From contig JAHIUA010000088.1 in NCBI GenBank assembly GCA_018817385.1, positions 1 through 64,000 on the forward strand: a stretch of 64,000 nt of DNA. Reading direction: 5' to 3'. The translations under genes and the position numbers were made by a program. Source of the DNA: Pseudomonadota bacterium (GTDB lineage: Bacteria; Desulfobacterota; Desulfobulbia; Desulfobulbales; Desulfocapsaceae). The notes below the pieces were generated by a model, which was given only the letters and a program-made list of their open reading frames with translations, did no database searches and had not been told where the DNA came from. Shown piece by piece: positions 1 through 64,000 of this stretch. Each line of letters opens with the position of its first letter. Within the stretch, counting starts at the first letter, position 1.

Positions 1-417
1 TCCTCCTTTGCGTGGGGTAGTGAGGAGTTTTGGGATGTGTTTTTGTTTATTGTGGGAGTCGGCTTGAGCCGCGAATGGGGTTGGCGCGTTCTCCTTTCCT
101 GGCTGAGCCGTACGGGGTTTGTTCGCGGCTGAAGCCCGCTCCTCCTTTGCGTGGGGGAGTGAGGAGTTTTGGGATGTGTTTTTGTTTATTGTGGGAGTTG
201 GCTTGAGCCGTGAATGGGGTTGACGCGTTCTCCTTTCCTGGCTGAGCCGTAAGGGGTTTGTTCGCGGCTGAAGCCGGCTCCTCCTTGGTGAGGATGGAGC
301 GAGGAGTTTTGGGATGTGTTTTTGTTTATTGTGGGAGTCGGCTTGAGCCGCGAATGGGGTTGGCGTGTTCTCCTTTCCTGGCTGAGCCGTACGGGGTTGG
401 TTTGCGGCTGAAGGCGC
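1..417. repeat. 139-bp tandem repeat array carrying paired REP-like palindromes
   Basis: Three consecutive units begin at 1, 140 and 279, each 139 bases long, and the first unit runs into the left window edge, so the array probably continues outside. Each unit holds a REP-like arm (GTGGGAGTCGGCTTGAGCCG and close variants, at 52, 191 and 330) and, about 46 bases later, its inverted partner (TTCGCGGCTGAAGCCSGCTC, at about 122 and 261; degenerate near 400). The arm-spacer-inverted-arm layout resembles the BIME arrangement of REP sequences that RAYT transposases mobilise in Proteobacteria. Units 1 and 2 differ by few substitutions; unit 3 diverges at its start and at its last arm. The open frames in this region fall in the repeats and are not considered genes. 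Confidence 0.88.
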
Positions 418-577
418 TTTTCCATATGGTGGGAATTAATCGTTGTTGAGCCGTTGTCGCTGATATTGCACTTTTGCTCTGGCTCAGAAATGAATGGGCA
501 GAGGCTTCGTTGGTAATATATTTGAATCGTTACCTATTTTACAATACTCTCGATTTTTTTGTTTACCAGGAGGGATC

Positions 578-1822
578 ATGGGGCACAATGTAATTAATCG
601 CAAATTTTGTTCTGCCGTCACAGGTATCGGCTGGGTAATTTTTCTTCACTTCACTCCTGTGGCGCTGGCGGCTATCTATACAGTCAATGATACTGCCGAT
701 TATAACTTCCCTGCGCCCGATGATCGTATTTGCTTGCGCTACGCCATCACCTTGGCGAACAATAATCCTGACAGCGACACCATTATCTTGCCGGCCGGAA
801 CCTATGCCCTGTCTTCCACAATCGGAACTCCTAAAGAAAACAAAAACGTGCAAGGGGACCTGGACATACTGGATGACCTAACCATCAGGGGAGCCGGAGC
901 GGGACAGACTATTGTGGATGGGAATGGGGTAGATAGAGTGTTTGATATTGTTTACAGCGATACAGTGTCGATGAGCGGGATGACCATCAGAAACGGGGTG
1001 GCGCCCACTGGAGACTTTGGCGGAGGAGGCATCCGGACTTCTAGCGGGAACTTGACGTTAGATAGAGTCACTGTCAGCAACAACCGTGTTGCAGCAGGAA
1101 CCGACACCAATGACTACGGCGGCGGGGTAGGAAATAATGGAGTCTGTACCATCATCAACAGTACCATTGCCAATAATGCAGCCTATAAAGGCGGTGGTGT
1201 CTCCAATAATGGATCAAGCATAGCGGTGTTTATGAGTACCATAAGCGGCAACACGGACAGCTTAATTGCAGGCGGGATGTTAAGCATAAGCAACACTCTT
1301 GTTGTGAACTCCACAATCAGCGGCAACAGTTCGACCTCGGGGATAGGCGGTATCCGCGCTTATGGTCCAAGTACCATAATCTCCACCACGATCACCAAAA
1401 ATTCTTCGGCGAACTCAAGCGATGGATACTGTAATGCTACAGGCGGAACCCTGTCGGTGAAAAACAGCATTATCGCTCAGAATGGAACTGCTAATTGCTG
1501 CAATTCTATAGGAGTGACGTCAAACGGATATAATCTTGAAGACACGGACACCTGTGGTTTTACCAAGTCAAGCGACTTGATAAACAGTGATCCCAAATTG
1601 GTCTCCCTGCAAAATAACGGTGGACCCACCTTTACCCATGCTCTGCAGAATGGCAGCCCTGCCATAGACGCAGGAATTTCTGTCCTTCTCTTTCCAAGCG
1701 ATCAGCGTGGCCAAAAACGTCCCTGTGGCGGTGGCTATGACATTGGGGCCTATGAAAAATGCTCAGGTCTTCTCCTCTTTCTCCCGACAATTATCGGCAA
1801 TAGCAACTCAACGAAAAAATAA
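578..1822 (+). CDS. secreted parallel beta-helix protein with choice-of-anchor-Q-like C-terminus
   Basis: About 414 residues starting at the ATG at 578, which has a strong ribosome-binding site (CAGGAGGG at 567). An upstream in-frame start at 494 would place extra residues ahead of the signal peptide and is unlikely. The N-terminus is a typical Sec signal (basic NRK, hydrophobic stretch, cleavage near ALAA, about residue 32). The body has Asn/Gly/Ser/Thr-rich repeats of the kind NSTISGNSS and NSTIANNAA, the mark of a right-handed parallel beta-helix. The end carries the SPAIDAG, DQRG, RP and DIGAYE motifs known from choice-of-anchor Q proteins, followed by a short hydrophobic stretch. Such proteins are usually exported or surface bound, sometimes adhesins or polysaccharide binders. 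No catalytic residues were recognised, so the function is unknown. The gene stands alone next to the repeat array. Confidence 0.82.
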   Translation: MGHNVINRKFCSAVTGIGWVIFLHFTPVALAAIYTVNDTADYNFPAPDDRICLRYAITLANNNPDSDTIILPAGTYALSSTIGTPKENKNVQGDLDILDDLTIRGAGAGQTIVDGNGVDRVFDIVYSDTVSMSGMTIRNGVAPTGDFGGGGIRTSSGNLTLDRVTVSNNRVAAGTDTNDYGGGVGNNGVCTIINSTIANNAAYKGGGVSNNGSSIAVFMSTISGNTDSLIAGGMLSISNTLVVNSTISGNSSTSGIGGIRAYGPSTIISTTITKNSSANSSDGYCNATGGTLSVKNSIIAQNGTANCCNSIGVTSNGYNLEDTDTCGFTKSSDLINSDPKLVSLQNNGGPTFTHALQNGSPAIDAGISVLLFPSDQRGQKRPCGGGYDIGAYEKCSGLLLFLPTIIGNSNSTKK

Positions 1823-2021
1823 TGACAGGGAAAACTGCGGTCGAGGCGGCGGGTTGGCTCGGAGAGCAGTTCCCGGTGGCAGTGGGAGGGCTTACCATGA
1901 GAGCGTTGCAGCCCTTCCAGTCTGGTCGGAGGTTCCTCCAACCCCACATACCTGCCCTGATGGCAGTCCGGGGAGTCTGGGGGGGCAGACCGAGGACTGC
2001 TGGTTTGCTTAGGGATGAGTT

Positions 2022-3449
2022 CTACTGGACGCCATAACTGGCCAGCTGGGTGGTATTTCCTTTTCCTTCGGAGATTTCCCGGAATTTTTCCTGATTACAG
2101 AGAAAGGCATTGATGATGACCGGATCAAAGTGCTTGCCTGATTCGTTGCAGATGAGTTCAGTGGTTTCTTCATGTGACCAAGGGTCCTTGTAAGTCCGTT
2201 TGCTGCGTAGGGCATCATAGACATCGGCCAGGGCGACGATACGGGCTGAAAGGGGAATGTCTTCACCTTTGAGGCTGGTGGGATATCCGGATCCATCCCA
2301 CTTCTCATGATGATAGAGGGCGATATTGCCGGCCAGGGAGAGGTAGGAATCCTTGCCAAATTGTTTGACAAAGATCTCATTGCCCTGGTTGAGGGCATCC
2401 CAGGCAATAATAGTGTGTTTCTTGAGCTCCTCAAACCTGTCGTTGCCAAGCTCGGTGGGTCGACACAGAATTTCCTTGGAGATGGCTGTCTTGCCGATGT
2501 CGTGGAGGGTTGAGGCCATGACCAGTTCCCGTACATATTTTTCTTTTCCCTGATCTTGGAGATAGGTGGAGTAGGGAGAATCTTCCAGGAGGGTGGTGGC
2601 GATGAGTTCGGTATAATTCCGGATCCTGGTCAGGTGTTCACCGGTATCCATGTCATAATATTCGGCGAGAATGGCCAGAGACTCAATGGCCGTGTTCTGG
2701 GTGACCATCAATTCGTGGGTTTTGTCCATCACCAGCTGTTCAAGGTCCAGATTGATGGCTTCGAGCTGGGTTTTGGCTGCCTTTTCCTTGAGAATTGCCC
2801 GGCTTGTCTTAAAGACCATGATGGAGACGATGAGCATCATGATCATAGAAATAACGATGTCGGCATGGGCCTCTTTTTTGAATAAGGCGTCGATTCCCTC
2901 TTTCTCTTCGGTGAGGTCAGAGTAGAGCTCGAAGGCCCCGATAAATTGATTTTCGTGGGTGATCGGAATATAGATTTCCGCTACGTCTTTGGAGATCATC
3001 CTCCCTTCCGAAGTCTTGTCGTTTTTATGGACAATCTTAGAAAACATTTTCCCTTTGGCCACTATCCGGTGGAAATAGTCATGGTCATTCGTTGTGCCTA
3101 TCTCCTCTTCATCGCTGGAAAAAAGGATACGGCCCTCTTTTGAAAAGAGCTTGATCTTTTCCAGGCCAAATTCGCTCATCAAGGCCTGGATATTGTTTGG
3201 CATGACCTTTCTGAGTACGATCTGATCCCTATCCAGGCGTATGAAATGGCTGCTGATATGCCTGGCAGTTCTTTGGGCATCGATTTCACTGTGAATCAGA
3301 AGTTTGTCACGGAATTGGGGTAAGACCAGAAAGTAGCTGCGCAGGAGAATGAAAATCGGGACACTGAGACTGATAAGCAGAAAGACACGCAACAGTCGAT
3401 GTTGGAAAATATTGATGAGAATAGAACGGATAGTGTTAGGGGTGGGCAT
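2022..3449 (-). CDS. membrane-bound HD-GYP domain cyclic-di-GMP phosphodiesterase
   Basis: The 475-residue protein has a membrane segment near residues 18-40, a presumed periplasmic sensing region to about residue 195, a second membrane segment (about 196-215), a short coiled linker and a C-terminal HD-GYP domain. The metal-binding HD pair is in STLHDIGK and the GYP signature is in HHEKWDGSGYP, followed by ALADVYDAL. This family degrades cyclic di-GMP to pGpG or GMP, so the protein probably couples an extracytoplasmic signal to second-messenger breakdown. The sensing region resembles a CACHE-like fold only in general pattern (FSSDEEEIG and YIPI stretches). There is no clear Shine-Dalgarno sequence before the ATG. 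The gene is monocistronic and converges on the beta-helix gene. Confidence 0.92.
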   Translation of the reverse strand: MPTPNTIRSILINIFQHRLLRVFLLISLSVPIFILLRSYFLVLPQFRDKLLIHSEIDAQRTARHISSHFIRLDRDQIVLRKVMPNNIQALMSEFGLEKIKLFSKEGRILFSSDEEEIGTTNDHDYFHRIVAKGKMFSKIVHKNDKTSEGRMISKDVAEIYIPITHENQFIGAFELYSDLTEEKEGIDALFKKEAHADIVISMIMMLIVSIMVFKTSRAILKEKAAKTQLEAINLDLEQLVMDKTHELMVTQNTAIESLAILAEYYDMDTGEHLTRIRNYTELIATTLLEDSPYSTYLQDQGKEKYVRELVMASTLHDIGKTAISKEILCRPTELGNDRFEELKKHTIIAWDALNQGNEIFVKQFGKDSYLSLAGNIALYHHEKWDGSGYPTSLKGEDIPLSARIVALADVYDALRSKRTYKDPWSHEETTELICNESGKHFDPVIINAFLCNQEKFREISEGKGNTTQLASYGVQ

Positions 3450-3990
3450 TTGTTTTTTTCTTTGTTATTACTGAGTGCAGTAGCGTAAGAAAAAAGCCAG
3501 TCGCAGCCAATGGTATTCAGGTGTTTGGAGTCATTTTTTTTCTGTTACTGTTGATGCGTGAAGCAATATTTTTATTTTCAACATATTGGAAATATGGTTG
3601 TGGAGGATCTTTTCTGAAGGGGGCTATTGCAAGAGCTTCTCCATATCCAGATCGTAGTTGAAAAGAATATCTCTTTGTAACCATACAGGTACTGCCCAAT
3701 ACCAATATGATTGGCAAACAACCTCTCTATAGCTGTTTAACGGTGCTTTGATATTCGTTCAGTCAGGATCTCGAAGCATACTTGTGCTATTGGAGAAGAC
3801 CTGAATGGACGAAGATAAAGTGCTGCTGAATAGGTAGACCTCTTTTACCAGATATCCTACAATGTGGCAAGTATCTGTTTGTTAAACGGAATTTAAATTC
3901 TTGAGAAAAAGAAAATTACCAGCCAAACAGTGCAGAACACACCACTCGGTACTGAGTCGTTTCGTTTGATAACCCTGTCAGAGAGAGGCG
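3450..3990. other. intergenic gap without recognised gene
   Basis: About 540 AT-rich bases between the HD-GYP gene and the dihydrouridine synthase gene, both on the minus strand. Short frames here (for example 3517-3717 minus) have no ribosome-binding site and no recognisable protein pattern. The stretch next to 3450 should contain the promoter of the HD-GYP gene; no convincing -35/-10 pair was picked out. No tRNA cloverleaf or terminator hairpin was seen. Confidence 0.6.
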
Positions 3991-4938
3991 TCATTTGTTT
4001 GCGGCAAAAAGGGTCTCTATGACCTGTTGATATTGGGCCTCTGTGTGGCACTTTTTGATCTTCTTCCAGGTCTTGTGTTGAGGGGGAAAGGAGGCGCTGA
4101 GGTAGATCCACAGTTGTTTCATACGGCCGAGGAGGTGTGTCGGACCCGCGAGTATCTCCTGGTAACAGGTATAGAGCTCGCGGTGAAAGTGTTCCAGCAC
4201 CTGCAGTCTGTCTGAAATTTTCACTCCCTTGATCTCTCCGGGAAGGAAGGGATTGGCCAGGGCACCCCTGCCAATCATCCACCTGTGAATACCTGGAAAT
4301 TGTTCCTGTAAGTCGCGGAATATCTGCACCGAGTTAATGTCGCCGTTATAGACAATGGAATGTCGACTCTGCTCCAGGCAGAGGCCAAAGGCCTCCCTGT
4401 CTGCCTCGCCCCGATACATCTGCCGGCCCAGTCGTCCATGGATGATGATCTCCTCCAGGGGATAGTCGTTAAGACGGGGGAGAAGGTGGAGCAGTTCTTC
4501 TTTTGTCTCCAGGCCCAGGCGGGTCTTGATGGACAGGCGCATGGGAAGTCTGGGCATGACCTGGTCGAGGAAGGCAAGGATCAGCTCCGGGTGGGGCAGC
4601 AGTCCTGAACCTCTTTTTTTCTTGGTGACCATATGGGCAGGGCAGCCAAGGTTCCAGTTGACCTGGGTATAGCCCAGGTCGCGAAGGCGATCGGCCAGGA
4701 TGAGGAAATCCTCTGGATCGGTATGGAGGAACTGGGGGACAACCACCATCTCCTGGTTTTCCTCAGGCAGGAGATCCTTGAGTTGTTTCGGCTGAAAACT
4801 GGAGTGGCGCTGGGGGTTGACAAAGGGGGCCAGGGCCGAGTCAAATCCAGGGAAATGACGCTGAAAAATGCTGCGGAAATGGCAGTCGGTGATCCCGCGG
4901 ATGGGGGCCAGGATGAGATGCGGGGGCTTTTCAATCAT
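3991..4938 (-). CDS. dus: tRNA-dihydrouridine synthase family protein
   Basis: The 315-residue product matches the Dus flavoenzyme family, which reduces uridines in the tRNA D-loop with FMN and NADPH. The N-terminal strand LAPIRGITD corresponds to the family's APM-G-TD FMN-binding start. The catalytic cysteine lies in NWNLGCPAHMV, followed by the KKKRGSGLL loop. The FMN-phosphate region includes IKTRLG and IIHGRLGRQMYRG. The length is normal. Whether it is closest to DusA, DusB or DusC cannot be settled by eye; the N-terminal half is most DusC-like. Its ATG lies inside the last codons of the upstream mscS-like gene (8-base overlap), so the two are probably translationally coupled. Confidence 0.92.
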   Translation of the reverse strand: MIEKPPHLILAPIRGITDCHFRSIFQRHFPGFDSALAPFVNPQRHSSFQPKQLKDLLPEENQEMVVVPQFLHTDPEDFLILADRLRDLGYTQVNWNLGCPAHMVTKKKRGSGLLPHPELILAFLDQVMPRLPMRLSIKTRLGLETKEELLHLLPRLNDYPLEEIIIHGRLGRQMYRGEADREAFGLCLEQSRHSIVYNGDINSVQIFRDLQEQFPGIHRWMIGRGALANPFLPGEIKGVKISDRLQVLEHFHRELYTCYQEILAGPTHLLGRMKQLWIYLSASFPPQHKTWKKIKKCHTEAQYQQVIETLFAANK

Positions 4939-6202
4939 GTCGGTTTTGGCCGCTCAGGCCAGCAGCCAGCAGTCGGATGTCCCGACTGCTGGGGTTTTGG
5001 AAGATGTGGAGAGCAAATTCTGGGGCAGCTGCCAGCAGGTGATCAAAGATATCTGCCTGGATGGCCTCGTAGTTGGCCCAGACCTGATCATTGCTGAAGA
5101 CATAAATCTCCAGGGGCAGGCCGTGTTCTTTGGGGGCCAGTTGACGGACAAGGAAAGTCATGTTGGGGTGGATGTTGGGGTGCTGGGCGAGATAAGCCTT
5201 AACGTAGGCACGGAACACCCCGATGTTGGTTTGCCTGCGACCGTTCACCGCAGTGTCAGTGTCCACTTGGTGGCTGCGGTTATAGGCTTCGATTTCTTCA
5301 TCCTTCTCTTGGAGATAGTCGCGCAGCAGGTCGAACTGTTTGAATCTCTCCAGCATCTCGGTATCGCAGAAACGGATGGATCCTGTATCTATGAGCAGGC
5401 TGCGTTTGATGCGACGTCCGCCGGATTCCGACATGCCGCGCCAGTTTTTGAAGGAAGATGAGACCAGGGCGTAGGTAGGGATAGTGGTGACGGTTTTGTC
5501 CCAGTTCTGAACTCGTACCGTATTGATGGACATCTGGATTACCTCCCCGTCTGCACCATATTGGGGCATCTCGATCCAGTCGCCTACCCGAACCATGTTG
5601 GTGGCGGAAAGCTGGATAGAGGCGACAAAACCGAGGATGGTGTCCTTGAAGATCAGCATGGTTACCGCTGTAAGGCCACCTAAGATGGATAGGATGCCCC
5701 AGGGTGATTTACCGGTGAAGATGGAGGCGATAAAGATGGCAGCAATGACCCAGGAGATGATCTTGGCTGCGTCTACATAGCTTTGAATAGTGGCGCCGGG
5801 TCTCTTGCGCAGATGACGAAAGATGTCATTGATTGCCGAGAGCAGGCTCGTAACACTCAGTACCGAGACCAGGACAAAAAAGCAGAGGACAATACGCTTG
5901 CAAAGGATGGCTGTGGTCGTATTTTCTGGCAGAAAGCTGTCGATGGACAGGGAAAATATCAATACTGGTACAAACCAGGTAAGTCTGCTGAAGACCTTGT
6001 TTTTGATCAGGGCATCGTCCCACTGGTACCGATTGTTGTGGATCCAGGCGGAGAGAATGCGGACGAGGATCTGTTTGACTAAAAGAGTTGCCACCAGGGC
6101 CATCAGGAGGATACCGGCCAGAATGATTCCTGTGCTCAGCAGACTGGCTGCACCAGCGGAAAAGCCCAGATCAAGGAATTGTTGCTGCAGGGTTTGAGCC
6201 AC
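4931..6202 (-). CDS. MscS-family mechanosensitive ion channel (YbdG-like)
   Basis: About 423 residues if translation starts at the GTG at 6202, which overlaps the stop codon of the thioredoxin-like gene (TAGTG) and has GGAG about ten bases upstream; an ATG at 6235 inside that gene is less likely. Several N-terminal membrane segments precede the MscS pore and beta domain, seen in GDWIEMPQYGADGEV and QNWDKTVTTIPTYALVSS, with the YbdG-type GRRIKRSL stretch. The long C-terminus (QTNIGVFRAYVKAYL, FLVRQLAP, GLPLEIYVF) is typical of the YbdG/MscM branch, which opens under hypo-osmotic membrane tension. It is the middle gene of a three-gene overlapping operon. Confidence 0.9.
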   Translation of the reverse strand: MAQTLQQQFLDLGFSAGAASLLSTGIILAGILLMALVATLLVKQILVRILSAWIHNNRYQWDDALIKNKVFSRLTWFVPVLIFSLSIDSFLPENTTTAILCKRIVLCFFVLVSVLSVTSLLSAINDIFRHLRKRPGATIQSYVDAAKIISWVIAAIFIASIFTGKSPWGILSILGGLTAVTMLIFKDTILGFVASIQLSATNMVRVGDWIEMPQYGADGEVIQMSINTVRVQNWDKTVTTIPTYALVSSSFKNWRGMSESGGRRIKRSLLIDTGSIRFCDTEMLERFKQFDLLRDYLQEKDEEIEAYNRSHQVDTDTAVNGRRQTNIGVFRAYVKAYLAQHPNIHPNMTFLVRQLAPKEHGLPLEIYVFSNDQVWANYEAIQADIFDHLLAAAPEFALHIFQNPSSRDIRLLAAGLSGQNRHD

Positions 6203-6696
6203 TACTTCTTTTCTCCGGCTGCCTCGAGCAGCCACGCCTCCAGCTGCACCGGTGTGGGGTGAATTCCGGCACTCTTGACCTGACCGTTGATCATCAGTGC
6301 CGGAGTGGCCATGATGCCGTGCCTGCCAATCTCGTCACGGTCATGGATCATGTCGATGTCTGCCGCGATTCCAGCCCGCATCATGGCATCTATCACCTCA
6401 TCCTGCAGTCCGTTGCAACTGATGCAGCCGGTGCCAAAAATGCGGATGACCAGATCTTGGTCAGGTTCCTGTTCCTCGCCGAGGAGACTTCTGTATTCTC
6501 TTTCCAGGGCTTTTTTGTAGTCGTTGGCAGCACCTTCGGCAATGTAATTTTTCTCTTGAATGGCTTGGTAGATGGATTCAACGGCCTCTTTTGGAGAGAG
6601 CTTTTGGGCAAGGGCTGTGTTCAGGGCAATGTCGAGGCCGACAAGGCCGATGGTGGCCTTGCCGACTTTGAGCATGCGTTGGGTGGGTGTATCCAT
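6202..6696 (-). CDS. thioredoxin-like redox-active disulfide protein with extra N-terminal domain
   Basis: The 164-residue protein has two parts. Residues about 82-164 form a small thioredoxin fold of the TM0996/MTH895 glutaredoxin-like type: the active site is GTGCISCNGL (Cys-x-x-Cys), followed by the cis-proline region GIMATPALMINGQVKSAG. Residues 1-80 form a helical charged domain (KLSPKEAVESIYQAIQEKN) that I do not recognise. The family is known as small disulfide carriers, sometimes near arsenic or permease genes. It is the first gene of an overlapping operon with a mechanosensitive channel and a dihydrouridine synthase; no functional link is obvious. No strong ribosome-binding site precedes its ATG. 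Confidence 0.82.
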   Translation of the reverse strand: MDTPTQRMLKVGKATIGLVGLDIALNTALAQKLSPKEAVESIYQAIQEKNYIAEGAANDYKKALEREYRSLLGEEQEPDQDLVIRIFGTGCISCNGLQDEVIDAMMRAGIAADIDMIHDRDEIGRHGIMATPALMINGQVKSAGIHPTPVQLEAWLLEAAGEKK

Positions 6697-6813
6697 GAAA
6701 ATTCAGTTTTAAGTTTTAATCGTTAAATGGTAATATTTTAAGAATCTGCAGGTAAGGCACAAAAAGATGAATATAGTACAGGAGTATGAAAAAAGAAAGG
6801 GGGAGGGGGAAAG

Positions 6814-8316
6814 ATGCTAGGTGATGGGGGGTGGAATATGGCTGGGCTCCGTTCCCACCGGCATGATTATCCTCCCCGGCTCTTTGCTGCCCTGGGCCAG
6901 CTATCCGAGGAACTGGGAAGGGAGATGTACCTGGTTGGCGGTACGGTTCGTGACTGGCTGCTGGAGATAGCTCCTAATGACCTGGATTTTACGGTGGACT
7001 GCGATGCAGTACACTGCTGTCGTACCCTGATTCGTTTCCTGGGGGGAGGAACCTTTGTTCCTCTGGGAGCTGTTGAAGAAGATGCAGGGCGGGTGGTATG
7101 GAAGGGGTTGACCATTGATTTTTCCAGTTTCCGCCAAGGGGCAGGCACCATCGAGGAAGATCTCTGTCTGCGTGATTTCACCATTAATGCAATGGGTCTT
7201 GCCTTTTCCGCCTTTGTTGATGAGGCAATGCTGCTTCTTCCCATCGATCCTTTAAATGGAAGACAGGACCTTGAGGAGATGATTTTACGGGCCTGTCCCC
7301 ATGCCTTTGTCAGTGATCCCTTGCGGATGCTGCGTGGGTACCGGCTCTGGGCGCGGTTCGGTTTCGCTTTGGAAAAGAAGACCCTGGCCGCTATCCGGGA
7401 ACATGCATCCCTCCTGAGCAGGGTTTCGGTGGAACGGATCAGTTATGAGATGAATCTGATTATGGGTTCTGATCGTGCTCACGAGGTGATTACTGGCATG
7501 GCTGAATCGGGTCTGCTTTTTCTGGTGATTCCTCAACTGCAATCAGGTGTGGGCCTGGAACAGCCGGAGTCACATCATCTCGATGTCTTTTATCACAGCT
7601 TGGCAGCCTTGGGGTATATGGAGAAGATCCTGGCCGAGCCTGAGCTTTTTTATCCACTGTGCCAGGAAATGCTCCAGGAGTATCTGGCTCAACCGGGTAT
7701 TCGCGAGGTCTTGAAATGGTCGGCCCTCCTCCATGATCTGGGCAAGCCACCCACCCGTGAAACAAGCGAGGACAAAGGGGGGCGGATAACCTTTTATAAT
7801 CATGACGAGGTGGGTCGGGAACTGGTGCAGCATCTTGGACGCGAACTGCGCTGGTCCAATGACAGGCGGGATCGAACAGCAGCCCTTGTGGGCATGCATA
7901 TGCATCCTTTTCATCTCTGTAATGTCAGGCGTAAAGAGGGATTGAGCAAAAAAGCCTGTCTCAAACTGTGCAGACGGGCCGGAGAGGATTTGATCGGCCT
8001 CTTTTTTCTGGCCATGGCAGACAGTCTGGCAGGAAAAGGGGAGATGAAACCGGAGGCCATGGAGGAAGAGCTAGACTGCCTGCTCTGTGAAGTCCTGAAA
8101 ATTTACAACAAGGATATCGCCCCAGCCCTTTCTGGCCCGCGTTTTGTCACCGGTAACGATTTGATTCATGAGTTTGCCCTCCAGCCCGGGCCTTATTTCT
8201 CATTTATTTTAGACCAGTTACAGGAGGCCCAGGTGGAAGGAGAGGTTAAAAGTCGGGATGAGGCCCTGGCCTGGGTTCGGAACGCTCTACAGCGTATTGA
8301 GGGGCCTCCTGGATAG
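6814..8316 (+). CDS. CCA-adding enzyme / poly(A) polymerase family protein with HD domain
   Basis: The 500-residue product starts at an ATG behind a purine-rich ribosome-binding site (GGGGGAGGGGGAAAG). The N-terminal nucleotidyltransferase head has YLVGGTVRDWLL and the metal-binding DxD in NDLDFTVD, then RDFTINAM and a DPLRMLRGYR stretch, all standard for class II tRNA nucleotidyltransferases. The middle carries an HD metal-binding site (LLHDLGKPP) and a further histidine pair (HMHPFH). Such proteins add or repair the tRNA 3' CCA end, and some family members split C- and A-addition or act as poly(A) polymerases. The exact specificity cannot be read from the sequence, so no symbol is given. 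It is divergently oriented from the thioredoxin operon. Confidence 0.88.
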   Translation: MLGDGGWNMAGLRSHRHDYPPRLFAALGQLSEELGREMYLVGGTVRDWLLEIAPNDLDFTVDCDAVHCCRTLIRFLGGGTFVPLGAVEEDAGRVVWKGLTIDFSSFRQGAGTIEEDLCLRDFTINAMGLAFSAFVDEAMLLLPIDPLNGRQDLEEMILRACPHAFVSDPLRMLRGYRLWARFGFALEKKTLAAIREHASLLSRVSVERISYEMNLIMGSDRAHEVITGMAESGLLFLVIPQLQSGVGLEQPESHHLDVFYHSLAALGYMEKILAEPELFYPLCQEMLQEYLAQPGIREVLKWSALLHDLGKPPTRETSEDKGGRITFYNHDEVGRELVQHLGRELRWSNDRRDRTAALVGMHMHPFHLCNVRRKEGLSKKACLKLCRRAGEDLIGLFFLAMADSLAGKGEMKPEAMEEELDCLLCEVLKIYNKDIAPALSGPRFVTGNDLIHEFALQPGPYFSFILDQLQEAQVEGEVKSRDEALAWVRNALQRIEGPPG

Positions 8317-8451
8317 TCGGGTTTTGCTGCGTATTCAGGGATTCGATTTTTCAGGACTCTATCATCCTTGTCAAAGAGTAGTAAATGGACTAAAAAGTGC
8401 TGATATTGTGAGAGGTCGTTGCCATGGTCTGTTTGGATGTCATGACCAGAA

Positions 8452-8585
8452 GCCTGTCCGGGAATGCCCTTTTTCCCAAACTCTTCGTTATTTCTGAAAA
8501 TAATACTCGCAATATTAAATAGATGGCTGTGGTTCTTTTTCGTAAAGGCCTCAATTTTGGACAAAATTCCTATTCTCGGATAGGC
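8452..8585. repeat. MITE-like palindromic repeat, family A, copy 1
   Basis: This 134-base element begins GCCTGTCCGGGAATGCC and ends ATTCTCGGATAGGC, so its ends are imperfect inverted repeats of about 14 bases. A second copy lies at 10320-10457 with long blocks of shared sequence (CCCTTTTTCCCAA, CTCTTCGTTATTTC, ATTTTGGACAAAAT). It has no coding capacity. It occupies the middle of the 394-base gap between the tRNA nucleotidyltransferase-like gene and rlmE; the rest of that gap shows no gene. Confidence 0.8.
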
Positions 8586-8710
8586 GCCCAAGGGCTGGTA
8601 CTTCATATAATGGGGGTTGGAAAGATCGGAAAAAGCAGGTTGGATGATAGCCAGGGGTGTATACAGCCAAAGGGGAAAAACCAACAAATTTACTATAGAC
8701 TGGATAACAC

Positions 8711-9313
8711 GTGCGTAAAGTAAAAGATTATTATTACCAGAAGGCCAAGAAAGACAACTATCCGGCACGATCTGTATATAAGCTGGAAGAGGCCTTGAAA
8801 AAGTATAAATTTATTCGTTCTGGTGACAGTGTCCTTGATCTTGGTTGTTTCCCAGGGAGTTGGTCTCTTTATGCCTCGGAAGTCGTCGGGGAAAGAGGAA
8901 TTGTAGTCGGGGTGGATCTGAAGGCTGCAGATAAGGTAGCCAGAACTGGAGGCTCTGAGATCGTCTGGCTGCGGCAGGATATCATGCAACCGGAATTGAT
9001 TACGGCTGTGCGGCGCATTCGACCGGCGTTTAAGGTGTTGATCTCAGATCTGGCCCCCGCGACTACGGGCAATCGCTGGACTGATCATCAGCAGTCCATG
9101 CTTCTGGTGCGGCGAACCTTGGAACTGGCCTCTATTCTCCTTCATCCCAAGGGGAATTACTATTGTAAAGCCTTCCAGGGAGAGGATTTTCCTGAATTTG
9201 TTCAGGAAATAAAAGAGCAGTTTGAGCTGGTAAAAGTAGTTAAACCGAAGAGCTCCCGGGTGGAGAGTCGTGAGGTTTTTGTATTGGGGATGGGGTTTAA
9301 CGGGGTGAAATAA
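8711..9313 (+). CDS. rlmE: 23S rRNA (uridine-2'-O-)-methyltransferase RlmE/FtsJ
   Basis: The 200-residue protein uses a GTG start at 8711 with a poor ribosome-binding site. It matches RlmE along its length: the N-terminal KAKKDNYPARSVYKLEE, the SAM-binding VLDLGCFPGSW, the SDLAP motif, KAFQGEDF and the terminal SRVESREVFVLG. These provide the K-D-K-E catalytic tetrad known for the FtsJ family. RlmE methylates U2552 of 23S rRNA, a late step in 50S assembly. It is flanked by two dispersed repeats, one of them the MITE-like element about 125 bases upstream. Confidence 0.95.
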   Translation: MRKVKDYYYQKAKKDNYPARSVYKLEEALKKYKFIRSGDSVLDLGCFPGSWSLYASEVVGERGIVVGVDLKAADKVARTGGSEIVWLRQDIMQPELITAVRRIRPAFKVLISDLAPATTGNRWTDHQQSMLLVRRTLELASILLHPKGNYYCKAFQGEDFPEFVQEIKEQFELVKVVKPKSSRVESREVFVLGMGFNGVK

Positions 9314-9362
9314 ATTGGTGATTGGAATTCGTGCCCTGATTTAGGTCAGAGTTAGGCGCTTC

Positions 9363-9466
9363 GATTGAACAAAACCGGAGGACGAGCAGTATCAGTTTGA
9401 GGATTTTGTGATTGAGAAGCGGCTAAAGATGGCCTGAAGCAGGGATGCGAAAATGATGACTATTTT
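9363..9466 (+). repeat. dispersed intergenic repeat (GATTGAACAAAA...TTTGTGATTGAG type), copy 1
   Basis: The stretch 9363-9416 starts GATTGAACAAAA and ends TTGAGGATTTTGTGATTGAG. A second copy in reverse orientation at 38996-39049 has the same ends and exactly the same 54-base length with a divergent middle. Similarity continues downstream in both copies (AAAGATGRCCYGAAG, then GATGC), giving a total of about 100 bases. It is non-coding and sits between rlmE and yebC. Function unknown; the constant spacing with variable centre suggests a structured or mobile element. Confidence 0.6.
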
Positions 9467-9535
9467 TTGTAGGCCTTAAAGAAAACAGGCGTAGCTCCAT
9501 GGTACGTCTCTTATAAAGATTTAAAGGAACAGGTT

Positions 9536-10285
9536 ATGTCAGGACATTCTAAGTGGGCAAATATTAAACATAAAAAAGGGGCTGCGGACGCCAAACGAGG
9601 AAAGATTTTCACTCGTTTGATCAAAGAAGTTACTGTGGCAGCCAGGATGGGCGGCGGTGATCCGGACGGTAATCCCCGACTTCGTAGTGCCATTGCCACG
9701 GCCCGATCGGAAAATATGCCCAAGGACAATATCCTCCGGGCCATAAAAAAAGGAACGGGGGAGCTTGAGGGCGAAATCTATGATGAAATCCTCTATGAGG
9801 GCTATGGACCCGGTGGGGTGGCGGTTCTGGTGGAGTGTATGACAGATAATCGTAACAGGACCGTGGCCGATGTCCGCCACTACTTTGCCAAAAGCAATGG
9901 CAACCTGGGTGAATCCGGTTGTGTGGCCTGGATGTTTGACAAGAAGGGCCAGATACTGGTGGATAAAGCAACCACCAGTGAGGAGGAACTGATGGAGCTC
10001 GCCCTTGAGGCCGGAGCCGAGGATGTGCTCGAGGAAGGCGACGAGTTTCAGGTCCTTACCGCCCCTGAGGACTTTGATGAGGTGCGTGAGTCCCTGGAAA
10101 AGGCCGGTGTTGTTTTTGTTGAGGCTTCTATCACCATGATTCCCCAGAATATCGTAGAGGTTACCGAGGAAAAACCGGCCCGGGCCTTGCTTAAACTTCT
10201 GGGAAATCTTGAGGATCACGAAGATGTTCAGAATGTGCATGCCAACTTTGATATAGACGATGACTTGATGGAGAAACTGTCCTGA
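9536..10285 (+). CDS. yebC: YebC/PmpR family DNA-binding / translation-associated protein
   Basis: The 249-residue protein starts at the ATG at 9536 behind AAAGGAACAGG. It is a canonical YebC: N-terminal [14 protein letters not shown], then [53 protein letters not shown] and the acidic C-terminus. YebC proteins were described as transcription regulators, and more recently family members have been linked to translation of difficult proline stretches. Its position just upstream of ruvC-ruvA-ruvB is conserved in many bacteria, which supports the call. Confidence 0.96.
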
Positions 10286-10319
10286 TACAATGGATATCGT
10301 TTGCCACAACCTCCTGGGA

Positions 10320-10457
10320 GCCTGTCCGAGAATGCCCTTTTTCCCAAGCTCTTCGTTATTTCAAAAAAATAATAATGCTCTCAATGTCAGTTTGATGGCT
10401 GCCCTTATTTTTCAGAAATGGCACGATTTTGGACAAAATACCGATTTTCGGATAATG
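10320..10457. repeat. MITE-like palindromic repeat, family A, copy 2
   Basis: The 138-base element begins GCCTGTCCGAGAATGCC and ends GATTTTCGGATAATGC, imperfect inverted ends matching copy 1 at 8452-8585 through most of its length. It fills nearly the whole gap between yebC and ruvC and ends only 8 bases before the ruvC ATG, so the ruvC ribosome-binding region is contributed by the element or its edge. An ORF in frame with ruvC opens inside the repeat from an ATG at 10418. Confidence 0.82.
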
Positions 10458-10465
10458 CTTTTAGC

Positions 10466-10939
10466 ATGCAACGAATCTTAGGTATTGATCCGGGGTCACG
10501 GATTACCGGTTATGGGATTGTTGATGTCGGACATGGAAAGGTCAGTTTTGTGTCCTGCGGGGTGATAAAAACCACCCCTCGATTCCCCCTGGCCAATCGG
10601 CTCAACGAGATCTTTGAGGGGATCAATGAGGTGATTCAACTTCATGGTCCGGAGGTGGCAGCTGTGGAAGAGGTGTTCATGTCCACCAATGCCAATTCTG
10701 CTCTCAAGCTGGGGCAGGCCAGGGGGGCCGCAGTGGTAGCGGCCATGCAGAATGGGTTGGGAGTTCATGATTACAGCGCCAAAAAAGTGAAGCAGGCCGT
10801 GGTTGGCTATGGTCAGGCGGATAAGGGACAGGTTCAGCACATGATTCGTGTCCTCCTCGGCCTCTCCGCAACACCCAGTAATGATGCCGCAGATGCCCTG
10901 GCTGTAGCCATCTGTCATGCCAACCAGATGATACTCTAA
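10466..10939 (+). CDS. ruvC: crossover junction endodeoxyribonuclease RuvC
   Basis: The 157-residue product begins at the ATG at 10466 (MQRILGIDPGSRITGYG), matching the usual RuvC start; the longer frame from 10418 would append residues encoded by the MITE. RuvC resolves Holliday junctions as a dimer. The metal-binding acidic residues are visible in GIDPGS, in AVEEVFMS and in the C-terminal SNDAADALAVAICH. QARGAAVVAA and GYGQADKGQVQHM are standard. The gene precedes ruvA and ruvB. No clear Shine-Dalgarno sequence precedes the ATG, which is unusual for a core gene and follows from the repeat inserted directly upstream. Confidence 0.95.
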   Translation: MQRILGIDPGSRITGYGIVDVGHGKVSFVSCGVIKTTPRFPLANRLNEIFEGINEVIQLHGPEVAAVEEVFMSTNANSALKLGQARGAAVVAAMQNGLGVHDYSAKKVKQAVVGYGQADKGQVQHMIRVLLGLSATPSNDAADALAVAICHANQMIL

Positions 10940-11015
10940 TGAAGATCAATACAAGCCAGGGAACAAATATAATGTCACCGCAAACCGCAAACCTCATACC
11001 TCATAGCGCTCTTTT

Positions 11016-11636
11016 ATGATTGCCTCACTTACCGGTACAGTGCAGTTTATCGGTTCAGACAGAGTTGTCGTTGAGGTTGGAGGAGTGGGCTATGAGGTCT
11101 TTCTTTCCCGTGATGGGGTTTCCCGGTTGCCGGAAAAGGGTGAAGACCTTTTTCTTTATATCCATACCAATGTGCGCGAGGATGCTATTGTCCTTTTCGG
11201 CTTTCAGGAGCAGAGTGAAAAAGAGATGTTTCTCACCTTGAAAGCGGTCTCTGGTATCGGTCCCAAGCTGTCACTGGCCATTCTTTCCGGTATGCAGCTC
11301 GACGCTCTCTGTCAGGCAATATTCACTGAAGATATCAATGGGTTGACTAGTATTCAGGGGGTTGGCAAAAAGACTGCGGAGCGGATCTGTGTGGAATTGA
11401 AGGACAAGGTTGGTGGCTTTCAGGCTGTAGATTCTCTTCCTGCTTCAATTCCTGAAAAATTGATGAGTGGAGGGACTCTGGTCGGCGATGCCCTTTCAGC
11501 CCTGGTTAATCTTGGCTATCCTGAGCAGATGGTTCGCCAAGCCCTGAGCAGGGTGAAAAAACAGGTGGGGGGGGACTTTTTTAAGGAAATGGCCCTTGAA
11601 GAACTGATTAAAGAAGGACTTCGGGCATTGACATGA
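11016..11636 (+). CDS. ruvA: Holliday junction branch migration protein RuvA
   Basis: The 206-residue protein has the three RuvA domains: the OB-fold start [28 protein letters not shown], two helix-hairpin-helix motifs ([15 protein letters not shown] and [16 protein letters not shown]), and a C-terminal helical domain ([13 protein letters not shown]) that contacts RuvB. RuvA binds the four-way junction as a tetramer and loads RuvB. Its last codon overlaps the ruvB start (ATGA), indicating translational coupling. The 76-base gap to ruvC holds no gene. Confidence 0.96.
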
Positions 11637-12688
11637 ATTTTGAAGAAGAAATCCACGCAGACGAGCGGTTGGTTGCTCCTGAGCCCATTGGCCAAGACAG
11701 GGTTTCGGGTAATATTCTTCGTCCCCGCTGCCTTGATGAGTACGTGGGCCAGGAACAGTTGTGCAAGAGCCTTGATGTCTTTATCCGGGCGGCAAAGGCA
11801 CGGGGAGAAGCCCTCGATCATGTTCTCTTTCACGGGTATCCGGGCCTGGGAAAGACCACGCTCTCCTATATTATTGCCAATGAGATGCAGGCCGGAATCA
11901 AGGTCACATCCGGTCCGGTGATTGAGCGTCAAGGCGATCTGGCTGCTATTCTCACCAGTCTTCAGCAGGGAGATGTCCTCTTTATCGACGAGATTCATCG
12001 CCTTAACCATGCCGTGGAGGAAATCCTCTATCCGGCCATGGAGGACTTTCAGCTCGATCTTATCATTGGCCAGGGACCTGGAGCCAGGTCTGTGAAGTTG
12101 GACCTGCCTCATTTTACCCTGGTGGGCGCTACCACCCGTACCGGATTGTTGACCCCTCCCTTGCGTGACCGTTTCGGAATCATCCTCCGACTGGAGCTCT
12201 ATGAGCCAGAGGAACTGGTACGGATTGTCCAGCGCTCAGCCATTATTCTCGGGATGGCTGTGGACGAGGGCGGGGCCTTGGAGTTGGGACGCAGGTCACG
12301 CGGGACGCCTCGTATTGCCAATCGTCTGCTACGTCGTGTGCGTGACTTTGCTGAGGTGGGTAAGCATCAGGCCATTACCGCCGAAGTGGCGGATGAGGCC
12401 CTCAATCTCCTTAATGTGGATCGTTTTGGCCTCGATGACATGGATCGCCGGATCATGCTGGCTATCATTGATAAGTTTCAGGGGGGACCCATCGGCCTGG
12501 AGACTTTGGCCACAGTGGTCTGTGAAGAAAAGAATACCCTGGAAGATGTCTATGAACCCTTTCTGATTCAGTCCGGATTCCTGACCAGGACCCCTCGCGG
12601 GCGTATGGCGACCATGAATGCCTACAAGCACTTTGGCCGCTCTCTGCCCCAGGGCGGAAAGCGTCAACCCACCCTGTTTGATGAGTAA
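11633..12688 (+). CDS. ruvB: Holliday junction branch migration DNA helicase RuvB
   Basis: The 351-residue AAA+ ATPase has [12 protein letters not shown], the Walker A loop [14 protein letters not shown], Walker [12 protein letters not shown], sensor [18 protein letters not shown], the arginine-containing [15 protein letters not shown] and the winged-helix end [16 protein letters not shown]. RuvB hexamers pump DNA through the RuvA-bound junction. The first ~25 residues are slightly longer than in many homologues, but the length is within the family range. The start overlaps ruvA by four bases. Confidence 0.97.
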
Positions 12689-12807
12689 AAGCGTATCCGG
12701 CCAGGCCATGCAGATGTGTGCCCCAGGTGATCTTTGATGATACGAGGGGGAGAGGTGAGTTACTGCTCCCTATGCTAACATTTTATTTTGATGGAGGAGA
12801 CTGAACC

Positions 12808-13647
12808 ATGCAAAAACGGAAAACAGTACTCGATATCCGGACCATGAAAAAAGCGGGTGAGAAGATCACCATGCTCACGGCCTTTGATGCGGCCATGGCT
12901 GCTTTACTTGCCTCTGCTGATGTGGATATCCTCTTGGTCGGTGATTCGTTGGGGATGGTGGCCCTGGGCTATGATTCCACTGTTCCTGTGACCATGGATC
13001 AGATGATCCACCATGCCTCGGCGGTGCGTCGGGGGGCGCCCGGGGTCTTTGTTGTCGGTGATATGCCTTTTGGCTCCTATCAAAGTGGAATTCGTGATGC
13101 CATTATCAATGGGAGTCGTTTTCTCAAAGAGGCGGGCTGCGATGCAGTCAAACTCGAAGGGGGGCTGGAGGTCTGCGATACGGTCACCGCCTTGGTGCGG
13201 GCAGGGATCTCCGTCATGGGGCATATCGGTTTGACCCCCCAGACTGCCAGCCAGCTTGGGGGCTATAAGGTGCAGGGCCGAGATCTGGAATCCGCCAGAA
13301 AGATGGTGCTAGAGGCCCAGGCGCTGGAGAAGGCCGGGGCCTTTGCCATTGTTATGGAATGCATCCCTGATGAGTTGGGACGGATCATCTCAGAAGAAAT
13401 TGCTATCCCCACCATTGGCATCGGAGCCGGTGTTCACTGCGATGGCCAGGTCCTGGTTATCTACGATCTCCTTGGCATGTTTGAGAAGTTTGTCCCAGGG
13501 TTTGTCAAGTCCTACTGCAAACTGGCGCCCACCATTAAAGAGGCCGTGGCTGAGTATAACCGCGAGGTTCGTAATGGCGATTTTCCCGATAAAGAGCACA
13601 GTTTTTCCAGCAAGGCCAATCTGCGAGAACTCCTGGATCTTCCCTGA
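12808..13647 (+). CDS. panB: 3-methyl-2-oxobutanoate hydroxymethyltransferase PanB
   Basis: The 279-residue enzyme starts at an ATG behind GGAGGAGACTGAACC. It makes ketopantoate from 2-oxoisovalerate and methylene-tetrahydrofolate, the first committed step to pantothenate and CoA. The family signatures are plain: MLTAFDAAMA, the Mg-binding DILLVGDSLGMV, GDMPFGSYQ, KLEGG, GHIGLTPQ and IPTIGIGAGVHCDGQVLV. The start lies about 120 bases after ruvB, so it may be read from the ruv transcript or its own promoter. No panC or panD is seen next to it. Confidence 0.97.
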   Translation: MQKRKTVLDIRTMKKAGEKITMLTAFDAAMAALLASADVDILLVGDSLGMVALGYDSTVPVTMDQMIHHASAVRRGAPGVFVVGDMPFGSYQSGIRDAIINGSRFLKEAGCDAVKLEGGLEVCDTVTALVRAGISVMGHIGLTPQTASQLGGYKVQGRDLESARKMVLEAQALEKAGAFAIVMECIPDELGRIISEEIAIPTIGIGAGVHCDGQVLVIYDLLGMFEKFVPGFVKSYCKLAPTIKEAVAEYNREVRNGDFPDKEHSFSSKANLRELLDLP

Positions 13648-13742
13648 TGTGATCAAAAAAAAACCTTTCCTGTTTTTCCCTGACCAGAGTCTTAGCAACA
13701 ACGAACTATCCTTTCTTGCTTGTCCTTTCCCACCTCTGTTTT

Positions 13743-13788
13743 GCTGCGACAGAACCCACGAATCCTCTTTTGGGTTCAATGTCGCAGC
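13743..13788. other. long stable hairpin in the panB-mraZ gap
   Basis: The arms GCTGCGACA plus GAACCC (13743-13757) and GGGTTC plus TGTCGCAGC (13772-13788) are perfectly complementary, with a 2-base bulge (AA) on the right arm and a 14-base loop. It has no T-run on either side, so it is not a classical intrinsic terminator. It lies about 95 bases after panB. The rest of the 13648-14247 gap shows no gene. Confidence 0.6.
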
Positions 13789-14247
13789 GTAAGAGGCAGC
13801 AAAAAAACGGCGCAATATGATCGTATCTTGTCATTCAGGAGACTCGAGAAATTTTTTCTCTGCCTGGATACAGCATTGTCGAAGCGGATTTGCTGGTAAA
13901 GGGAAGTTGCAACTGACTGGCTTCCTTTGATGGCTGAAAAGCTGCTGTTATCTGCTTCTGGATAATGGTATTTCCCGCCCCTCTCTCTTCCCTCTTTAAC
14001 TCCCACTCCACTTTCCACCACTAGAGTATGTTTTTTTAAAAATAATTTTTTCCTCTGTTTTCAAAGCATCTCGTATTATCAATATGTTCGGTCTGTTTGG
14101 GACACTTTCAGCCTTTTCTGGTTTCGAGCCGTATTGGTGTCTTGAGCACATTGTGTTGTGGCTTTCCAGGCCTCGAACCCCTACATGGTGTACAGCCGCC
14201 TGATTTCCTGTTTTTGTTTAACCTTGCATAATCGCAGGGGAAATTCC

Positions 14248-14275
14248 TTGACAAGATGCTTACTCCTGCTATAAA
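14248..14275 (+). promoter_or_regulatory. sigma-70-like promoter of the dcw cluster (PmraZ)
   Basis: TTGACA at 14248-14253 and TATAAA at 14270-14275 are separated by 16 bases, close to the housekeeping consensus. Initiation would fall near 14282, just ahead of the MraZ operator. It is the only strong promoter match ahead of mraZ and probably drives the whole division and cell-wall cluster. Confidence 0.72.
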
Positions 14276-14285
14276 ACTGATGAGA

Positions 14286-14319
14286 GTGGTGCGAAGTGGT
14301 GCAAAGTGGAAAACGGTGG
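14286..14319 (+). promoter_or_regulatory. MraZ operator: four GTGG boxes at 10-base spacing
   Basis: GTGG occurs at 14286, 14296, 14306 and 14316, one helical turn apart, with the two inner boxes preceded by GAA and AAA. MraZ is known to bind three or four direct repeats of TGGG- or AAAGTGG-type boxes with about 10-base periodicity ahead of its own gene. The array sits between the predicted start of transcription and the mraZ ATG, as expected for autoregulation of the dcw cluster. The boundaries are clear; binding is inferred. Confidence 0.75.
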
Positions 14320-14325
14320 TGGCGG

Positions 14326-14796
14326 ATGGGTGAGGAGAAGACCATAAAAAGCAGATTTCGCAGTAAGTCCGAGCACAGCCTGGACTCCAAGGGACGTCTG
14401 AATTTTCCCAGCCGGTTCCGTGATGTCTTGGCTCAGTATGGCTCCGAGACCTTGATGGTCACGACCTGGGGGAAGCATCTGCGCGCTTATCCCGTTTCCG
14501 AATGGGAGAGTATTGAAGATAAGCTTCTGGATCAGGGGAAGGAGCAGCCGCGTTTGGCCAGTTTTATCCGTCTGGTCCTTTCCGGGGTGACAGAATGCAA
14601 TCTGGATAAACAGGGCCGCATTCTTCTCTCTGCTTCACTACGTTCTGAAACCCGGATCGGTAAAGATATCGTCCTTACCGGTATGCGAGACTGGGTGGAG
14701 ATTTGGGATAAGGAAGCCTGGCAGGCCGAAGTGCAGGCCACTCGTGATAATTTTGATAGTTTTGATGAGGGACTGTCTAAATTGGGAATCATCTGA
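14326..14796 (+). CDS. mraZ: transcriptional regulator MraZ
   Basis: About 156 residues from the ATG at 14326. An alternative GTG at 14296 lies inside the operator boxes and is rejected. The protein has the two SpoVT/AbrB-like MraZ repeats: EHSLDSKGRLNFPSRFRD in the first and ECNLDKQGRILLSASLRS in the second, each with the conserved D-x-x-GR-I/L-x-x-P/S pattern. MraZ forms ring-shaped oligomers and represses or activates the dcw operon. It is the first gene of the cluster, and its stop overlaps the rsmH start by one base (TGATG). Confidence 0.94.
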   Translation: MGEEKTIKSRFRSKSEHSLDSKGRLNFPSRFRDVLAQYGSETLMVTTWGKHLRAYPVSEWESIEDKLLDQGKEQPRLASFIRLVLSGVTECNLDKQGRILLSASLRSETRIGKDIVLTGMRDWVEIWDKEAWQAEVQATRDNFDSFDEGLSKLGII

Positions 14797-15695
14797 TGAG
14801 TGAACAGGGTGAGGCCGCAAAGATTCATCGTTCTGTGTTGCTTGATGAAACCCTTGGATTTCTTGCTCCCCGCAGTGGCGGTATTTATGTGGATGGAACT
14901 CTGGGTCTGGGAGGGCACAGCGAGGCGATCCTGCAGAAAAGTGCACCGGAAGGCAGGGTTGTAGCCTTTGAATGGGATGAAGCGGCCATTGAAAAGAGCC
15001 GCAAGAGATTACAGCCTTTTGGCGAGCGGCTGACCATTATCAGAAGAAATTTTTCCGAGATTGCCGAGGGTTTGGTGGAGGCGGGTATTTCTCAGGTTGA
15101 CGGAATTCTCATCGACATCGGTCTTTCATCCCTGCAGCTTGATATTGGTGAGCGGGGTTTTAGCTTTCAGCGTGACGAGCCCCTGGATATGAGGATGGAT
15201 ACCAGGCGGAAGGTTACAGCGGCGTCGATTCTGGCTCACTGCTCTGAGAGTGAACTGGCCGATATTTTTTATTATTACGGAGAAGAAAAGCAGGCACGAA
15301 GAATCGCAGATTTTGTTGTTCATGAGCGGGTTCAGAAACCTCTTGTTTCGTCAAAGCAGCTGGCTGATCTGGTGACGCGGGCTGTGCCCAGGCGATTCCA
15401 TCCTAAAAAAATCCATGTGGCAACACTGGTATTTCAGGCCCTGCGCATTGCCGTGAATACGGAACTGGAGAATCTGGCGGAAATCCTGACTCATGCTGTG
15501 CCATTTCTGGCTCCGGGAGCTAGATTTTGCGTCATATCCTTTCACTCCCTGGAAGACAGGATGGTGAAAAGAAAATTTCGTGATAATGAGGCTGTCAGGG
15601 TGCTGACCAAGAAGCCGATCGGCCCTGGCCCAGAAGAACGGGAGAACAATCCTAGATCACGGAGTGCTCGTTTAAGAGTTGTTGAAAAAATATAG
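14796..15695 (+). CDS. rsmH: 16S rRNA (cytosine(1402)-N4)-methyltransferase RsmH
   Basis: The 299-residue protein matches RsmH (formerly MraW) throughout: IHRSVLLDETLGFL, the SAM-binding YVDGTLGLGGHSEAIL, VDGILIDIGLSSLQLD, RGFSFQRDEPLDMRMD, RIADFVV, HPKKIHVATLVFQALRIAVN, FCVISFHSLEDRMVKRKF and the RSRSARLRVVEK end. It N4-methylates C1402 in the 30S P site. It is translationally coupled to mraZ. The gap to ftsL (about 110 bases) contains no gene. Confidence 0.97.
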   Translation: MSEQGEAAKIHRSVLLDETLGFLAPRSGGIYVDGTLGLGGHSEAILQKSAPEGRVVAFEWDEAAIEKSRKRLQPFGERLTIIRRNFSEIAEGLVEAGISQVDGILIDIGLSSLQLDIGERGFSFQRDEPLDMRMDTRRKVTAASILAHCSESELADIFYYYGEEKQARRIADFVVHERVQKPLVSSKQLADLVTRAVPRRFHPKKIHVATLVFQALRIAVNTELENLAEILTHAVPFLAPGARFCVISFHSLEDRMVKRKFRDNEAVRVLTKKPIGPGPEERENNPRSRSARLRVVEKI

Positions 15696-15806
15696 CAGGC
15701 AATCGCGACCATCTGGATTGCTGCTAACCACTTATCTGCCGAGGTGTTATTGAATTATCGGTATCTATGTGAAAATTTCTAAAATATCTGACAAAGAGGT
15801 GATGCC

Positions 15807-16172
15807 ATGATTATTAATCCTTCCGCCCATACCATGATTCCCCGTGGCAACGTTATGCGAAATCGTCCTTATGCACGTCGTCAGTTATCTATAAGGATGC
15901 CGTATGGGAGACAGATGTGGTATGGAATAACAAAGGTTTTACTTTTTTCTTCTGTCCTGATTTTTGTCTGCTCTTTTTGGCTCACGAGTGCAGTTGAGCG
16001 GGTAAATGGAGAGATTGAAAAAGCGACAGCGATTCATCATGAACTGGTCAATACCAATATCTTGCTTCGAGCCCAAAAGGCCAGGTTGTTTTCTCCGAAT
16101 GAGGTAGGAAAGCTGGCAGGAGAGAATTTGGCTCTTTATTTGCCGAAATCCAGTCAATATCACAAGTTTTAA
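15807..16172 (+). CDS. ftsL: cell division protein FtsL (probable)
   Basis: A 121-residue bitopic protein starting at an ATG behind AGAGGTGATGCC. It has a basic cytoplasmic N-terminus (residues 1-45), one membrane segment (about 46-63, ITKVLLFSSVLIFVCSFWL) and a short heptad-patterned extracytoplasmic coil (VERVNGEIEKATAIHHEL, then a NEVGKLAGENLALYLP tail). This layout, its size and its position between rsmH and the FtsI homologue identify it as FtsL even though FtsL sequences are poorly conserved. FtsL normally forms the FtsQLB complex and activates the septal synthase FtsWI. Its presence makes the altered FtsI and missing ftsW in this cluster more notable. Confidence 0.85.
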   Translation: MIINPSAHTMIPRGNVMRNRPYARRQLSIRMPYGRQMWYGITKVLLFSSVLIFVCSFWLTSAVERVNGEIEKATAIHHELVNTNILLRAQKARLFSPNEVGKLAGENLALYLPKSSQYHKF

Positions 16173-16257
16173 AGGGCCTGCTTGAACTGCATCTCAAGGG
16201 TAGCAATGGTGACCAGAAAAGAGGCAATTGGGGAGGGGGTTCACTTACAGGGAAAAG

Positions 16258-18171
16258 ATGGTCAGAAGATCCCGCCTCAGGACGGAAAATAACAGAAGAC
16301 GGCTGCTGAGGGCTCTGCTGGTCCTTCTGGTGCTAGGGGGGGTTGTTGCAGGAATTGCTTTTGTCTTTCGGCAGCAGTTGCGGATCTTGTCCGCGGTCTG
16401 GGAGGAGACCTTTCCTGCAAATGAGTTCCTCGTAGAAGAGAGTGTTCGGGGGACGATTTACGACAGAAACTTCAAAGAGCTGGCTGAGACCCTTGAGCGG
16501 GTTTCTCTTTATGCCAGACCGCGAGAAGTTGAAAACCTGGAGGGGACTGCCGGGCAGCTCTCCGGGGTTCTGGGGATATCGGAACCGGAACTTAAACAAC
16601 GCCTGGGAAGAGATTCTCATCTTGTCTGGCTTCGCCGTGATATTGGCCAGGGAGAGGAAGAGGAAATCCACCGGCTGGGGTTACCTGGGATATATCTGCA
16701 CCGGGAGCTGGCGAGAAAATATCCAGAGCAGGCGATGGGAGCACATCTGGTCGGATATGCCGAAAACGATCTGGGGCTTGCTGGAATTGAGCACTATTAT
16801 GATCATCTCCTCAGCCATGATCATGTTCGGCAGGAAGCTATACCCAACGTCGATCTCAAAGGGGAGGAAGAGACCAGCGGTTACAGTCATGATTTGGTTT
16901 TGACCGTTGACATGAAAATCCAGGCCATCCTCGACAAATATGTGGCTGACCTGGGAGAGAATCTGGGTCGTGTTCAGCTTGGTTCGCTGTTGCTGGAAAC
17001 AGGTGAAGGGAAAATTATTGCTGGGGTCAATTTTCCTTCCTATAATCCAAACACCATCTGGCAGTATGAAAATGAGGTGCTGGAGAATATTCTTCTTACC
17101 CCCCTGGTGATTCCGAAAGAGATCAGGCAATTTTTTCTGGAGGCATCTCTCCTCCAGAGAGGGTGGGAGCAGGGGACCCAGATTTACCCCTGGAGTTTGG
17201 TTGCCGGAAAAACAGATTTTGCTGGGCAGCTTCGCCTCTGGGATCGTTTGCAGTTGACCACAGAGCTGAATGTGGATCTCTCGGGAGGGAAAAAAGGGAG
17301 TTCCTCTATTCCGGAGTTTATTGACTGTGGTCCTGTTGCAGATCTGGGTACGGTTCCCAAAATAGCTCCTCCTCTGAAAGTGGTTCTAGGCTTTACCCAT
17401 CTCCTCAATGGTGGCAAGAAAATACAGCCCCATTTTCTTGACCGGGTGCTGGAAAGACCAAGCCAGAAAGAGTATGTCTATGATGTCTTTCGAGGAAAAA
17501 CACGAGGCACTAACGTCTTACCCTCTCTGGTCTCTGCAGAGTTAAGAACTTTACTGCGAGCCCAGGGAACACCAGGTATTCTTGGTTCTGTCGCCATTTC
17601 TGGAGAGACGCTTTCCAGAATAGCATTACCGACCGGATACGAGTATGTGCGTGATCGGATGTCTCTGGTAGTTATTCCAGCTGAAAAACCGGAAATTATT
17701 TTGCTCCTGGTTTCGCGACAAAAGGACCTTGGGCCAAGGAAGGTTGACGATTCGAATCCGGATTTTCTTTGTAAAACCATTGATACCATTCTCCCTTCAA
17801 TGGTGGCCTTGCAGCAAGTCAGTTATGGCCTTGCTGGTCTGGTTGAAGCAGCAGAGAAAAAAAATGAGAATTTCCAGAGCGAGGGGATGGACGAGAGGAA
17901 TGTCTCGAAAAACCTGGCTGGAATGTTGAAAGAGCAGACTCGAATCATGCCGGACTTGACCGGACTCAGCTTGAGAAGGGCACTCCGTCTTTTGCAGGGA
18001 ACGGAGGTGGAGGTGCATGTCGAGGGCTCGGGACGTATTCGTTCCCAGAGCCCGGAGGCTGGCGGGGCCCTGAAAACAGGTGGCCAATGTCGGCTGATCC
18101 TGAAAAAAGATACAGCACCCAAAGAAACCGTGGAGATGTCGAATCTGGAAAATGATAGTAAGCAGGAATGA
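16258..18171 (+). CDS. ftsI: FtsI/PBP3 homologue lacking all transpeptidase motifs, with PASTA domain
   Basis: About 637 residues from the ATG at 16258 (preceded by AGGGAAAAG; a TTG at 16228 is less likely). A membrane anchor (about residues 14-37) is followed by a clear FtsI-type pedestal: RGTIYDRN, LARKYPEQAMGAHLVGYAEN, GLAGIEHYYD and LTVDMKIQAILD, then LLLETGEGKIIAGVNFPSYN leading into the transpeptidase fold. There the catalytic region is altered: where FtsI has EPGSTxK this protein has IPKEIRQ (the serine is Glu288 and the lysine Gln291), the SxN segment is shortened and absent, and KTGT is replaced by SGET (about 448-451). An SGGK at about 342 is in the wrong place. A C-terminal PASTA domain (about 561-617) follows. 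The frame is intact, so this looks like a maintained pseudoenzyme. Confidence 0.9.
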   Translation: MVRRSRLRTENNRRRLLRALLVLLVLGGVVAGIAFVFRQQLRILSAVWEETFPANEFLVEESVRGTIYDRNFKELAETLERVSLYARPREVENLEGTAGQLSGVLGISEPELKQRLGRDSHLVWLRRDIGQGEEEEIHRLGLPGIYLHRELARKYPEQAMGAHLVGYAENDLGLAGIEHYYDHLLSHDHVRQEAIPNVDLKGEEETSGYSHDLVLTVDMKIQAILDKYVADLGENLGRVQLGSLLLETGEGKIIAGVNFPSYNPNTIWQYENEVLENILLTPLVIPKEIRQFFLEASLLQRGWEQGTQIYPWSLVAGKTDFAGQLRLWDRLQLTTELNVDLSGGKKGSSSIPEFIDCGPVADLGTVPKIAPPLKVVLGFTHLLNGGKKIQPHFLDRVLERPSQKEYVYDVFRGKTRGTNVLPSLVSAELRTLLRAQGTPGILGSVAISGETLSRIALPTGYEYVRDRMSLVVIPAEKPEIILLLVSRQKDLGPRKVDDSNPDFLCKTIDTILPSMVALQQVSYGLAGLVEAAEKKNENFQSEGMDERNVSKNLAGMLKEQTRIMPDLTGLSLRRALRLLQGTEVEVHVEGSGRIRSQSPEAGGALKTGGQCRLILKKDTAPKETVEMSNLENDSKQE

Positions 18172-18216
18172 TGGTGTCGTAAAAAAAACCTTTATCTGCT
18201 TCTTTGTTGTAAAATT

Positions 18217-18258
18217 AAAAATCAATCCAACGTATTCTCGTTTGCTGGATTGATTTTT
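18217..18258 (+). terminator. intrinsic terminator-like hairpin between ftsI-like gene and murE-murF
   Basis: AAAAATCAATCCA (18217-18229) pairs perfectly with TGGATTGATTTTT (18246-18258) across a 16-base loop, ending in a T-run. The stem is AT-rich, so it may be a weak terminator or attenuator. If active it would separate mraZ-rsmH-ftsL-ftsI from the mur genes. No strong promoter was identified between it and 18439. Confidence 0.6.
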
Positions 18259-18438
18259 AGTTTTGCACCGCAAGGCGGGCCTGAAAACGGACCACATGGG
18301 AAGCTTATTGAAGTCTACGCCTATATCCTGGGCAGAGATCTGATTTTTTTTAGTTTGTAAGATGTTGTCAAGAATAACAAGATGGGAACACGCTTTTTTG
18401 CTGCATCCCTGATGGGTGCAAGAGTGAAGGAATCAGAA

Positions 18439-21400
18439 ATGTCCAAACCTTTGGAGGGCAATGAGCAATGCCAAATCGTCGGAGACTGGTCCTGTACTGG
18501 CCCCGGCACTGCTGTGTCGTCCTCTTCCGGAATTTCTCTGGCATCTCTTCTTGCATCTCTTAACAGCCACTATGTTCTCAGCGGCAATCCCACAACGTGT
18601 CTCATCAATCAGATAACTACTGATTCCCGTAAGGCGACAGCCGGATCTTTTTTTATTGCCCTTGTCGGTAGTCAGTATGATGGTCATATTTTTATCGATC
18701 AGGCAGTGAAGAACAACTGTTCCGTACTTCTTGTTGAAAAGGGAAGGCTGGATCCGAATTCCTATGGCAACGGTGGAGTCTGTGTCCTTGAAGTCGAGGA
18801 TACGAGAACGACCTATGCCGAAATTGCGGAAATTCTTTTTGCACATCCGGCCCGGCAAATGGTCATGGTTGCCATTACCGGAACCAACGGCAAGACCACT
18901 GTCAGTTATCTTCTCGAGTCGGTCCTCCAGGAGGCAGGAAGACACCCGGGAGTGTTGGGAACGATCAATTATCGCTATCTTTCTCAGCAGGGGCAGCTGA
19001 TTGCCTGGCCTTCATCGTTTACCACCCCCGAACCCCTCCTTCTTCAGGAAACATTGCGTCGTATGGCAGATAATGGAGTGGATACCGTGATCATGGAGGT
19101 CTCTTCGCATGGTCTGGAGCAGAAGCGAATCGGAACACTCTCCTTTGATGTAGCAGCCTTTACCAACCTCTCACGTGATCATCTGGACTACCACCAGGAC
19201 ATGGGTTCCTACTTTGCTGCCAAAACCCTTCTCTTTAGCAAACATCTCCATGAGGGGGGCTGGGCGATTATTACCATGGCTGACACAGGGGAGCAGGAAT
19301 ACCCCTGGAGCGAGAGGCTGCGAGGCATATGTAGCCAACGTGATCTTTCGCTTCTTTGTTGTGGTTCAACAGGCCCAGACATCTTTCCTCTTGAGGTGGC
19401 AGGGGATCTGGGTGGAACCAGGATCCGTCTGCAGACACCGAAAGGAGAGTGGGATCTCTCTTCACCATTGGTCGGAGATTTTAATGTAATGAATCTTCAG
19501 ACCACCTTTGGCATGGCCTTGGCCCTGGGCATAGATCCCTTGGGCATCTGTACTGCACTTTGCAGAGCAGTCGGGGCTCCCGGGCGCCTGCAACGGTTGC
19601 CGGTCTGCAGCCGGAGGCACTCCTTCCTGCCGTCAGTCTTTATTGATTATGCTCATACCCCGGATGCCCTGGAGCAGGTCCTGAAAACAGTAACGGCCCT
19701 TCCCCATCGTAGCCTTTATTGTGTGTTTGGCTGCGGCGGAGACAGGGATGCGGGAAAGCGGCCATTGATGGGTGAAATTGCCGGGAAATACAGTGATGTT
19801 GCCATTGTCACCGATGACAATCCGCGTAGTGAAAATGCCTCGCTTATTCGTGCGGCAATAGTTGGAGGGGTGCGAAAAGCCGGTCTTGGTGAAGAGGACG
19901 TCTCCTGGCTGCAGAAGAAGGAAGCAGGAGAACAAGGTTTTGTGGTTATTGCAGATCGTGCGCAGGCCATTCAGGCGACAATCGCAACGGCAGGGAAAGG
20001 GGATATTGTTCTCATTGCCGGAAAGGGGCACGAGCGCTACCAGTTGACTGGCGAAGGGAAAAGATTTTTCGATGACTCCCTTGAGTCTGCAGAGGCCTTG
20101 AGTCGCTGGCGACTGGGGGACCTGGTCCAGGCCTGTGCAGGTTCTTTCCTTAAGGGACGGGCAGAAGGACAGGGGCTTGCTTCCCTGAGTACGGATTCGC
20201 GCAAGATTGACAAGGGCGATATCTTTGTGGCGTTGCGGGGAGAGCGATTTGATGGCCATGCCTTTGTCGATCAGGTCACGGCTGCAGGTGCAGGCTGTCT
20301 GGTCCTTGAACAGGAACCGGAAAAACCCCTTTTACTTCCCGTTCTTGTTGTAAAAAATACGGAACGGGCCCTGGGGGATCTGGCGGCATACAGACGGAGT
20401 TGTATGAAGGAGATCAGCCAGCCTCTGGTGGCAGCTATTACTGGAAGCAGTGGCAAGACCACGGTCAAGGAGATGTGTGGTGCCATTTTTGCCCAGCAGT
20501 GGCCTGATGAGGTGGATGGAGTTCAGGGAAGGGTTTTGAAGACAGAAGGGAATTTTAATAATCTGATTGGCCTGCCCCTTTCACTGCTGCCAATTATCCC
20601 CAGACATCGAGCAGTTATTCTCGAAATGGGAATGAATGTTCCTGGCGAGATTGCCAGGCTTACAGAGATAGCAGATCCTGATATTGCCTGTATTGTCAAC
20701 GTCCACGGCGCTCATCTTCAGGGCCTGGGAGATATTGAAGGCGTAGCCAGGGCCAAAGGAGAGCTTTTTCTAGGTTGCGGTAAGGATACTGTCTTGGTAG
20801 TAAACAGTGACGATGCACGAGTGGTCGCTGCTGCTCGAGGGTGTGAGCAGAATAAAATATTTTACGGGATGGATGCCCAGCCGCACTCTTTTCCCCTCCA
20901 TATTTGGTCTTCCGGGCGGCAAACCGGCGATGGGGAAGAGATATGTTTTACCCTCCATATTCTGGAGGAAGAAGCCCAGGTTGTCCTCCAGGTGCCGGGC
21001 GTCCATAACATAGCCAATGCTCTTGCCGCAGCAGCCATTGCCCATGCGGCAGGAATTGACCTTCCCTTAATCAGCACAGGCCTTTCTACCTTTGTTCCGG
21101 CGGATCGTCGGATGCAGATTCTAGACGGTCCAGCCGGAAGTCGAGTTATAAACGATACCTACAATGCCAACCCTGCTTCCATGCGAGCCGGCATCAACAC
21201 CCTCTGTCAACTTGGATCGGGAAAACATATCGCTATCCTTGGAGACATGCTGGAGCTGGGAGAAGGGAGTGAGGCCCTCCATAAAGAAATTGGAGCCCAT
21301 GCTGTTGCTGCAGGAGTCGACTTTCTTGGCCTGGTGGGTCAGTTTGCGCCAGTGGTAGCGGTCGCTGCCCAGGAGCAGGGCATGGATACTGCCCGTATGA

Positions 21401-21543
21401 GAATCTTTTCCGATAAGAAAGATTGTCTTTCCTGGATAGAGGAACTGATTACTTTAGGAATTGTCCATTCCGGGACTTATATCCTGGTCAAAGGGTCGCG
21501 TGGTATGCGGCTGGAAACTCTTGTTGAACAACTAACAGTCTAA
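18439..21543 (+). CDS. murEF: fused MurE-MurF peptidoglycan ligase (UDP-MurNAc-tripeptide synthetase / D-Ala-D-Ala ligase)
   Basis: About 1034 residues from the ATG at 18439, chosen because AAGGA lies seven bases upstream; a start at 18382 lacks such a site. The N-terminal half (to about 550) is MurE: DSRKATAGSFFIALVG, the ATP loop GTNGKTT (148-154), EVSSHGLEQKRIG, FTNLSRDHLDYH and DNPR (460-463), the motif that marks meso-diaminopimelate addition. The second half (about 557-1034) is MurF: STDSRKIDKGDIFVALRG, GSSGKTT (669 onward), EMGMNVPGEI and YNANPASM. It would add the third residue and then D-Ala-D-Ala. No stop or restart separates the halves, so this is a true fusion. Such fusions are known but uncommon. 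Confidence 0.95.
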   Translation: MSKPLEGNEQCQIVGDWSCTGPGTAVSSSSGISLASLLASLNSHYVLSGNPTTCLINQITTDSRKATAGSFFIALVGSQYDGHIFIDQAVKNNCSVLLVEKGRLDPNSYGNGGVCVLEVEDTRTTYAEIAEILFAHPARQMVMVAITGTNGKTTVSYLLESVLQEAGRHPGVLGTINYRYLSQQGQLIAWPSSFTTPEPLLLQETLRRMADNGVDTVIMEVSSHGLEQKRIGTLSFDVAAFTNLSRDHLDYHQDMGSYFAAKTLLFSKHLHEGGWAIITMADTGEQEYPWSERLRGICSQRDLSLLCCGSTGPDIFPLEVAGDLGGTRIRLQTPKGEWDLSSPLVGDFNVMNLQTTFGMALALGIDPLGICTALCRAVGAPGRLQRLPVCSRRHSFLPSVFIDYAHTPDALEQVLKTVTALPHRSLYCVFGCGGDRDAGKRPLMGEIAGKYSDVAIVTDDNPRSENASLIRAAIVGGVRKAGLGEEDVSWLQKKEAGEQGFVVIADRAQAIQATIATAGKGDIVLIAGKGHERYQLTGEGKRFFDDSLESAEALSRWRLGDLVQACAGSFLKGRAEGQGLASLSTDSRKIDKGDIFVALRGERFDGHAFVDQVTAAGAGCLVLEQEPEKPLLLPVLVVKNTERALGDLAAYRRSCMKEISQPLVAAITGSSGKTTVKEMCGAIFAQQWPDEVDGVQGRVLKTEGNFNNLIGLPLSLLPIIPRHRAVILEMGMNVPGEIARLTEIADPDIACIVNVHGAHLQGLGDIEGVARAKGELFLGCGKDTVLVVNSDDARVVAAARGCEQNKIFYGMDAQPHSFPLHIWSSGRQTGDGEEICFTLHILEEEAQVVLQVPGVHNIANALAAAAIAHAAGIDLPLISTGLSTFVPADRRMQILDGPAGSRVINDTYNANPASMRAGINTLCQLGSGKHIAILGDMLELGEGSEALHKEIGAHAVAAGVDFLGLVGQFAPVVAVAAQEQGMDTARMRIFSDKKDCLSWIEELITLGIVHSGTYILVKGSRGMRLETLVEQLTV

Positions 21544-21550
21544 ATAATTT

Positions 21551-22630
21551 ATGCTTTATCACCTTCTCTATCCCCTCCACACAAGTATCAGTGGGTTTAA
21601 TGTCTTTCGCTATATCACTGTTCGTTCCATCGGTGGTGCGATGACTGCCTTTCTCATTATGCTTGTGCTCGGCCCCTGGTTTATTCGCAAGTTAAAACGA
21701 TATCAGGTGGGACAGGTGATACGCGATGACGGTCCGGAGACTCACCTCGCCAAAAAGGGAGTGCCCACCATGGGTGGTGTTCTCATTCTCTTTGCCATCA
21801 CCTCAGCCACCTTGCTTTGGGCCAGACTTGACAATCCCCTGGTCTGGCTTCTCCTCTTTGTGATCCTCTTCTTTGGACTCATCGGCAGTATCGACGACTA
21901 TCGAAAGATCAAAAAGAAGTCCAGTGACGGTCTCAGCGCCAAGGGCAAACTCCTGATGCAGATATTCGGGGCCTCGGTGGTGGGCATTTTTCTCCTCCTC
22001 CATCCGAGTTATGACGGACTTCTCAGTGTTCCCTTCCTGAAAAATATCCATCCGGATCTTTCCTGGTTCTATGTGGTCTTTGCCATTCTGGTCATTGTCG
22101 GTTCATCCAATGCGGTGAACCTGACAGACGGTCTCGATGGTCTGGCTGCAGGCCCCACGGTCATTTCTGCCGCAGTCTATCTGATCTTTTCCTACCTTGC
22201 CGGGCACGCCGTGCTTGCCGACTATCTTCAACTCCCTTATGTGCAGGGGGCAGGAGAGCTTGCTGTCTTTTGCGGGGCTATGGTCGGCGCCTGTCTCGGG
22301 TTTCTCTGGTTTAATGCCTATCCGGCCCAGATCTTTATGGGAGATGTGGGGTCCCTGGCTCTGGGTGGGGCCCTGGGTGGAGTCGCCATTATCATTAAAC
22401 AGGAGATTCTGCTGGCCATAGTCGGGGGAATATTTGTCATGGAGGCCCTTTCAGTTATCCTCCAGGTAGGCTACTTTAAACTCAGTCATGGCAAGCGGAT
22501 CTTTCTCATGGCCCCCTTTCACCATCATTTTGAGAAAAAAGGATGGCATGAGCCCAAAGTCGTCATTCGTTTCTGGATAGTTTCTGTTCTTCTCGGCCTC
22601 TTTGCCATTGCCACTTTGAAACTGCGCTGA
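21551..22630 (+). CDS. mraY: phospho-N-acetylmuramoyl-pentapeptide-transferase MraY
   Basis: The 359-residue integral membrane enzyme transfers phospho-MurNAc-pentapeptide to undecaprenyl phosphate to give lipid I. About ten hydrophobic segments are visible. Signatures include KKGVPTMGG, the metal-binding DD in [46 protein letters not shown] and [14 protein letters not shown]. The length is standard. It begins eight bases after the murE-murF stop and its own stop overlaps the murD start (TGATG). Confidence 0.97.
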
Positions 22631-24015
22631 TGAATATTGCCAACAGGATAGGGCCCGGGCAGCGGGCAGTGGTCATGGGACTTGGTGTCTCCGGTCGGGC
22701 AGCGCTTCGCTATCTGTTGGCTTCAGGTGTCCAGGTTTTTGTCTCGGACAGTCGTCAGTTTACAGAACTTCCCGTGTCCGATCGAGAGTACTTGCTGGAA
22801 AACAGGGTAGCCTTTGAGGGTGGCGGGCACAGCAGGGAATTTCTCCTCAAGGGTGACTTTATTGTCCTCAGTCCTGGTATTCCCACGGATCTCCCTCTGC
22901 TCATGGAGATGAGGGCCCAGGATATTCCAATCCTTGGTGAACTGGCTCTGGCCGCACCACAGATCACTGAGCAGGTGGTTGCGGTGACTGGGACAAACGG
23001 CAAGACAACGGTCACTGCCCTGATCGGAGAGCTGTTGCAGGCATCCGGGAAAAAGGTCTTTGTGGGTGGAAATATCGGCACACCTCTTCTTGACTATCTC
23101 TGCCAGGACGAACGGGTTGATGTATTGGTCTTGGAACTCTCCAGTTTCCAACTGGAGTCGGCCGGAGACTTTCGCCCGGATATAGGGATCTTACTCAACA
23201 TTACCCCAGACCATCTCAATCGCCACGGCAGTATGCTTGCCTATGCTGCGGCCAAGATGAAACTCTTTGCCCACCAGGGAGCGGAGGACAAGGCAATTCT
23301 CTGCAGCGATGATCCCCTGTGCCGGGAGCATATCCCTTTGCTCACCAGGCAAAAAGTCTTCTCTTTTGGTACCGGCCAAGAAGGTGAGGCCAGAGGTGCA
23401 GGAAGTGAACTGACGATTACTCTGGAGGGGAGAACAGAGTCCTACTCGCTTGCCGGAACGCAGCTTGCCTCTCACACGGGTCTGTTAAACAGCGGAGCTG
23501 CCGTTCTTGCTGCCCTGTTCCTCGGCTGCAGGCATGAGGAGATCCAGCAAACACTCAATTGTTTTGCTCCGGCGGCCCATCGTTTGCAACTGGTTAGCAG
23601 CAGGGCAGGGGTTGATTATTACGATGATTCCAAGGCCACGAATACCGGAGCGGTGCTCAGTGCTTTGGCCTCTTTTCCAGGAAAGGTGATTCTCATTGCC
23701 GGGGGAAGGGGGAAAGGAGAAGATTACCGGGTGCTCAGAGAGGCGGTCAGAGAAAAGGTCAAGGGACTCGTTCTCATGGGTGAGGCGGCCGACTCCCTTG
23801 CTGATGCCTTGGATGATGTGATCTTGAGCCAAAGGGCGGTTTCCATGGCAGATGCGGTGGCCAGGGCCACACAACTTGCTGAAGCAGGGGATGTGGTTCT
23901 CCTCTCCCCAGCATGTGCGAGCTTTGATATGTTCAACAGTTATGGTCATCGGGGTGAAGTTTTCTCTCAAGCTGTGCTGGATCTGCAAGGGCAGAGAGGG
24001 GAGGAAAGAGCCTGA
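22630..24015 (+). CDS. murD: UDP-N-acetylmuramoyl-L-alanine--D-glutamate ligase MurD
   Basis: The 461-residue ligase has the N-terminal Rossmann domain (VVMGLGVSGRAALRYLL), the ATP loop VTGTNGKTTVTAL, GGNIGTPLL, LELSSFQLE, NITPDHLNRHGSM, the DDSKATNTGAVL stretch and the C-terminal VVLLSPACASFDMFNSY. It adds D-glutamate to UDP-MurNAc-L-Ala. It overlaps mraY at its start and murG at its end by single bases. In most proteobacterial dcw clusters ftsW lies between murD and murG; here there is no room for it. Confidence 0.97.
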   Translation: MNIANRIGPGQRAVVMGLGVSGRAALRYLLASGVQVFVSDSRQFTELPVSDREYLLENRVAFEGGGHSREFLLKGDFIVLSPGIPTDLPLLMEMRAQDIPILGELALAAPQITEQVVAVTGTNGKTTVTALIGELLQASGKKVFVGGNIGTPLLDYLCQDERVDVLVLELSSFQLESAGDFRPDIGILLNITPDHLNRHGSMLAYAAAKMKLFAHQGAEDKAILCSDDPLCREHIPLLTRQKVFSFGTGQEGEARGAGSELTITLEGRTESYSLAGTQLASHTGLLNSGAAVLAALFLGCRHEEIQQTLNCFAPAAHRLQLVSSRAGVDYYDDSKATNTGAVLSALASFPGKVILIAGGRGKGEDYRVLREAVREKVKGLVLMGEAADSLADALDDVILSQRAVSMADAVARATQLAEAGDVVLLSPACASFDMFNSYGHRGEVFSQAVLDLQGQRGEERA

Positions 24016-25145
24016 TGAATACCCCAGTCCGACTCATGCTCACCGGTGGTGGAACAGGTGGACACCTCTTTCCGGCCATAGCCACGGCTGAGGCCCTTTG
24101 TCGTCGTCTGCCGGGGAGCCAAGTCCTTTTTGTGGGGACCAAGAGGAAGATGGATCGGGACAGTCTTGCCGAGTATGGGTATGCCACCTGCTCCATCCAT
24201 AGTCAGGGGCTGAAGGGGAAGGATTTCCTCTCTCTGGTCATAGGCCTGGCAGTCCTCCCCCTTTCCTGTGTGGAGGCAATGTATCATATCCTGCGTTTCC
24301 GGCCGCATCTGGTACTCGGGGTAGGCGGCTATGTCACCGGTCCGGTGATTGCAGCGGCAAGACTTCTTGGCAGACCAACACTTATCCATGAACAGAATTC
24401 GATCCCTGGACTGGCTAACAGGAAGCTGGGGCCATTGGCGGCCAAAATTTGTCTTTCTCTGCCGGGCAGTGAAAAGTGGTTTCCCAGCCAAAAAACAGTG
24501 CTTACCGGCAATCCTGTTCGCCATGCCATCCTGACCCTGGCTGGCAAAGAGAAGAAAAAAAAAGAGGGGCCGCTCACTCTCCTGGTCCTGGGGGGGAGTC
24601 TTGGCGCCCACCGGGTGAATGTTTTGGTAACCGAGGCCTTTGCTCTTGGTCTCCCGGGTTTGCAGGGAGTCAGGGTTATCCATCAGACTGGAGCGGATGA
24701 CGCTGATATGGTCACAGAGAGGTATCGCCAGAGCAAAACAGAAGCTACCGTTTCTCCGTTTTTTCGGGATATGGCGGGCGTTTATGAGCAGGCCGATCTC
24801 CTGCTTTCACGTGCCGGGGCCACCACCCTGGCTGAGCTTGCGGTTCTCGGAAAACCTGCTCTGCTTATTCCTTACCCCTACGCTGCGGATCGGCACCAGG
24901 AAAAAAATGCAGAGTTCTATGTGCAGGGGGGCGGGTGTGTCATGTTTGCGGAAAAAGAGTTGAGTGCAGATCTGCTGGGCGAGAATCTTGTCCGTTTACT
25001 CGCAGATCGGCACGCTCTTGAGGCCATGGGAACTGCCATGCGCAGCAGGGCTTTTCCCGAGGCCACGGAACATATTGTTGATGTGTGTATGGATTTACTG
25101 GGACACAAGCCCCAAGGCGTTCGATCCGCCTCTGGAAAAGAGTAA
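24015..25145 (+). CDS. murG: UDP-N-acetylglucosamine--N-acetylmuramyl-(pentapeptide) transferase MurG
   Basis: The 376-residue peripheral membrane GT28 glycosyltransferase makes lipid II. Signatures are LTGGGTGGHLFPAIA, GYATCSIHSQGLKGK, GVGGYVTGPVIAAA, HEQNSIPGLANR, LGGSLGAHRVN, HQTGADDADMV and LSRAGATTLAELAVLGKPALLIPYP with the following DRHQEKNAEF. The start codon overlaps the murD stop. murC follows after two bases. Confidence 0.97.
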   Translation: MNTPVRLMLTGGGTGGHLFPAIATAEALCRRLPGSQVLFVGTKRKMDRDSLAEYGYATCSIHSQGLKGKDFLSLVIGLAVLPLSCVEAMYHILRFRPHLVLGVGGYVTGPVIAAARLLGRPTLIHEQNSIPGLANRKLGPLAAKICLSLPGSEKWFPSQKTVLTGNPVRHAILTLAGKEKKKKEGPLTLLVLGGSLGAHRVNVLVTEAFALGLPGLQGVRVIHQTGADDADMVTERYRQSKTEATVSPFFRDMAGVYEQADLLLSRAGATTLAELAVLGKPALLIPYPYAADRHQEKNAEFYVQGGGCVMFAEKELSADLLGENLVRLLADRHALEAMGTAMRSRAFPEATEHIVDVCMDLLGHKPQGVRSASGKE

Positions 25146-25147
25146 TT

Positions 25148-26533
25148 ATGTATAATAAGACCAAAAAGATTCACTTCGTCGGTATTGGCGGCATTGGCAT
25201 GAGCGGCATTGCCGAACTTCTCCTCAATTTGGGCTACCAGGTATCCGGCTCTGATCTCAATGATTCTGCTATTACGCGCAATCTCCAGGCTCTGGGTGGA
25301 AACGTGCACCAAGGCCATGACGAAGGATGGGTGCAGGGGGTGGATGTGGTGGTGACCTCCTCGGCTATATCTCCCAATAATCCAGAGGTGGTGGCGGCGC
25401 TTGCGCTAGGAATTCCGGTGATTCAACGTGCCGAAATGCTCGCTGAAATCATGCGTCTGAAAAAATACGGTATTGCCATTGCCGGCAGTCACGGCAAGAC
25501 CTCAACGACCTCCATGGTTGCCTGGATGATGGCCTGCGCCGGTCTCGATCCCACCATTGTCGTGGGTGGTAAGGTGGACAGCCTGGGGGGCAATGCCAAA
25601 CTCGGTCAGGGAGATTTCCTGGTGGCGGAAGCGGACGAGAGTGACGGATCTTTTCTTAAGCTTTCTCCGGTGCTGGAAGTGGTCACTAATATCGATCTGG
25701 AACATATGGATCATTATGATGACCTTGATCATATCAAGGCGACATTCCTCGAGTTCATCGACCGGATTCCCTTTTATGGGGCGGTGATTCTCTGTCTCGA
25801 CGATGTCAATGTCGCTGACATCCTGCCGGAGATCAGAAAACGAAAGATCACCTATGGTCTGAATCCCCAGGCGGATCTGTACGCTGAACAGATTGAAGTC
25901 GGTGGGGGCAGGGCTCAGTTTACGGTACTGCACAGGGGTGAGGTTCTGGGTGAGATTGATCTGGCCCTTGCCGGAAGACATAATATCTATAATTCACTGG
26001 CTGTGATCTGTGTCGGTCTGGAGTTGGAAATCCCGTTTAGGATTATCCGTGAGGCCCTGGCAAGCTTTCAAGGGGTGCAGCGGCGTATGCAGTTTAAAGG
26101 CCAGGGCCGAGGGATTACTGTCCTCGATGATTATGGTCATCACCCCACGGAAATCAGGGCCACTTTGGCAGCGATTAAGGAGGCCTGGCCTGAGAAGCGC
26201 CTGGTGGTACTCTTTCAACCCCATCGTTATAGCAGGACCCTGGCCTTGCTCAAGGAATTTCAGACCTCTTTTCATCAGGCGGATCTCTTGGTCATGACAG
26301 AAATCTATGCGGCCAGTGAGCAACCCCGGGCAGAGATTTCAGGCGAGATCCTTCTGGAAAAGGTGAGGAAACATGGACAGCGACAGGCCAGATTTATTGC
26401 AGGGGTGGATGTTTTGGCCAAAGAGTTGCTTCCGGATTTGCTTGAGGGGGACCTGGTGTTGACTCTGGGGGCCGGTAATATCGTTCTTGCCGGAGAAGAA
26501 CTGGTACGGCTGTTGGAGGAGAAAAAGGGCTAA
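25148..26533 (+). CDS. murC: UDP-N-acetylmuramate--L-alanine ligase MurC
   Basis: The 461-residue enzyme starts at the ATG at 25148 (MYNKTKKIHFVGIGGIGMSG); an in-frame GTG at 25085 inside murG is not credible. It adds the first residue of the stem peptide. Signatures include IHFVGIGGIGMSGIAEL, SSAISPNNPEV, AIAGSHGKTSTTSM, EADESDGSFL, NIDLEHMDHY and the DDYGHHPTEI motif of the third domain. GGAAAAGAG precedes the start. murB follows after five bases. Confidence 0.97.
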   Translation: MYNKTKKIHFVGIGGIGMSGIAELLLNLGYQVSGSDLNDSAITRNLQALGGNVHQGHDEGWVQGVDVVVTSSAISPNNPEVVAALALGIPVIQRAEMLAEIMRLKKYGIAIAGSHGKTSTTSMVAWMMACAGLDPTIVVGGKVDSLGGNAKLGQGDFLVAEADESDGSFLKLSPVLEVVTNIDLEHMDHYDDLDHIKATFLEFIDRIPFYGAVILCLDDVNVADILPEIRKRKITYGLNPQADLYAEQIEVGGGRAQFTVLHRGEVLGEIDLALAGRHNIYNSLAVICVGLELEIPFRIIREALASFQGVQRRMQFKGQGRGITVLDDYGHHPTEIRATLAAIKEAWPEKRLVVLFQPHRYSRTLALLKEFQTSFHQADLLVMTEIYAASEQPRAEISGEILLEKVRKHGQRQARFIAGVDVLAKELLPDLLEGDLVLTLGAGNIVLAGEELVRLLEEKKG

Positions 26534-26538
26534 GGGAG

Positions 26539-27465
26539 ATGGAACAGCAGCTCAAAAACAGACTCAGTAGTCTAGCCGTAAATCTGATTCAGTGGGATTG
26601 TTCTCTTGCTCCTTATACCTCCTTTGGTATCGGAGGGGCGGCATCCGCTCTGGTTACAGTGGAGAGTGTCGCCGAGCTGGAGAGGCTGCTGCAATTTTTT
26701 GTCGAAAATAATTTAAATTGGCGTCTCATCGGGAGAGGGACCAATCTTCTTGTGGCGGACCATGGTTTCGCAGGAGTTATCCTCATTCTTGGCAAGGGGC
26801 TTTCCCGGATAGTCCTCCAGAAAGAGGAACAATCCGGACAGGTTGTTGTTCAGGTCGGTGCCGGTTGCAGTCTTGCCCGTCTTCTGGCCTGGTGTGTGGA
26901 ACAAGGTCTTTCCGGTTTGGAATTCGTCAGCGGTATCCCTGGGAGCGTTGGCGGGGCAGTTGTCATGAATGCCGGGGCCTGGGGAGGAGAGATTGCTGAT
27001 GTGATTGCTGCTTTGACTGTTGTCAGCCCCTTAACAGGCATGGAAATTCTGGAACGTGAGGAATTGGACTTTAGTTACAGGTTATGGCAGAATCAAGGTC
27101 ACAATGGGGCTGCACGGATGGTGGTGGCGGCAGATCTCCAGTTGCGACGAGGGATAAAAGAAGAAATTGCTGGCCGCTGTCGAAGGTATCTGCAGCAGCG
27201 GCTGGAGAAACAGCCCAAAGGGCTGAAAAATGCAGGCTCGTTTTTCAAGAATCCGCCGGGTGATTCGGCAGGGCGACTTATTGAGGCCTCAGGCCTCAAA
27301 GGGAAAAGCTGTGGTGGGGCTATGATCTCTCCGGTCCATGCCAATTTTCTCGTGAATAGTGGACAGGCCACGGCAAAAGATGTTCTCCTCCTGATGGAGA
27401 TTGTTCGTGAAAAGGTGGAGAAAGAAAGTGGTGTTAGATTGGAAACTGAGGTACATTTTCTATAA
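26539..27465 (+). CDS. murB: UDP-N-acetylenolpyruvoylglucosamine reductase MurB
   Basis: The 308-residue FAD enzyme reduces UDP-GlcNAc-enolpyruvate with NADPH to UDP-MurNAc. It has YTSFGIGGAASALV, RLIGRGTNLLVADHGFAGVI, GAGCSLARLLAWC, FVSGIPGSVGGAVVMNAGA, KNAGSFFKNPPGDSAGRLIE and the final E-x-x-V-x-x-ES-G-V-x-LE. The short-loop form matches type IIa MurB. A ddl gene often lies next to murB; none is present here, so D-Ala-D-Ala ligase must be encoded elsewhere. Confidence 0.96.
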   Translation: MEQQLKNRLSSLAVNLIQWDCSLAPYTSFGIGGAASALVTVESVAELERLLQFFVENNLNWRLIGRGTNLLVADHGFAGVILILGKGLSRIVLQKEEQSGQVVVQVGAGCSLARLLAWCVEQGLSGLEFVSGIPGSVGGAVVMNAGAWGGEIADVIAALTVVSPLTGMEILEREELDFSYRLWQNQGHNGAARMVVAADLQLRRGIKEEIAGRCRRYLQQRLEKQPKGLKNAGSFFKNPPGDSAGRLIEASGLKGKSCGGAMISPVHANFLVNSGQATAKDVLLLMEIVREKVEKESGVRLETEVHFL

Positions 27466-27471
27466 GAAGCA

Positions 27472-28470
27472 ATGATGAAGTTCCTGGGAAAAATTCGATT
27501 ATTGCTGGCGGGTAAAAGAAAAGGGAAGGGAACGGTTTCCGCCTTTACAGAAAAAATGAACCAGCAGCCCCGCTACCAGGCAAGCCAGGTTGGAATGGAG
27601 GCAGGAAAAAAGACTTTTCGCGAGAGGTTGGCGGGTCTTGTCAGAGAGAGGCCGCGGCATGCCCCAGTCAGGTCTGCTCGGGGGGGAGAGAGAGGAGGAG
27701 GGGGACGTTTGCTTTTCTTTTCTCTGGTGTTGACAGTCATCTTGCTGGGAGGCGTTTTGCTTCTGACCGGTCCCTCGCGGGGATTTCTCGAAAATTACCG
27801 GTATTTTCAGATTCGTAACATCGAGATCTCCGGTTGCCGGGTGACTACCCCTACTATGTTGAGAAAGTTTGCAGGGATCAATTATCAGATGAATATGCTG
27901 ACCTTGGACCCGGAAGCAATTCAACAACTGTTAGAGACTCATCCCTGGGTTTCTCTGGCGAAAATTAGACGGATCTGGCCGAACGAACTGGTTGTTTCTA
28001 TCAATGAGTATCGTCCTGAGGCCTTGATCGTCCAGGGAAAAGAAAAGGGTTTGTATTATCTCGATCAATCAGGAAAGATATTTGCTCCCGTTGTCCAGGG
28101 AATGGCCCTTGACTTTCCGGTTGTGACCGGGCTTGATAGTGTAGAGGAAAGTGAAGAGAAGGAACAGGTGCTGATTCAGGCAGTGTCCTTTTTACGACTG
28201 GCACAGATTAACAACCCGAATCTACCGGCCCAGAATGTTTCGGAGATTCATTTAACCGGTGAGGGAGAGATGATCCTCTACCTGGTGAAACATCCTTTTC
28301 CCATTTATTTTGGTAAAGGGGATATAAAACGAAAATATTACCAGTTGTGTAAGGTGTTGGAAGTATTGTATCAAAAGAAGAAAGACGGAGCGTTGATTGA
28401 GAAAGTGGCGTTTATCCGAATGGATTACCTGGAAAATAAGGTGTTGGTCGCACAAAGCAGTGCAGGTTGA
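27472..28470 (+). CDS. ftsQ: cell division protein FtsQ
   Basis: The 332-residue bitopic protein has a long basic cytoplasmic tail (about 1-80, rich in Arg/Lys and with a GGERGGGG stretch), one membrane span (about 82-100, LFFSLVLTVILLGGVLLL), a POTRA domain beginning YFQIRNIEISGCRVTT and then the FtsQ beta domain (HPWVSLAKIRRIWPNELVVSI, EYRPEALI, YYLDQSGKIF). FtsQ links FtsA/FtsZ-level assembly to FtsL and FtsB. The cytoplasmic tail is longer than in E. coli. It lies seven bases after murB and about 170 bases before ftsA. Confidence 0.93.
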   Translation: MMKFLGKIRLLLAGKRKGKGTVSAFTEKMNQQPRYQASQVGMEAGKKTFRERLAGLVRERPRHAPVRSARGGERGGGGRLLFFSLVLTVILLGGVLLLTGPSRGFLENYRYFQIRNIEISGCRVTTPTMLRKFAGINYQMNMLTLDPEAIQQLLETHPWVSLAKIRRIWPNELVVSINEYRPEALIVQGKEKGLYYLDQSGKIFAPVVQGMALDFPVVTGLDSVEESEEKEQVLIQAVSFLRLAQINNPNLPAQNVSEIHLTGEGEMILYLVKHPFPIYFGKGDIKRKYYQLCKVLEVLYQKKKDGALIEKVAFIRMDYLENKVLVAQSSAG

Positions 28471-28639
28471 AAGATAACAAGCTATCAGGCTCCCTTCTTT
28501 ATTTGCTCAGGCTTGCTCATATGACGAGCCGTCGCTTCGCCGACCTGGGTAGATGCAGCTGGAGTGCTGATGAATAGTTACAATCGATATTGCTGTTGTA
28601 ATTGGTGCATGAGATGGTTAGGTTATAGGGTAGAAATGT

Positions 28640-29899
28640 ATGGATGAGATAGAGGTCAGACAGGTAGGTGAGGTGGGAGAGCAGAGGCAACACAGAGGAC
28701 CGGGGGATCTGGTGGTTGGGCTCGATATCGGAACCACTAAGATCTGTTGTGTGGTTGGTGAGGTCTTTGATGATGCGGTGGATATTGTTGGATTTGGAAC
28801 CGCCCCTTCCATGGGTTTGAAAAAGGGGGTGGTGGTGAATATTGAATCCACTGTCAAGTCCATCAAACAAGCGGTGGCGCAGGCGGAGGAATCTGCAGGG
28901 TGTGAACTGAGTACTGTGTATGTTGGTATTGCCGGGAGTCATGTCAAGGGCTTCAATAGTCCTGGGATTCTGGCCATCAATGGTCGGGAGATCAGGGAAA
29001 ATGATGTTGCCGATGTGATTACTGCTGCCAGGACTGTGAAGATTTCTGAAAACCAGCAGATCATTCACGTTCTTCCCCAGGAGTATATGGTTGATGATCA
29101 TACCGGTATTCAGAATCCTCTGGGAATGACTGGAGTGCGTCTGGTGACCAATGTCCACATTGTCACAGCAGATATGGGTGCCGTCCATAACCTCTACACC
29201 TGCTGTAATAAGGCAGGTCTTGAAGTGGCGGATATGGTCCTTGAGTCCATTGCTTCAGCCCATGCAACGCTCAGTGCCGATGAAATGGAGTTGGGGGTAG
29301 CCCTTCTTGATATTGGTGGCGGAACCACAGATCTTGCGGTGTTTTGTGATGGAACCATACGCCACACCTGTGAAATCGGTCTGGGTGGACATAATCTGAC
29401 AAATGACCTTTCTGTTGGCCTGCGTACGCCTCTTCAGGATGCCGAACGCCTCAAAGAAGACTACGGCAGTGCCATTTCCTCGTTGATTAAACCCAATCAT
29501 GTGGTGGATGTCCCCACTGTTGGTGATCGGGAGCCGCGCAAGGTTACCCAGAAGGTTCTGGTGGATATTATTCAGGCAAGGATGGTAGAAATTCTGGAGA
29601 TGGTGAATCAGGATCTCATTGGTTGCGGTTTGAAAAACAGGATCCACGGCGGTATTGTCATCACCGGCGGTACTGCTTTGTTGGCCAATCTTGTGGATCT
29701 TGCAGAGCAGATTTTTGACCTGCCGGTGCGTATCGGCTATCCAGTGCAGATCGGCGGCAAGGTGGAGCAGATCTATACACCGCGTTGTACCACTGGTGTC
29801 GGTCTGGTGATGTACGGGCGTCAGCATCAGGTGGATAATCGTTACAGCGATAGTTCCATGGTCGGTAGGATGAAGGACTGGCTGCGAAAAATCATGTGA
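28640..29899 (+). CDS. ftsA: cell division protein FtsA
   Basis: The 419-residue actin-like ATPase has VVGLDIGTTKICCVVGE (phosphate 1), GIAGSHVKGFNSPG and PQEYMVDD (1C domain), GVALLDIGGGTTDLAVF (phosphate 2), IGLGGHNLTNDLSVGL, GIVITGGTALLANL (adenosine) and a C-terminal amphipathic tail (VGRMKDWLRKIM) that anchors FtsZ to the membrane. The start is ambiguous between ATGs at 28636 (other frame) and 28640; the frame fixes 28640. The upstream 170 bases carry no gene. Confidence 0.96.
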   Translation: MDEIEVRQVGEVGEQRQHRGPGDLVVGLDIGTTKICCVVGEVFDDAVDIVGFGTAPSMGLKKGVVVNIESTVKSIKQAVAQAEESAGCELSTVYVGIAGSHVKGFNSPGILAINGREIRENDVADVITAARTVKISENQQIIHVLPQEYMVDDHTGIQNPLGMTGVRLVTNVHIVTADMGAVHNLYTCCNKAGLEVADMVLESIASAHATLSADEMELGVALLDIGGGTTDLAVFCDGTIRHTCEIGLGGHNLTNDLSVGLRTPLQDAERLKEDYGSAISSLIKPNHVVDVPTVGDREPRKVTQKVLVDIIQARMVEILEMVNQDLIGCGLKNRIHGGIVITGGTALLANLVDLAEQIFDLPVRIGYPVQIGGKVEQIYTPRCTTGVGLVMYGRQHQVDNRYSDSSMVGRMKDWLRKIM

Positions 29900-30080
29900 G
29901 GGGTCGGTCAGCTCAAAGTTTTCCTGAGAGGGAGCAGAGGGAGAGGCGCAGAGTGATTTTTTTGGAGTCAAATGAGAAAAATGTTTCAGTGAACAGTGGC
30001 AAATGCTATAATTTATCTACTGATAATTATGGATATGTCACGCCAAATAACGTGTGGATTTCTTGAACAGGGGTGAGAGT

Positions 30081-31310
30081 ATGCCGTTTAGAATGGCGGA
30101 AACAGAAGGGGTTGCGGTCGTCAAGGTTATAGGCGTCGGTGGCGGAGGTGGCAATGCCATTAATACCATGGTTGATGACCGTCTGCAGGGGGTAGAATTT
30201 ATAACTGCCAATACGGATAGACAGGCCTTGAATCAGTCCCGAGCCGATATCTGTCTTCAGATCGGTCCCAATATCACCAAAGGTCTCGGTGCTGGAGCCG
30301 ACCCGGAGACGGGGGAGCTTGCTGCGCAAGAGTCCCTTGATGAAATCAAAGAGAGCCTCAAGGGCGCTGACATGGTTTTTGTCGCGGCCGGTCTCGGCGG
30401 TGGTACTGGTACCGGAGCAGCCCCGATAGTAGCCAAGATCAGCAAGGAACTGGGAGCGCTTACCGTGGCCGTGGTGACCAAACCCTTTCATTTTGAAGGT
30501 AAAGCTCGCATGCGAAATGCTGAGCGGGGCTGGGATCAGTTGCGTAAGTATGCAGATACCATTATCACCGTTCCCAATGATCGTCTCCTCTCCCTGATGC
30601 AGAAGAATTCAAAACTTTCCGATATGTTGAGCATGGCGGACAAGGTTCTCCTTCAGGCTGTGAAGGGGATCACTGATCTGATCAATGTGCCTGGAATGAT
30701 TAATGCCGATTTTGCCGACTTGCGCACGGTGATGCGAGAGGTCGGACCGGCTATCATGGGCTCTGGGTCTGCTGTTGGCGAAAGCAGGGCCACGGAGGCA
30801 GCTAAACGGGCTATCGATAACCAGCTTTTGGAAGATGTCGGGATTGATGGGGCGCGAGGTTTGCTCATTAACATCTCGGCTTCGAAAGAGAGCTTCACCA
30901 TGGCCGAGTTTATGGAAGTCTCAGCCCTCATCCATGCCAAGGTTGACGATGAGGCGAAGGTGGTCATTGGCGCTCTCTATAATGATGCCCTGGGTGATGA
31001 ACTTCATGTCACCGTTATTGCCACAGGTGTGGGAGAAGTGGTTCCGACAAAAGAAAAGCTTGTTCAGGTGGAGTTGTCAGCGAAGAGTAAAGGATCAATT
31101 CCCGAGGAGCAGGCAGAGCGGCCCGTGCATACATCCCCGGCTCCGGCTAATCCACAGGCAAGAAAATCTATATTTTCATCTTCCAATTTCAATGGCTTTG
31201 AAAATCACGGGATTTCATCAGGGGAAAAATCTAGAAATAAGCAGGAGAGTCAAATTTGGAATGAGGAATATATGGAAACCCCGACTTATCTGAGAAAGAA
31301 GGCGAACTGA
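30081..31310 (+). CDS. ftsZ: cell division GTPase FtsZ
   Basis: About 409 residues from the ATG at 30081, preceded by AGGGGTGAGAGT; an in-frame GTG at 30054 is rejected. It is the tubulin-like ring protein. Visible are [15 protein letters not shown], the GTP signature [18 protein letters not shown], the T7 loop [11 protein letters not shown] and a variable linker ending in [11 protein letters not shown], the conserved C-terminal peptide that binds FtsA and related partners. It is the last gene of the dcw cluster. All functional motifs look intact, in contrast to the FtsI homologue. Confidence 0.97.
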
Positions 31311-31394
31311 TTCGGAACGCATTGTCGGCAGTCCATCTTTGTGCGGTTGCTCCCCGCCCGCAGAGGTGGTTGCGGGCACAATCAATTCACAGGC

Positions 31395-31412
31395 AGGCGG
31401 AATATTCCGCCT
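31395..31412. other. perfect 18-base palindrome downstream of ftsZ
   Basis: AGGCGGAATATTCCGCCT is its own reverse complement. Just upstream GCCCGC and GCGGGC (about 31350-31377) form another short stem. Neither is followed by a T-run, so a terminator is doubtful. The palindrome lies about 20 bases before the GTG start of the radical SAM gene and could be an operator or an RNA hairpin. Confidence 0.45.
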
Positions 31413-31433
31413 CTGAAACAATTGTGATCGCTT

Positions 31434-33248
31434 GTGCTCGTCACTGCACAAAGGTCATACGGAGAGCGATTTATCAGACAGAAAAAAAAAGGACCGGTAA
31501 GTTCTAATCTACTTGATCTGGAAAGCGGTACCTATCTCAAAAAGTGGACCGGTCGTCTGCCTGTTGCTCTGCTCTATCCCAATAGTTACGAAGTAGGTGT
31601 TTCCAGCCTCGGTTTTCAACTCGTCTACTCCCTGCTCAATGAGCACGATGAACTGGTCTGTGAGCGATTTTTTCTACCTGCTGCCAGTAACGCTCCTCTT
31701 CGTTCCTTTGAATCCGGCAGGCCCCTTGCTGATTTTCCTTTTCTCTTCTACTCTGTCAGTTTTGAGCACGATTACCTGAATCTGGCCCGACTGCTCCTGG
31801 CCGGAGGAGTCCCTCTTTTTGGCAAAGAAAGGAGTGCCCGACCTATCGGGGCCGCTGGTCCTCTGGTGATTGGAGGTGGGGTGGCCACCTTTATGAATCC
31901 TGAGCCTCTGGCCCCTTTCACGGACCTGTTTTTGCTGGGCGAGGCTGAGACGCTTCTTCCCCCCCTGCTTCCTTTCCTTGCTGAGCACCTTGAAAAGACT
32001 CCTCGCGCCGACCTTCTTTTCCTCCTCAGTCAAAAACTTGTTGGGGCCTATGCCCCTTCCCTTCATACCCCGGTTTATGACCAGGAGGGGCGGCAGATCG
32101 ATTCTTTGCCTCGAGAGGGGCTTCCGGCGCGGGTAAAAAAAGCGACAACTCTGACTCTGAGCAAGGCCGCACATTCGCAGATTCTCAGTCCGGCTGCCGA
32201 ATTTTCCAGCCTTTATCTCACAGAACTGGGTAGGGGATGCTCCAGAGGGTGCAGGTTTTGTGCCGCCGGTTTTATCTATAGGCCGCCTCGTCTCTGGGAT
32301 GCAGATGCGGTGATTAAGGGCCTTGAAGAACGCTCGTCTGCTGTCAATCGTGTGGGCCTGCTCGGCATGGAGATGGCCAAAAGGGAAGAGCTTGAGTCTC
32401 TTTCTTCCTATCTTCTTGAGAGTGGCTGTTCTCTTTCTTTTTCCTCCCTGCGGGCGGATAGAATTTCCGGACCACTGCTGCAACTTCTCGGCAGCAGTGG
32501 CCTGAAGAGTGTGGCCATTGCCCCGGATGGTGCTTCGGAGCGTCTTCGGCGCGTGATCAACAAGAATCTGACAGAGGAGGACCTTCTTCTTGCCGCTGAG
32601 CGCCTGGTAGATGCAGGATTGTATAAATTAAAACTCTATCTGATGATAGGGTTACCCACCGAGACCATGGATGATCTCCAGGAGATGCTGGAACTGGTAA
32701 AAAAAATCAGGGAAAGGATGTTGCCCAGGGGCAGGGCCAGGGGAAGATTGTGTGAGATTACCCTGTCTGTCAACTGCTTTGCCCCTAAGCCCTGGACACC
32801 CTTTCAGTTTCACCCCTTTGGTGGAGGAATACTTGCCGTTGGAGAGGAAGGGGACGCGGCAACTGCACTCAAGTCTCTCAAGGAAAAAATTGATTTTTTA
32901 CGTAACGGACTGCGTTTGGAGGCTAATGTACGGATGAACCATGACAAGCCGGATAATGTCCTGTTTCAGGCAGTTCTGGCTCGAGGGGATCGACATCTGG
33001 CCCAAGTTTTGGCTACCATGGCGCAAAGGGGACTCCCCTGGAAACAGGCCATGCGCAAGAATGGTCTGCGGCCAGAGACCTATGCTATTTATCAGTACGG
33101 GGAAGACGATTATTTCCCATGGAATATTGTAGACCATTCTATCAAACAGGGCTATCTCTGGCAGGAATATCAAAAGGCTTTTCAGGCCAAAACAACCGTT
33201 GCCTGTGAGACCTCTGTCTGTAGGCGATGTGGAGTATGTGGTGACTAA
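31434..33248 (+). CDS. radical SAM protein with B12-binding-like N-terminal domain
   Basis: The 604-residue frame opens with GTG at 31434 and has no better in-frame start. Residues up to about 230 resemble the cobalamin-binding-like domain that precedes many radical SAM cores (VALLYPNSYEVGVSSLGFQLVY). The radical SAM cluster is CSRGCRFCAAGF (Cys-x3-Cys-x2-Cys), followed by EMAKREELESLSSYL and KLYLMIGLPTETMDDL. The protein matches the N-terminal half of the TIGR03960-type family (often fused or adjacent to DUF2344), whose reaction is unknown. A cysteine-rich end (CETSVCRRCGVCGD) may carry a second cluster. It overlaps the following kinase gene by eight bases. Confidence 0.88.
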   Translation: MLVTAQRSYGERFIRQKKKGPVSSNLLDLESGTYLKKWTGRLPVALLYPNSYEVGVSSLGFQLVYSLLNEHDELVCERFFLPAASNAPLRSFESGRPLADFPFLFYSVSFEHDYLNLARLLLAGGVPLFGKERSARPIGAAGPLVIGGGVATFMNPEPLAPFTDLFLLGEAETLLPPLLPFLAEHLEKTPRADLLFLLSQKLVGAYAPSLHTPVYDQEGRQIDSLPREGLPARVKKATTLTLSKAAHSQILSPAAEFSSLYLTELGRGCSRGCRFCAAGFIYRPPRLWDADAVIKGLEERSSAVNRVGLLGMEMAKREELESLSSYLLESGCSLSFSSLRADRISGPLLQLLGSSGLKSVAIAPDGASERLRRVINKNLTEEDLLLAAERLVDAGLYKLKLYLMIGLPTETMDDLQEMLELVKKIRERMLPRGRARGRLCEITLSVNCFAPKPWTPFQFHPFGGGILAVGEEGDAATALKSLKEKIDFLRNGLRLEANVRMNHDKPDNVLFQAVLARGDRHLAQVLATMAQRGLPWKQAMRKNGLRPETYAIYQYGEDDYFPWNIVDHSIKQGYLWQEYQKAFQAKTTVACETSVCRRCGVCGD

Positions 33249-34698
33249 AAAATCGACTCCGACAATCAATGATCCGCAGCAATTGGAACAGCTAAGGGCC
33301 GGACTCATGCCCTTCCAGCTGGTAAAATATTTTTCCTTTACCAGCCTTGCGGTGATCTTGATTTTTACCTTTGTTCTTTCCTGGATAATTTCTAACAATG
33401 CCCGTTCGGTCATGCTCAATCAGAGCGAGGCTTATTCTCTTCTCCTGGCCGAGAATCTGAACCAGCAGGTGTTCAGAAGTTTTGTCCTCCCCACTGTGGT
33501 GAGCTATGGCAAAATTGCCCTGTCCAACCCGGCTCAATTTCAAAATCTGGACCGTGTGGTTCGTAATGCTACTGAAGGCATGAAGATGCAGGCGGTGACC
33601 ATTTATGATTCCACTATCAATATCATTTCTTACTCCACTAATGAGGAGCAGGTTGGAAAAAAAGATATGGGAGGTCTGGAGTACTTGAAGGCATTGGCTG
33701 GGACACCCAATTCTCAGATCGTTTCCAGTGGCTCTGTCCTCAGTCTTTTGCCTGGTGCTGCGCCTGCCCATTGCATGCTCAAGACCTTCATACCTTTCCG
33801 CCAGGTACGAGACGACAAACGCTCTGCTGATCTGATCATGGGGGTTATTGAAATCACTCAGGATCTTTCCCGTGAATATTCGGCTATTATGCAGTTGCAG
33901 GGAAGGATTATCCTGGTCTCTTTTCTGGTCATGGCCATACTCTTTCTTGTTCTCCTCACCATCGTCAGCCGTGCATCTAAAATCATGGAGAGAAAGGTGC
34001 ACGAGCGCCTGAGTCTTGAGGAAAAACTGAACCATGCGGAACGACTGGCCCATCTCGGGACCATGGTCGCCACCGTTTCTCACGAGATTAAGAGCCCCCT
34101 TGGCATTGTTCGCTCCACTGCTGAAATTCTCTATAACAGGATTAAAAAAGTAGCTCCAGGGAATGAAAATCTGGCCGAGATCATTGTCGCTGAAACCACC
34201 CGTCTCAACAATATCGTAATGAAATTTCTCGACTTTGCCAGGCCTCAGAAGGTCAAGCTTTCTCCATTTGATATCAATGATATCCTTGGGAAGGCCCTCC
34301 ATTTCATCGATGCCAAGTTGCAGGAGCAGGGGATTGCTCTGGAGACGAATTTTCCCTCACATATGCGGAAAGTCAGTATTGATCCGGACCTTTTTTATCG
34401 GGCTCTGCTCAATATCCTGGTCAATGCTATCCAGGCCATGCCAGAGGGCGGACTGTTGCGCATAAGCACCGGCATAACTGATTCTGACGGATCGGTTTTC
34501 ATCTCTATCCAGGATAGTGGAATAGGGATGAGTGAAGAGAAGGCGGCCGAGATCTTCAAACCTTTTTTCACCGATAAGAATCGAGGAACGGGGCTGGGGT
34601 TGGCCATCACTAAAAATATCGTCGAACAGCATCATGGGACGATTTCTGTGATCAGCAGTGAAAATGAAGGCAGCACCTTTACCATCACCCTGCCTTGA
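33241..34698 (+). CDS. membrane sensor histidine kinase
   Basis: About 485 residues from the GTG at 33241 (GGAG six bases upstream; the adjacent GTG at 33238 is possible). There are two membrane segments (about 35-60 and 215-240) bounding an extracytoplasmic sensor region with a CACHE-like MQAVTIYDSTINIISYS stretch. The kinase core has HLGTMVATVSHEIKSPLGIV with phosphoacceptor His281, NILVNAIQAMPEGG (N box), DSGIGMSEE (G1) and GTGLGLAITKNI (G2). The cognate response regulator is not in the adjacent genes. It is embedded in a run of overlapping genes with a FetAB-like transporter, so it may sense a condition relevant to that exporter; this is inference. Confidence 0.93.
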   Translation: MTKKSTPTINDPQQLEQLRAGLMPFQLVKYFSFTSLAVILIFTFVLSWIISNNARSVMLNQSEAYSLLLAENLNQQVFRSFVLPTVVSYGKIALSNPAQFQNLDRVVRNATEGMKMQAVTIYDSTINIISYSTNEEQVGKKDMGGLEYLKALAGTPNSQIVSSGSVLSLLPGAAPAHCMLKTFIPFRQVRDDKRSADLIMGVIEITQDLSREYSAIMQLQGRIILVSFLVMAILFLVLLTIVSRASKIMERKVHERLSLEEKLNHAERLAHLGTMVATVSHEIKSPLGIVRSTAEILYNRIKKVAPGNENLAEIIVAETTRLNNIVMKFLDFARPQKVKLSPFDINDILGKALHFIDAKLQEQGIALETNFPSHMRKVSIDPDLFYRALLNILVNAIQAMPEGGLLRISTGITDSDGSVFISIQDSGIGMSEEKAAEIFKPFFTDKNRGTGLGLAITKNIVEQHHGTISVISSENEGSTFTITLP

Positions 34699-35332
34699 TC
34701 AGGATAAGGCCAGGGGCCTACGCCTCTGTGGTTTGTCCTTTTTAAGTAATGGTCCCTACTCATTGGATATTCTTCCAGGAGAATGCATTGGACTCACAGG
34801 TCGCTCAGGGGTGGGTAAGACCCAGTTGCTGCGGGCCGTGGCTGATGTGATTTCCCACAGGGGAGATTGTCTTCTCGATGGAACAGCCTGTTCCGCCTTT
34901 GAAGCACCTGTGTGGAGAAGGACAGTGGCCATGGTCGTTGCTGAATCCTGTTGGTGGCATGACACCGTTTCCCCCCATTTTGCCGGGGGCATGGAGGAGG
35001 GGCAATGCCGTGATTGGCTCATGAAAATGAGATTACCCTTAGATGCAGGTGGCTGGCGGGTCAGCCGGCTTTCCACTGGTGAGCGCCAGCGCCTCTCCCT
35101 TGTCCGCAGCCTGATGAATACCCCCCGGGTACTCCTCCTTGACGAACCAACCTCGGCCTTGGATCGAGAGATGGTCCAGGTGGTGGAGGGGATTATTGCA
35201 GATATCTGCGAGAAGAAGCAGACCATCTGTCTTTGGGTCAGTCATGACCGGGAGCAGCTTATCCGGATGGCCAACAGGATTTATCGGGTTGAAGCGCAGG
35301 GGCTGGTGGAGGAGGTGAACGAATGCAGGTAA
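34658..35332 (+). CDS. fetA: ABC transporter ATP-binding protein, FetA/YbbL-like
   Basis: The 224-residue ATPase is short, as in the FetA family. Walker A is GRSGVGKTQLLRAV, the signature is RLSTGERQRLSLVRSL and Walker B is RVLLLDEPTSALD, followed by the H-loop WVSHDREQ. The formal GTG start at 34658 overlaps the kinase gene by 41 bases; an ATG at 34664 is equally possible. It overlaps the fetB-like permease by ten bases, giving a clear two-gene transporter. FetAB of E. coli exports iron and protects from oxidative stress; substrate here is inferred from family only. Confidence 0.86.
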   Translation: MKMKAAPLPSPCLDQDKARGLRLCGLSFLSNGPYSLDILPGECIGLTGRSGVGKTQLLRAVADVISHRGDCLLDGTACSAFEAPVWRRTVAMVVAESCWWHDTVSPHFAGGMEEGQCRDWLMKMRLPLDAGGWRVSRLSTGERQRLSLVRSLMNTPRVLLLDEPTSALDREMVQVVEGIIADICEKKQTICLWVSHDREQLIRMANRIYRVEAQGLVEEVNECR

Positions 35333-36126
35333 TCTCTCTGAGCGCTTTTGACCTCGGTCTTGCCGCATTGCTCCTCATTCTCCTGGCCGCTACCAGTTTC
35401 CTTATCGGGCTGGGTCTGGAGAGGAGGATGCTTATTTCCGGTACACGGATGACAGTCCAGTTGCTGCTCATCGGTATGGTCTTAAAGGTCCTCTTTGCCA
35501 GTTCCAGTCTCTGGTTGGTACTCAGTATGGCAACGGTCATGCTCCTTGTTGCCGGCTACGAAGTCTGGGCTCGGCAGAAGCGTAAACTGTCCGGGGCCAG
35601 GGGATATCTCATCAGTACCGGTTCCATGCTGATTTCCTCATTTACCGTCACCCTTCTGGCGTTGACGAGTATGGTGGGCGTTGATCCCTGGTACACCCCG
35701 CAGTATGCCATTCCCCTCCTCGGTATGCTTCTCGGTAATACCATGAACGGAGTGGCCCTGGCCTCTGATCGCTTGACTACGGAGTTGTATACTCATCGTG
35801 CCATGGTGGAACAGCGGTTGCTCCTGGGACAGGGTTGGCAGGAGGCAAGTGGTGATATTCGTCGGGATTGTATGCGCACCGGGATGATCCCCATCATCAA
35901 CTCCATGGCCGCCGCCGGAGTTGTCAGCCTGCCGGGGATGATGACCGGCCAGATCCTCGGCGGTTCATCTCCTCTCGATGCAGTAAAATACCAGATCCTG
36001 ATCATGTTCCTCATAGCCGCCGGTACCGGGTTTGGTGTCCTGGCAGCCATCTGGCTGATCAGCCGTCAGCTGTTTGATGAACGCCAGCGCCTGGTTCTTG
36101 ACGAGTTGACTGTTGTCAAAGAATGA
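35323..36126 (+). CDS. fetB: ABC transporter permease, FetB/YbbM (UPF0014) family
   Basis: The 267-residue permease has about seven hydrophobic segments and the family signatures LERRMLISGTRMTVQLLLIGMVL, PQYAIPLLGMLLGNTMNGVALASDRL and IINSMAAAGVVSLPGMMTGQILGG, the last being a hallmark of TIGR00245/UPF0014. The length matches. It follows the FetA-like ATPase with a 10-base overlap. Together they form a putative iron (or other metal) exporter. Confidence 0.92.
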   Translation: MQVISLSAFDLGLAALLLILLAATSFLIGLGLERRMLISGTRMTVQLLLIGMVLKVLFASSSLWLVLSMATVMLLVAGYEVWARQKRKLSGARGYLISTGSMLISSFTVTLLALTSMVGVDPWYTPQYAIPLLGMLLGNTMNGVALASDRLTTELYTHRAMVEQRLLLGQGWQEASGDIRRDCMRTGMIPIINSMAAAGVVSLPGMMTGQILGGSSPLDAVKYQILIMFLIAAGTGFGVLAAIWLISRQLFDERQRLVLDELTVVKE

Positions 36127-36500
36127 TTGGGGGAAAGGTACTCTTGCATCAGCTTCCCTGTTGCATCGCCGGGCTTGCTAAGGAAATCTGTCATTACCTG
36201 TCATGTGAAGGTAACGTTGCCGGAGTTGTATGAAAGATGAAAATGAGATACTGTTGTTACCTGTCGTTGCTTCGCTAACGAGTAATGGGATTTGTTGGCC
36301 AAGATCAACCTTGACGCTGTTCATGACTCCTGGGCAGAAGGGAGAGATAATGCTCTCCCTCAATTTTAGAATTTGAGTGCGGCGAAAAACGTGTCATCAA
36401 CATACTGAAAATGAGTTCAGTATTCTCAGCAAAGAATGTTGAATGAAGAGGGCTGGCAGGAACGAGTGAACGTTTTATAAAAAGGTATAGGGAGAACGGT
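36127..36500. other. intergenic gap without recognised gene
   Basis: About 370 bases between the fetB-like gene and the metal-ribbon gene. Short frames on the minus strand (36178-36514) lack ribosome-binding sites and recognisable patterns. CTGTTGTTACCTG and ATTACCTGTCATG resemble each other but give no clear element. The promoter of the next gene should lie toward 36440-36480; none was confidently identified. Confidence 0.5.
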
Positions 36501-36773
36501 ATGACACAGATCAAAAAAGGTATTTGTGAAGAGTGTGGTAAAGATTATAGCGAGATAAAGACAGTCTGCGGCGCTTGCGGTTATTCGCCCCGTGGGGGAA
36601 TCCCCATGGCAACTGGCGATCCGTATTGGAAGTGCGGGAAGTGCGGCAGAACCGTTCAAGCTGCAAAGCCGCCGGAAAAATGCCCAGGCTGCGGCGAGTT
36701 TTGTGATTTTAAAAATGTCACCTGCTACACACCAGAGTGCGGTGGCCCGGGAAATATTGATCCGCAGCTTTAA
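36501..36773 (+). CDS. small zinc-ribbon / rubredoxin-like protein
   Basis: A 90-residue protein behind GGGAGAACGGT. It has two metal knuckle pairs in the N-terminal part (CEECGKDY and CGACGYSP) and a second ribbon ([12 protein letters not shown] and [11 protein letters not shown]), ending in [14 protein letters not shown]. The second half matches a small rubredoxin-like family frequent in Desulfobacterota and other anaerobes; the terminal CYTPxCGGPGxIDP motif is typical. It could bind iron or zinc and act as an electron carrier or as a structural module; which metal cannot be told from sequence. No redox partner gene lies next to it. Confidence 0.85.
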
Positions 36774-36978
36774 TGGTTCTGCGGTCGCTGGTGGCCATAT
36801 CTTCATTTCTTTATTGTTTCGGTACGAGAAAACCATTGTTCCTCCCTTGTCACGATTTCTTCCCATGACTTGGACTGCTCACCCAGATGTTGAGCAAAGA
36901 GAGGAATATGGTCCGGGGAAAAATAAATAGAGAGAGGTGTCCCAGGAATGAGGCGAATGATGTCGCGAAATTTTGAGG

Positions 36979-37440
36979 GTGTCGGGTTATTGGGAGGAGA
37001 TCGTGGAATTTTTTGAGTTCGCTGAAGTCTTGGCAACCCAGGAGGAAATCAGAAACAAGATGTCCATAGACCATCTTCCCTTTTTTTGCGAGTATATTGA
37101 GGCGGTGGATGAGGCTGAGGAGTTGGGCAGGGTTGTTTATTTTCGGCACTGGGGGCGTTTTCACATACGGCGGAAAAATGTTATGGGCGGTATACGTTTT
37201 TCCGTCCCGGACTGCCCTAACGCCTTGACCTGGACCGTGACGACAGGCTATCCTCCCCACCCTGAAAAAATTGTCCTGCATGCTACCATCAACAGGACTG
37301 AGCACGATCCTGAATTCATTGCAGCGACAACGGAACTACTAGTCGCTTTGAAAAATGGAATGGAAAGGAATATCAACACAGAGTCTGGCCAAGCTCAGTC
37401 GCGCCCTTTTCTAATGCCTGACTTGCGCTCTAATCGCTGA
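36979..37440 (+). CDS. hypothetical protein
   Basis: About 153 residues, soluble, starting possibly at GTG 36979 (TTG 36973 and ATG 37063 are alternatives; an AGGAGG at 37039 is placed poorly for any of them). The composition and codon pattern look coding: EIVEFFEFAEVLATQEEI, YFRHWGRFHIRRKNVMGG and TWTVTTGYPPHPEKIVLHA. There is no signal peptide, membrane segment or recognised motif. I do not recognise the family. It sits between the metal-ribbon gene and rsgA. Confidence 0.55.
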   Translation: MSGYWEEIVEFFEFAEVLATQEEIRNKMSIDHLPFFCEYIEAVDEAEELGRVVYFRHWGRFHIRRKNVMGGIRFSVPDCPNALTWTVTTGYPPHPEKIVLHATINRTEHDPEFIAATTELLVALKNGMERNINTESGQAQSRPFLMPDLRSNR

Positions 37441-37655
37441 ATGGAAGCGTTGTGCAGAAATGAGGGATGCATTTTCAGAAAAGGGAAGATCGTTAATGGG
37501 TTCATACAGGAAAACTACCTACGCACGGGGTTGAGTGGGATACAACTGGTATTGCGGTCTCTATTGGTGAAACCTTCTGGCCCGCTTTTACCTCCGGCCA
37601 TACATATCTTGAGAGAGTGGATGCGCATTCAGGCTGAAAACTGGAAAGTACTTCT

Positions 37656-38684
37656 ATGGAGCTGAGTGAACTTGGATTGGATCGTTGGTTCACAGACCAG
37701 GCCAGTGAATTCTGTCCCCCTGAACAGCGATTTGCTCGGGTAACGGCGGTTGATCGGGGCTGGTATGTAATCAGGAATGAGGATGGGGAAGTAGCTGCCA
37801 GGGCAACTGGTAAATTTCTCCATTCTACTGAATCTACAAACGATATGCCTTGTGTCGGTGATTGGGTCTGTGTCTGTTATGACTCTGAAACTTCCGCGAG
37901 CATCCATACGGTTCTGCCCAGGAAGTCGTTTCTGCGGCGAAAATCTGTTGGCAAGACTATCGAGCTGCAGATGATTGCGGCAAATATCGATGCCGCCTTT
38001 ATCGTTCAATCGTGTCACTACGATTTTAATGTACCCAGGCTTGAACGCTATCTGGTGATGGCCAATGAAGGTCATGTCGAGCCATTGCTTGTTCTGACTA
38101 AGATAGATCTGGTCAGTGCAGAAGAATTGGCACAAATGATTCTGGAAATTCGTCGTGGAGGGATCAACGTCAGGATTATTGCTCTCAGCAATGTAACCGG
38201 AGTTGGTTTAGACCAGATTAAAGAGGTTATGGGCCTTGGAAAAACATACTGTCTCCTGGGATCTTCAGGAGTTGGTAAGACAACGCTCATTAATCAACTC
38301 ACAGGCCAGGATATATTGAAAACACGATCAGTAAGTGATTCCGGAGAAGGACGTCACACGACTGTCCGTCGTCAACTTATTGTTCTTGAGCAGGGCGCCA
38401 TGATTATTGATACTCCGGGAATGCGAGAGGTTGGTATATTTACCGCCAGTGAAGGAGTGGATGAACTCTTCGATGATATTCAAGCATTATCTTTCCATTG
38501 CCGCTTCACCAATTGCAGTCACAGCAATGAACCCGGATGCGCAGTGTTGGAGGCAATAAAAAGCGGAAAACTGGAGCAGGAACATTATGCAAATTATGTG
38601 AGACTCAACAGGGAGTCAACGTGCAATGAGACGTCTTTAACTGGCAAGCGGAAAAGAAATAAAACTTCTGGAACGATAAAGTGA
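37656..38684 (+). CDS. rsgA: ribosome small subunit-dependent GTPase RsgA
   Basis: The 342-residue protein is a circularly permuted GTPase: an N-terminal OB-fold (RVTAVDRGWYVI, PCVGDWV), then G4 VLTKIDLV, G1 LLGSSGVGKTTLINQLTG, G3 IIDTPGMREVG, and a zinc site in HCRFTNCSHSNEPGC. RsgA matures the 30S subunit late in assembly. The length is in range. The start at 37656 overlaps no other convincing gene; the 215 bases upstream hold only weak frames. A basic tail (GKRKRNKTSG) ends the protein. Confidence 0.94.
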   Translation: MELSELGLDRWFTDQASEFCPPEQRFARVTAVDRGWYVIRNEDGEVAARATGKFLHSTESTNDMPCVGDWVCVCYDSETSASIHTVLPRKSFLRRKSVGKTIELQMIAANIDAAFIVQSCHYDFNVPRLERYLVMANEGHVEPLLVLTKIDLVSAEELAQMILEIRRGGINVRIIALSNVTGVGLDQIKEVMGLGKTYCLLGSSGVGKTTLINQLTGQDILKTRSVSDSGEGRHTTVRRQLIVLEQGAMIIDTPGMREVGIFTASEGVDELFDDIQALSFHCRFTNCSHSNEPGCAVLEAIKSGKLEQEHYANYVRLNRESTCNETSLTGKRKRNKTSGTIK

Positions 38685-38840
38685 CCTCCAACTCTCTTGG
38701 CCTTTCAAACTTCAAGTTTCAGGGAACGGAATGAATAAAGGGACATGAATAATAGAATAATGACTGTTTTTTTCCTCTTCAGGCCAGCATCCTAGTCTGG
38801 ACGACCTTGAGTTACGTTCATGAAGTTGTAATGGCCAATT

Positions 38841-38904
38841 GCAAACTCATTCCAGGAAATCGCAAGACTGTATTTTACCAAGCCGTTTTCTGGAGTGAGT
38901 TTGC
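38841..38904. repeat. inverted repeat with 19-base arms
   Basis: The left arm GCAAACTCATTCCAGGAAA (38841-38859) pairs with the right arm TTTTCTGGAGTGAGTTTGC (38886-38904) with two mismatches around a 26-base spacer. It may be a cruciform or RNA hairpin, or the ends of a minimal mobile element. No T-run follows. Confidence 0.6.
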
Positions 38905-38944
38905 CGCTCAAAGGAAGGTGGAAACCTTCTAAGGGCATGTATGT

Positions 38945-39049
38945 AAATAACCTGTCCCATCCTGCATCTTATCTTCGGGTCATCTTTGATAGTGACTCAA
39001 TCGCAAAATCCTCAACGTAGCCATCTACGCCAGCGTTTTTTGTTCAATC
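38945..39049 (-). repeat. dispersed intergenic repeat (GATTGAACAAAA...TTTGCGATTGAG type), copy 2
   Basis: Read on the minus strand, 39049-38996 starts GATTGAACAAAA and ends TTGAGGATTTTGCGATTGAG, the same 54-base frame as the copy at 9363. Beyond it AAAGATGACCCGAAG and GATGC also match that copy. The middle differs between copies. Confidence 0.6.
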
Positions 39050-39327
39050 TCCGCATCCAAACCTGGTCCAAATCCAAGCGTAATAGCAGACAGGGTATTC
39101 CCCAACAGGCCCTAAGCTAAGTTGCCGGGTATTTTGAATCGAATCATGTGTACACTTTTTGCTGAAGTTCATCTCGCAAGCTTGCATATTGTGCCATGCC
39201 TAAACCGTGACAGTGCCTTAATATCAGGCGGTCGCAGCTTTTTTTTATGGCCTTTTGCCTGTAGAATTGCCTTTGGCACGGACAGGCAAAGGAGCATAAA
39301 AAATAGAGAGATTGGAAACTGGTAAAA

Positions 39328-41463
39328 CTATAATTTAAATCGGTTTGTCATTTCTCCAAGCTCTATGGCCAGTTTTGATAGATTGTGTGCGTTTTTAGAA
39401 ACTTGCGAACTGCTGTTTGTCATGCCATTGGATGCTTGATTAACGTCTGCAATATCTGTTGTGATATCTCCGGTTACAGAAGTGGCTTGCGCTAGATTCT
39501 CATTCATTTCACTGATCCCTTGTGAAACCTGGGCGATGTTACTTGCGATTTCTTGTGTGGATACCGACTGCTCTTCGACCGCGGTGGCGATGGTACTGAC
39601 GATCTCATTTATGTTATTGATTACCTTGATGACGTTTTCTGTTTCTGTAACAGAAGACGTGGTTGATATTTGTATGCCCTCTATTCTTTCTCTAATGCTT
39701 TTCGTTGCTTCTGCTGTTTGTTTGGCGAGTTCCTTGATCTCATTTGCAACTACGGCAAAGCCTTTTCCCGCCTCACCGGCACGGGCAGCTTCTATGGTGG
39801 CGTTTAAGGCGAGCAGATTGATCTGTTCGGATATTTCGGCTATCGTTTCAGTAACACTGGTTATATCTTGGGCCGCATGATTGAGTTTTCCCATCGTTTT
39901 TGACGTATTTTCTGATTGAGAAACCGCTTGAGCGGATACGCCTCGAGCCATTTCAGCACTTTGAGCAATTTCGTTTATGGTAGAACTCATCTTTTCCGTT
40001 GCGCTGGCGACCATGGCCACATTTGTTGAGGTCTCTACCATTGCAGTGGCGACAGAATGTATATTGGCATTCATTTCTTCCGAGGCCACAGCTAGAGTAT
40101 TCGATTTCGCCGAGGTCTCCGTGGTGGATGAATTCATAAGTTCCGAGACCTGTGATAATGACTTGGATGAATCTCCGAGATTGGTTGATATTTCCTTAAT
40201 GTTAATAAGGATATCGGCAAAATTGGCTTTGAATTTATTGAACCAGGCCCCAAGTGTGCTGATTTCATTATCACATACACACTGATATACTTTGCACTCT
40301 TGACAGGATCTATATTCTTTGCTTAAAATTTTTGGACAGTACACTTTTTTGTCGAACTCAGGCGCCCAACTCCCTACGTCAAACCAACACAACACCTCGT
40401 TCTTTCCATAGCACGGGCATTCCTGTTTCCCGCATTTCATGATCTCCGAACAGTTTACCTTCTTCGTGTTGTAGCTTTTTGTGAAGTTTCCAAGGGCGAG
40501 CTTGCTGAAAAGTCCGGTGAATTCTTGCAATGGTTTTGCCACAAGTTTGGTCGCAATCAGTATTGATACAATTACTCCAACTGCAATAGCGCCAATCAGA
40601 ATCAGGACCGCCAGTGTCAGGTTGTGGTTTACCACTGCAACCTCGTGGGAAATGTCTTTTAATATGACCATGGAACCAAAGGCATTCTCGTCATTGTCCG
40701 TTACTGGCAGGTATAATAGCGCATAGGGAATACCATTAATTCGTCTTTCAAGTTCCGTATTTTCCACCTTATTTAAACTCTCTTGCACCAGGACAGGACT
40801 TATTGTGTTGTCCGATATCTCCTTATTGGTAGTTGCCACGATCTTGACATCTTGTTTGTTAATAAAGATCAAGTCGGCCTGCAGTACTTCTTTCATGGTC
40901 TGTAAAAAAGCATCGTTAATATAATAGCCGTAGCCGACAAAGCCGGCAAATTCTTCATCAACTACAATGGGAGATCCGAACTTCAAGGTGATACCATTTT
41001 TGCCGTTTTGATAATCCCAGTTGATTGTCTGGGTCGCCAGCATCTGTTTGGTAAAGGGAAAATTCAATTTGCTGTCACCGAATTTAGCGGGCAAGTGACC
41101 CCTTGCCAAAACATTCCCCTGTTTGTTGGTAAATTCAATATTGTTGAGCTTAAGTGCCTTGAAATATGTTTCCAGGATGTCTAAGAGGGGTGAGTTATCG
41201 TCTGTCATTTGAGTATAGGATATCGCTTCTTTCAGGGAGGAATCTTTTGTGAAAAATTTTGCATAATTCAACCCCTCGCTCTTCAATCCTTCGATGGCAT
41301 ATTCATAGGCAAGTTTTGTAGACAGCAGGGTCTCCTCTATACTTACATTAAAGGAGTTTTTCGTGTTTGAGTATGAAACATAGGTGATGACAAGATTAGG
41401 CAGCGCCACTAATATAACGATAAAGAAGATTAGTTTTGCTTTGATTGTTTTTAAAAATCGCAT
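39328..41463 (-). CDS. methyl-accepting chemotaxis protein with cysteine-rich cytoplasmic insert
   Basis: The 711-residue receptor has an N-terminal membrane segment (about 10-30), a large periplasmic CACHE-like sensor (to about 275), a second membrane segment (about 280-300), a HAMP-like linker, a cysteine-rich insert (about residues 335-400) and the MCP signalling hairpin ([28 protein letters not shown]). The insert has at least ten cysteines in patterns such as [23 protein letters not shown] and [11 protein letters not shown]; similar modules occur after HAMP in MCPs and kinases of anaerobes and suggest a metal or redox site. AGGAGATAGTAACG precedes the ATG. It is 91 bases downstream of a phosphate-type binding protein gene. 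Confidence 0.93.
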
Positions 41464-41554
41464 CGTTACTATCTCCTGTCTTTTAATTCTCTACGCTTCA
41501 TGTATATGCCTATCGGCGATGGGCCAATGTTGAAGGCGTCTAGAGGGAGGTCTT

Positions 41555-42349
41555 CTAATTCTCAATAAAAAAACCTGCATCAGTGATAATGGCTTGTCCC
41601 CTGCTGCTTTTCATAAAATCTATAAATTTCTTGCTGTTGCCCTGAGGCTCTCCCATTGTGTAAAAATACATTGTTCGGAGTTGAGACATTCCGCTCTTGT
41701 TGCCATTGTCAATTAATTGGAGGATCTTAATATCCTTTTTGTCCATTAGCGTAGCATGAGAGAGCCAACCTATGCTTACTGGAAAGGTCTTGACTTTAGT
41801 ATAGACAGTAGGAGTCATATCCACAAATATGGTGTTTTGGGGGAGTTCATTGAATTCTAATAACTCTTTGGCATGGTCGTAAGTGGCTGACTTTACGGGT
41901 GGTGATATAATGACTATTTTTTTTCCTTTGGGGCCATTCAGGTCATCCCATTCCTCTATTTTTCCTTGTAAAATATCTGTCAACTGTTGTGATGTTATTT
42001 CAGTTAACGGATTTGTTGGGTGAACCACAATGACAAAGGCATCTGAAAATGCCTTTGTTTCAACCAGGCCTTTCTCCTTTTCCTTTGCCTTTAGCGGTCT
42101 GCCGCCACCCGCTATATCACATTCACCGGCCAGAAGTTTTTGGATACCGAATCCTGTGCTTTTTCCCTTCAGGTCAATTTTTATTCCTTCCTTTTCATTA
42201 AATTCCTTTGCTGCCCTGTACATTATCCCTTTTAGGACTGTTGAAGATCCATTGTACCTGAGAACCTCCTGGGCAAAGGAGGTGTGGGTATTGGCCATAA
42301 AGAGACATAGAAAAAAAAGTACTAGTTTGATGATTATGCTTCTGTTCAT
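41555..42349 (-). CDS. PstS-like periplasmic substrate-binding protein
   Basis: The 264-residue protein has a Sec signal peptide (about 1-26, cleaved after HTSFA) and a phosphate-binding-protein-like fold: RYNGSSTVLKGIMYRAAKEF, GKSTGFGIQKLLAGECDIAGGGRP, VVHPTNPLTEITSQQLTDILQGKIEEW and the C-terminal SRGQAIITDAGFF. The GSST and STGFG loops correspond to PstS anion contacts, so phosphate or another oxyanion is plausible. No pst permease genes are adjacent; the next gene is a chemoreceptor. AAGGAGTTAGC precedes the start. Confidence 0.9.
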   Translation of the reverse strand: MNRSIIIKLVLFFLCLFMANTHTSFAQEVLRYNGSSTVLKGIMYRAAKEFNEKEGIKIDLKGKSTGFGIQKLLAGECDIAGGGRPLKAKEKEKGLVETKAFSDAFVIVVHPTNPLTEITSQQLTDILQGKIEEWDDLNGPKGKKIVIISPPVKSATYDHAKELLEFNELPQNTIFVDMTPTVYTKVKTFPVSIGWLSHATLMDKKDIKILQLIDNGNKSGMSQLRTMYFYTMGEPQGNSKKFIDFMKSSRGQAIITDAGFFIEN

Positions 42350-42604
42350 GCTAACTCCTTCTGTTTGGTAAGTTGCAGATTGCAGGGAGGTAACTCATTA
42401 CAAGTTGTTATCAATTTTTCAGGAACTCTTTTAGTCTTTAGGCCCACTTTTGATCGTCTTGTTCCTAACGCCTTGTTATTTAGGTTGTATGTTATGCATT
42501 GTGTGGAGCGTGGGGAAATCGTATTTGCGAGATGAAATTCTGATTACGGTTGAATCTCATCTCACTTTGAAGGCGCTGCTCACTCAGTGAGTCTCTTCCT
42601 GTCT

Positions 42605-42772
42605 CTAGGAGCCTGTCGGACTTAGACATAAATCTGCTGCAAATTGGACAAATCGGCCCATATTCCCATGGCTTTTCGTTAAATAGGCCTGCTATTCGCC
42701 TCAAATCCATGAAAATCTGGTCTCGATTTCTCTAATTTTCGCTACGATTCTCTAAATCCGACAGACTCCTAG
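42605..42772. repeat. MITE-like 168-base element with inverted ends, family B, copy 1
   Basis: The ends CTAGGAGCCTGTCGGACTTA (left) and the complement of AATCCGACAGACTCCTAG (right) match at 20 of 22 positions. A second, reverse-oriented copy of the same length lies at 46430-46597 with about 97% identity by eye. Flanking CTAG at both ends may be part of the repeat or a duplicated target. The minus-strand frame across it (beginning MDLRRIAGLFNE) is not considered a gene. The terminus GGAGCCTGTCSGA is shared in part with family A. Confidence 0.88.
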
Positions 42773-44377
42773 GTTTCAGAACAGGATTTAGTTGTAAACA
42801 GGTCTCAGTTTTCAAGGTTTTTATCTCCTTACGGTGATGCAGATCAACGTCGTCTGAATCTTTTCTCGTAGTGATAGCTAAAGGTTATTGTTCAGGCGTA
42901 AAGCTCGCCGGCCAGAAGCATATTGTCATTATTACTGACGAAAAATCAGATACCATTATTATCCCGGAGGGTAAGTGAGGCAACACGATTAGGGCTAAAG
43001 TGAAAGGAGTCTTTTAACGCACCTTTCATGCGAGTAGTAAAAACCATTTCTCATGACATTCTTCCTGAAAATAATGAGCCTGTAAACTATAGGTATGTTC
43101 TGAATCAGTTGATATTACTATCACGTTTGCAGTCTTCCTATTTGCAAATATATCACCAGTGAAACTTTGAATGCCAATAAAATTTTATACAAAAATGGGT
43201 TGTTGATTGGGAACTGTATATTATCAGGATGTTAGAGATAGGAAAAAAAGTATCGGAAAAAAATGGAAAAAAAGAGCATAAAGATGCTTTGGTGTGATAG
43301 GTACTCTGGGCTGTTGCATACTGCAATGTGGTATTATGGCCTGCGGCATAGGTGTTTTCTTGGTATTACATATTTATTCATTTCAGTCAGCTGTAAAAAA
43401 AATGGGGTGCTGTCCGTTTTGTGCAATAATCGTTAACTGGAGAGTTTCTGTTGGGGCACTTGATAGACAGGGAGAGATGGCTGTTCATGGTTGGTGGGAT
43501 GCCGCTCAAATATTAACCTCAGCTGTATAATCAGTTCTTCCGGGCCTTTTTAGGGAATTGGTTTCGAATAAATTTTGTCATATTTTTATGGATTGTTATG
43601 CATCCGGATGGTTTCTTTTGTTTGTACAGCATTCTGTGCTTTTGAAGGAGATTCTCTGTCGCATTGAAGGCAGCGAGAGAGATCGTTACGTATTGTTTGT
43701 GTTTCTCAGTCTCCAATGAATAGGTCGCAAGAGGAATTTTTGCCTCAATTGAAATCGGATTGTCAGAACTTGCGACAGTTATTTTATGAAGCCAAATATT
43801 GATACGGCCTAGTGTTCCAGGTCTCCGGGGTGAAGACAAACGTTTCCAGAGAGGTGAAAAAAAATAATGATTGTGGCATCAAAAAACATTGATTTTCATT
43901 AAATGCCCAAAAAGGTCCCCGGTAGAACCTGATAAACCTGTCGTAAAGCTGGACGGAAACATTTCGTCTTCTTCGTTATCCGTCTTCTCGAACTTGCTCG
44001 TATCGCTAAGATTGAGGGTTTCTTCAAGGAGAAAGTAGAATTCGAGAGCCAATGTAACACAGGCGAACGTGCGCAGGTAAAAACCGAAACTGTTATCATA
44101 TTATTCTATTCCATAGGTGGTCGCCTAATCTCCTTTTTATATCTTTCTGCCATTCAGTTATTCAGGAGTACCAATTGCTGAGAACCCTGGTTGAAGTTCC
44201 CTTTTCTGCTTGTAATTTGTCTCTATATATTGTTCATTTGCTCGTATGAAAGAATAATTAAATACAGAGAAATGGATATCAGGATGATGATAATCTCCTG
44301 GCTGTTGCGGGATGAGTTTACGGTTGTGCCAATGTGGTGCCCTGTCTGTTTTTCTATACTTTTGGTGGAGGCTTGAG
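42773..44377. other. low-GC region without a supported gene
   Basis: About 1.6 kb between the family-B element and the CoA-disulfide reductase gene. It carries protein-like scraps: a 36-codon frame at 42871-42978 (ending SDTIIIPEGK), a plus frame at 43294-43530 and a minus frame at 43531-43839 that opens only with TTG. None has a convincing ribosome-binding site or a recognised motif. The composition differs from the neighbouring core genes, and the stretch looks like decayed accessory DNA. Confidence 0.5.
43531..43839 (-). CDS. hypothetical protein, doubtful
   Basis: A 102-residue frame with a plausible soluble composition (RINIWLHKITVASSDNPISI and ISLAAFNATENLLQKH). It starts with TTG and has no Shine-Dalgarno sequence; the nearest ATG is internal. 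I do not recognise it. It could be a remnant of a longer gene in the low-GC island between the family-B repeats. Confidence 0.22.
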   Translation of the reverse strand: MSSPRRPGTLGRINIWLHKITVASSDNPISIEAKIPLATYSLETEKHKQYVTISLAAFNATENLLQKHRMLYKQKKPSGCITIHKNMTKFIRNQFPKKARKN

Positions 44378-46102
44378 ATGAGTAAGAAAATAGTAATTAT
44401 CGGTGGCGTAGCCGCTGGCCCCAAGGCTGCATGCCGGGTGAAACGTCTGATGCAGGATGCCGAGGTTACCATCATTGATCAGGATACTCTTATTTCCTAT
44501 GGTGGTTGCGGTATTCCCTATTATGTCTCGGGTGATGTGTCCGATGAGTCGGAACTTCGTTCCACCAGTTTTCACATGGTACGGAATGAGGCCTTTTTTG
44601 AAAATGCCAAGGGAGTGATAGTCAAGAGCGGTACCAGGGCAGTGGCCATTGATCGGAGAGCAAAAACGGTTAAGGTGGAAATCCTGGCCAGTGGGGAACT
44701 ACAGGAAATCCCCTATGATACTCTTATGATCGCTACCGGTTCTCGTCCCTTTGTCCTTCCTATTCCCGGAAACGATCTTGATGGAGTCTTTACTATCTCC
44801 GATCTCCATAAAGCCATTGAGATCAAGGAGCGGATTGCCAAGGGCAGGGTGGGTAAGGCCGTGGTCATCGGCGGCGGGGCAATCGGCCTGGAAATGGCCG
44901 AGGCCTTCAAAGATCTCTGGGGAGTGGAGACTACGATTGTAGAGTTCATGCCTCAGATTTTACCTCGAATCGTCGATTTCCCCATGGCCGCTATGGTGAC
45001 CAAACACATGCGTGACAATGAGGTGGACATCTTTTTGGGCGAAGGGGCCGAAGAGATTCTGGGGAAGGATGGCAAGGTTACTGGGCTGCGCACAGCCAAG
45101 CGCACCATCGAAGCCGATATCGTGATCATGGCGGCCGGGGTCAGACCGCGTTCAGAAATTGCCGCAGAAGCCGGTCTCCAGATCTCGCCCCTGGGGGCCA
45201 TTGTGGTCAATGAACGGATGCAGACATCCGACCCCTCTATTTACGCGGCAGGTGACTGTATCGAGGTGATGCACCTGGTGAGCGGCAAGAAATTTTATGC
45301 CCCCCTGGGATCACTCGCCAACAAAGAAGGACGGGTGGCCGGAGATAACATGGCAGGAATTCCTTCCACCTTTAAGGGGGCAGTTGGCAGTTTCATCATG
45401 AAGGCCTTTGATGTCTGTGTCGGTGCCACCGGCCTCAGTTTTGAGATGGCGAAAGCAGAAGGATTTGATGCCGACGTGGCCTTAACCGCCCCTTCAGATC
45501 GAGCCCATTTCTTTCCCACTGAAGCTGTCGTCTGCTTTCAGATGGTTTTTGATCGTCGTACCCGACGGGTTCTCGGCTTTCAGGGATTCGGGCCCATGGG
45601 CGACGGAATTTCGGCCCGTATTGATGCCGCAGCAGCCTATATCTCCATGGGTGCCACCATTGATGATTTCGGGACCTTGGAGATGGCCTATGCACCGCCC
45701 TTTTCCGCAGCCATTGACAGTATCAACGCTGCAGCCTATGTGGCGGATAATCTCTGTGATGGTCGGATGCGCAAGACGACTCTGGAGTCCTTTCTTGCCT
45801 GGATGGAAGACTTCGCTACCCAGCCTGAGTGGAGGGTCCTCGATATTCGTCATCCTAAAGAGGTGGGACCGTTTGTAGAGAAATTTGGTGCAGAGAGGTG
45901 GTGCGCTATTCCCTATAATGAGGTTCGGGCACGTTATAAAGAGATTCCCAAGGATAAAACGCTTATTATCCTCTGCGACGCAGGGACTCGTTCTTTCGAG
46001 ATTCAGAGCTTTCTGGAAAGTGTGAATTGCAGCAATACAATGGTTCTCGGTGGCGGATTGAACATGGTTCGCAGAATTGGGGTGGACTGGTATCCCCAAT
46101 AA
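44378..46102 (+). CDS. CoA-disulfide reductase / NAD(P)H-dependent persulfide reductase with rhodanese domain
   Basis: The 574-residue flavoprotein starts at the ATG at 44378 (TGGAGGCTTGAG upstream). It has an FAD-binding VIIGGVAAGPKAACRVKR, the redox cysteine Cys44 in SYGGCGIPYY, an NAD(P)-binding VVIGGGAIGLEMAEAF, the FAD site SIYAAGDCIEV and a dimerisation domain. A C-terminal rhodanese-like domain (about 475-574) carries a cysteine at 533 in LCDAGTRS. This is the CoADR/Npsr group, known to reduce CoA persulfide, CoA disulfide or polysulfide; the fusion suggests sulfane sulfur handling. It lies between two family-B repeats and ends in a strong terminator. Confidence 0.92.
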   Translation: MSKKIVIIGGVAAGPKAACRVKRLMQDAEVTIIDQDTLISYGGCGIPYYVSGDVSDESELRSTSFHMVRNEAFFENAKGVIVKSGTRAVAIDRRAKTVKVEILASGELQEIPYDTLMIATGSRPFVLPIPGNDLDGVFTISDLHKAIEIKERIAKGRVGKAVVIGGGAIGLEMAEAFKDLWGVETTIVEFMPQILPRIVDFPMAAMVTKHMRDNEVDIFLGEGAEEILGKDGKVTGLRTAKRTIEADIVIMAAGVRPRSEIAAEAGLQISPLGAIVVNERMQTSDPSIYAAGDCIEVMHLVSGKKFYAPLGSLANKEGRVAGDNMAGIPSTFKGAVGSFIMKAFDVCVGATGLSFEMAKAEGFDADVALTAPSDRAHFFPTEAVVCFQMVFDRRTRRVLGFQGFGPMGDGISARIDAAAAYISMGATIDDFGTLEMAYAPPFSAAIDSINAAAYVADNLCDGRMRKTTLESFLAWMEDFATQPEWRVLDIRHPKEVGPFVEKFGAERWCAIPYNEVRARYKEIPKDKTLIILCDAGTRSFEIQSFLESVNCSNTMVLGGGLNMVRRIGVDWYPQ

Positions 46103-46150
46103 GCCCTTCTTGGATTTTCCTGAAGCAGGAGAGAGGGGCTGCTTTTTTTT
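46102..46150 (+). terminator. intrinsic terminator after the CoA-disulfide reductase gene
   Basis: AGCCCTTCTT (46102-46111) pairs with GAGAGGGGCT (46131-46140), including two G-U pairs, followed by GC and eight T. The stem begins at the last base of the stop codon. Confidence 0.8.
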
Positions 46151-46429
46151 ACCTCTCTTCTGCAACTTCCTTTTTGCTTTCAGCCGCATTGTTTTTCTTT
46201 CTTTTATAGCTCCCTGTGGACAACTTTCCATAGTTTATGCTATCTATACTTAGTCATTAGAGATGATTTTTTTCTTTCTTCACTAACTCCTGAGATATTT
46301 TCCCCCTCAAGGGCTATTGAAAAAAGTCTTTTAGAGCTAGTATGTACTCTCCACGATGATAAGATGGCCCCTGAGGTGGTGCCTTGTTTATAGGGAAGAC
46401 CGATCGATGCGGCAGTAATATGCTCATCT

Positions 46430-46597
46430 CTGGGAGTCTGTCGGATTTAGAGAAGCGTAGCGAAAATTAGAGAAATCGAGACCAGATTTTCATGGATTTG
46501 AGGCGAATAGCAGGCCTATTTAACGAAAATCCATGGAAATATGGGCCGATTTGTCTAATTTGCAGCAGATTTATGTCTAAGTCCGACAGGCTCCTAG
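46430..46597. repeat. MITE-like 168-base element with inverted ends, family B, copy 2
   Basis: This is the reverse complement of the copy at 42605-42772, differing at about five positions. Its ends are CTGGGAGTCTGTCGGATTTA and the complement of AAGTCCGACAGGCTCCTAG. Together the two copies bound a 3.7-kb segment. It ends 37 bases before the HEAT-receiver gene start. Confidence 0.88.
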
Positions 46598-46633
46598 GGC
46601 GAACTGTTTTTTACCCTGCGTAACTTAAAAAAT

Positions 46634-48262
46634 ATGAGAAGCTCCATGGCAGACTTGAATGCACAACATATGATCGATGAGATCCGGGATAATATCAAGA
46701 CTGGTGATTCTATGAAGGCCAAGCTTGTTCTTTCCCATCTTGCAGGTGTTGATCAAAAGACCAGAAACAGATTGATCTACGAATTATCACGCAGTGAGGT
46801 CACTTTTGCTGTGCCGCTTCTTCTCTATCTTCTGACCGAACAGGTGGAGATAGCCGATGAGATGCCGATGATTAAAGAAACCCTGCTTTCCAATCTCCTG
46901 GCTTATCCTGATATGCTTATTGACTTCCTCTCAGATCGATCCATACGGGATAAAACCCATCTCATCAACGTGGCTGGGGAACTGCGTTTTGAGGAAGCGG
47001 TTCCGGCCTTGATGTACTTGGTAGCAAACTCCGAGAGGCAGGCAGAGATTAAACATATCATTGAAACTCTGGGACTCATTGGTGATCCGCAGGCCATTAA
47101 CACCCTCACCGATTATCTTTATGCGGCCAATAGGGATTTGATCATTGCTGCAGTGAATTCTCTGGGACAGGTGGGGACCCCCACGGCCATGCATCGTCTG
47201 GCTGAACGTATGGGGACCGATAATGAGCTGGACTACATGATACTTTCTATTTTTGCCGACGTCCAGGACCCGGTCTCTTTGGAAAAGATCAATGATACCA
47301 TGCGGTCGCATTATGCCCATATGCGCAACTATGCCAAGCAGGAATTAGTTCGGATCGGATCAAAGGCTGTGCCTTTTCTTATAGAAAATCTGCTGCAAGA
47401 TGACCCGGATTTTTTGATTCATACACTCAATGTGTTAGGAGACATAGCTGATGAATCAGCAATCATGCCCATTAGAAAACTTCTGGGCCGGGATCCCAAA
47501 GATGCCAATATTCGTTTTGCTGCCTATGAGGCCCTGGCCCTTCTTCCTTTACGTAAAGGTGCTTATACCCTGACCGCCGGACTTACTGATCGTGAGGACC
47601 ATGTCTGTGTGGCTGCAGCCAGGGCTATTGAACGCAATTATTCCGAGATCTTAACTGCTGGAATTAAGAATCTGCTGCGCAGCAAAGATGATGAGGCGCG
47701 TCACATAACCAAGATCATAGTCAACGCCCAGGTGGATAAAATTTTTCTCAGCCTGGTGGATGAGGAATTTTTCCAGGAAATGGCCTTGGTTTATCTTCCT
47801 CATGCCCATAAAGATATCAGGAAACACTATGCTGAAATTCTTACCAAGGATGGTTACAAAAGTTTTGTCAAGAAGTTGATGGGTGAAGAGGATGTGGATG
47901 GTAGGGTGAAGGTTGTAGCCGTGGATGACTCACGGATGATACTGAACATCTATAAGGCTACTCTCCATGAATTAGGATATGATCCGGTTCTCTTTGAATT
48001 TCCTGCATCTGCCATTGAGTGGCTGCAAAAAGAGAGGCCGGCAATGGTCTTGACTGATCTCAACATGCCGGAGATCACCGGCGTTGAGCTGACTTCCAGA
48101 CTTCGGGAAAAGTACTCGGCTGAGGAACTGCCCATTATTATGGTGACCACTCAAAATGAGGCTACGGACAATGAGGCGGCATACGAGGCAGGGATTAGTA
48201 AGATTATACAGAAACCTTTTAATGCTGAAACGTTGAAGGCTGCTATGGGAGAATTTCTATAG
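46634..48262 (+). CDS. HEAT-repeat protein with C-terminal response-regulator receiver domain
   Basis: About 542 residues (ATG at 46634, or 46646 nearby; ribosome-binding site weak). Residues 1-405 are helical HEAT/PBS-lyase-like repeats (EAVPALMYLVANSERQAE, DPQAINTLTDYLYAANRDLI, GTPTAMHRLAERMGTDNELD, KAVPFLIENLLQDDPDF). The C-terminus (about 425-542) is a receiver domain: VVAVDDSRMI, phosphoacceptor Asp475 in VLTDLNMPE, IIMVTTQNE and a KPF motif. The protein may be a phosphorylation-controlled scaffold. No cognate kinase is adjacent. It starts just behind a family-B repeat. Confidence 0.85.
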   Translation: MRSSMADLNAQHMIDEIRDNIKTGDSMKAKLVLSHLAGVDQKTRNRLIYELSRSEVTFAVPLLLYLLTEQVEIADEMPMIKETLLSNLLAYPDMLIDFLSDRSIRDKTHLINVAGELRFEEAVPALMYLVANSERQAEIKHIIETLGLIGDPQAINTLTDYLYAANRDLIIAAVNSLGQVGTPTAMHRLAERMGTDNELDYMILSIFADVQDPVSLEKINDTMRSHYAHMRNYAKQELVRIGSKAVPFLIENLLQDDPDFLIHTLNVLGDIADESAIMPIRKLLGRDPKDANIRFAAYEALALLPLRKGAYTLTAGLTDREDHVCVAAARAIERNYSEILTAGIKNLLRSKDDEARHITKIIVNAQVDKIFLSLVDEEFFQEMALVYLPHAHKDIRKHYAEILTKDGYKSFVKKLMGEEDVDGRVKVVAVDDSRMILNIYKATLHELGYDPVLFEFPASAIEWLQKERPAMVLTDLNMPEITGVELTSRLREKYSAEELPIIMVTTQNEATDNEAAYEAGISKIIQKPFNAETLKAAMGEFL

Positions 48263-48313
48263 GGGAAAAACGTTTTTGGTCAGGAGCAAGTGCTCAGAAT
48301 GGCAGGGCACTGC

Positions 48314-49126
48314 TTAGCAGTTACTCTCTAAAACGTTCTGGCGCAGATACTCTTCCAGCTTATCAAAATATCTGCCCACATCCTCAGGTTTGTGGGCGTC
48401 GGACCCGGGTAACAGAGGGATACCCAGTGCTATCGCTTCTTTCAGGATAAAGGCGGCTGGAAAGGGTGTCCCCCGAATAGCAAATCCAGAGGTGTTAATT
48501 TCCAGTGCCATTCCCTGGCTCTTGACGGTCTGGAGGAGTTTCTTGATCTGTTTCGTGTATGCTCTGTCAATGAATACTCCTGGCTGAAAGCGTAAGGCCG
48601 CGTCCAGGTGGCAGAGCACTGTTGCCGGTATGACCTCTACCGCCTCTGTGAGCGTGCTGAAATAGTCGTTAAGAACCTGCTCACAACCAATCTCTTCGAT
48701 TGAACGGATATTCACTTCCTTTCTGCTCACCAGGTTGAGGTGCTGCCCTCCTTCCGGGTGGGGCATGAAGTGGTAAGAGATACCTATCCTGTCCCACGCC
48801 CTTTTCTCTAGTCTTTCCAGAAGCTCTTCTTTGTGGGTTGGACTATATCCTACCTCCACCCCGAGGCTGACACGAATGATATCCTTGTATTTTTTTTTGA
48901 GCCTTTTTCCGACACTGAAATAGGTATCAAAGTCTTCTTCCGTGAGCCAGGTACTTTCAAAATAGTGTACCTCTGCTTCCATATGCTCAAGAAAAACTAT
49001 TTCTTGCAGCCCGGCCGCAATTGCACAGAGAACATAGTCCTCCATTCCCCCTGAAGCATGATGGCAATATCGGGTATGGACATGCCCATCCGAATGGAGA
49101 CGGATTTCGGGCAGGGGGCTGTTCAT
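48314..49126 (-). CDS. PHP-domain histidinol-phosphatase-like protein
   Basis: The 270-residue protein has the PHP metal motifs: LHSDGHVHTRYCHHASG, FLEHME, GVEVGYSP, GISYHFMPHPEG, LCHLDAALRF, EINTSGF and LPGSDAHKPEDVGRYF. It matches the HisJ/HisK-type histidinol phosphatase family, which hydrolyses histidinol phosphate in histidine biosynthesis. No other his genes are nearby, so another phosphoester substrate is possible. The small gene at 49148 lies just upstream on the same strand. Confidence 0.9.
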   Translation of the reverse strand: MNSPLPEIRLHSDGHVHTRYCHHASGGMEDYVLCAIAAGLQEIVFLEHMEAEVHYFESTWLTEEDFDTYFSVGKRLKKKYKDIIRVSLGVEVGYSPTHKEELLERLEKRAWDRIGISYHFMPHPEGGQHLNLVSRKEVNIRSIEEIGCEQVLNDYFSTLTEAVEVIPATVLCHLDAALRFQPGVFIDRAYTKQIKKLLQTVKSQGMALEINTSGFAIRGTPFPAAFILKEAIALGIPLLPGSDAHKPEDVGRYFDKLEEYLRQNVLESNC

Positions 49127-49147
49127 GGTCCTGGAAAGGGAGAGGGG

Positions 49148-49342
49148 TCAGGCGTTCCCCTTGGGGAAAAAGTGGACAACTCCATCGATTTCTGAGGTGT
49201 CACATATGTGGCCAACATCAAGTTCAAGTTCGAGAAATTCTTCAATCCCTTCCATGGGAAGCGAGAGAGAGGGGCCTTCGGGGAGATGATACACCAAAGT
49301 CTGAATTCTTGAAAAATCGAGGGGACGAACAAAAAGTTTCAT
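49148..49342 (-). CDS. small hypothetical protein
   Basis: A 64-residue acidic protein (MKLFVRPLDFSRIQTLVYHL... EFLELELDVGHICD) with a good ribosome-binding site (AGGAACAGTAC). It is 21 bases upstream of the PHP-domain gene and on the same strand, so it is probably co-transcribed. I do not recognise the family; there is no membrane segment. Confidence 0.6.
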   Translation of the reverse strand: MKLFVRPLDFSRIQTLVYHLPEGPSLSLPMEGIEEFLELELDVGHICDTSEIDGVVHFFPKGNA

Positions 49343-49491
49343 GTACTGTTCCTATATATATAGACCGGAATTCTCCGGGAATCAATCAAACGATCGGAAC
49401 TTGAATATAAGACATTTTTAATAAACCGCAAGGGATTACAGAGGAGAGAATGACATCTTTCATTCTCCGGAAATCCTTAGAGGAAATAGGT

Positions 49492-49520
49492 TTGACACTG
49501 AACAGCTATGTGTATAGTAT
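49492..49520 (+). promoter_or_regulatory. candidate promoter for the YkgJ-family gene
   Basis: TTGACA at 49492-49497 and TAGTAT at 49515-49520 with 17-base spacing; TATAGT at 49513 is an alternative -10. Initiation near 49527 would leave a ~60-base leader before 49591. Confidence 0.45.
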
Positions 49521-49590
49521 ACAGGGCTTAAAAGAGAAGAAACTGTCTTGAAAAAGAGATTATACATTAAATTGAATCAAAGGTGTCGAA

Positions 49591-50550
49591 ATGACTGAAA
49601 AAGAGATGTCTGGGAAGGAAAGAGTACTGTTTGGCAAGGCTACAAATCCTTCCAATATCCTACCCAAAAAATTGACCCTGGAGAGTAAAATCAAGTTTCG
49701 CTGTCATCCAGGGGTGAGTTGTTTTACTGCATGCTGCGGAGGAATCAAGATTATTCTTACTCCCTATGATATTTTGATGCTCAAAAAACGTCTGAACATC
49801 CCAGCTCATGAGTTACTGCAGCAATATACAACTCCTGTTTATCTGGAAGGAACAGATATGCCGGGAGTTGCTCTCAAACTGACGGAGGGTGACAACAGGT
49901 GCCCTTTTGTGACTCCTGAGGGGTGTACTGTCTATACCGATCGCCCATCTGCCTGCAGATATTATCCGGTGGGAATGGCAGATTTTCATGAAGGACAGGG
50001 GGCCATGGGTGGAGGTGCTGATCATAAAGATGAAGAAAAATTCTTTTTCATCGTCAAAGAAGAGCATTGCAAAGGCTTTGAAGAAGATAAGGAATGGACG
50101 GTGGCCGAATGGCGTGCCGATCAGGGTGTGGATGTTCGTGATGAGATGAACAAAGAGTGGCTGCGTCTGGTGATGCGTCGTAAATCATTCGGGCATCAGG
50201 CATCGCTCTCAGAACAGGCCAAACGGATGTTTTTTATGACCTCCACTGATTTGGACCACTTCCGCAGGTTTATATTTGAAAGTTCATTCCTTGATACCTA
50301 CATCATAGATGATGAGGTGGTGGAAAAAATCAAGAATGACGACGTGGAACTGATGCTCTTTTCGTTTCAGTATCTGGCAGCTTCGCTCTTTGGTGCAGAA
50401 GGGCTGCCTATCAAAGATGAAATGATCCAGGCAAAAGTCAAAGAGATCAAAAAACGGCAGGACGATTCGGTGACGCAGTCCATTGATGATTATAAAAAGA
50501 TCAAGGCAGATCGTGGAGAAAAGATCAATATCGATCTGGAGATGGAATAA
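49591..50550 (+). CDS. YkgJ family cysteine-cluster protein
   Basis: The 319-residue protein has the UPF0153/YkgJ cysteine pattern: FRCHPGVSCFTACCGGIKIIL, then CPFVTPEGCTVYTDRPSACRYYPVG, for at least seven conserved cysteines. The family is predicted to bind iron-sulfur or zinc; function is unknown. The N-terminus is short and the C-terminal half helical and charged (DEMIQAKVKEIKKRQDDS). AAAGGTGTCGAA precedes the ATG. A strong bidirectional terminator follows. Confidence 0.87.
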   Translation: MTEKEMSGKERVLFGKATNPSNILPKKLTLESKIKFRCHPGVSCFTACCGGIKIILTPYDILMLKKRLNIPAHELLQQYTTPVYLEGTDMPGVALKLTEGDNRCPFVTPEGCTVYTDRPSACRYYPVGMADFHEGQGAMGGGADHKDEEKFFFIVKEEHCKGFEEDKEWTVAEWRADQGVDVRDEMNKEWLRLVMRRKSFGHQASLSEQAKRMFFMTSTDLDHFRRFIFESSFLDTYIIDDEVVEKIKNDDVELMLFSFQYLAASLFGAEGLPIKDEMIQAKVKEIKKRQDDSVTQSIDDYKKIKADRGEKINIDLEME

Positions 50551-50637
50551 TAGTTTTATGAGAGTCGAGAGTGGGGCCTTCAAATAGAATTGGGGTGGGG
50601 TAGTGTTCCTCACCCTGCCTCCTCTTCTCTTAATAGC

Positions 50638-50679
50638 AAAAAAGGGCCTTGGAAGGAACACTTCCAAGGCCCTTTTTTG
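50638..50679. terminator. bidirectional intrinsic terminator between ykgJ-like gene and PFOR gene
   Basis: GGGCCTTGGAAG and CTTCCAAGGCCC form a perfect 12-bp stem extended by an A-run on one side and a T-run on the other around a 5-base loop. It serves both convergent genes. Confidence 0.93.
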
Positions 50680-50703
50680 TTGTATAGAGATATCGAAGAG
50701 GTC

Positions 50704-53700
50704 TTATTTTTCAGGTTCCATAGATGCAGCCCGGGCCTGGAGGAATTTCCAGCTCCTGGTCACGTCTTTCTGGGACATTGCCATGAGTTCCTCGGCATGC
50801 TCGGGATTCATCATCTTCAGCATCCGGTAGCGATTCTCTCCCATGGCGTATTCTTCAAAGCTCAGTGTGGGCTCTTTGGAGTCGATGGAGAGAGGGTTCT
50901 TACCAGTTTCTTCCAGTTCAGGATTGAAGCGGTAGAGTGGCCAATGTCCACATTCAACGGCCTTTTTCTGCTGGTGCAGCCCCTTGGTCATGTTGATGCC
51001 GTGGTTGATGCAGTGGGCATACGCGATGATTAGAGAAGGTCCGTCGTAGGCCTCTGCTTCGGCTATGGCCTTGGCAACCTGGTTCGGGTTCGCACCCATG
51101 GAGACCTTGGCCACGTAGACGTTACCGTAGGTGGAGAAAATCATACCGATATCTTTCTTCGGCATCTTTTTACCACCTGCTGCAAACTGGGCGGTGGCAG
51201 CACGCGGGGTGGACTTGGACATCTGGCCACCGGTGTTGGAGTAGACCTCGGTATCAAGGATCAGGACATTGACGTTTTCGCCGGAAGCGAGGACATGATC
51301 CAGTCCGCCGTAACCGATGTCGTAGGCCCAACCGTCACCGCCGAAGATCCAGACAGATTTCTTCACCAGGTAATCGGCACAGCCAAGGAGACGCTTGGCA
51401 ATGACATTGCTGTTCCCTGCCAGTTTGGCTTTGAGCGTGGCCACGCGGTCACGCTGGGCCTCGATCTCGACCTGACTTTTCTGGGGGGCATTCTGGATAT
51501 CATCGGCCATTTTCTTGGTGATGAGCTTGGCCTCCACAGCCTTAGAGAGAAGCTCGGTAGCCTGGGATCCAAGTTTGCTGACAGAGGCGCGCATACCAAG
51601 ACCGAACTCTGCGTTATCCTCAAAGAGGGAGTTGGCCCATGCTGGTCCGCGTCCATCTTCACGTTTGCAGTATGGGGTAGTGGGCAGGTTGCCACCGTAA
51701 ATGGATGAACAACCGGTGGCATTGGCGATCAGCATTCGGTCGCCGAACATCTGGGTAACGAGCTTGATGTACGGGGTCTCACCACATCCTGCACAGGCAC
51801 CGGAGAACTCAAAGAGCGGACGCAGGAGCTGGCTGCCTTTGATGGTTGCCGGGTTGACATCGGCAGGATTGACCTCGGGCAGAGCGAGGAAGTATTCCAC
51901 GTTCTTGGCCTGAGTCTTGCGGATTGTATCGGAGTTGGCCACCATCTGCAGGGCCTTGTCGCCTTTTTTGCCTGGACAGACATCCATGCACTGGGTGCAG
52001 GAACAGCAGTCCTCGGTGAAGACCTGGATAGCGAAACTGGAATCCTTGAAGGCCTTCCCCACAGCCGGAATAGACTTGAAGCTTTTGGGGGCCTTGCTCA
52101 TGTCGGCAGCGATCTTCATACGGATAGCAGCATGGGGGCAGACCAGAGAGCACTGACCGCATTGAATACAGTTTTCCGGGTTCCACTCGGGAACATGAAC
52201 ACCAATGTTTCGTTTCTCGTATTGAGTGGTGGCGGTGGGCCAGGTTCCGTCATCAGGCATCTGAGAGACCTTGACCTGGTCGCCCTTGCCTTCGATCATC
52301 TTGGCAGTAACCTCTTTGACAAACGCCGGGGCACTTTCAGGAACGGTGGGAGGCATATCATGGCCGCTGGTGGATTTGCTCAGTTTTACCTGAACAATAT
52401 TCTTTACGGCTGCATCAACAGCACTGTAGTTCATGTTGACTACCTTGTCACCCTTCTTGCCATAGGTCTTCTTGATGGCATTTTTGATGGCGGTGATAGC
52501 CTCTTTCTCGGTAATAATTCCGGAGATGAGGAAGAAGGCAGTCTGCATGATCATGTTGATGCGGGCACCAAGACCCAGGGTCTCACCCAGGGTAAGGGCA
52601 TCAATGATGTAGAATTTGGCTTTTTTGTTGATCAGGTCTTTCTGGACGTTATTGGGCAACTCTTTCCAGATCTGCTTGGCATTGAAGGTGGTGGTCAGGA
52701 GGAACGTTCCACCTTCTTCCAGGTTGCGCAGCATGTCATACTGATCCAGGAAGGTGAAGTTATGACAGGCGATGAAGTTGGCCTTATTAATCAGGTAAGG
52801 GGCCACAACCTGGTTTTTGCCAAATCTCAGATGAGAGGTGGTGATGGAACCGGATTTCTTGGAGTCATAAACAAAGTAGCCCTGAGCCGAATTGTCGGTC
52901 TCGGTACCGATAATTTTGATGGTATTCTTGTTGGCACCGACGGTACCATCAGAACCCAGACCGTAGAACATGGCACGATAGACGTCAGAACCTTCGATGG
53001 AGAAGGTGGCATCGTAAGCCAGGCTGGATCCTGTTACATCATCGTTGGGGCCGACACAGAAATGATTTTTGGGAGCCATGGCAGCCATATTGTCAAAGAC
53101 AGCCTTGGCCATCGCCGGAGTGAACTCGGCAGATCCCAGTCCGTAACGGCCACCAAGGATAAGAGGCTGGTAGGCTGAAACGTTGGATTCAGTGGCTTCG
53201 CCGATTGCAGCGCGGACATCGAGGTACAGGGGATCTCCTGGAGCACCAGGCTCTTTGGTTCTGTCAAGGACCGTGATACGCTCGACGCTTGCAGGCAGGG
53301 AGTTGACCATGGCTTTGCAGTCGAAGGGTCTGAAAAGACGAACGATGACCATACCTACGCTCTTGCCTTCACTGACCAGATGGTCAATGGTGGCAGAAAC
53401 AGTCTCACAACCGGAGGCCATCATGACAACGACATCCGTGGCATCCGGGGCTCCGTAGTAATCAAAAAGGTGGTACTGGCGGCCAGTGATGGCGGCAAAC
53501 CTATCCATGGTCTCCTGGACGATGCCGGGAGTGGCGTTGTAGTACTTGTTTACGGTCTCACGACCCGTGAAGTAGACGTCAGGGTTTTGAGCTGTACCGC
53601 GCATGCTTGGATGATCAGGGGACAGGGCGCGTTGGCGATGGGCGATGATCAGGTCCTCATCAATCATGGCCGCCATATCTTCGTTGGTCAGTTCCTCGAT

Positions 53701-54246
53701 CTTCTGGATCTCGTGGGAGGTCCGGAAGCCGTCGAAAAAGTGGATAAAGGGAATACGGGTGGCCAGAGAGGCCTGGGTGGCAATGAGGGCCATGTCCATA
53801 CATTCCTGGACATTTTGGGAACAGAGCATGCCCCAGCCGGTTTGACGGGCAGCATAGATATCTGCATGGTCACCGAAGATGGAGAGTCCCTGGCAGGCGA
53901 TGGAGCGGGCAGTGACATGGAAGACGGTGGGGGTCAGCTCACCGGCGATCTTATACATATTGGGGATCATCAACAACAATCCCTGGGAGGCGGTAAAGGT
54001 GGTACACAGGACGCCAGTGGCCAAGGAGCCATGCAGAGAACCGGCAACGCCGCCTTCTGACTGCATCTGAGTAACAACAGGAATTGAGCCCCAGATGTTC
54101 TCCTGTTTTCCTGTTGCCTTCGTGTCTGCCTCAGCAGCCATAGGTGAAGACGGTGTAATAGGATAGATGGTAATAACTTCGCTGGTAGCATAGGCGACAT
54201 GGGTACATGCCTGGTTACCATCGATTGTGACCATTTTTCTCGACAT
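50704..54246 (-). CDS. nifJ: pyruvate:ferredoxin (flavodoxin) oxidoreductase, single-chain
   Basis: The 1180-residue enzyme oxidises pyruvate to acetyl-CoA and CO2, reducing ferredoxin. Domain order is the usual one-chain form: TPP/pyrimidine-binding start (MVTIDGNQACTHVAYA, TPSSPMAAEAD, GSLATGVLCTTFTASQGL), the gamma part (GLGSDGTVGANKNTIKIIG), two [4Fe-4S] clusters (CIQCGQCSLVCPHAAIR and CCSCTQCMDVCPGKKG), then SGACAGCGETPY, the TPP-binding DGWAYDIGYGGLDHVL and DTEVYSNTGGQMSK. The length is typical. AAGGAGAATTATC precedes the ATG. It follows a CBS-ACT gene by about 130 bases on the same strand. Confidence 0.97.
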   Translation of the reverse strand: MSRKMVTIDGNQACTHVAYATSEVITIYPITPSSPMAAEADTKATGKQENIWGSIPVVTQMQSEGGVAGSLHGSLATGVLCTTFTASQGLLLMIPNMYKIAGELTPTVFHVTARSIACQGLSIFGDHADIYAARQTGWGMLCSQNVQECMDMALIATQASLATRIPFIHFFDGFRTSHEIQKIEELTNEDMAAMIDEDLIIAHRQRALSPDHPSMRGTAQNPDVYFTGRETVNKYYNATPGIVQETMDRFAAITGRQYHLFDYYGAPDATDVVVMMASGCETVSATIDHLVSEGKSVGMVIVRLFRPFDCKAMVNSLPASVERITVLDRTKEPGAPGDPLYLDVRAAIGEATESNVSAYQPLILGGRYGLGSAEFTPAMAKAVFDNMAAMAPKNHFCVGPNDDVTGSSLAYDATFSIEGSDVYRAMFYGLGSDGTVGANKNTIKIIGTETDNSAQGYFVYDSKKSGSITTSHLRFGKNQVVAPYLINKANFIACHNFTFLDQYDMLRNLEEGGTFLLTTTFNAKQIWKELPNNVQKDLINKKAKFYIIDALTLGETLGLGARINMIMQTAFFLISGIITEKEAITAIKNAIKKTYGKKGDKVVNMNYSAVDAAVKNIVQVKLSKSTSGHDMPPTVPESAPAFVKEVTAKMIEGKGDQVKVSQMPDDGTWPTATTQYEKRNIGVHVPEWNPENCIQCGQCSLVCPHAAIRMKIAADMSKAPKSFKSIPAVGKAFKDSSFAIQVFTEDCCSCTQCMDVCPGKKGDKALQMVANSDTIRKTQAKNVEYFLALPEVNPADVNPATIKGSQLLRPLFEFSGACAGCGETPYIKLVTQMFGDRMLIANATGCSSIYGGNLPTTPYCKREDGRGPAWANSLFEDNAEFGLGMRASVSKLGSQATELLSKAVEAKLITKKMADDIQNAPQKSQVEIEAQRDRVATLKAKLAGNSNVIAKRLLGCADYLVKKSVWIFGGDGWAYDIGYGGLDHVLASGENVNVLILDTEVYSNTGGQMSKSTPRAATAQFAAGGKKMPKKDIGMIFSTYGNVYVAKVSMGANPNQVAKAIAEAEAYDGPSLIIAYAHCINHGINMTKGLHQQKKAVECGHWPLYRFNPELEETGKNPLSIDSKEPTLSFEEYAMGENRYRMLKMMNPEHAEELMAMSQKDVTRSWKFLQARAASMEPEK

Positions 54247-54375
54247 TGATAATTCTCCTTAGATGTTGTAGGGAAATCAGAAGACAGAGGGCAAAAGGGA
54301 GAAAGCAGAACAGGGTAATGTCCTTTCAGCTTTTCTTCTTTGCTCCGATCTTCTAATGTGGTTCCTTGGGTTCTG

Positions 54376-55056
54376 TTATTTTTTTGGAAGATTGCTTAAG
54401 TCATCAACTCCGTGGCTGACGAGGTGGTATCCTTCCATGCCTTCAAGTTCTTTGATCAGAGATTCTACTTCTTCGTCATAGGGGATAATGCGGATTGAGA
54501 CCCGTTTTGATCCGGCAGGGGCATCATCAAAAGAAGTCAGAATGGAAAGTACTCTGGCTTTATTCTGTCGCAGGACATCAATCAGCTTGGAGACTGAGCC
54601 TCCGGCGTCAGACATGTCCATTACAATCTGAAAGGCACCATCCTGAATGCCCGTGGCATGGATAAAGCCGCGGAGTACGTCTGATTCGGAAAGCAGTCCC
54701 ACCAGATTCTGGTTCTCGTCGACAATGAGGAGACCGGAAATTTTCTCATTGAGCATGACCAGGGCTGCTTTTTCCAGGGTGTCGTCTTTATTCAGACAGA
54801 TGGGGTTGCCGGTCATGACATCCTTGACCTTCATCTCAGAGAGAAGATAATACATTTCATGCAGATCAATCTCTGTTTTACTGGAGGGAGAGGCCTCTTT
54901 CAGGTCCCGGTCAGTGATAATCCCTGCAAGTTTACCCTGGGAGACAACTGGTAACCTTCGTATATTGTTTTCTTTCATTGTTCTTCCGGCCCGCATGACC
55001 GAGGTGTTGGCATCCACAGTGAGTATGGTGGTTGCCATCCAATCCTTAATTAACAT
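54376..55056 (-). CDS. CBS-domain pair protein with C-terminal ACT-like domain
   Basis: The 226-residue protein has two CBS motifs (MATTILTVDANTSVMRAGRTM with PVVSQGKLAGIITDRDL, and VMTGNPICLNKDDTLEKAA with LLIVDENQNLVGLLSESDVL) and an ACT-like tail (AFQIVMDMSDAGGSVSKLIDVL). Such CBS-ACT proteins usually bind adenosine nucleotides or amino acids and are often encoded with central-metabolism genes. AAGGAGACATC precedes the ATG. It probably shares a transcript with PFOR, and its job there may be to sense energy state; this is inference. Confidence 0.88.
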   Translation of the reverse strand: MLIKDWMATTILTVDANTSVMRAGRTMKENNIRRLPVVSQGKLAGIITDRDLKEASPSSKTEIDLHEMYYLLSEMKVKDVMTGNPICLNKDDTLEKAALVMLNEKISGLLIVDENQNLVGLLSESDVLRGFIHATGIQDGAFQIVMDMSDAGGSVSKLIDVLRQNKARVLSILTSFDDAPAGSKRVSIRIIPYDEEVESLIKELEGMEGYHLVSHGVDDLSNLPKK

Positions 55057-55427
55057 GATGTCTCCTTGTATGACACAGATGGTGAAAAGAGATTACTGAT
55101 AGTTCTGTTTCCCGAGATTCAGCAGCCTGAGTGGTTTTTGAAAATAAAATGGTAGTGCAGAAATTGTCAATATAAAATATTTTTACCGTAGACGCAAGTA
55201 TTAGTGATGAATGATAGTGGAATCAGAATCCCGATGTCAGAACAGAGCTTGAGGCCAGCATGGTAAGAGGATGAAGCGAGTGTTTTCAAGTTCTTTTTTC
55301 TGATTGTGTACCCCGATTACGTTATGTCATTTCCTAGTCGTTCCATGGTGTTGCAAAGAGGTAGCAGAGAGTTGGGCTGCTCGCTTTGTCTTCTTCCACT
55401 CCATTTGTTCCAATACCATGATGCCTT
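55057..55427. other. intergenic region between divergent CBS-ACT and pab genes
   Basis: It holds the candidate minus-strand promoter near 55143-55170. No gene was recognised; the remainder is AT-rich with no hairpin terminator. Confidence 0.5.
55143..55170 (-). promoter_or_regulatory. candidate promoter of the CBS-ACT/PFOR operon
   Basis: On the minus strand TTGACA (complement of 55165-55170) and TTTATT (complement of 55143-55148) are 16 bases apart, about 90 bases ahead of the CBS-ACT start. Confidence 0.42.
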
Positions 55428-55616
55428 GTGGTGGTACGTTTTTTCTTGAAATTATCCCTTGAACTGATAGAAGAGGGGCATGCTAAATTGGGGGAGGTAT
55501 GCCTCTTTATAATATGGATGCTGGAAGGTCTCACAGTTGGTGCCCTCCATGATCGGTTACTAATGGGCGCCATTATTTCTTCTCTTTCCTACGGAGATCA
55601 CATCGTTTGGTCATGA
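55428..55616 (+). CDS. small hypothetical ORF coupled to pabB-pabC, doubtful
   Basis: A 62-residue frame starting with GTG that ends in TGA overlapping the ATG of the pab fusion (ATGA). The sequence has a hydrophobic stretch (EVCLFIIWMLEGLTVGALHD). There is no convincing ribosome-binding site. The overlap is the only support; it may be a remnant or a leader. I do not recognise it. Confidence 0.25.
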   Translation: MVVRFFLKLSLELIEEGHAKLGEVCLFIIWMLEGLTVGALHDRLLMGAIISSLSYGDHIVWS

Positions 55617-57532
55617 GGCCACTTAAAAAAGAGCAGTTGGAGGAGTTGTTGACCTTCCTTCAGGGAGAAGATGAGTATATCTTTTTCGATACTGTTCGAA
55701 GTGATAGGGAAAATATTTCCTCCCTGCTCTTTTTGCATCCCCAGCAGCGATTGGAGTGTTATCCTGGAGATGACCCTGGCGTTTTTTTTGCGGAAATGCA
55801 AGCGGTGCTGGATCAGGGGCACTATCTGGCAGGATGGATGAGCTATGAGCTTGGTTATCTGCTGGAGCCTGCTCTGTTTCCCCTGCTGCCTGTTGCCGGG
55901 CAAGGGGCTGAAGCGCTTGCCTCTTTCACTGTTTTTTCCGAACCTCTGCTCTTTGATCACCGGACAGGCAGGAATCACTTGCCTGGTTGCTTACCAGAGG
56001 CCATCAATCTGCCTGGATTTCAGATAAAGAACCTGCAGCCCAGCCAGTCTCGGAGGAGTTATCTGGAGGCCATCTCTCGGATCAGGGAGTATATTGCTGC
56101 CGGTGACACCTACCAGGTCAACTATACCTTGAAACTCCTCTTTGATTTTTCCGGTTCTGCCGAGAGTCTGTACCAGACCTTACGGCGCAATCAGTCTGTG
56201 GCCTACGGTGCCTTGATGCGGCGCGGCAAAGAACATATTCTCTCTCTCTCTCCAGAGCTTTTTTTTCGTGTCGAATCAGACTCCATTGCTGTTCGTCCCA
56301 TGAAGGGTACCATGAAACGGGGACGCTATATGGAGGAGGATGATGCCTTTTGCCGGATGCTGCAGACAGATATCAAGAATCGAAGCGAGAATGTGATGAT
56401 CGTAGATCTTCTCCGCAATGATCTTGGCCGTCTCATGCGTATGCTTGGGGATGAACAGGTGGTGACCACGTCGCTCTTTGATGTGGAACGGTATGAAAGC
56501 CTGCTGCAGATGACCTCCACCATCCGGGCTGAGACCGATAAAGATGCATTGGCCCGGGTTTCGCTTTTTGATCTTTTCAGGGCCCTGTTCCCCTGTGGCT
56601 CCGTGACCGGTGCCCCCAAGATTCGGACCATGGAGATTATCCGTGAACTGGAAGAGGCTGGCCGTGGTGTCTATACCGGTGCCATCGGCTATCTGTCTCC
56701 GGCAGGAAAAGCTGTTTTTAATGTCCCTATCCGTACCATCCGTCTTGTTGACGGAAAAGGGGAGATGGGGATCGGCTCCGGCATTGTTTACGATTCGGAT
56801 CCAGAGCAGGAGTGGGCGGAATGTTTGTTAAAGGGACATTTCCTGACTCAGCCGCTCCCGGATTTTTATCTCATCGAGACCCTTCTTTGGCAGGCGGGTC
56901 AGGGCTATTGGCTGTTGGAAGAACATCTGGAACGGCTCCAGGGGTCAGCTCTCTTTTTCTGCTTTAGTTATGACAGAGAGAAAATCCTGGCCTGCTTGAA
57001 TGACCTGAGTGAAAAGATCGGTGAGCAATGCGCTCGGATTCGGTTGACTCTTTTCAAGGACGGGACCATGCAAAGCACTTCCCAGCCCTGTGATCCTCCC
57101 CGTCATCGCAGCCTGCCGGATAGGGTGGCAGAAGAGCATGATGACCTGCCCTGTATCAGCCTGTCGGCCAAAAAGGTGGACTCTTCTTCTCCCTGGTATT
57201 TTCACAAGACCAGTCGCAGGGATCTGTTCCAGGAGGAGTTTGCCAGGACCCGGGAGCGTGGCCTTTTTGATGTCTGTTTTCTCAATGAACGTGAGGAATT
57301 GACCGAGGGCTGTATTTCTAATCTCATCCTCTCTCTTGACGGAAAATTTGTCACCCCCCCCATTGCTTCCGGTCTCCTGGCCGGAACCATGCGTAAAAGG
57401 CTTCTCCAGGAAAGCCAGGGCAGACTTCAGGAGCAGGTCGTGACTCGTGAAGATCTTTATCGTGCGGATGGATTGTTCTGCTCTAATTCTGTGCGGGGTG
57501 TGGTTCAGGTGCGTCTGGCTGACCAGGAATAG
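55613..57532 (+). CDS. pabBC: fused aminodeoxychorismate synthase component I and 4-amino-4-deoxychorismate lyase
   Basis: About 639 residues from ATG 55613; TTG 55607, nine bases behind GGAG, is an alternative. The first ~430 residues are PabB: YIAAGDTYQVNYTLKL, LSPELFFRV, RPMKGTMKRG, NRSENVMIVDLLRNDLGR, GSVTGAPKIRTMEIIRELE and GIGSGIVYDSDPEQEW. The remainder is PabC-like (class IV aminotransferase fold): LIETLLWQAGQGYWLLEEHLERL and EGCISNLIL. Together they would turn chorismate into 4-aminobenzoate for folate. Such fusions are known in several bacteria. The glutamine amidotransferase PabA is not adjacent. Its end overlaps the convergent permease gene by 28 bases. Confidence 0.93.
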   Translation: MRPLKKEQLEELLTFLQGEDEYIFFDTVRSDRENISSLLFLHPQQRLECYPGDDPGVFFAEMQAVLDQGHYLAGWMSYELGYLLEPALFPLLPVAGQGAEALASFTVFSEPLLFDHRTGRNHLPGCLPEAINLPGFQIKNLQPSQSRRSYLEAISRIREYIAAGDTYQVNYTLKLLFDFSGSAESLYQTLRRNQSVAYGALMRRGKEHILSLSPELFFRVESDSIAVRPMKGTMKRGRYMEEDDAFCRMLQTDIKNRSENVMIVDLLRNDLGRLMRMLGDEQVVTTSLFDVERYESLLQMTSTIRAETDKDALARVSLFDLFRALFPCGSVTGAPKIRTMEIIRELEEAGRGVYTGAIGYLSPAGKAVFNVPIRTIRLVDGKGEMGIGSGIVYDSDPEQEWAECLLKGHFLTQPLPDFYLIETLLWQAGQGYWLLEEHLERLQGSALFFCFSYDREKILACLNDLSEKIGEQCARIRLTLFKDGTMQSTSQPCDPPRHRSLPDRVAEEHDDLPCISLSAKKVDSSSPWYFHKTSRRDLFQEEFARTRERGLFDVCFLNEREELTEGCISNLILSLDGKFVTPPIASGLLAGTMRKRLLQESQGRLQEQVVTREDLYRADGLFCSNSVRGVVQVRLADQE

Positions 57533-58824
57533 ATCACTCCTTTTGTTTTGCCCCTGTCAGTGGAAGTCCCTCCAGCCCTGAAGGACTGATGCTCTCGGTT
57601 TCGCAGGTACGTGGTCACAGCAGCCAACGCTCTGTTGGGGCTGCAGGAATGGAGCCGCCATGGATCTGGAGGGAAGGCCCAAGATTGGCATGCTTGCCTA
57701 TCCTCTTCTTGCTGCCTTTTTAGTTGACAATGGGCAGTGATGGTGGAGTGGGCATTGGCATGGAATTTGTGGGGCAAGGAAATCTTTTGCCAGAGAAACC
57801 CGAGAGGATGCTGGTGGGCTGCTGTCTGCCTTGAAGCTGTTACTCCTGTCTGTAGGTTTTCCCCAATGCTTTTGGTGCCCGGGTCAGGAACAGGGGTGTT
57901 GATCAGGTGCTGGAAACCGCCTGTGGGGCCTCCTTGCTTTTGATTTTTGCGGGTGGAATAGTGCATGAAGATGAGGGTGAAGATCATCAGTGGGAAGGGA
58001 GCAGTCTGGAAGACCTGAGATGGGATTGAGGGGAAGAGACTCTGCAGGCCTATACCGCTGACCTGAAGAAAGGCAAAGAACATGGCACCGAGTGCGACTC
58101 GCAGCGGATGCCAGCCGCCGAATATGACCAGGGCAAGGGCAATCCAGCCGATTCCCTCTGCTCCTTGCGGGCGACCCCATCCTGGTTTCAGGGACAGGGA
58201 ATAGGCAGCTCCGCCAATGCCGACCAGAAATGAACCGGCAAGGACTGCTGCCATCTGAATTCTTGTGGGATTCAGGCCCCGGGCAAATGATGCAGCTGGA
58301 TTTTCTCCCACGGAACGCAGGCAGAGTCCTGATCTGCTAAAGGTGAAGAAATACCAGAGGAGACCGATGAGGAGGAAGGCAAAAGGTACAGTGAGGGGTT
58401 GAGTGAGAATGGCCTGCAGGAAGGAGGGCAGGGCATCATAGAAAGGCAGTTTTGTGGCCAGCAGAGTTAGTCCCTGTACCCGGCTATATGGGTTGCCAAG
58501 GAAATAGGCAAGGTCTCGGCTGAGAAGGGAAAGGGCAAATCCCACCGCCACCTGGGAGAGATGGAGGGAGATGCTGAAATAGCCGACGATAACACCTGCA
58601 AGAACACCAGTCCCTCCGCCTGCGAAAAAACCCAGAAGCAACGAGTCGGTTTCTTTGGCCACTGCAAAGGCGGCCATGGCTGAGAGGAGTACAACTCCAT
58701 CGAGGGAGAGATTGATGACCCCTCCTTTTTCTGTCAGCGTTTCTCCCAGAGCAATGATGATCAGCGGCGCGCTGGCTGCCAGGACCGAGGCCAGGAGAAT
58801 GGGAAAGGGGAGTTCTGCAATCAT
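57505..58824 (-). CDS. nucleoside-type ABC transporter permease (YufQ/NupQ-like) with unusual C-terminal extension
   Basis: About 439 residues from the ATG at 58824 (MIAELPFPILLASVLAASAP); longer minus frames upstream run through the neighbouring gene. Residues 1-315 are a BmpA/Yuf-type permease: APLIIIALGETLTEKGGVINLSLDG, LHLSQVAVGFALSLL, RSVGENPAASFARGL and GWHPLRVALGAMFFAFLQ. After a STRKNQKQGG stretch comes an atypical ~120-residue tail rich in His, Gln, Arg and Pro, without homology by eye; related permeases end near 310-320. The tail overlaps the pab gene. Possibly the native stop was lost. It overlaps the next permease by four bases. Confidence 0.78.
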   Translation of the reverse strand: MIAELPFPILLASVLAASAPLIIIALGETLTEKGGVINLSLDGVVLLSAMAAFAVAKETDSLLLGFFAGGGTGVLAGVIVGYFSISLHLSQVAVGFALSLLSRDLAYFLGNPYSRVQGLTLLATKLPFYDALPSFLQAILTQPLTVPFAFLLIGLLWYFFTFSRSGLCLRSVGENPAASFARGLNPTRIQMAAVLAGSFLVGIGGAAYSLSLKPGWGRPQGAEGIGWIALALVIFGGWHPLRVALGAMFFAFLQVSGIGLQSLFPSIPSQVFQTAPFPLMIFTLIFMHYSTRKNQKQGGPTGGFQHLINTPVPDPGTKSIGENLQTGVTASRQTAAHQHPLGFLWQKISLPHKFHANAHSTITAHCQLKRQQEEDRQACQSWAFPPDPWRLHSCSPNRALAAVTTYLRNREHQSFRAGGTSTDRGKTKGVIYSWSARRT

Positions 58825-59672
58825 GGCTGTTTCCTCTTTAAACGCATGCCCAGAATGAAAAGGGCACTGAGTACACAGCAACCCTGGATGACTCCGGAAA
58901 GGGCGGAGTCTAGTTGGAGGACAATGGGTAGTTGAATGGCTCCCACATTCAGGGCCGAGAAAAAGAGGGCAAGAAAAGGGACCGGGAGAGTCCGATAGCC
59001 TGCAAGCATGACCAGGAGGAGTCCAAGATATCCATAGCCACTGGAAATACTGGGGATAAGACGGTGATACACCGCTGTAATCTGGAGGAAGCCAGCCATT
59101 CCAGCGCAGGCCCCGCCAATGCATATTGCCAGGAGATAATAGCGTTCTGGTGAAAGGCCGTAGAGCAGGGCTGCCCTGGGGTTGCGGCCTATGGCCTTCA
59201 GTCGTAGTCCCAGTTTGCTTTTTGTGAGCAGAAGCCAGGTCATGATGAGGACGGAGACGGCTATGATCAGTCCGCCTGTTGCCACTCGCCAGCCTGAAGG
59301 AGTGGACAGCCAGAGCTGGTGGGGCAGGAGTTCGGTGCCGCTCATGGAGGCAATGCCCGGTCGTTTCCAGGGGCCGAAGATAAGCCAGAGGATGAAACCC
59401 TGGGATACGAAGTTGAGACCCAGTCCGCCAAATATTTCATGGACCCCGCCCCGGGTTTTCAAGAGTCCTGCCAGCAGTCCCCAAGAGCCACCTCCAAGCA
59501 TGGCAGCGGTAAAAGAAAGGAACAAAGTCAGAGCAGGACTGTCGAGTTCGGGAATGCGGAGTACTGCCATTCCTGCTATTGCTCCCATGATCACCTGGCC
59601 CTCAATGCCGATGTTCCAGAGGTTGGCTCTGAAGGTAAAAAGGAGGCCGCTGGAGCAGAGAATCAAGGGCAC
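58821..59672 (-). CDS. nucleoside-type ABC transporter permease (YufP/NupP-like), start missing
   Basis: The formal start is GTG 59672, giving 283 residues, but clear permease sequence continues upstream in the same frame to about 59840 (RTTPAYILLGTLLVFGFTSL, then FHNIWLGAF), the usual first membrane segment. No ATG, GTG or TTG exists in that frame between 59672 and the stop at 59958. The gene is thus either read from a non-canonical codon or has lost its start. The remainder is normal: NLWNIGIEGQVIMGAIAG, GGVHEIFGGLGLNFVSQG and LKAIGRNPRAALLYGLS. Together with the following permease it should form the membrane part of a purine/nucleoside importer, but no ATPase or BmpA gene is next to it. 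Confidence 0.75.
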   Translation of the reverse strand: MPLILCSSGLLFTFRANLWNIGIEGQVIMGAIAGMAVLRIPELDSPALTLFLSFTAAMLGGGSWGLLAGLLKTRGGVHEIFGGLGLNFVSQGFILWLIFGPWKRPGIASMSGTELLPHQLWLSTPSGWRVATGGLIIAVSVLIMTWLLLTKSKLGLRLKAIGRNPRAALLYGLSPERYYLLAICIGGACAGMAGFLQITAVYHRLIPSISSGYGYLGLLLVMLAGYRTLPVPFLALFFSALNVGAIQLPIVLQLDSALSGVIQGCCVLSALFILGMRLKRKQP

Positions 59673-59971
59673 CCATACGGCAAGGACTTGGCTGAACTTG
59701 GCACTGGAGGTAAAGGCCCCCAGCCAGATATTGTGAAATGAGGCGAGAACGGGAGCCTTGGCAGCGAGCAGGACCAGAGAGGTGAAGCCGAAGACCAGAA
59801 GGGTACCCAGGAGTATATATGCAGGTGTTGTTCGAAACTGATTTGAACAGCTCGTAGTTGATGGTGAGGCGATCTTTGGCCGATCTTGTAATCGTCGTTC
59901 AGTGCAGGTTCCGAATCTGACTTGAATGGAGGATGAAAGGTCTCGTTGCCAATCTATCTATGGATTCTGTT

Positions 59972-60484
59972 CTATTGGAGCAGGCCCTGTTCTTCTGAGT
60001 GATCAAACTCAACCGGAGGGATGAGGAGGTTGTATTCTTTTCCCAGCTTGCGTACAGTCTCCATAAAGGCAGATGGGAGAGGGATTTCCCGCTCTGCGGA
60101 CAAGATGTTGCAGCTGTTGGCCTGTTTCAGGATATGAGTGGAATCGATTCCCTCCTGATTATCACAGAGGGTCTGGACTCGAAGGGCGTCGGAGAGTGGA
60201 GCGATCAGGTTAGGGAGCTTGGTCGGCAGGTTCAACAACTCCTGCTCGATGATACCTCGATGCTGTTTGCGGAAATTCTGGAATTTTTCTTCCGGGTTGT
60301 TGGATCCGAAGAGTTCGTTGGTGATAGCACCTGTGAGCATGGTTTGTGAGACGATATCCAGATCCGGCTGGTTTTTGGAAATAATATTCTTCATCTCTTT
60401 AAAAAAGATCATCTGAATAACAGCGACTCCTTCGCGAAGGACAGGAATGAGGCGGGAGTCTTTTTTCTCTGATTTTTGCTCCAT
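59972..60484 (-). CDS. hypothetical protein
   Basis: About 170 residues from the ATG at 60484, chosen because AAGGAG lies six bases upstream; a GTG at 60499 would put that site inside the gene. The protein is soluble, helical and charged (VAVIQMIFFKEMKNIISK, DIVSQTMLTGAITNELFG, IIEQELLNLPTKLPNLIAPLSDALRVQTLCD). I do not recognise the family. It overlaps or abuts the DUF493 gene upstream and sits where an ABC ATPase would be expected for the downstream permeases. Confidence 0.65.
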   Translation of the reverse strand: MEQKSEKKDSRLIPVLREGVAVIQMIFFKEMKNIISKNQPDLDIVSQTMLTGAITNELFGSNNPEEKFQNFRKQHRGIIEQELLNLPTKLPNLIAPLSDALRVQTLCDNQEGIDSTHILKQANSCNILSAEREIPLPSAFMETVRKLGKEYNLLIPPVEFDHSEEQGLLQ

Positions 60485-60495
60485 ATGTTTCTCCT

Positions 60496-60780
60496 TCACA
60501 TAACAATCTTGACCACGGCATGGCTGGTCAAATTTTTATAATAGGCCAAACGAATTTCGTCACTTTCCACTTCGATTTCGACATTCAGGCTGCAATACTT
60601 GCCTCCGGAGCTGGTATGGGAGCGACTGATCTGAGCAGTATCCTCTCCACAGACGACCTGAATAGCTTGGCGAAGAGCGTCCTCATCGGTTCCGATGACC
60701 TTATAGAGCCAGGTGCAGGGATAGCTGATATCGGGTCTTTCTTTGCAGGAAAATGGTTTTGGGAATGGGTCTCTTTGCAT
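60496..60780 (-). CDS. DUF493 (YbeD-like) family protein
   Basis: The 94-residue protein matches DUF493: ISYPCTWLYKVIGTDEDALR in the N-terminal part and GGKYCSLNVEIEVESDEIRL followed by YKNLTSHAVVKIVM at the end, a ferredoxin-like ACT-related fold. E. coli YbeD belongs to this family and has no assigned function. The first 18 residues are divergent and the start (ATG 60780) lacks a good ribosome-binding site. The stop codon region leads into the next gene. Confidence 0.85.
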   Translation of the reverse strand: MQRDPFPKPFSCKERPDISYPCTWLYKVIGTDEDALRQAIQVVCGEDTAQISRSHTSSGGKYCSLNVEIEVESDEIRLAYYKNLTSHAVVKIVM

Positions 60781-60812
60781 TGTTCTGAGGGATGTTGGTG
60801 GAACTGGTAGGC

Positions 60813-60842
60813 CTTTACTGGAAAATTCTTTTGCCAGTAAAG
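60813..60842. other. short hairpin
   Basis: CTTTACTGG (60813-60821) and CCAGTAAAG (60834-60842) form a perfect 9-bp stem with a 12-base loop. No T-run follows on either strand. Confidence 0.45.
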
Positions 60843-61794
60843 ACGTAAGGTTTTGAATTGTGGTGGCTTTTGACGTAAAAGATGAAAATATTTATAAGGC
60901 GCTCAACAGACACAAAGGTTGAAGGATCGGTCGAATTGTTTTTCTTGCCGGGTAAGCAGATTTTTGATGTCAAGCGAAACCTTGATTTATTACCCGAAAG
61001 AGATCTTTTACCCCATATCTTCATTTCGGTAAAAAGAAAAATGTTCATAATTCAATATTTCCTTTTTTTTCGGGATGAATTGTGAGCACTATTTTTATGT
61101 TGAGGGAATGGTGAAAATTGAGTTGATCAATGGGATTGAGTCTTATCTTCTTTGAATGACAGTTAATATCTGGTTTTTGTCTTTTCAAACACTGGAGAGA
61201 GGGGTAATGTGTAATGTTTTAGAGATACTGAGGCTCTGGCAAGCACATTCCTGTTTTGTCTTTTGGACTGCATCCCTTGGAGAAGGTAGCCCTCTGTTTT
61301 TTTTGCATGAAAGAAAAAAGGCAGCAACTTTTCTATTTTCTGCTTCTTCTTTTGCAGAGATCCCCATGCCTTCAGCAAGGCAGATAAGCTGTCGTCGTTC
61401 CACTATTATGTGGCTTTGCTGATTTTTCTATTCATAACAGGCAATAGTCAAGGTTCTGTTTTTTGCTTCATTGTGAAATCAATCTTCGCTTTTCCCTTGT
61501 TCCGGGCAGTTGTCATGGGTAGCGCCCTCTTTGGTCTGGATGGTGGATTCACGGCTGGCAGGCCACTCATGCCGGGTCTCTGGTACAGGACCTGTTTGCC
61601 CAGGTGTAGAAATTGTTTCAGTTTGTAACATCGGCTGCCCCCGTGCAGTCAGGTTGATCGTTACCGACAGTCTTGATTGCTCTGGTCGCAGAGACCGTTG
61701 ACCGCACCCATGTTATCGGGCATAATCAATGAACATATGGGTATCGCTTGTGGATACGTTGTCTGGTGAATCATCAGACTTTACATAGGATATT
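60843..61794. other. low-GC gap without recognised gene
   Basis: About 950 bases between the DUF493 gene and the hybrid kinase. Frames at 60882-61085, 61156-61422 and 61410-61628 (plus) and 60815-61048 (minus) have no ribosome-binding sites or recognisable motifs. Several T-runs occur (for example after GCCCTCTG near 61295). A small RNA cannot be excluded around 61195-61400 but I found no matching fold. Confidence 0.5.
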
Positions 61795-64000
61795 ATGGCT
61801 CTTTTCCCCATCAAAAGTTACTCGCTGCGGAGCAAGGCGACCTTAATTGTCGTTGTGGTTGTGGTTGCAAGTTTGTCTCTTACCACCATTATTAATATCT
61901 ATCAGACAAACCGACTCATTGAATCTGAACAGAAACGATCAGCTGAGTCTATTGTTCGGGGCTTATCCCAGGCCGCAGAGCTGCCAATGATTGTTCAGGA
62001 TATGCAGGAGCTGGACAGGCTGTTAGAGGGTTTTCTCTGGAACAGTCAGGTGCAGTTTCTTCTTGTCTACAATAATGAGAATGAGATCGTGGCCCGGCGT
62101 ATTCTGGATGAATCTGCCTTTGCCCATTTTAATTACTCCGGAAGTAGTGGAGGGTCTCTGGTGGTTTCCAATCCCATCATGTTCAGGACCGATGAAAATT
62201 TTCAACAATGGTCAGGTGCTGCTCCTGGAAAGGCGTTTCTCGGGGATAAGGAAGTTGGTAAGGTGGTGGTGGCCTTATCTTTGGGGGCGGTTCGTCAGGC
62301 TCAGTTGTACCAGGCTTTTGTTTCGCTGGTGGCTGCTCATCTTGCCGCCGCATTTGGTATTTTTTTGATTTTTAATTTAATCGGCAAATGGAGCAGGAGG
62401 GTCGACGGGCTGGTAGCTGCTGCCGATGCTATGAAAAGTGGAGATTTCTGTCACCGGGTTCCTGCTGATTCCAGGGATGAAATCGGAAAATTGGCTTCAG
62501 CCTTTGAGGCCATGCGCAAGGCTGTACGGCAGCGGGATAGTGAGTTGCGTGAGCTGAACGGTTCCCTTCATGATCTGGTCAAGGAGCGAACTGAAAAGTT
62601 GGAGCGGGCCATGCTTGAGGCCCAGACCGCTAATGAGGCAAAGTCTAGTTTTCTTGCCAATATGAGTCATGAAATCAGGACACCGATGAATGCCATTATT
62701 GGCATGGTGGGTCTGGCCCTCAATAAAAAACTGAACCCCAAGCTTCGCGAGTATCTCCTCACCGTTCGCTCCTCTGCCGAGTCTTTGCTGGCAATCATTA
62801 ACGATCTCCTTGATTTCTCGAAGATTGAGGCCGGAAAGATAACACTTGAAAAGGTGGACTTTCAACTGTATCAGTTTTTTAATAAACTCGCTGATCTCTT
62901 CGGTGACCAGGCTGCCAACAGGGATATTGAGCTGATTATTGGTATCGAGCCCGGAATTCCAGTAGCCCTTCGTGGGGACTCTTTGCGGTTGGAGCAGGTT
63001 TTTGTTAATCTTTTGGGGAACGCTATTAAATTCACTGAACATGGGGAGATTTTTGTCAATGCCACCATTGATTCGGAGCTTGACGACACCGTTCGGATTC
63101 TTTTTTCGGTAAAAGATACCGGAGTGGGGATTAGAAAGGACCAGTACGAATCACTCTTTGAGCCTTTTACCCAGGCAGATGGCTCCACAACCAGAGAATA
63201 TGGTGGTACCGGTCTTGGTCTTTCCATCTGTCGCCGCCTGGTCAATCTACATGGTGGAGAAATCTGGGTGGACAGTACACCTGGTGAGGGGACAACGGTC
63301 TTTTTTACTGCTGAGTTTGTTCGACTGCCGCAAGAACGTGAAATTCAATACGTGGTCCCGGCCACTATCAGAGGGTTGAAGGTCCTGGTCATTGACGACA
63401 ACGAAACGGCCAGGTGTATTACCACCAAGATGCTGGAGTCCTTTCATTTCCAGGTTGATGTGGCTTCTTCCTGTACAGAGGGGAGAAGGTTGATCGGTGA
63501 AGATGTCAGTCGTTATGATCTCCTCCTCGTGGATTGGCGCATGCCTGGAATTGACGGCATTGAGTGTGTCCAAGGTTTTCGGGAAATGAATGGGGCAGAG
63601 AAGGTACCGATTATCATGATGACCGCCTTTGGCGGTGATCGTGAAATTGTACTGGCCAAGGAGGCCGGAATTAAATATTTTCTTACTAAACCGGTAAAAC
63701 AATCGCTCCTTTTTGATACCATAATGGATATTTTTAACTATCCAGAGGCAATGCATGTAAGTCTTGATGAACGTGAAAATAGCAGACTTTTTCCTGGTTC
63801 GGTACAGTTGGCGGGAGTCCGTATCCTCTTGGCGGAAGATAATCATATCAATCAGATAGTTGCCAGAGAACTTCTTGAGAGTGTCGGAGTCATTGTTGAA
63901 ATTGCCAATAACGGTCAGGAGGCTGTTCATATCCTTCAGGACAGGGGAGAGGAATTTGATGGTGTGTTAATGGATGTGCAGATGCCGGTGATGGATGGAT
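61795..64000 (+). CDS. hybrid sensor histidine kinase with two receiver domains (cut by window end)
   Basis: The open frame starts at ATG 61795 (AGGATATT upstream) and runs to the window edge, at least 735 residues. A membrane segment (about 16-34) is followed by a periplasmic region, a second membrane segment (about 185-207), a HAMP domain, HisKA with His292 in NMSHEIRTPMNAI, an ATPase domain (NLLGNAIKF, DTGVGI and GGTGLGLSICRR) and receiver 1 with Asp580 in LLVDWRMPGID. Receiver 2 begins VRILLAEDNHINQIVARELL and is truncated in DGVLMDVQMPVMDG. The layout is that of BarA/TorS-type phosphorelay kinases. An Hpt domain may follow beyond the window. Confidence 0.93.
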   Translation, partial: MALFPIKSYSLRSKATLIVVVVVVASLSLTTIINIYQTNRLIESEQKRSAESIVRGLSQAAELPMIVQDMQELDRLLEGFLWNSQVQFLLVYNNENEIVARRILDESAFAHFNYSGSSGGSLVVSNPIMFRTDENFQQWSGAAPGKAFLGDKEVGKVVVALSLGAVRQAQLYQAFVSLVAAHLAAAFGIFLIFNLIGKWSRRVDGLVAAADAMKSGDFCHRVPADSRDEIGKLASAFEAMRKAVRQRDSELRELNGSLHDLVKERTEKLERAMLEAQTANEAKSSFLANMSHEIRTPMNAIIGMVGLALNKKLNPKLREYLLTVRSSAESLLAIINDLLDFSKIEAGKITLEKVDFQLYQFFNKLADLFGDQAANRDIELIIGIEPGIPVALRGDSLRLEQVFVNLLGNAIKFTEHGEIFVNATIDSELDDTVRILFSVKDTGVGIRKDQYESLFEPFTQADGSTTREYGGTGLGLSICRRLVNLHGGEIWVDSTPGEGTTVFFTAEFVRLPQEREIQYVVPATIRGLKVLVIDDNETARCITTKMLESFHFQVDVASSCTEGRRLIGEDVSRYDLLLVDWRMPGIDGIECVQGFREMNGAEKVPIIMMTAFGGDREIVLAKEAGIKYFLTKPVKQSLLFDTIMDIFNYPEAMHVSLDERENSRLFPGSVQLAGVRILLAEDNHINQIVARELLESVGVIVEIANNGQEAVHILQDRGEEFDGVLMDVQMPVMDG

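Follow-up and report, generated by a model that had tools for sequence, protein, structure and literature searches.

FtsW and FtsI are regarded as universally essential for building septal peptidoglycan (PMC10693644). The same paper describes C. difficile as an organism without a canonical FtsW/FtsI pair, which divides by means of a class A PBP. In E. coli, PBP1b needs both FtsW and PBP3 for its septal localisation and forms a complex with both, and PBP3 contacts its partners mainly via FtsW (PMC6325244). Rhizobiales without a Rod complex drive their polar growth with a class A PBP (PMC8546619).

Nearer to the bacteria studied here, ftsW, ftsN and zipA are reported missing in two genomes of Ca. 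Electrothrix and two of Desulfobulbus, all four Desulfobulbaceae (PMC7873302). That paper counts FtsI in the divisome of cable bacteria and, with E. coli as its model, has septal synthesis done by FtsI activity. The dcw cluster of Thermodesulfobacteria has also lost ftsW (PMC8871954).

The locus described here can be set beside each of these systems. Its ftsI product is like FtsI/PBP3 in the position of the gene in the dcw cluster, the anchor, the pedestal and the overall predicted fold (Z about 32). It differs in that it has no Ser, Lys, SxN or KTG, and in that no FtsW partner was found in the genome. As in C. difficile (PMC10693644, as described there), there is no dedicated vegetative septal SEDS/class B pair, and RodA-PBP2 and a class A PBP remain. 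C. difficile however retains the dcw-encoded and sporulation-specific SpoVE and SpoVD, whereas here ftsW is gone, the ftsI product is dead and the organism is Gram-negative.

With the Rhizobiales the shared trait would be an essential class A PBP after the loss of a SEDS/class B machine, but there it concerns elongation and here division (PMC8546619). The cases in PMC7873302 and PMC8871954 come from the same wider lineage and miss the same gene; their accounts of division do not state that FtsI is inactive. The absence of FtsW from some of these bacteria has thus already been published. A search of open-licence PMC full texts, these taxa included, found no report of FtsI inactivation or of a pseudoenzyme FtsI.

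The dcw cluster and its FtsI homologue

The window is the whole stretch of DNA that was analysed, 64,000 nucleotides long. It is contig C41 of a genome of 5.38 Mb, which is rated 100% complete and 2.67% contaminated. The nearest genus-named relatives of the source are Desulfocapsa (Desulfocapsaceae, Desulfobulbales, Thermodesulfobacteriota; family, order and phylum below refer to these). Bacteria of this lineage are not known to form endospores. The dcw cluster spans 14296-31310 and consists of the following features.

14296..14796, + strand: mraZ (PF02381)
14796..15695, + strand: rsmH (mraW; PF01795)
15807..16172, + strand: ftsL-like gene (weak: TIGR02209 at 19.3 bits, below the cut-off of 42.45; position between rsmH and ftsI)
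16258..18171, + strand: catalytically dead FtsI, 637 aa, with anchor, PBP_dimer pedestal, degenerate transpeptidase-fold domain and PASTA
18382..21543, + strand: murE-murF fusion, 1053 aa (two stretches each of Mur_ligase_M and Mur_ligase_C)
21551..22630, + strand: mraY
22630..24015, + strand: murD
24013..24017, no strand: murD/murG junction without ftsW (the E. coli ftsW location; one base common to both genes)
24015..25145, + strand: murG
25085..26533, + strand: murC (Mur ligase domains; named from position and length)
26539..27465, + strand: murB (named from position; used as a reference, it matched frames adjoining murC in other clusters)
27472..28470, + strand: ftsQ (PF08478, PF03799)
28640..29899, + strand: ftsA (PF14450)
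30054..31310, + strand: ftsZ (PF00091, PF12327)

The position of ftsI, between rsmH/ftsL and murE, is the one expected of FtsI. Fused MurE-MurF frames are also seen in the f12 genomes G209 and G103 and in families f69, f79, f91 and f96 (982-1001 aa); no fusion was found in G154 (f5) or G259 (f31).

The FtsI homologue is encoded by a frame that is open throughout its 637 codons. Its parts are as follows.

16312..16368, + strand: likely transmembrane anchor, residues 19-37 (hydropathy maximum; model helix 13-36)
17038..17052, + strand: SYNPN, residues 261-265, end of the strand into the former active site (FtsI alignment)
17119..17130, + strand: former SxxK site, E288-I-R-Q291 (FtsI alignments; model helix 287-306)
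17602..17613, + strand: former KTG strand, SGET, residues 449-452 (alignment; model)
17944..18096, + strand: PASTA domain, residues 563-613 (PF03793, E 2.3e-07)

An earlier note, made from the sequence alone, had called this protein a catalytically dead FtsI homologue in the dcw cluster, with Ser and Lys replaced by Glu288 and Gln291, SxN absent and KTGT turned into SGET. Alignments, homologues and a structural model all confirm this. Solved FtsI/PBP3 proteins can be aligned over residues 62-304 (best E 5.8e-21), which places E288 and Q291 at the Ser and Lys positions of EPGSxxK. The same placement results from an alignment to 21 comparison FtsI, 20 from phylum genomes plus that of E. coli. 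At the motif positions of this alignment, the window FtsI has no SxxK, no SxN and no KTG.

The N-terminal anchor and the PBP_dimer pedestal (PF03717, E 7.3e-11) are present. A Pfam scan of the window FtsI finds PBP_dimer and PASTA and no match to Transpeptidase, and the protein is not listed by the genome-wide PF00905 search. Equally dead homologues can match Pfam Transpeptidase, with 101.9 bits in f31 and 50 bits in f5. The criterion used here is therefore the state of the motifs, and not the failure to match.

The earlier note also pointed to the PASTA domain. The domain is there, but it is not special to dead FtsI, since the active FtsI of many phylum relatives match the PASTA end of the profile.

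An AlphaFold2 model built from 53 sequences has a mean pLDDT of 83.4 and a pTM of 0.72. It resembles SpoVD (7rcz_B; Z 35.5, rmsd 3.9, 414 aligned), the FtsI chain in the FtsWIQBL complex (8bh1_B; Z 32.8, rmsd 5.1, 408 aligned) and numerous PBP3 structures (Z about 32). The model has a helix at 287-306, which means that E288 and Q291 are on its first turn. This is where SxxK is expected on such a helix. SGET lies on the strand 445-457.

As modelled, the transpeptidase fold is retained despite the missing Pfam Transpeptidase match. A pseudoenzyme is a protein that has kept its fold and lost its catalytic residues, and by the predicted structure this is what the window protein is.

The SGGK near residue 342, which the earlier note had named as a possible displaced active site, was rejected as one. 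The pLDDT is about 55 there, and relatives have DFSDD, DFSTQ and the like, so the string is not conserved.

Occurrence in the family, order and phylum

The earlier note had left it conditional whether the protein is typical of its lineage, and this turns out to be so. The gene is found in 88 of the 93 family genomes, in 53 of the 54 good-quality ones and in 17 of 18 genera. None of the 128 order homologues that were read has the Ser/Lys pair. These comprise 88 from the family, including the window's own, and 40 from eight other families, and thus represent 9 of the 15 families sampled. One family homologue (L091, genome G027) is split between two frames, and its second part was read.

The motif alignment holds 130 rows (the window, 87 family, 40 order and two of family f31), next to the 21 comparison FtsI. 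The motif columns of the latter read S, K, S, N, K, T and G in all 21 cases. In the 130 rows, which come from FtsW-less lineages and whose alignment is approximate within degenerate regions, Ser stands at the Ser column once (L034), Lys at the Lys column ten times, and both never. SxxK-like strings occur elsewhere in six rows and KTG-like strings in seven (13 of 130 rows), and no row has both together.

The dead FtsI gene is under purifying selection. Compared to the close relatives L196, L197 and L210, the Nei-Gojobori dN/dS is 0.194, 0.152 and 0.145 over the whole gene, and 0.142, 0.150 and 0.110 over the transpeptidase-like domain. The impression of the earlier note, that such a long and uninterrupted frame looked selectively kept, was a sound one.

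The source genome contains one SEDS match, out of seven candidates scored. It reaches 406 bits as RodA (cut-off 336.7), against 297 as FtsW (cut-off 337.5). This rodA comes after mreB, mreC, mreD and PBP2, and so belongs to an mreBCD-PBP2-RodA cluster, where the mreD match of 22.8 bits is just below its cut-off of 24. An FtsW relocated elsewhere in the source genome was considered and rejected, as the sole SEDS match is RodA. A comparison of gene order puts the E. coli ftsW exactly between murD and murG. Here murD and murG overlap by one base, so there is no ftsW at its usual place.

The same is seen more widely. A SEDS match was found in 83 of the 93 family genomes, and 82 of them carry exactly one. 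The other is G006 (8% contamination), with two matches and a PBP2-like gene adjoining each. In the order, a SEDS match is present in 200 of 212 genomes, and is a single one in 192. Eight genomes have more than one, among them G103, where one gene was read in two pieces. The 12 order genomes without a SEDS match include two (G129, G204) that are at least 90% complete. Gene by gene annotation of ten order dcw clusters, including that of the window, found ftsW in none.

Going by gene content, FtsW is lost along with FtsI catalysis, and the dedicated septal synthase appears no longer to exist. Since FtsI is dead and FtsW is missing, both catalytic halves of this synthase would be gone, which strengthens a non-catalytic reading of FtsI. 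The earlier note had not noticed the missing FtsW.

The 237 phylum genomes mostly have two SEDS matches outside the order, and about 56 have one (counted by eye). From outside the order 35 genomes were picked so as to be complete and widely spread; 21 of them have a single SEDS match and 14 have two. The lone SEDS adjoins a PBP2-like frame in 15 of the 21.

SxxK is present in none of the 14 FtsW-less genomes whose ftsI slot was seen; this leaves out G307, where rsmH was not found and the slot was thus not located. GSxxK is present in the FtsI of 19 out of 19 FtsW-bearing genomes, 18 of which have FtsW visible in the cluster. The nineteenth, G249, has a dcw contig that ends early and is counted by its two SEDS matches.

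In G260, G261, G264, G310 and G411 the lone SEDS is the dcw-cluster FtsW, and their FtsI has SxxK, so these genomes fit the pattern. In G398 there is a lone SEDS match, and the FtsI has SxxK (GSxxK). This genome was left out of the 19 since its SEDS is on another contig, and its FtsI contig (11.5 kb) stops before the place of ftsW. G437 of family f68 has two SEDS matches and is a possible exception beside the FtsW-less G337 and G364 of the same family.

A tree for the FtsW state was made from seven dcw proteins of 44 genomes, using a quick mixture-model method on rows of which many are unlike in composition; the state of G249 was set by hand. On the starred branches, the FtsW state changes at least twice (mean over shuffles 14.8; none of 500 shuffles was as low). 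The mixture-model tree has one large FtsW-less clade with the Desulfobulbales and f42/f78, and another with f38 and f68, while f31 is unplaced. FastTree groups f42/f78 with f38/f68 (support 0.732) and places f31 next to FtsW-bearing rows. Because the two trees disagree on f42/f78 and f31, the claim is limited to at least two origins of the FtsW-less state, and that many are indicated.

A pairs test for correlated loss finds 2 independent pairs and a p of 0.5, and with just 2 pairs it cannot reach significance. Within the phylum, FtsW loss and FtsI inactivation co-occur as judged from the sequences, on few independent events.

The proteins in the ftsI slot of FtsW-less genomes range from 643 aa (f31) down to 248-329 aa (f38, f68). 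In f38 and f68 the slot protein consists of a hydrophobic anchor and a PASTA-like end. This means that the pedestal and the transpeptidase-like domain are not needed everywhere.

Families f42 and f43, both FtsW-less, have slot frames of 340 aa (L357:2152-3171, genome G270) and 440 aa (L356:2238-3557, genome G271) in which FtsI matches are barely recognisable. Also, in f38 and f68 the ftsW slot, between murD and murG, is taken by a hydrophobic-looking protein of about 261-264 aa that matches no Pfam family (L333:3110-3910, L334:3088-3897 and L335:2695-3501, all on the - strand). That this might be a degenerate FtsW is not supported, as hhalign gives the similarity a probability of 0.4%.

The septal synthase and the role of FtsI

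The main reading is that FtsI is dead and selected, that FtsW is lost, and that the septum is made by another synthase. Taken jointly, this is given a probability of roughly 0.85. The earlier note had offered, conditionally, a reading in which FtsI is non-catalytic and another enzyme does the cross-linking. This reading is now supported by the occurrence of the dead protein throughout the lineage, by the failure to find any other FtsI in the genome, and by purifying selection.

In this reading FtsI would have lost its transpeptidase motifs and kept the anchor, pedestal, transpeptidase-like domain and PASTA. Given that the lineage lost FtsW as well as the FtsI motifs, the dedicated septal synthase would be gone and some other enzyme must build the septum. 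Most likely, the dead FtsI would then be a non-catalytic part of the divisome that links regulators of the FtsL/FtsQ type with a different peptidoglycan synthase. As such it may act as a scaffold or activator. The septum would be polymerised and cross-linked by the remaining enzymes, either class A PBPs or RodA-PBP2.

If so, a lineage sampled throughout its order, with cultured isolates, and other families of the phylum would be natural cases in which FtsI's structural part is uncoupled from its catalytic one. Experiments could then ask directly which enzymes are able to make a septum, and which tasks FtsI has apart from cross-linking. One prediction is that beta-lactams acting on FtsI should not cause filamentation by that route in these bacteria. 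Descriptions of division in Desulfobulbales that take FtsI to be active would have to be revised.

Four proteins of the genome match PF00905, namely PBP2 and three class A PBPs, and GSxxK and KTG strings occur in each. No second, active FtsI was found among them, and PBP2 is the only other class B PBP found. The class A set comprises a PBP1A-family protein (622 aa), a PBP1B with a UB2H domain (1021-aa frame) and a PBP1A-like protein (1127-aa frame). A divisome with a class A PBP instead of FtsW/FtsI would be marked, among other things, by the lack of a canonical pair and by a motif-intact class A PBP, and both are found here.

At least one class A-type transglycosylase is present in 80 of the 80 genomes searched, of which 51 were taken as FtsW-less (one SEDS, or the split SEDS in G103) and 29 are others. 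As FtsW-bearing genomes have it too, this does not discriminate between class A PBPs and RodA-PBP2.

The choice of septal synthase is much less certain than the joint claim. By analogy the bifunctional class A PBPs would be favoured, with the UB2H-bearing PBP1B type first, at roughly even odds. The analogy is with C. difficile, which is described as dividing with such an enzyme, and with the reported complexes of E. coli PBP1b with FtsW and PBP3. FtsI would then be retained as a docking part. What counts against such docking is that the described contacts of E. coli PBP3 to its partners are mainly via FtsW, which is absent here.

A broader picture can be put forward tentatively, at somewhat less than even odds. 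Several lineages may have dropped the dedicated septal synthase, with a structural FtsI connecting the Z ring to a synthase shared by growth and division, either RodA-PBP2 or a class A PBP. In f38 and f68 this FtsI would be reduced to an anchor and PASTA-like end, with the hydrophobic protein in the ftsW slot.

It is possible, if doubtful, that the sole SEDS/class B pair, RodA-PBP2, makes both the side wall and the septum, and that the dead FtsI is an adaptor to the Z ring. No SEDS polymerase other than RodA was found in the genome, PBP2 has GSxxK and KTG, and the near universal single SEDS of the family (82 of 83, with both copies in G006 next to a PBP2-like gene) fits. However, the C. difficile authors assign elongation to RodA-PBP2 and division to the class A PBP, while their account leaves it possible that both act in both (PMC10693644).

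A role of the dead FtsI chiefly as a peptidoglycan sensor, whose PASTA domain would read the nascent septal wall and gate other parts of the divisome without docking a synthase, is rather unlikely. The PASTA end does have 6 of the 18 columns that are invariant over 53 sequences (P565, S571, L572, R573, G590, G592), and the reduced f38 and f68 proteins retain just the anchor and the PASTA-like end. Within Desulfocapsa, however, PASTA is less constrained than the pedestal and the transpeptidase-like domain. PASTA also occurs in active FtsI of the phylum, and the slot proteins of four FtsW-less genomes (f42, f43, f69, f96) have no PASTA match.

A functionless relic, decaying but persisting through its place in a tight operon, would account for the stepwise decrease in length between lineages, from 643 aa in f31 to 248 aa in f38. 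Purifying selection, the confidently predicted fold and retention across the order make this very improbable, and none of the family matches listed has internal stops (the G027 homologue is split between two frames).

That the true FtsW and FtsI were missed on absent contigs, or by sequencing or binning error, has a negligible chance: many of the genomes are metagenome bins, the gene is absent in 5 of 93 and a SEDS match in 10 of 93 family genomes, and G129 and G204 have no SEDS match at all, but the one- or two-contig genomes G022, G026, G035-G037 and G209 have exactly one SEDS and a dead FtsI, 87 further family homologues are without the Ser/Lys pair, and the dead FtsI is also encoded by two isolates, Desulfoprunum benzoelyticum DSM 28570 and Desulfofustis glycolicus DSM 9705.

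As regards the class A PBPs, which are the favoured candidates for the septum, the third such protein of the source genome, the 1127-aa frame, is encoded at L097:2638-6021 (+) on contig C54, and the Pfam transpeptidase profile is matched by it only in part. Many order genomes likewise have long frames with a transglycosylase, of about 1079-1168 aa.
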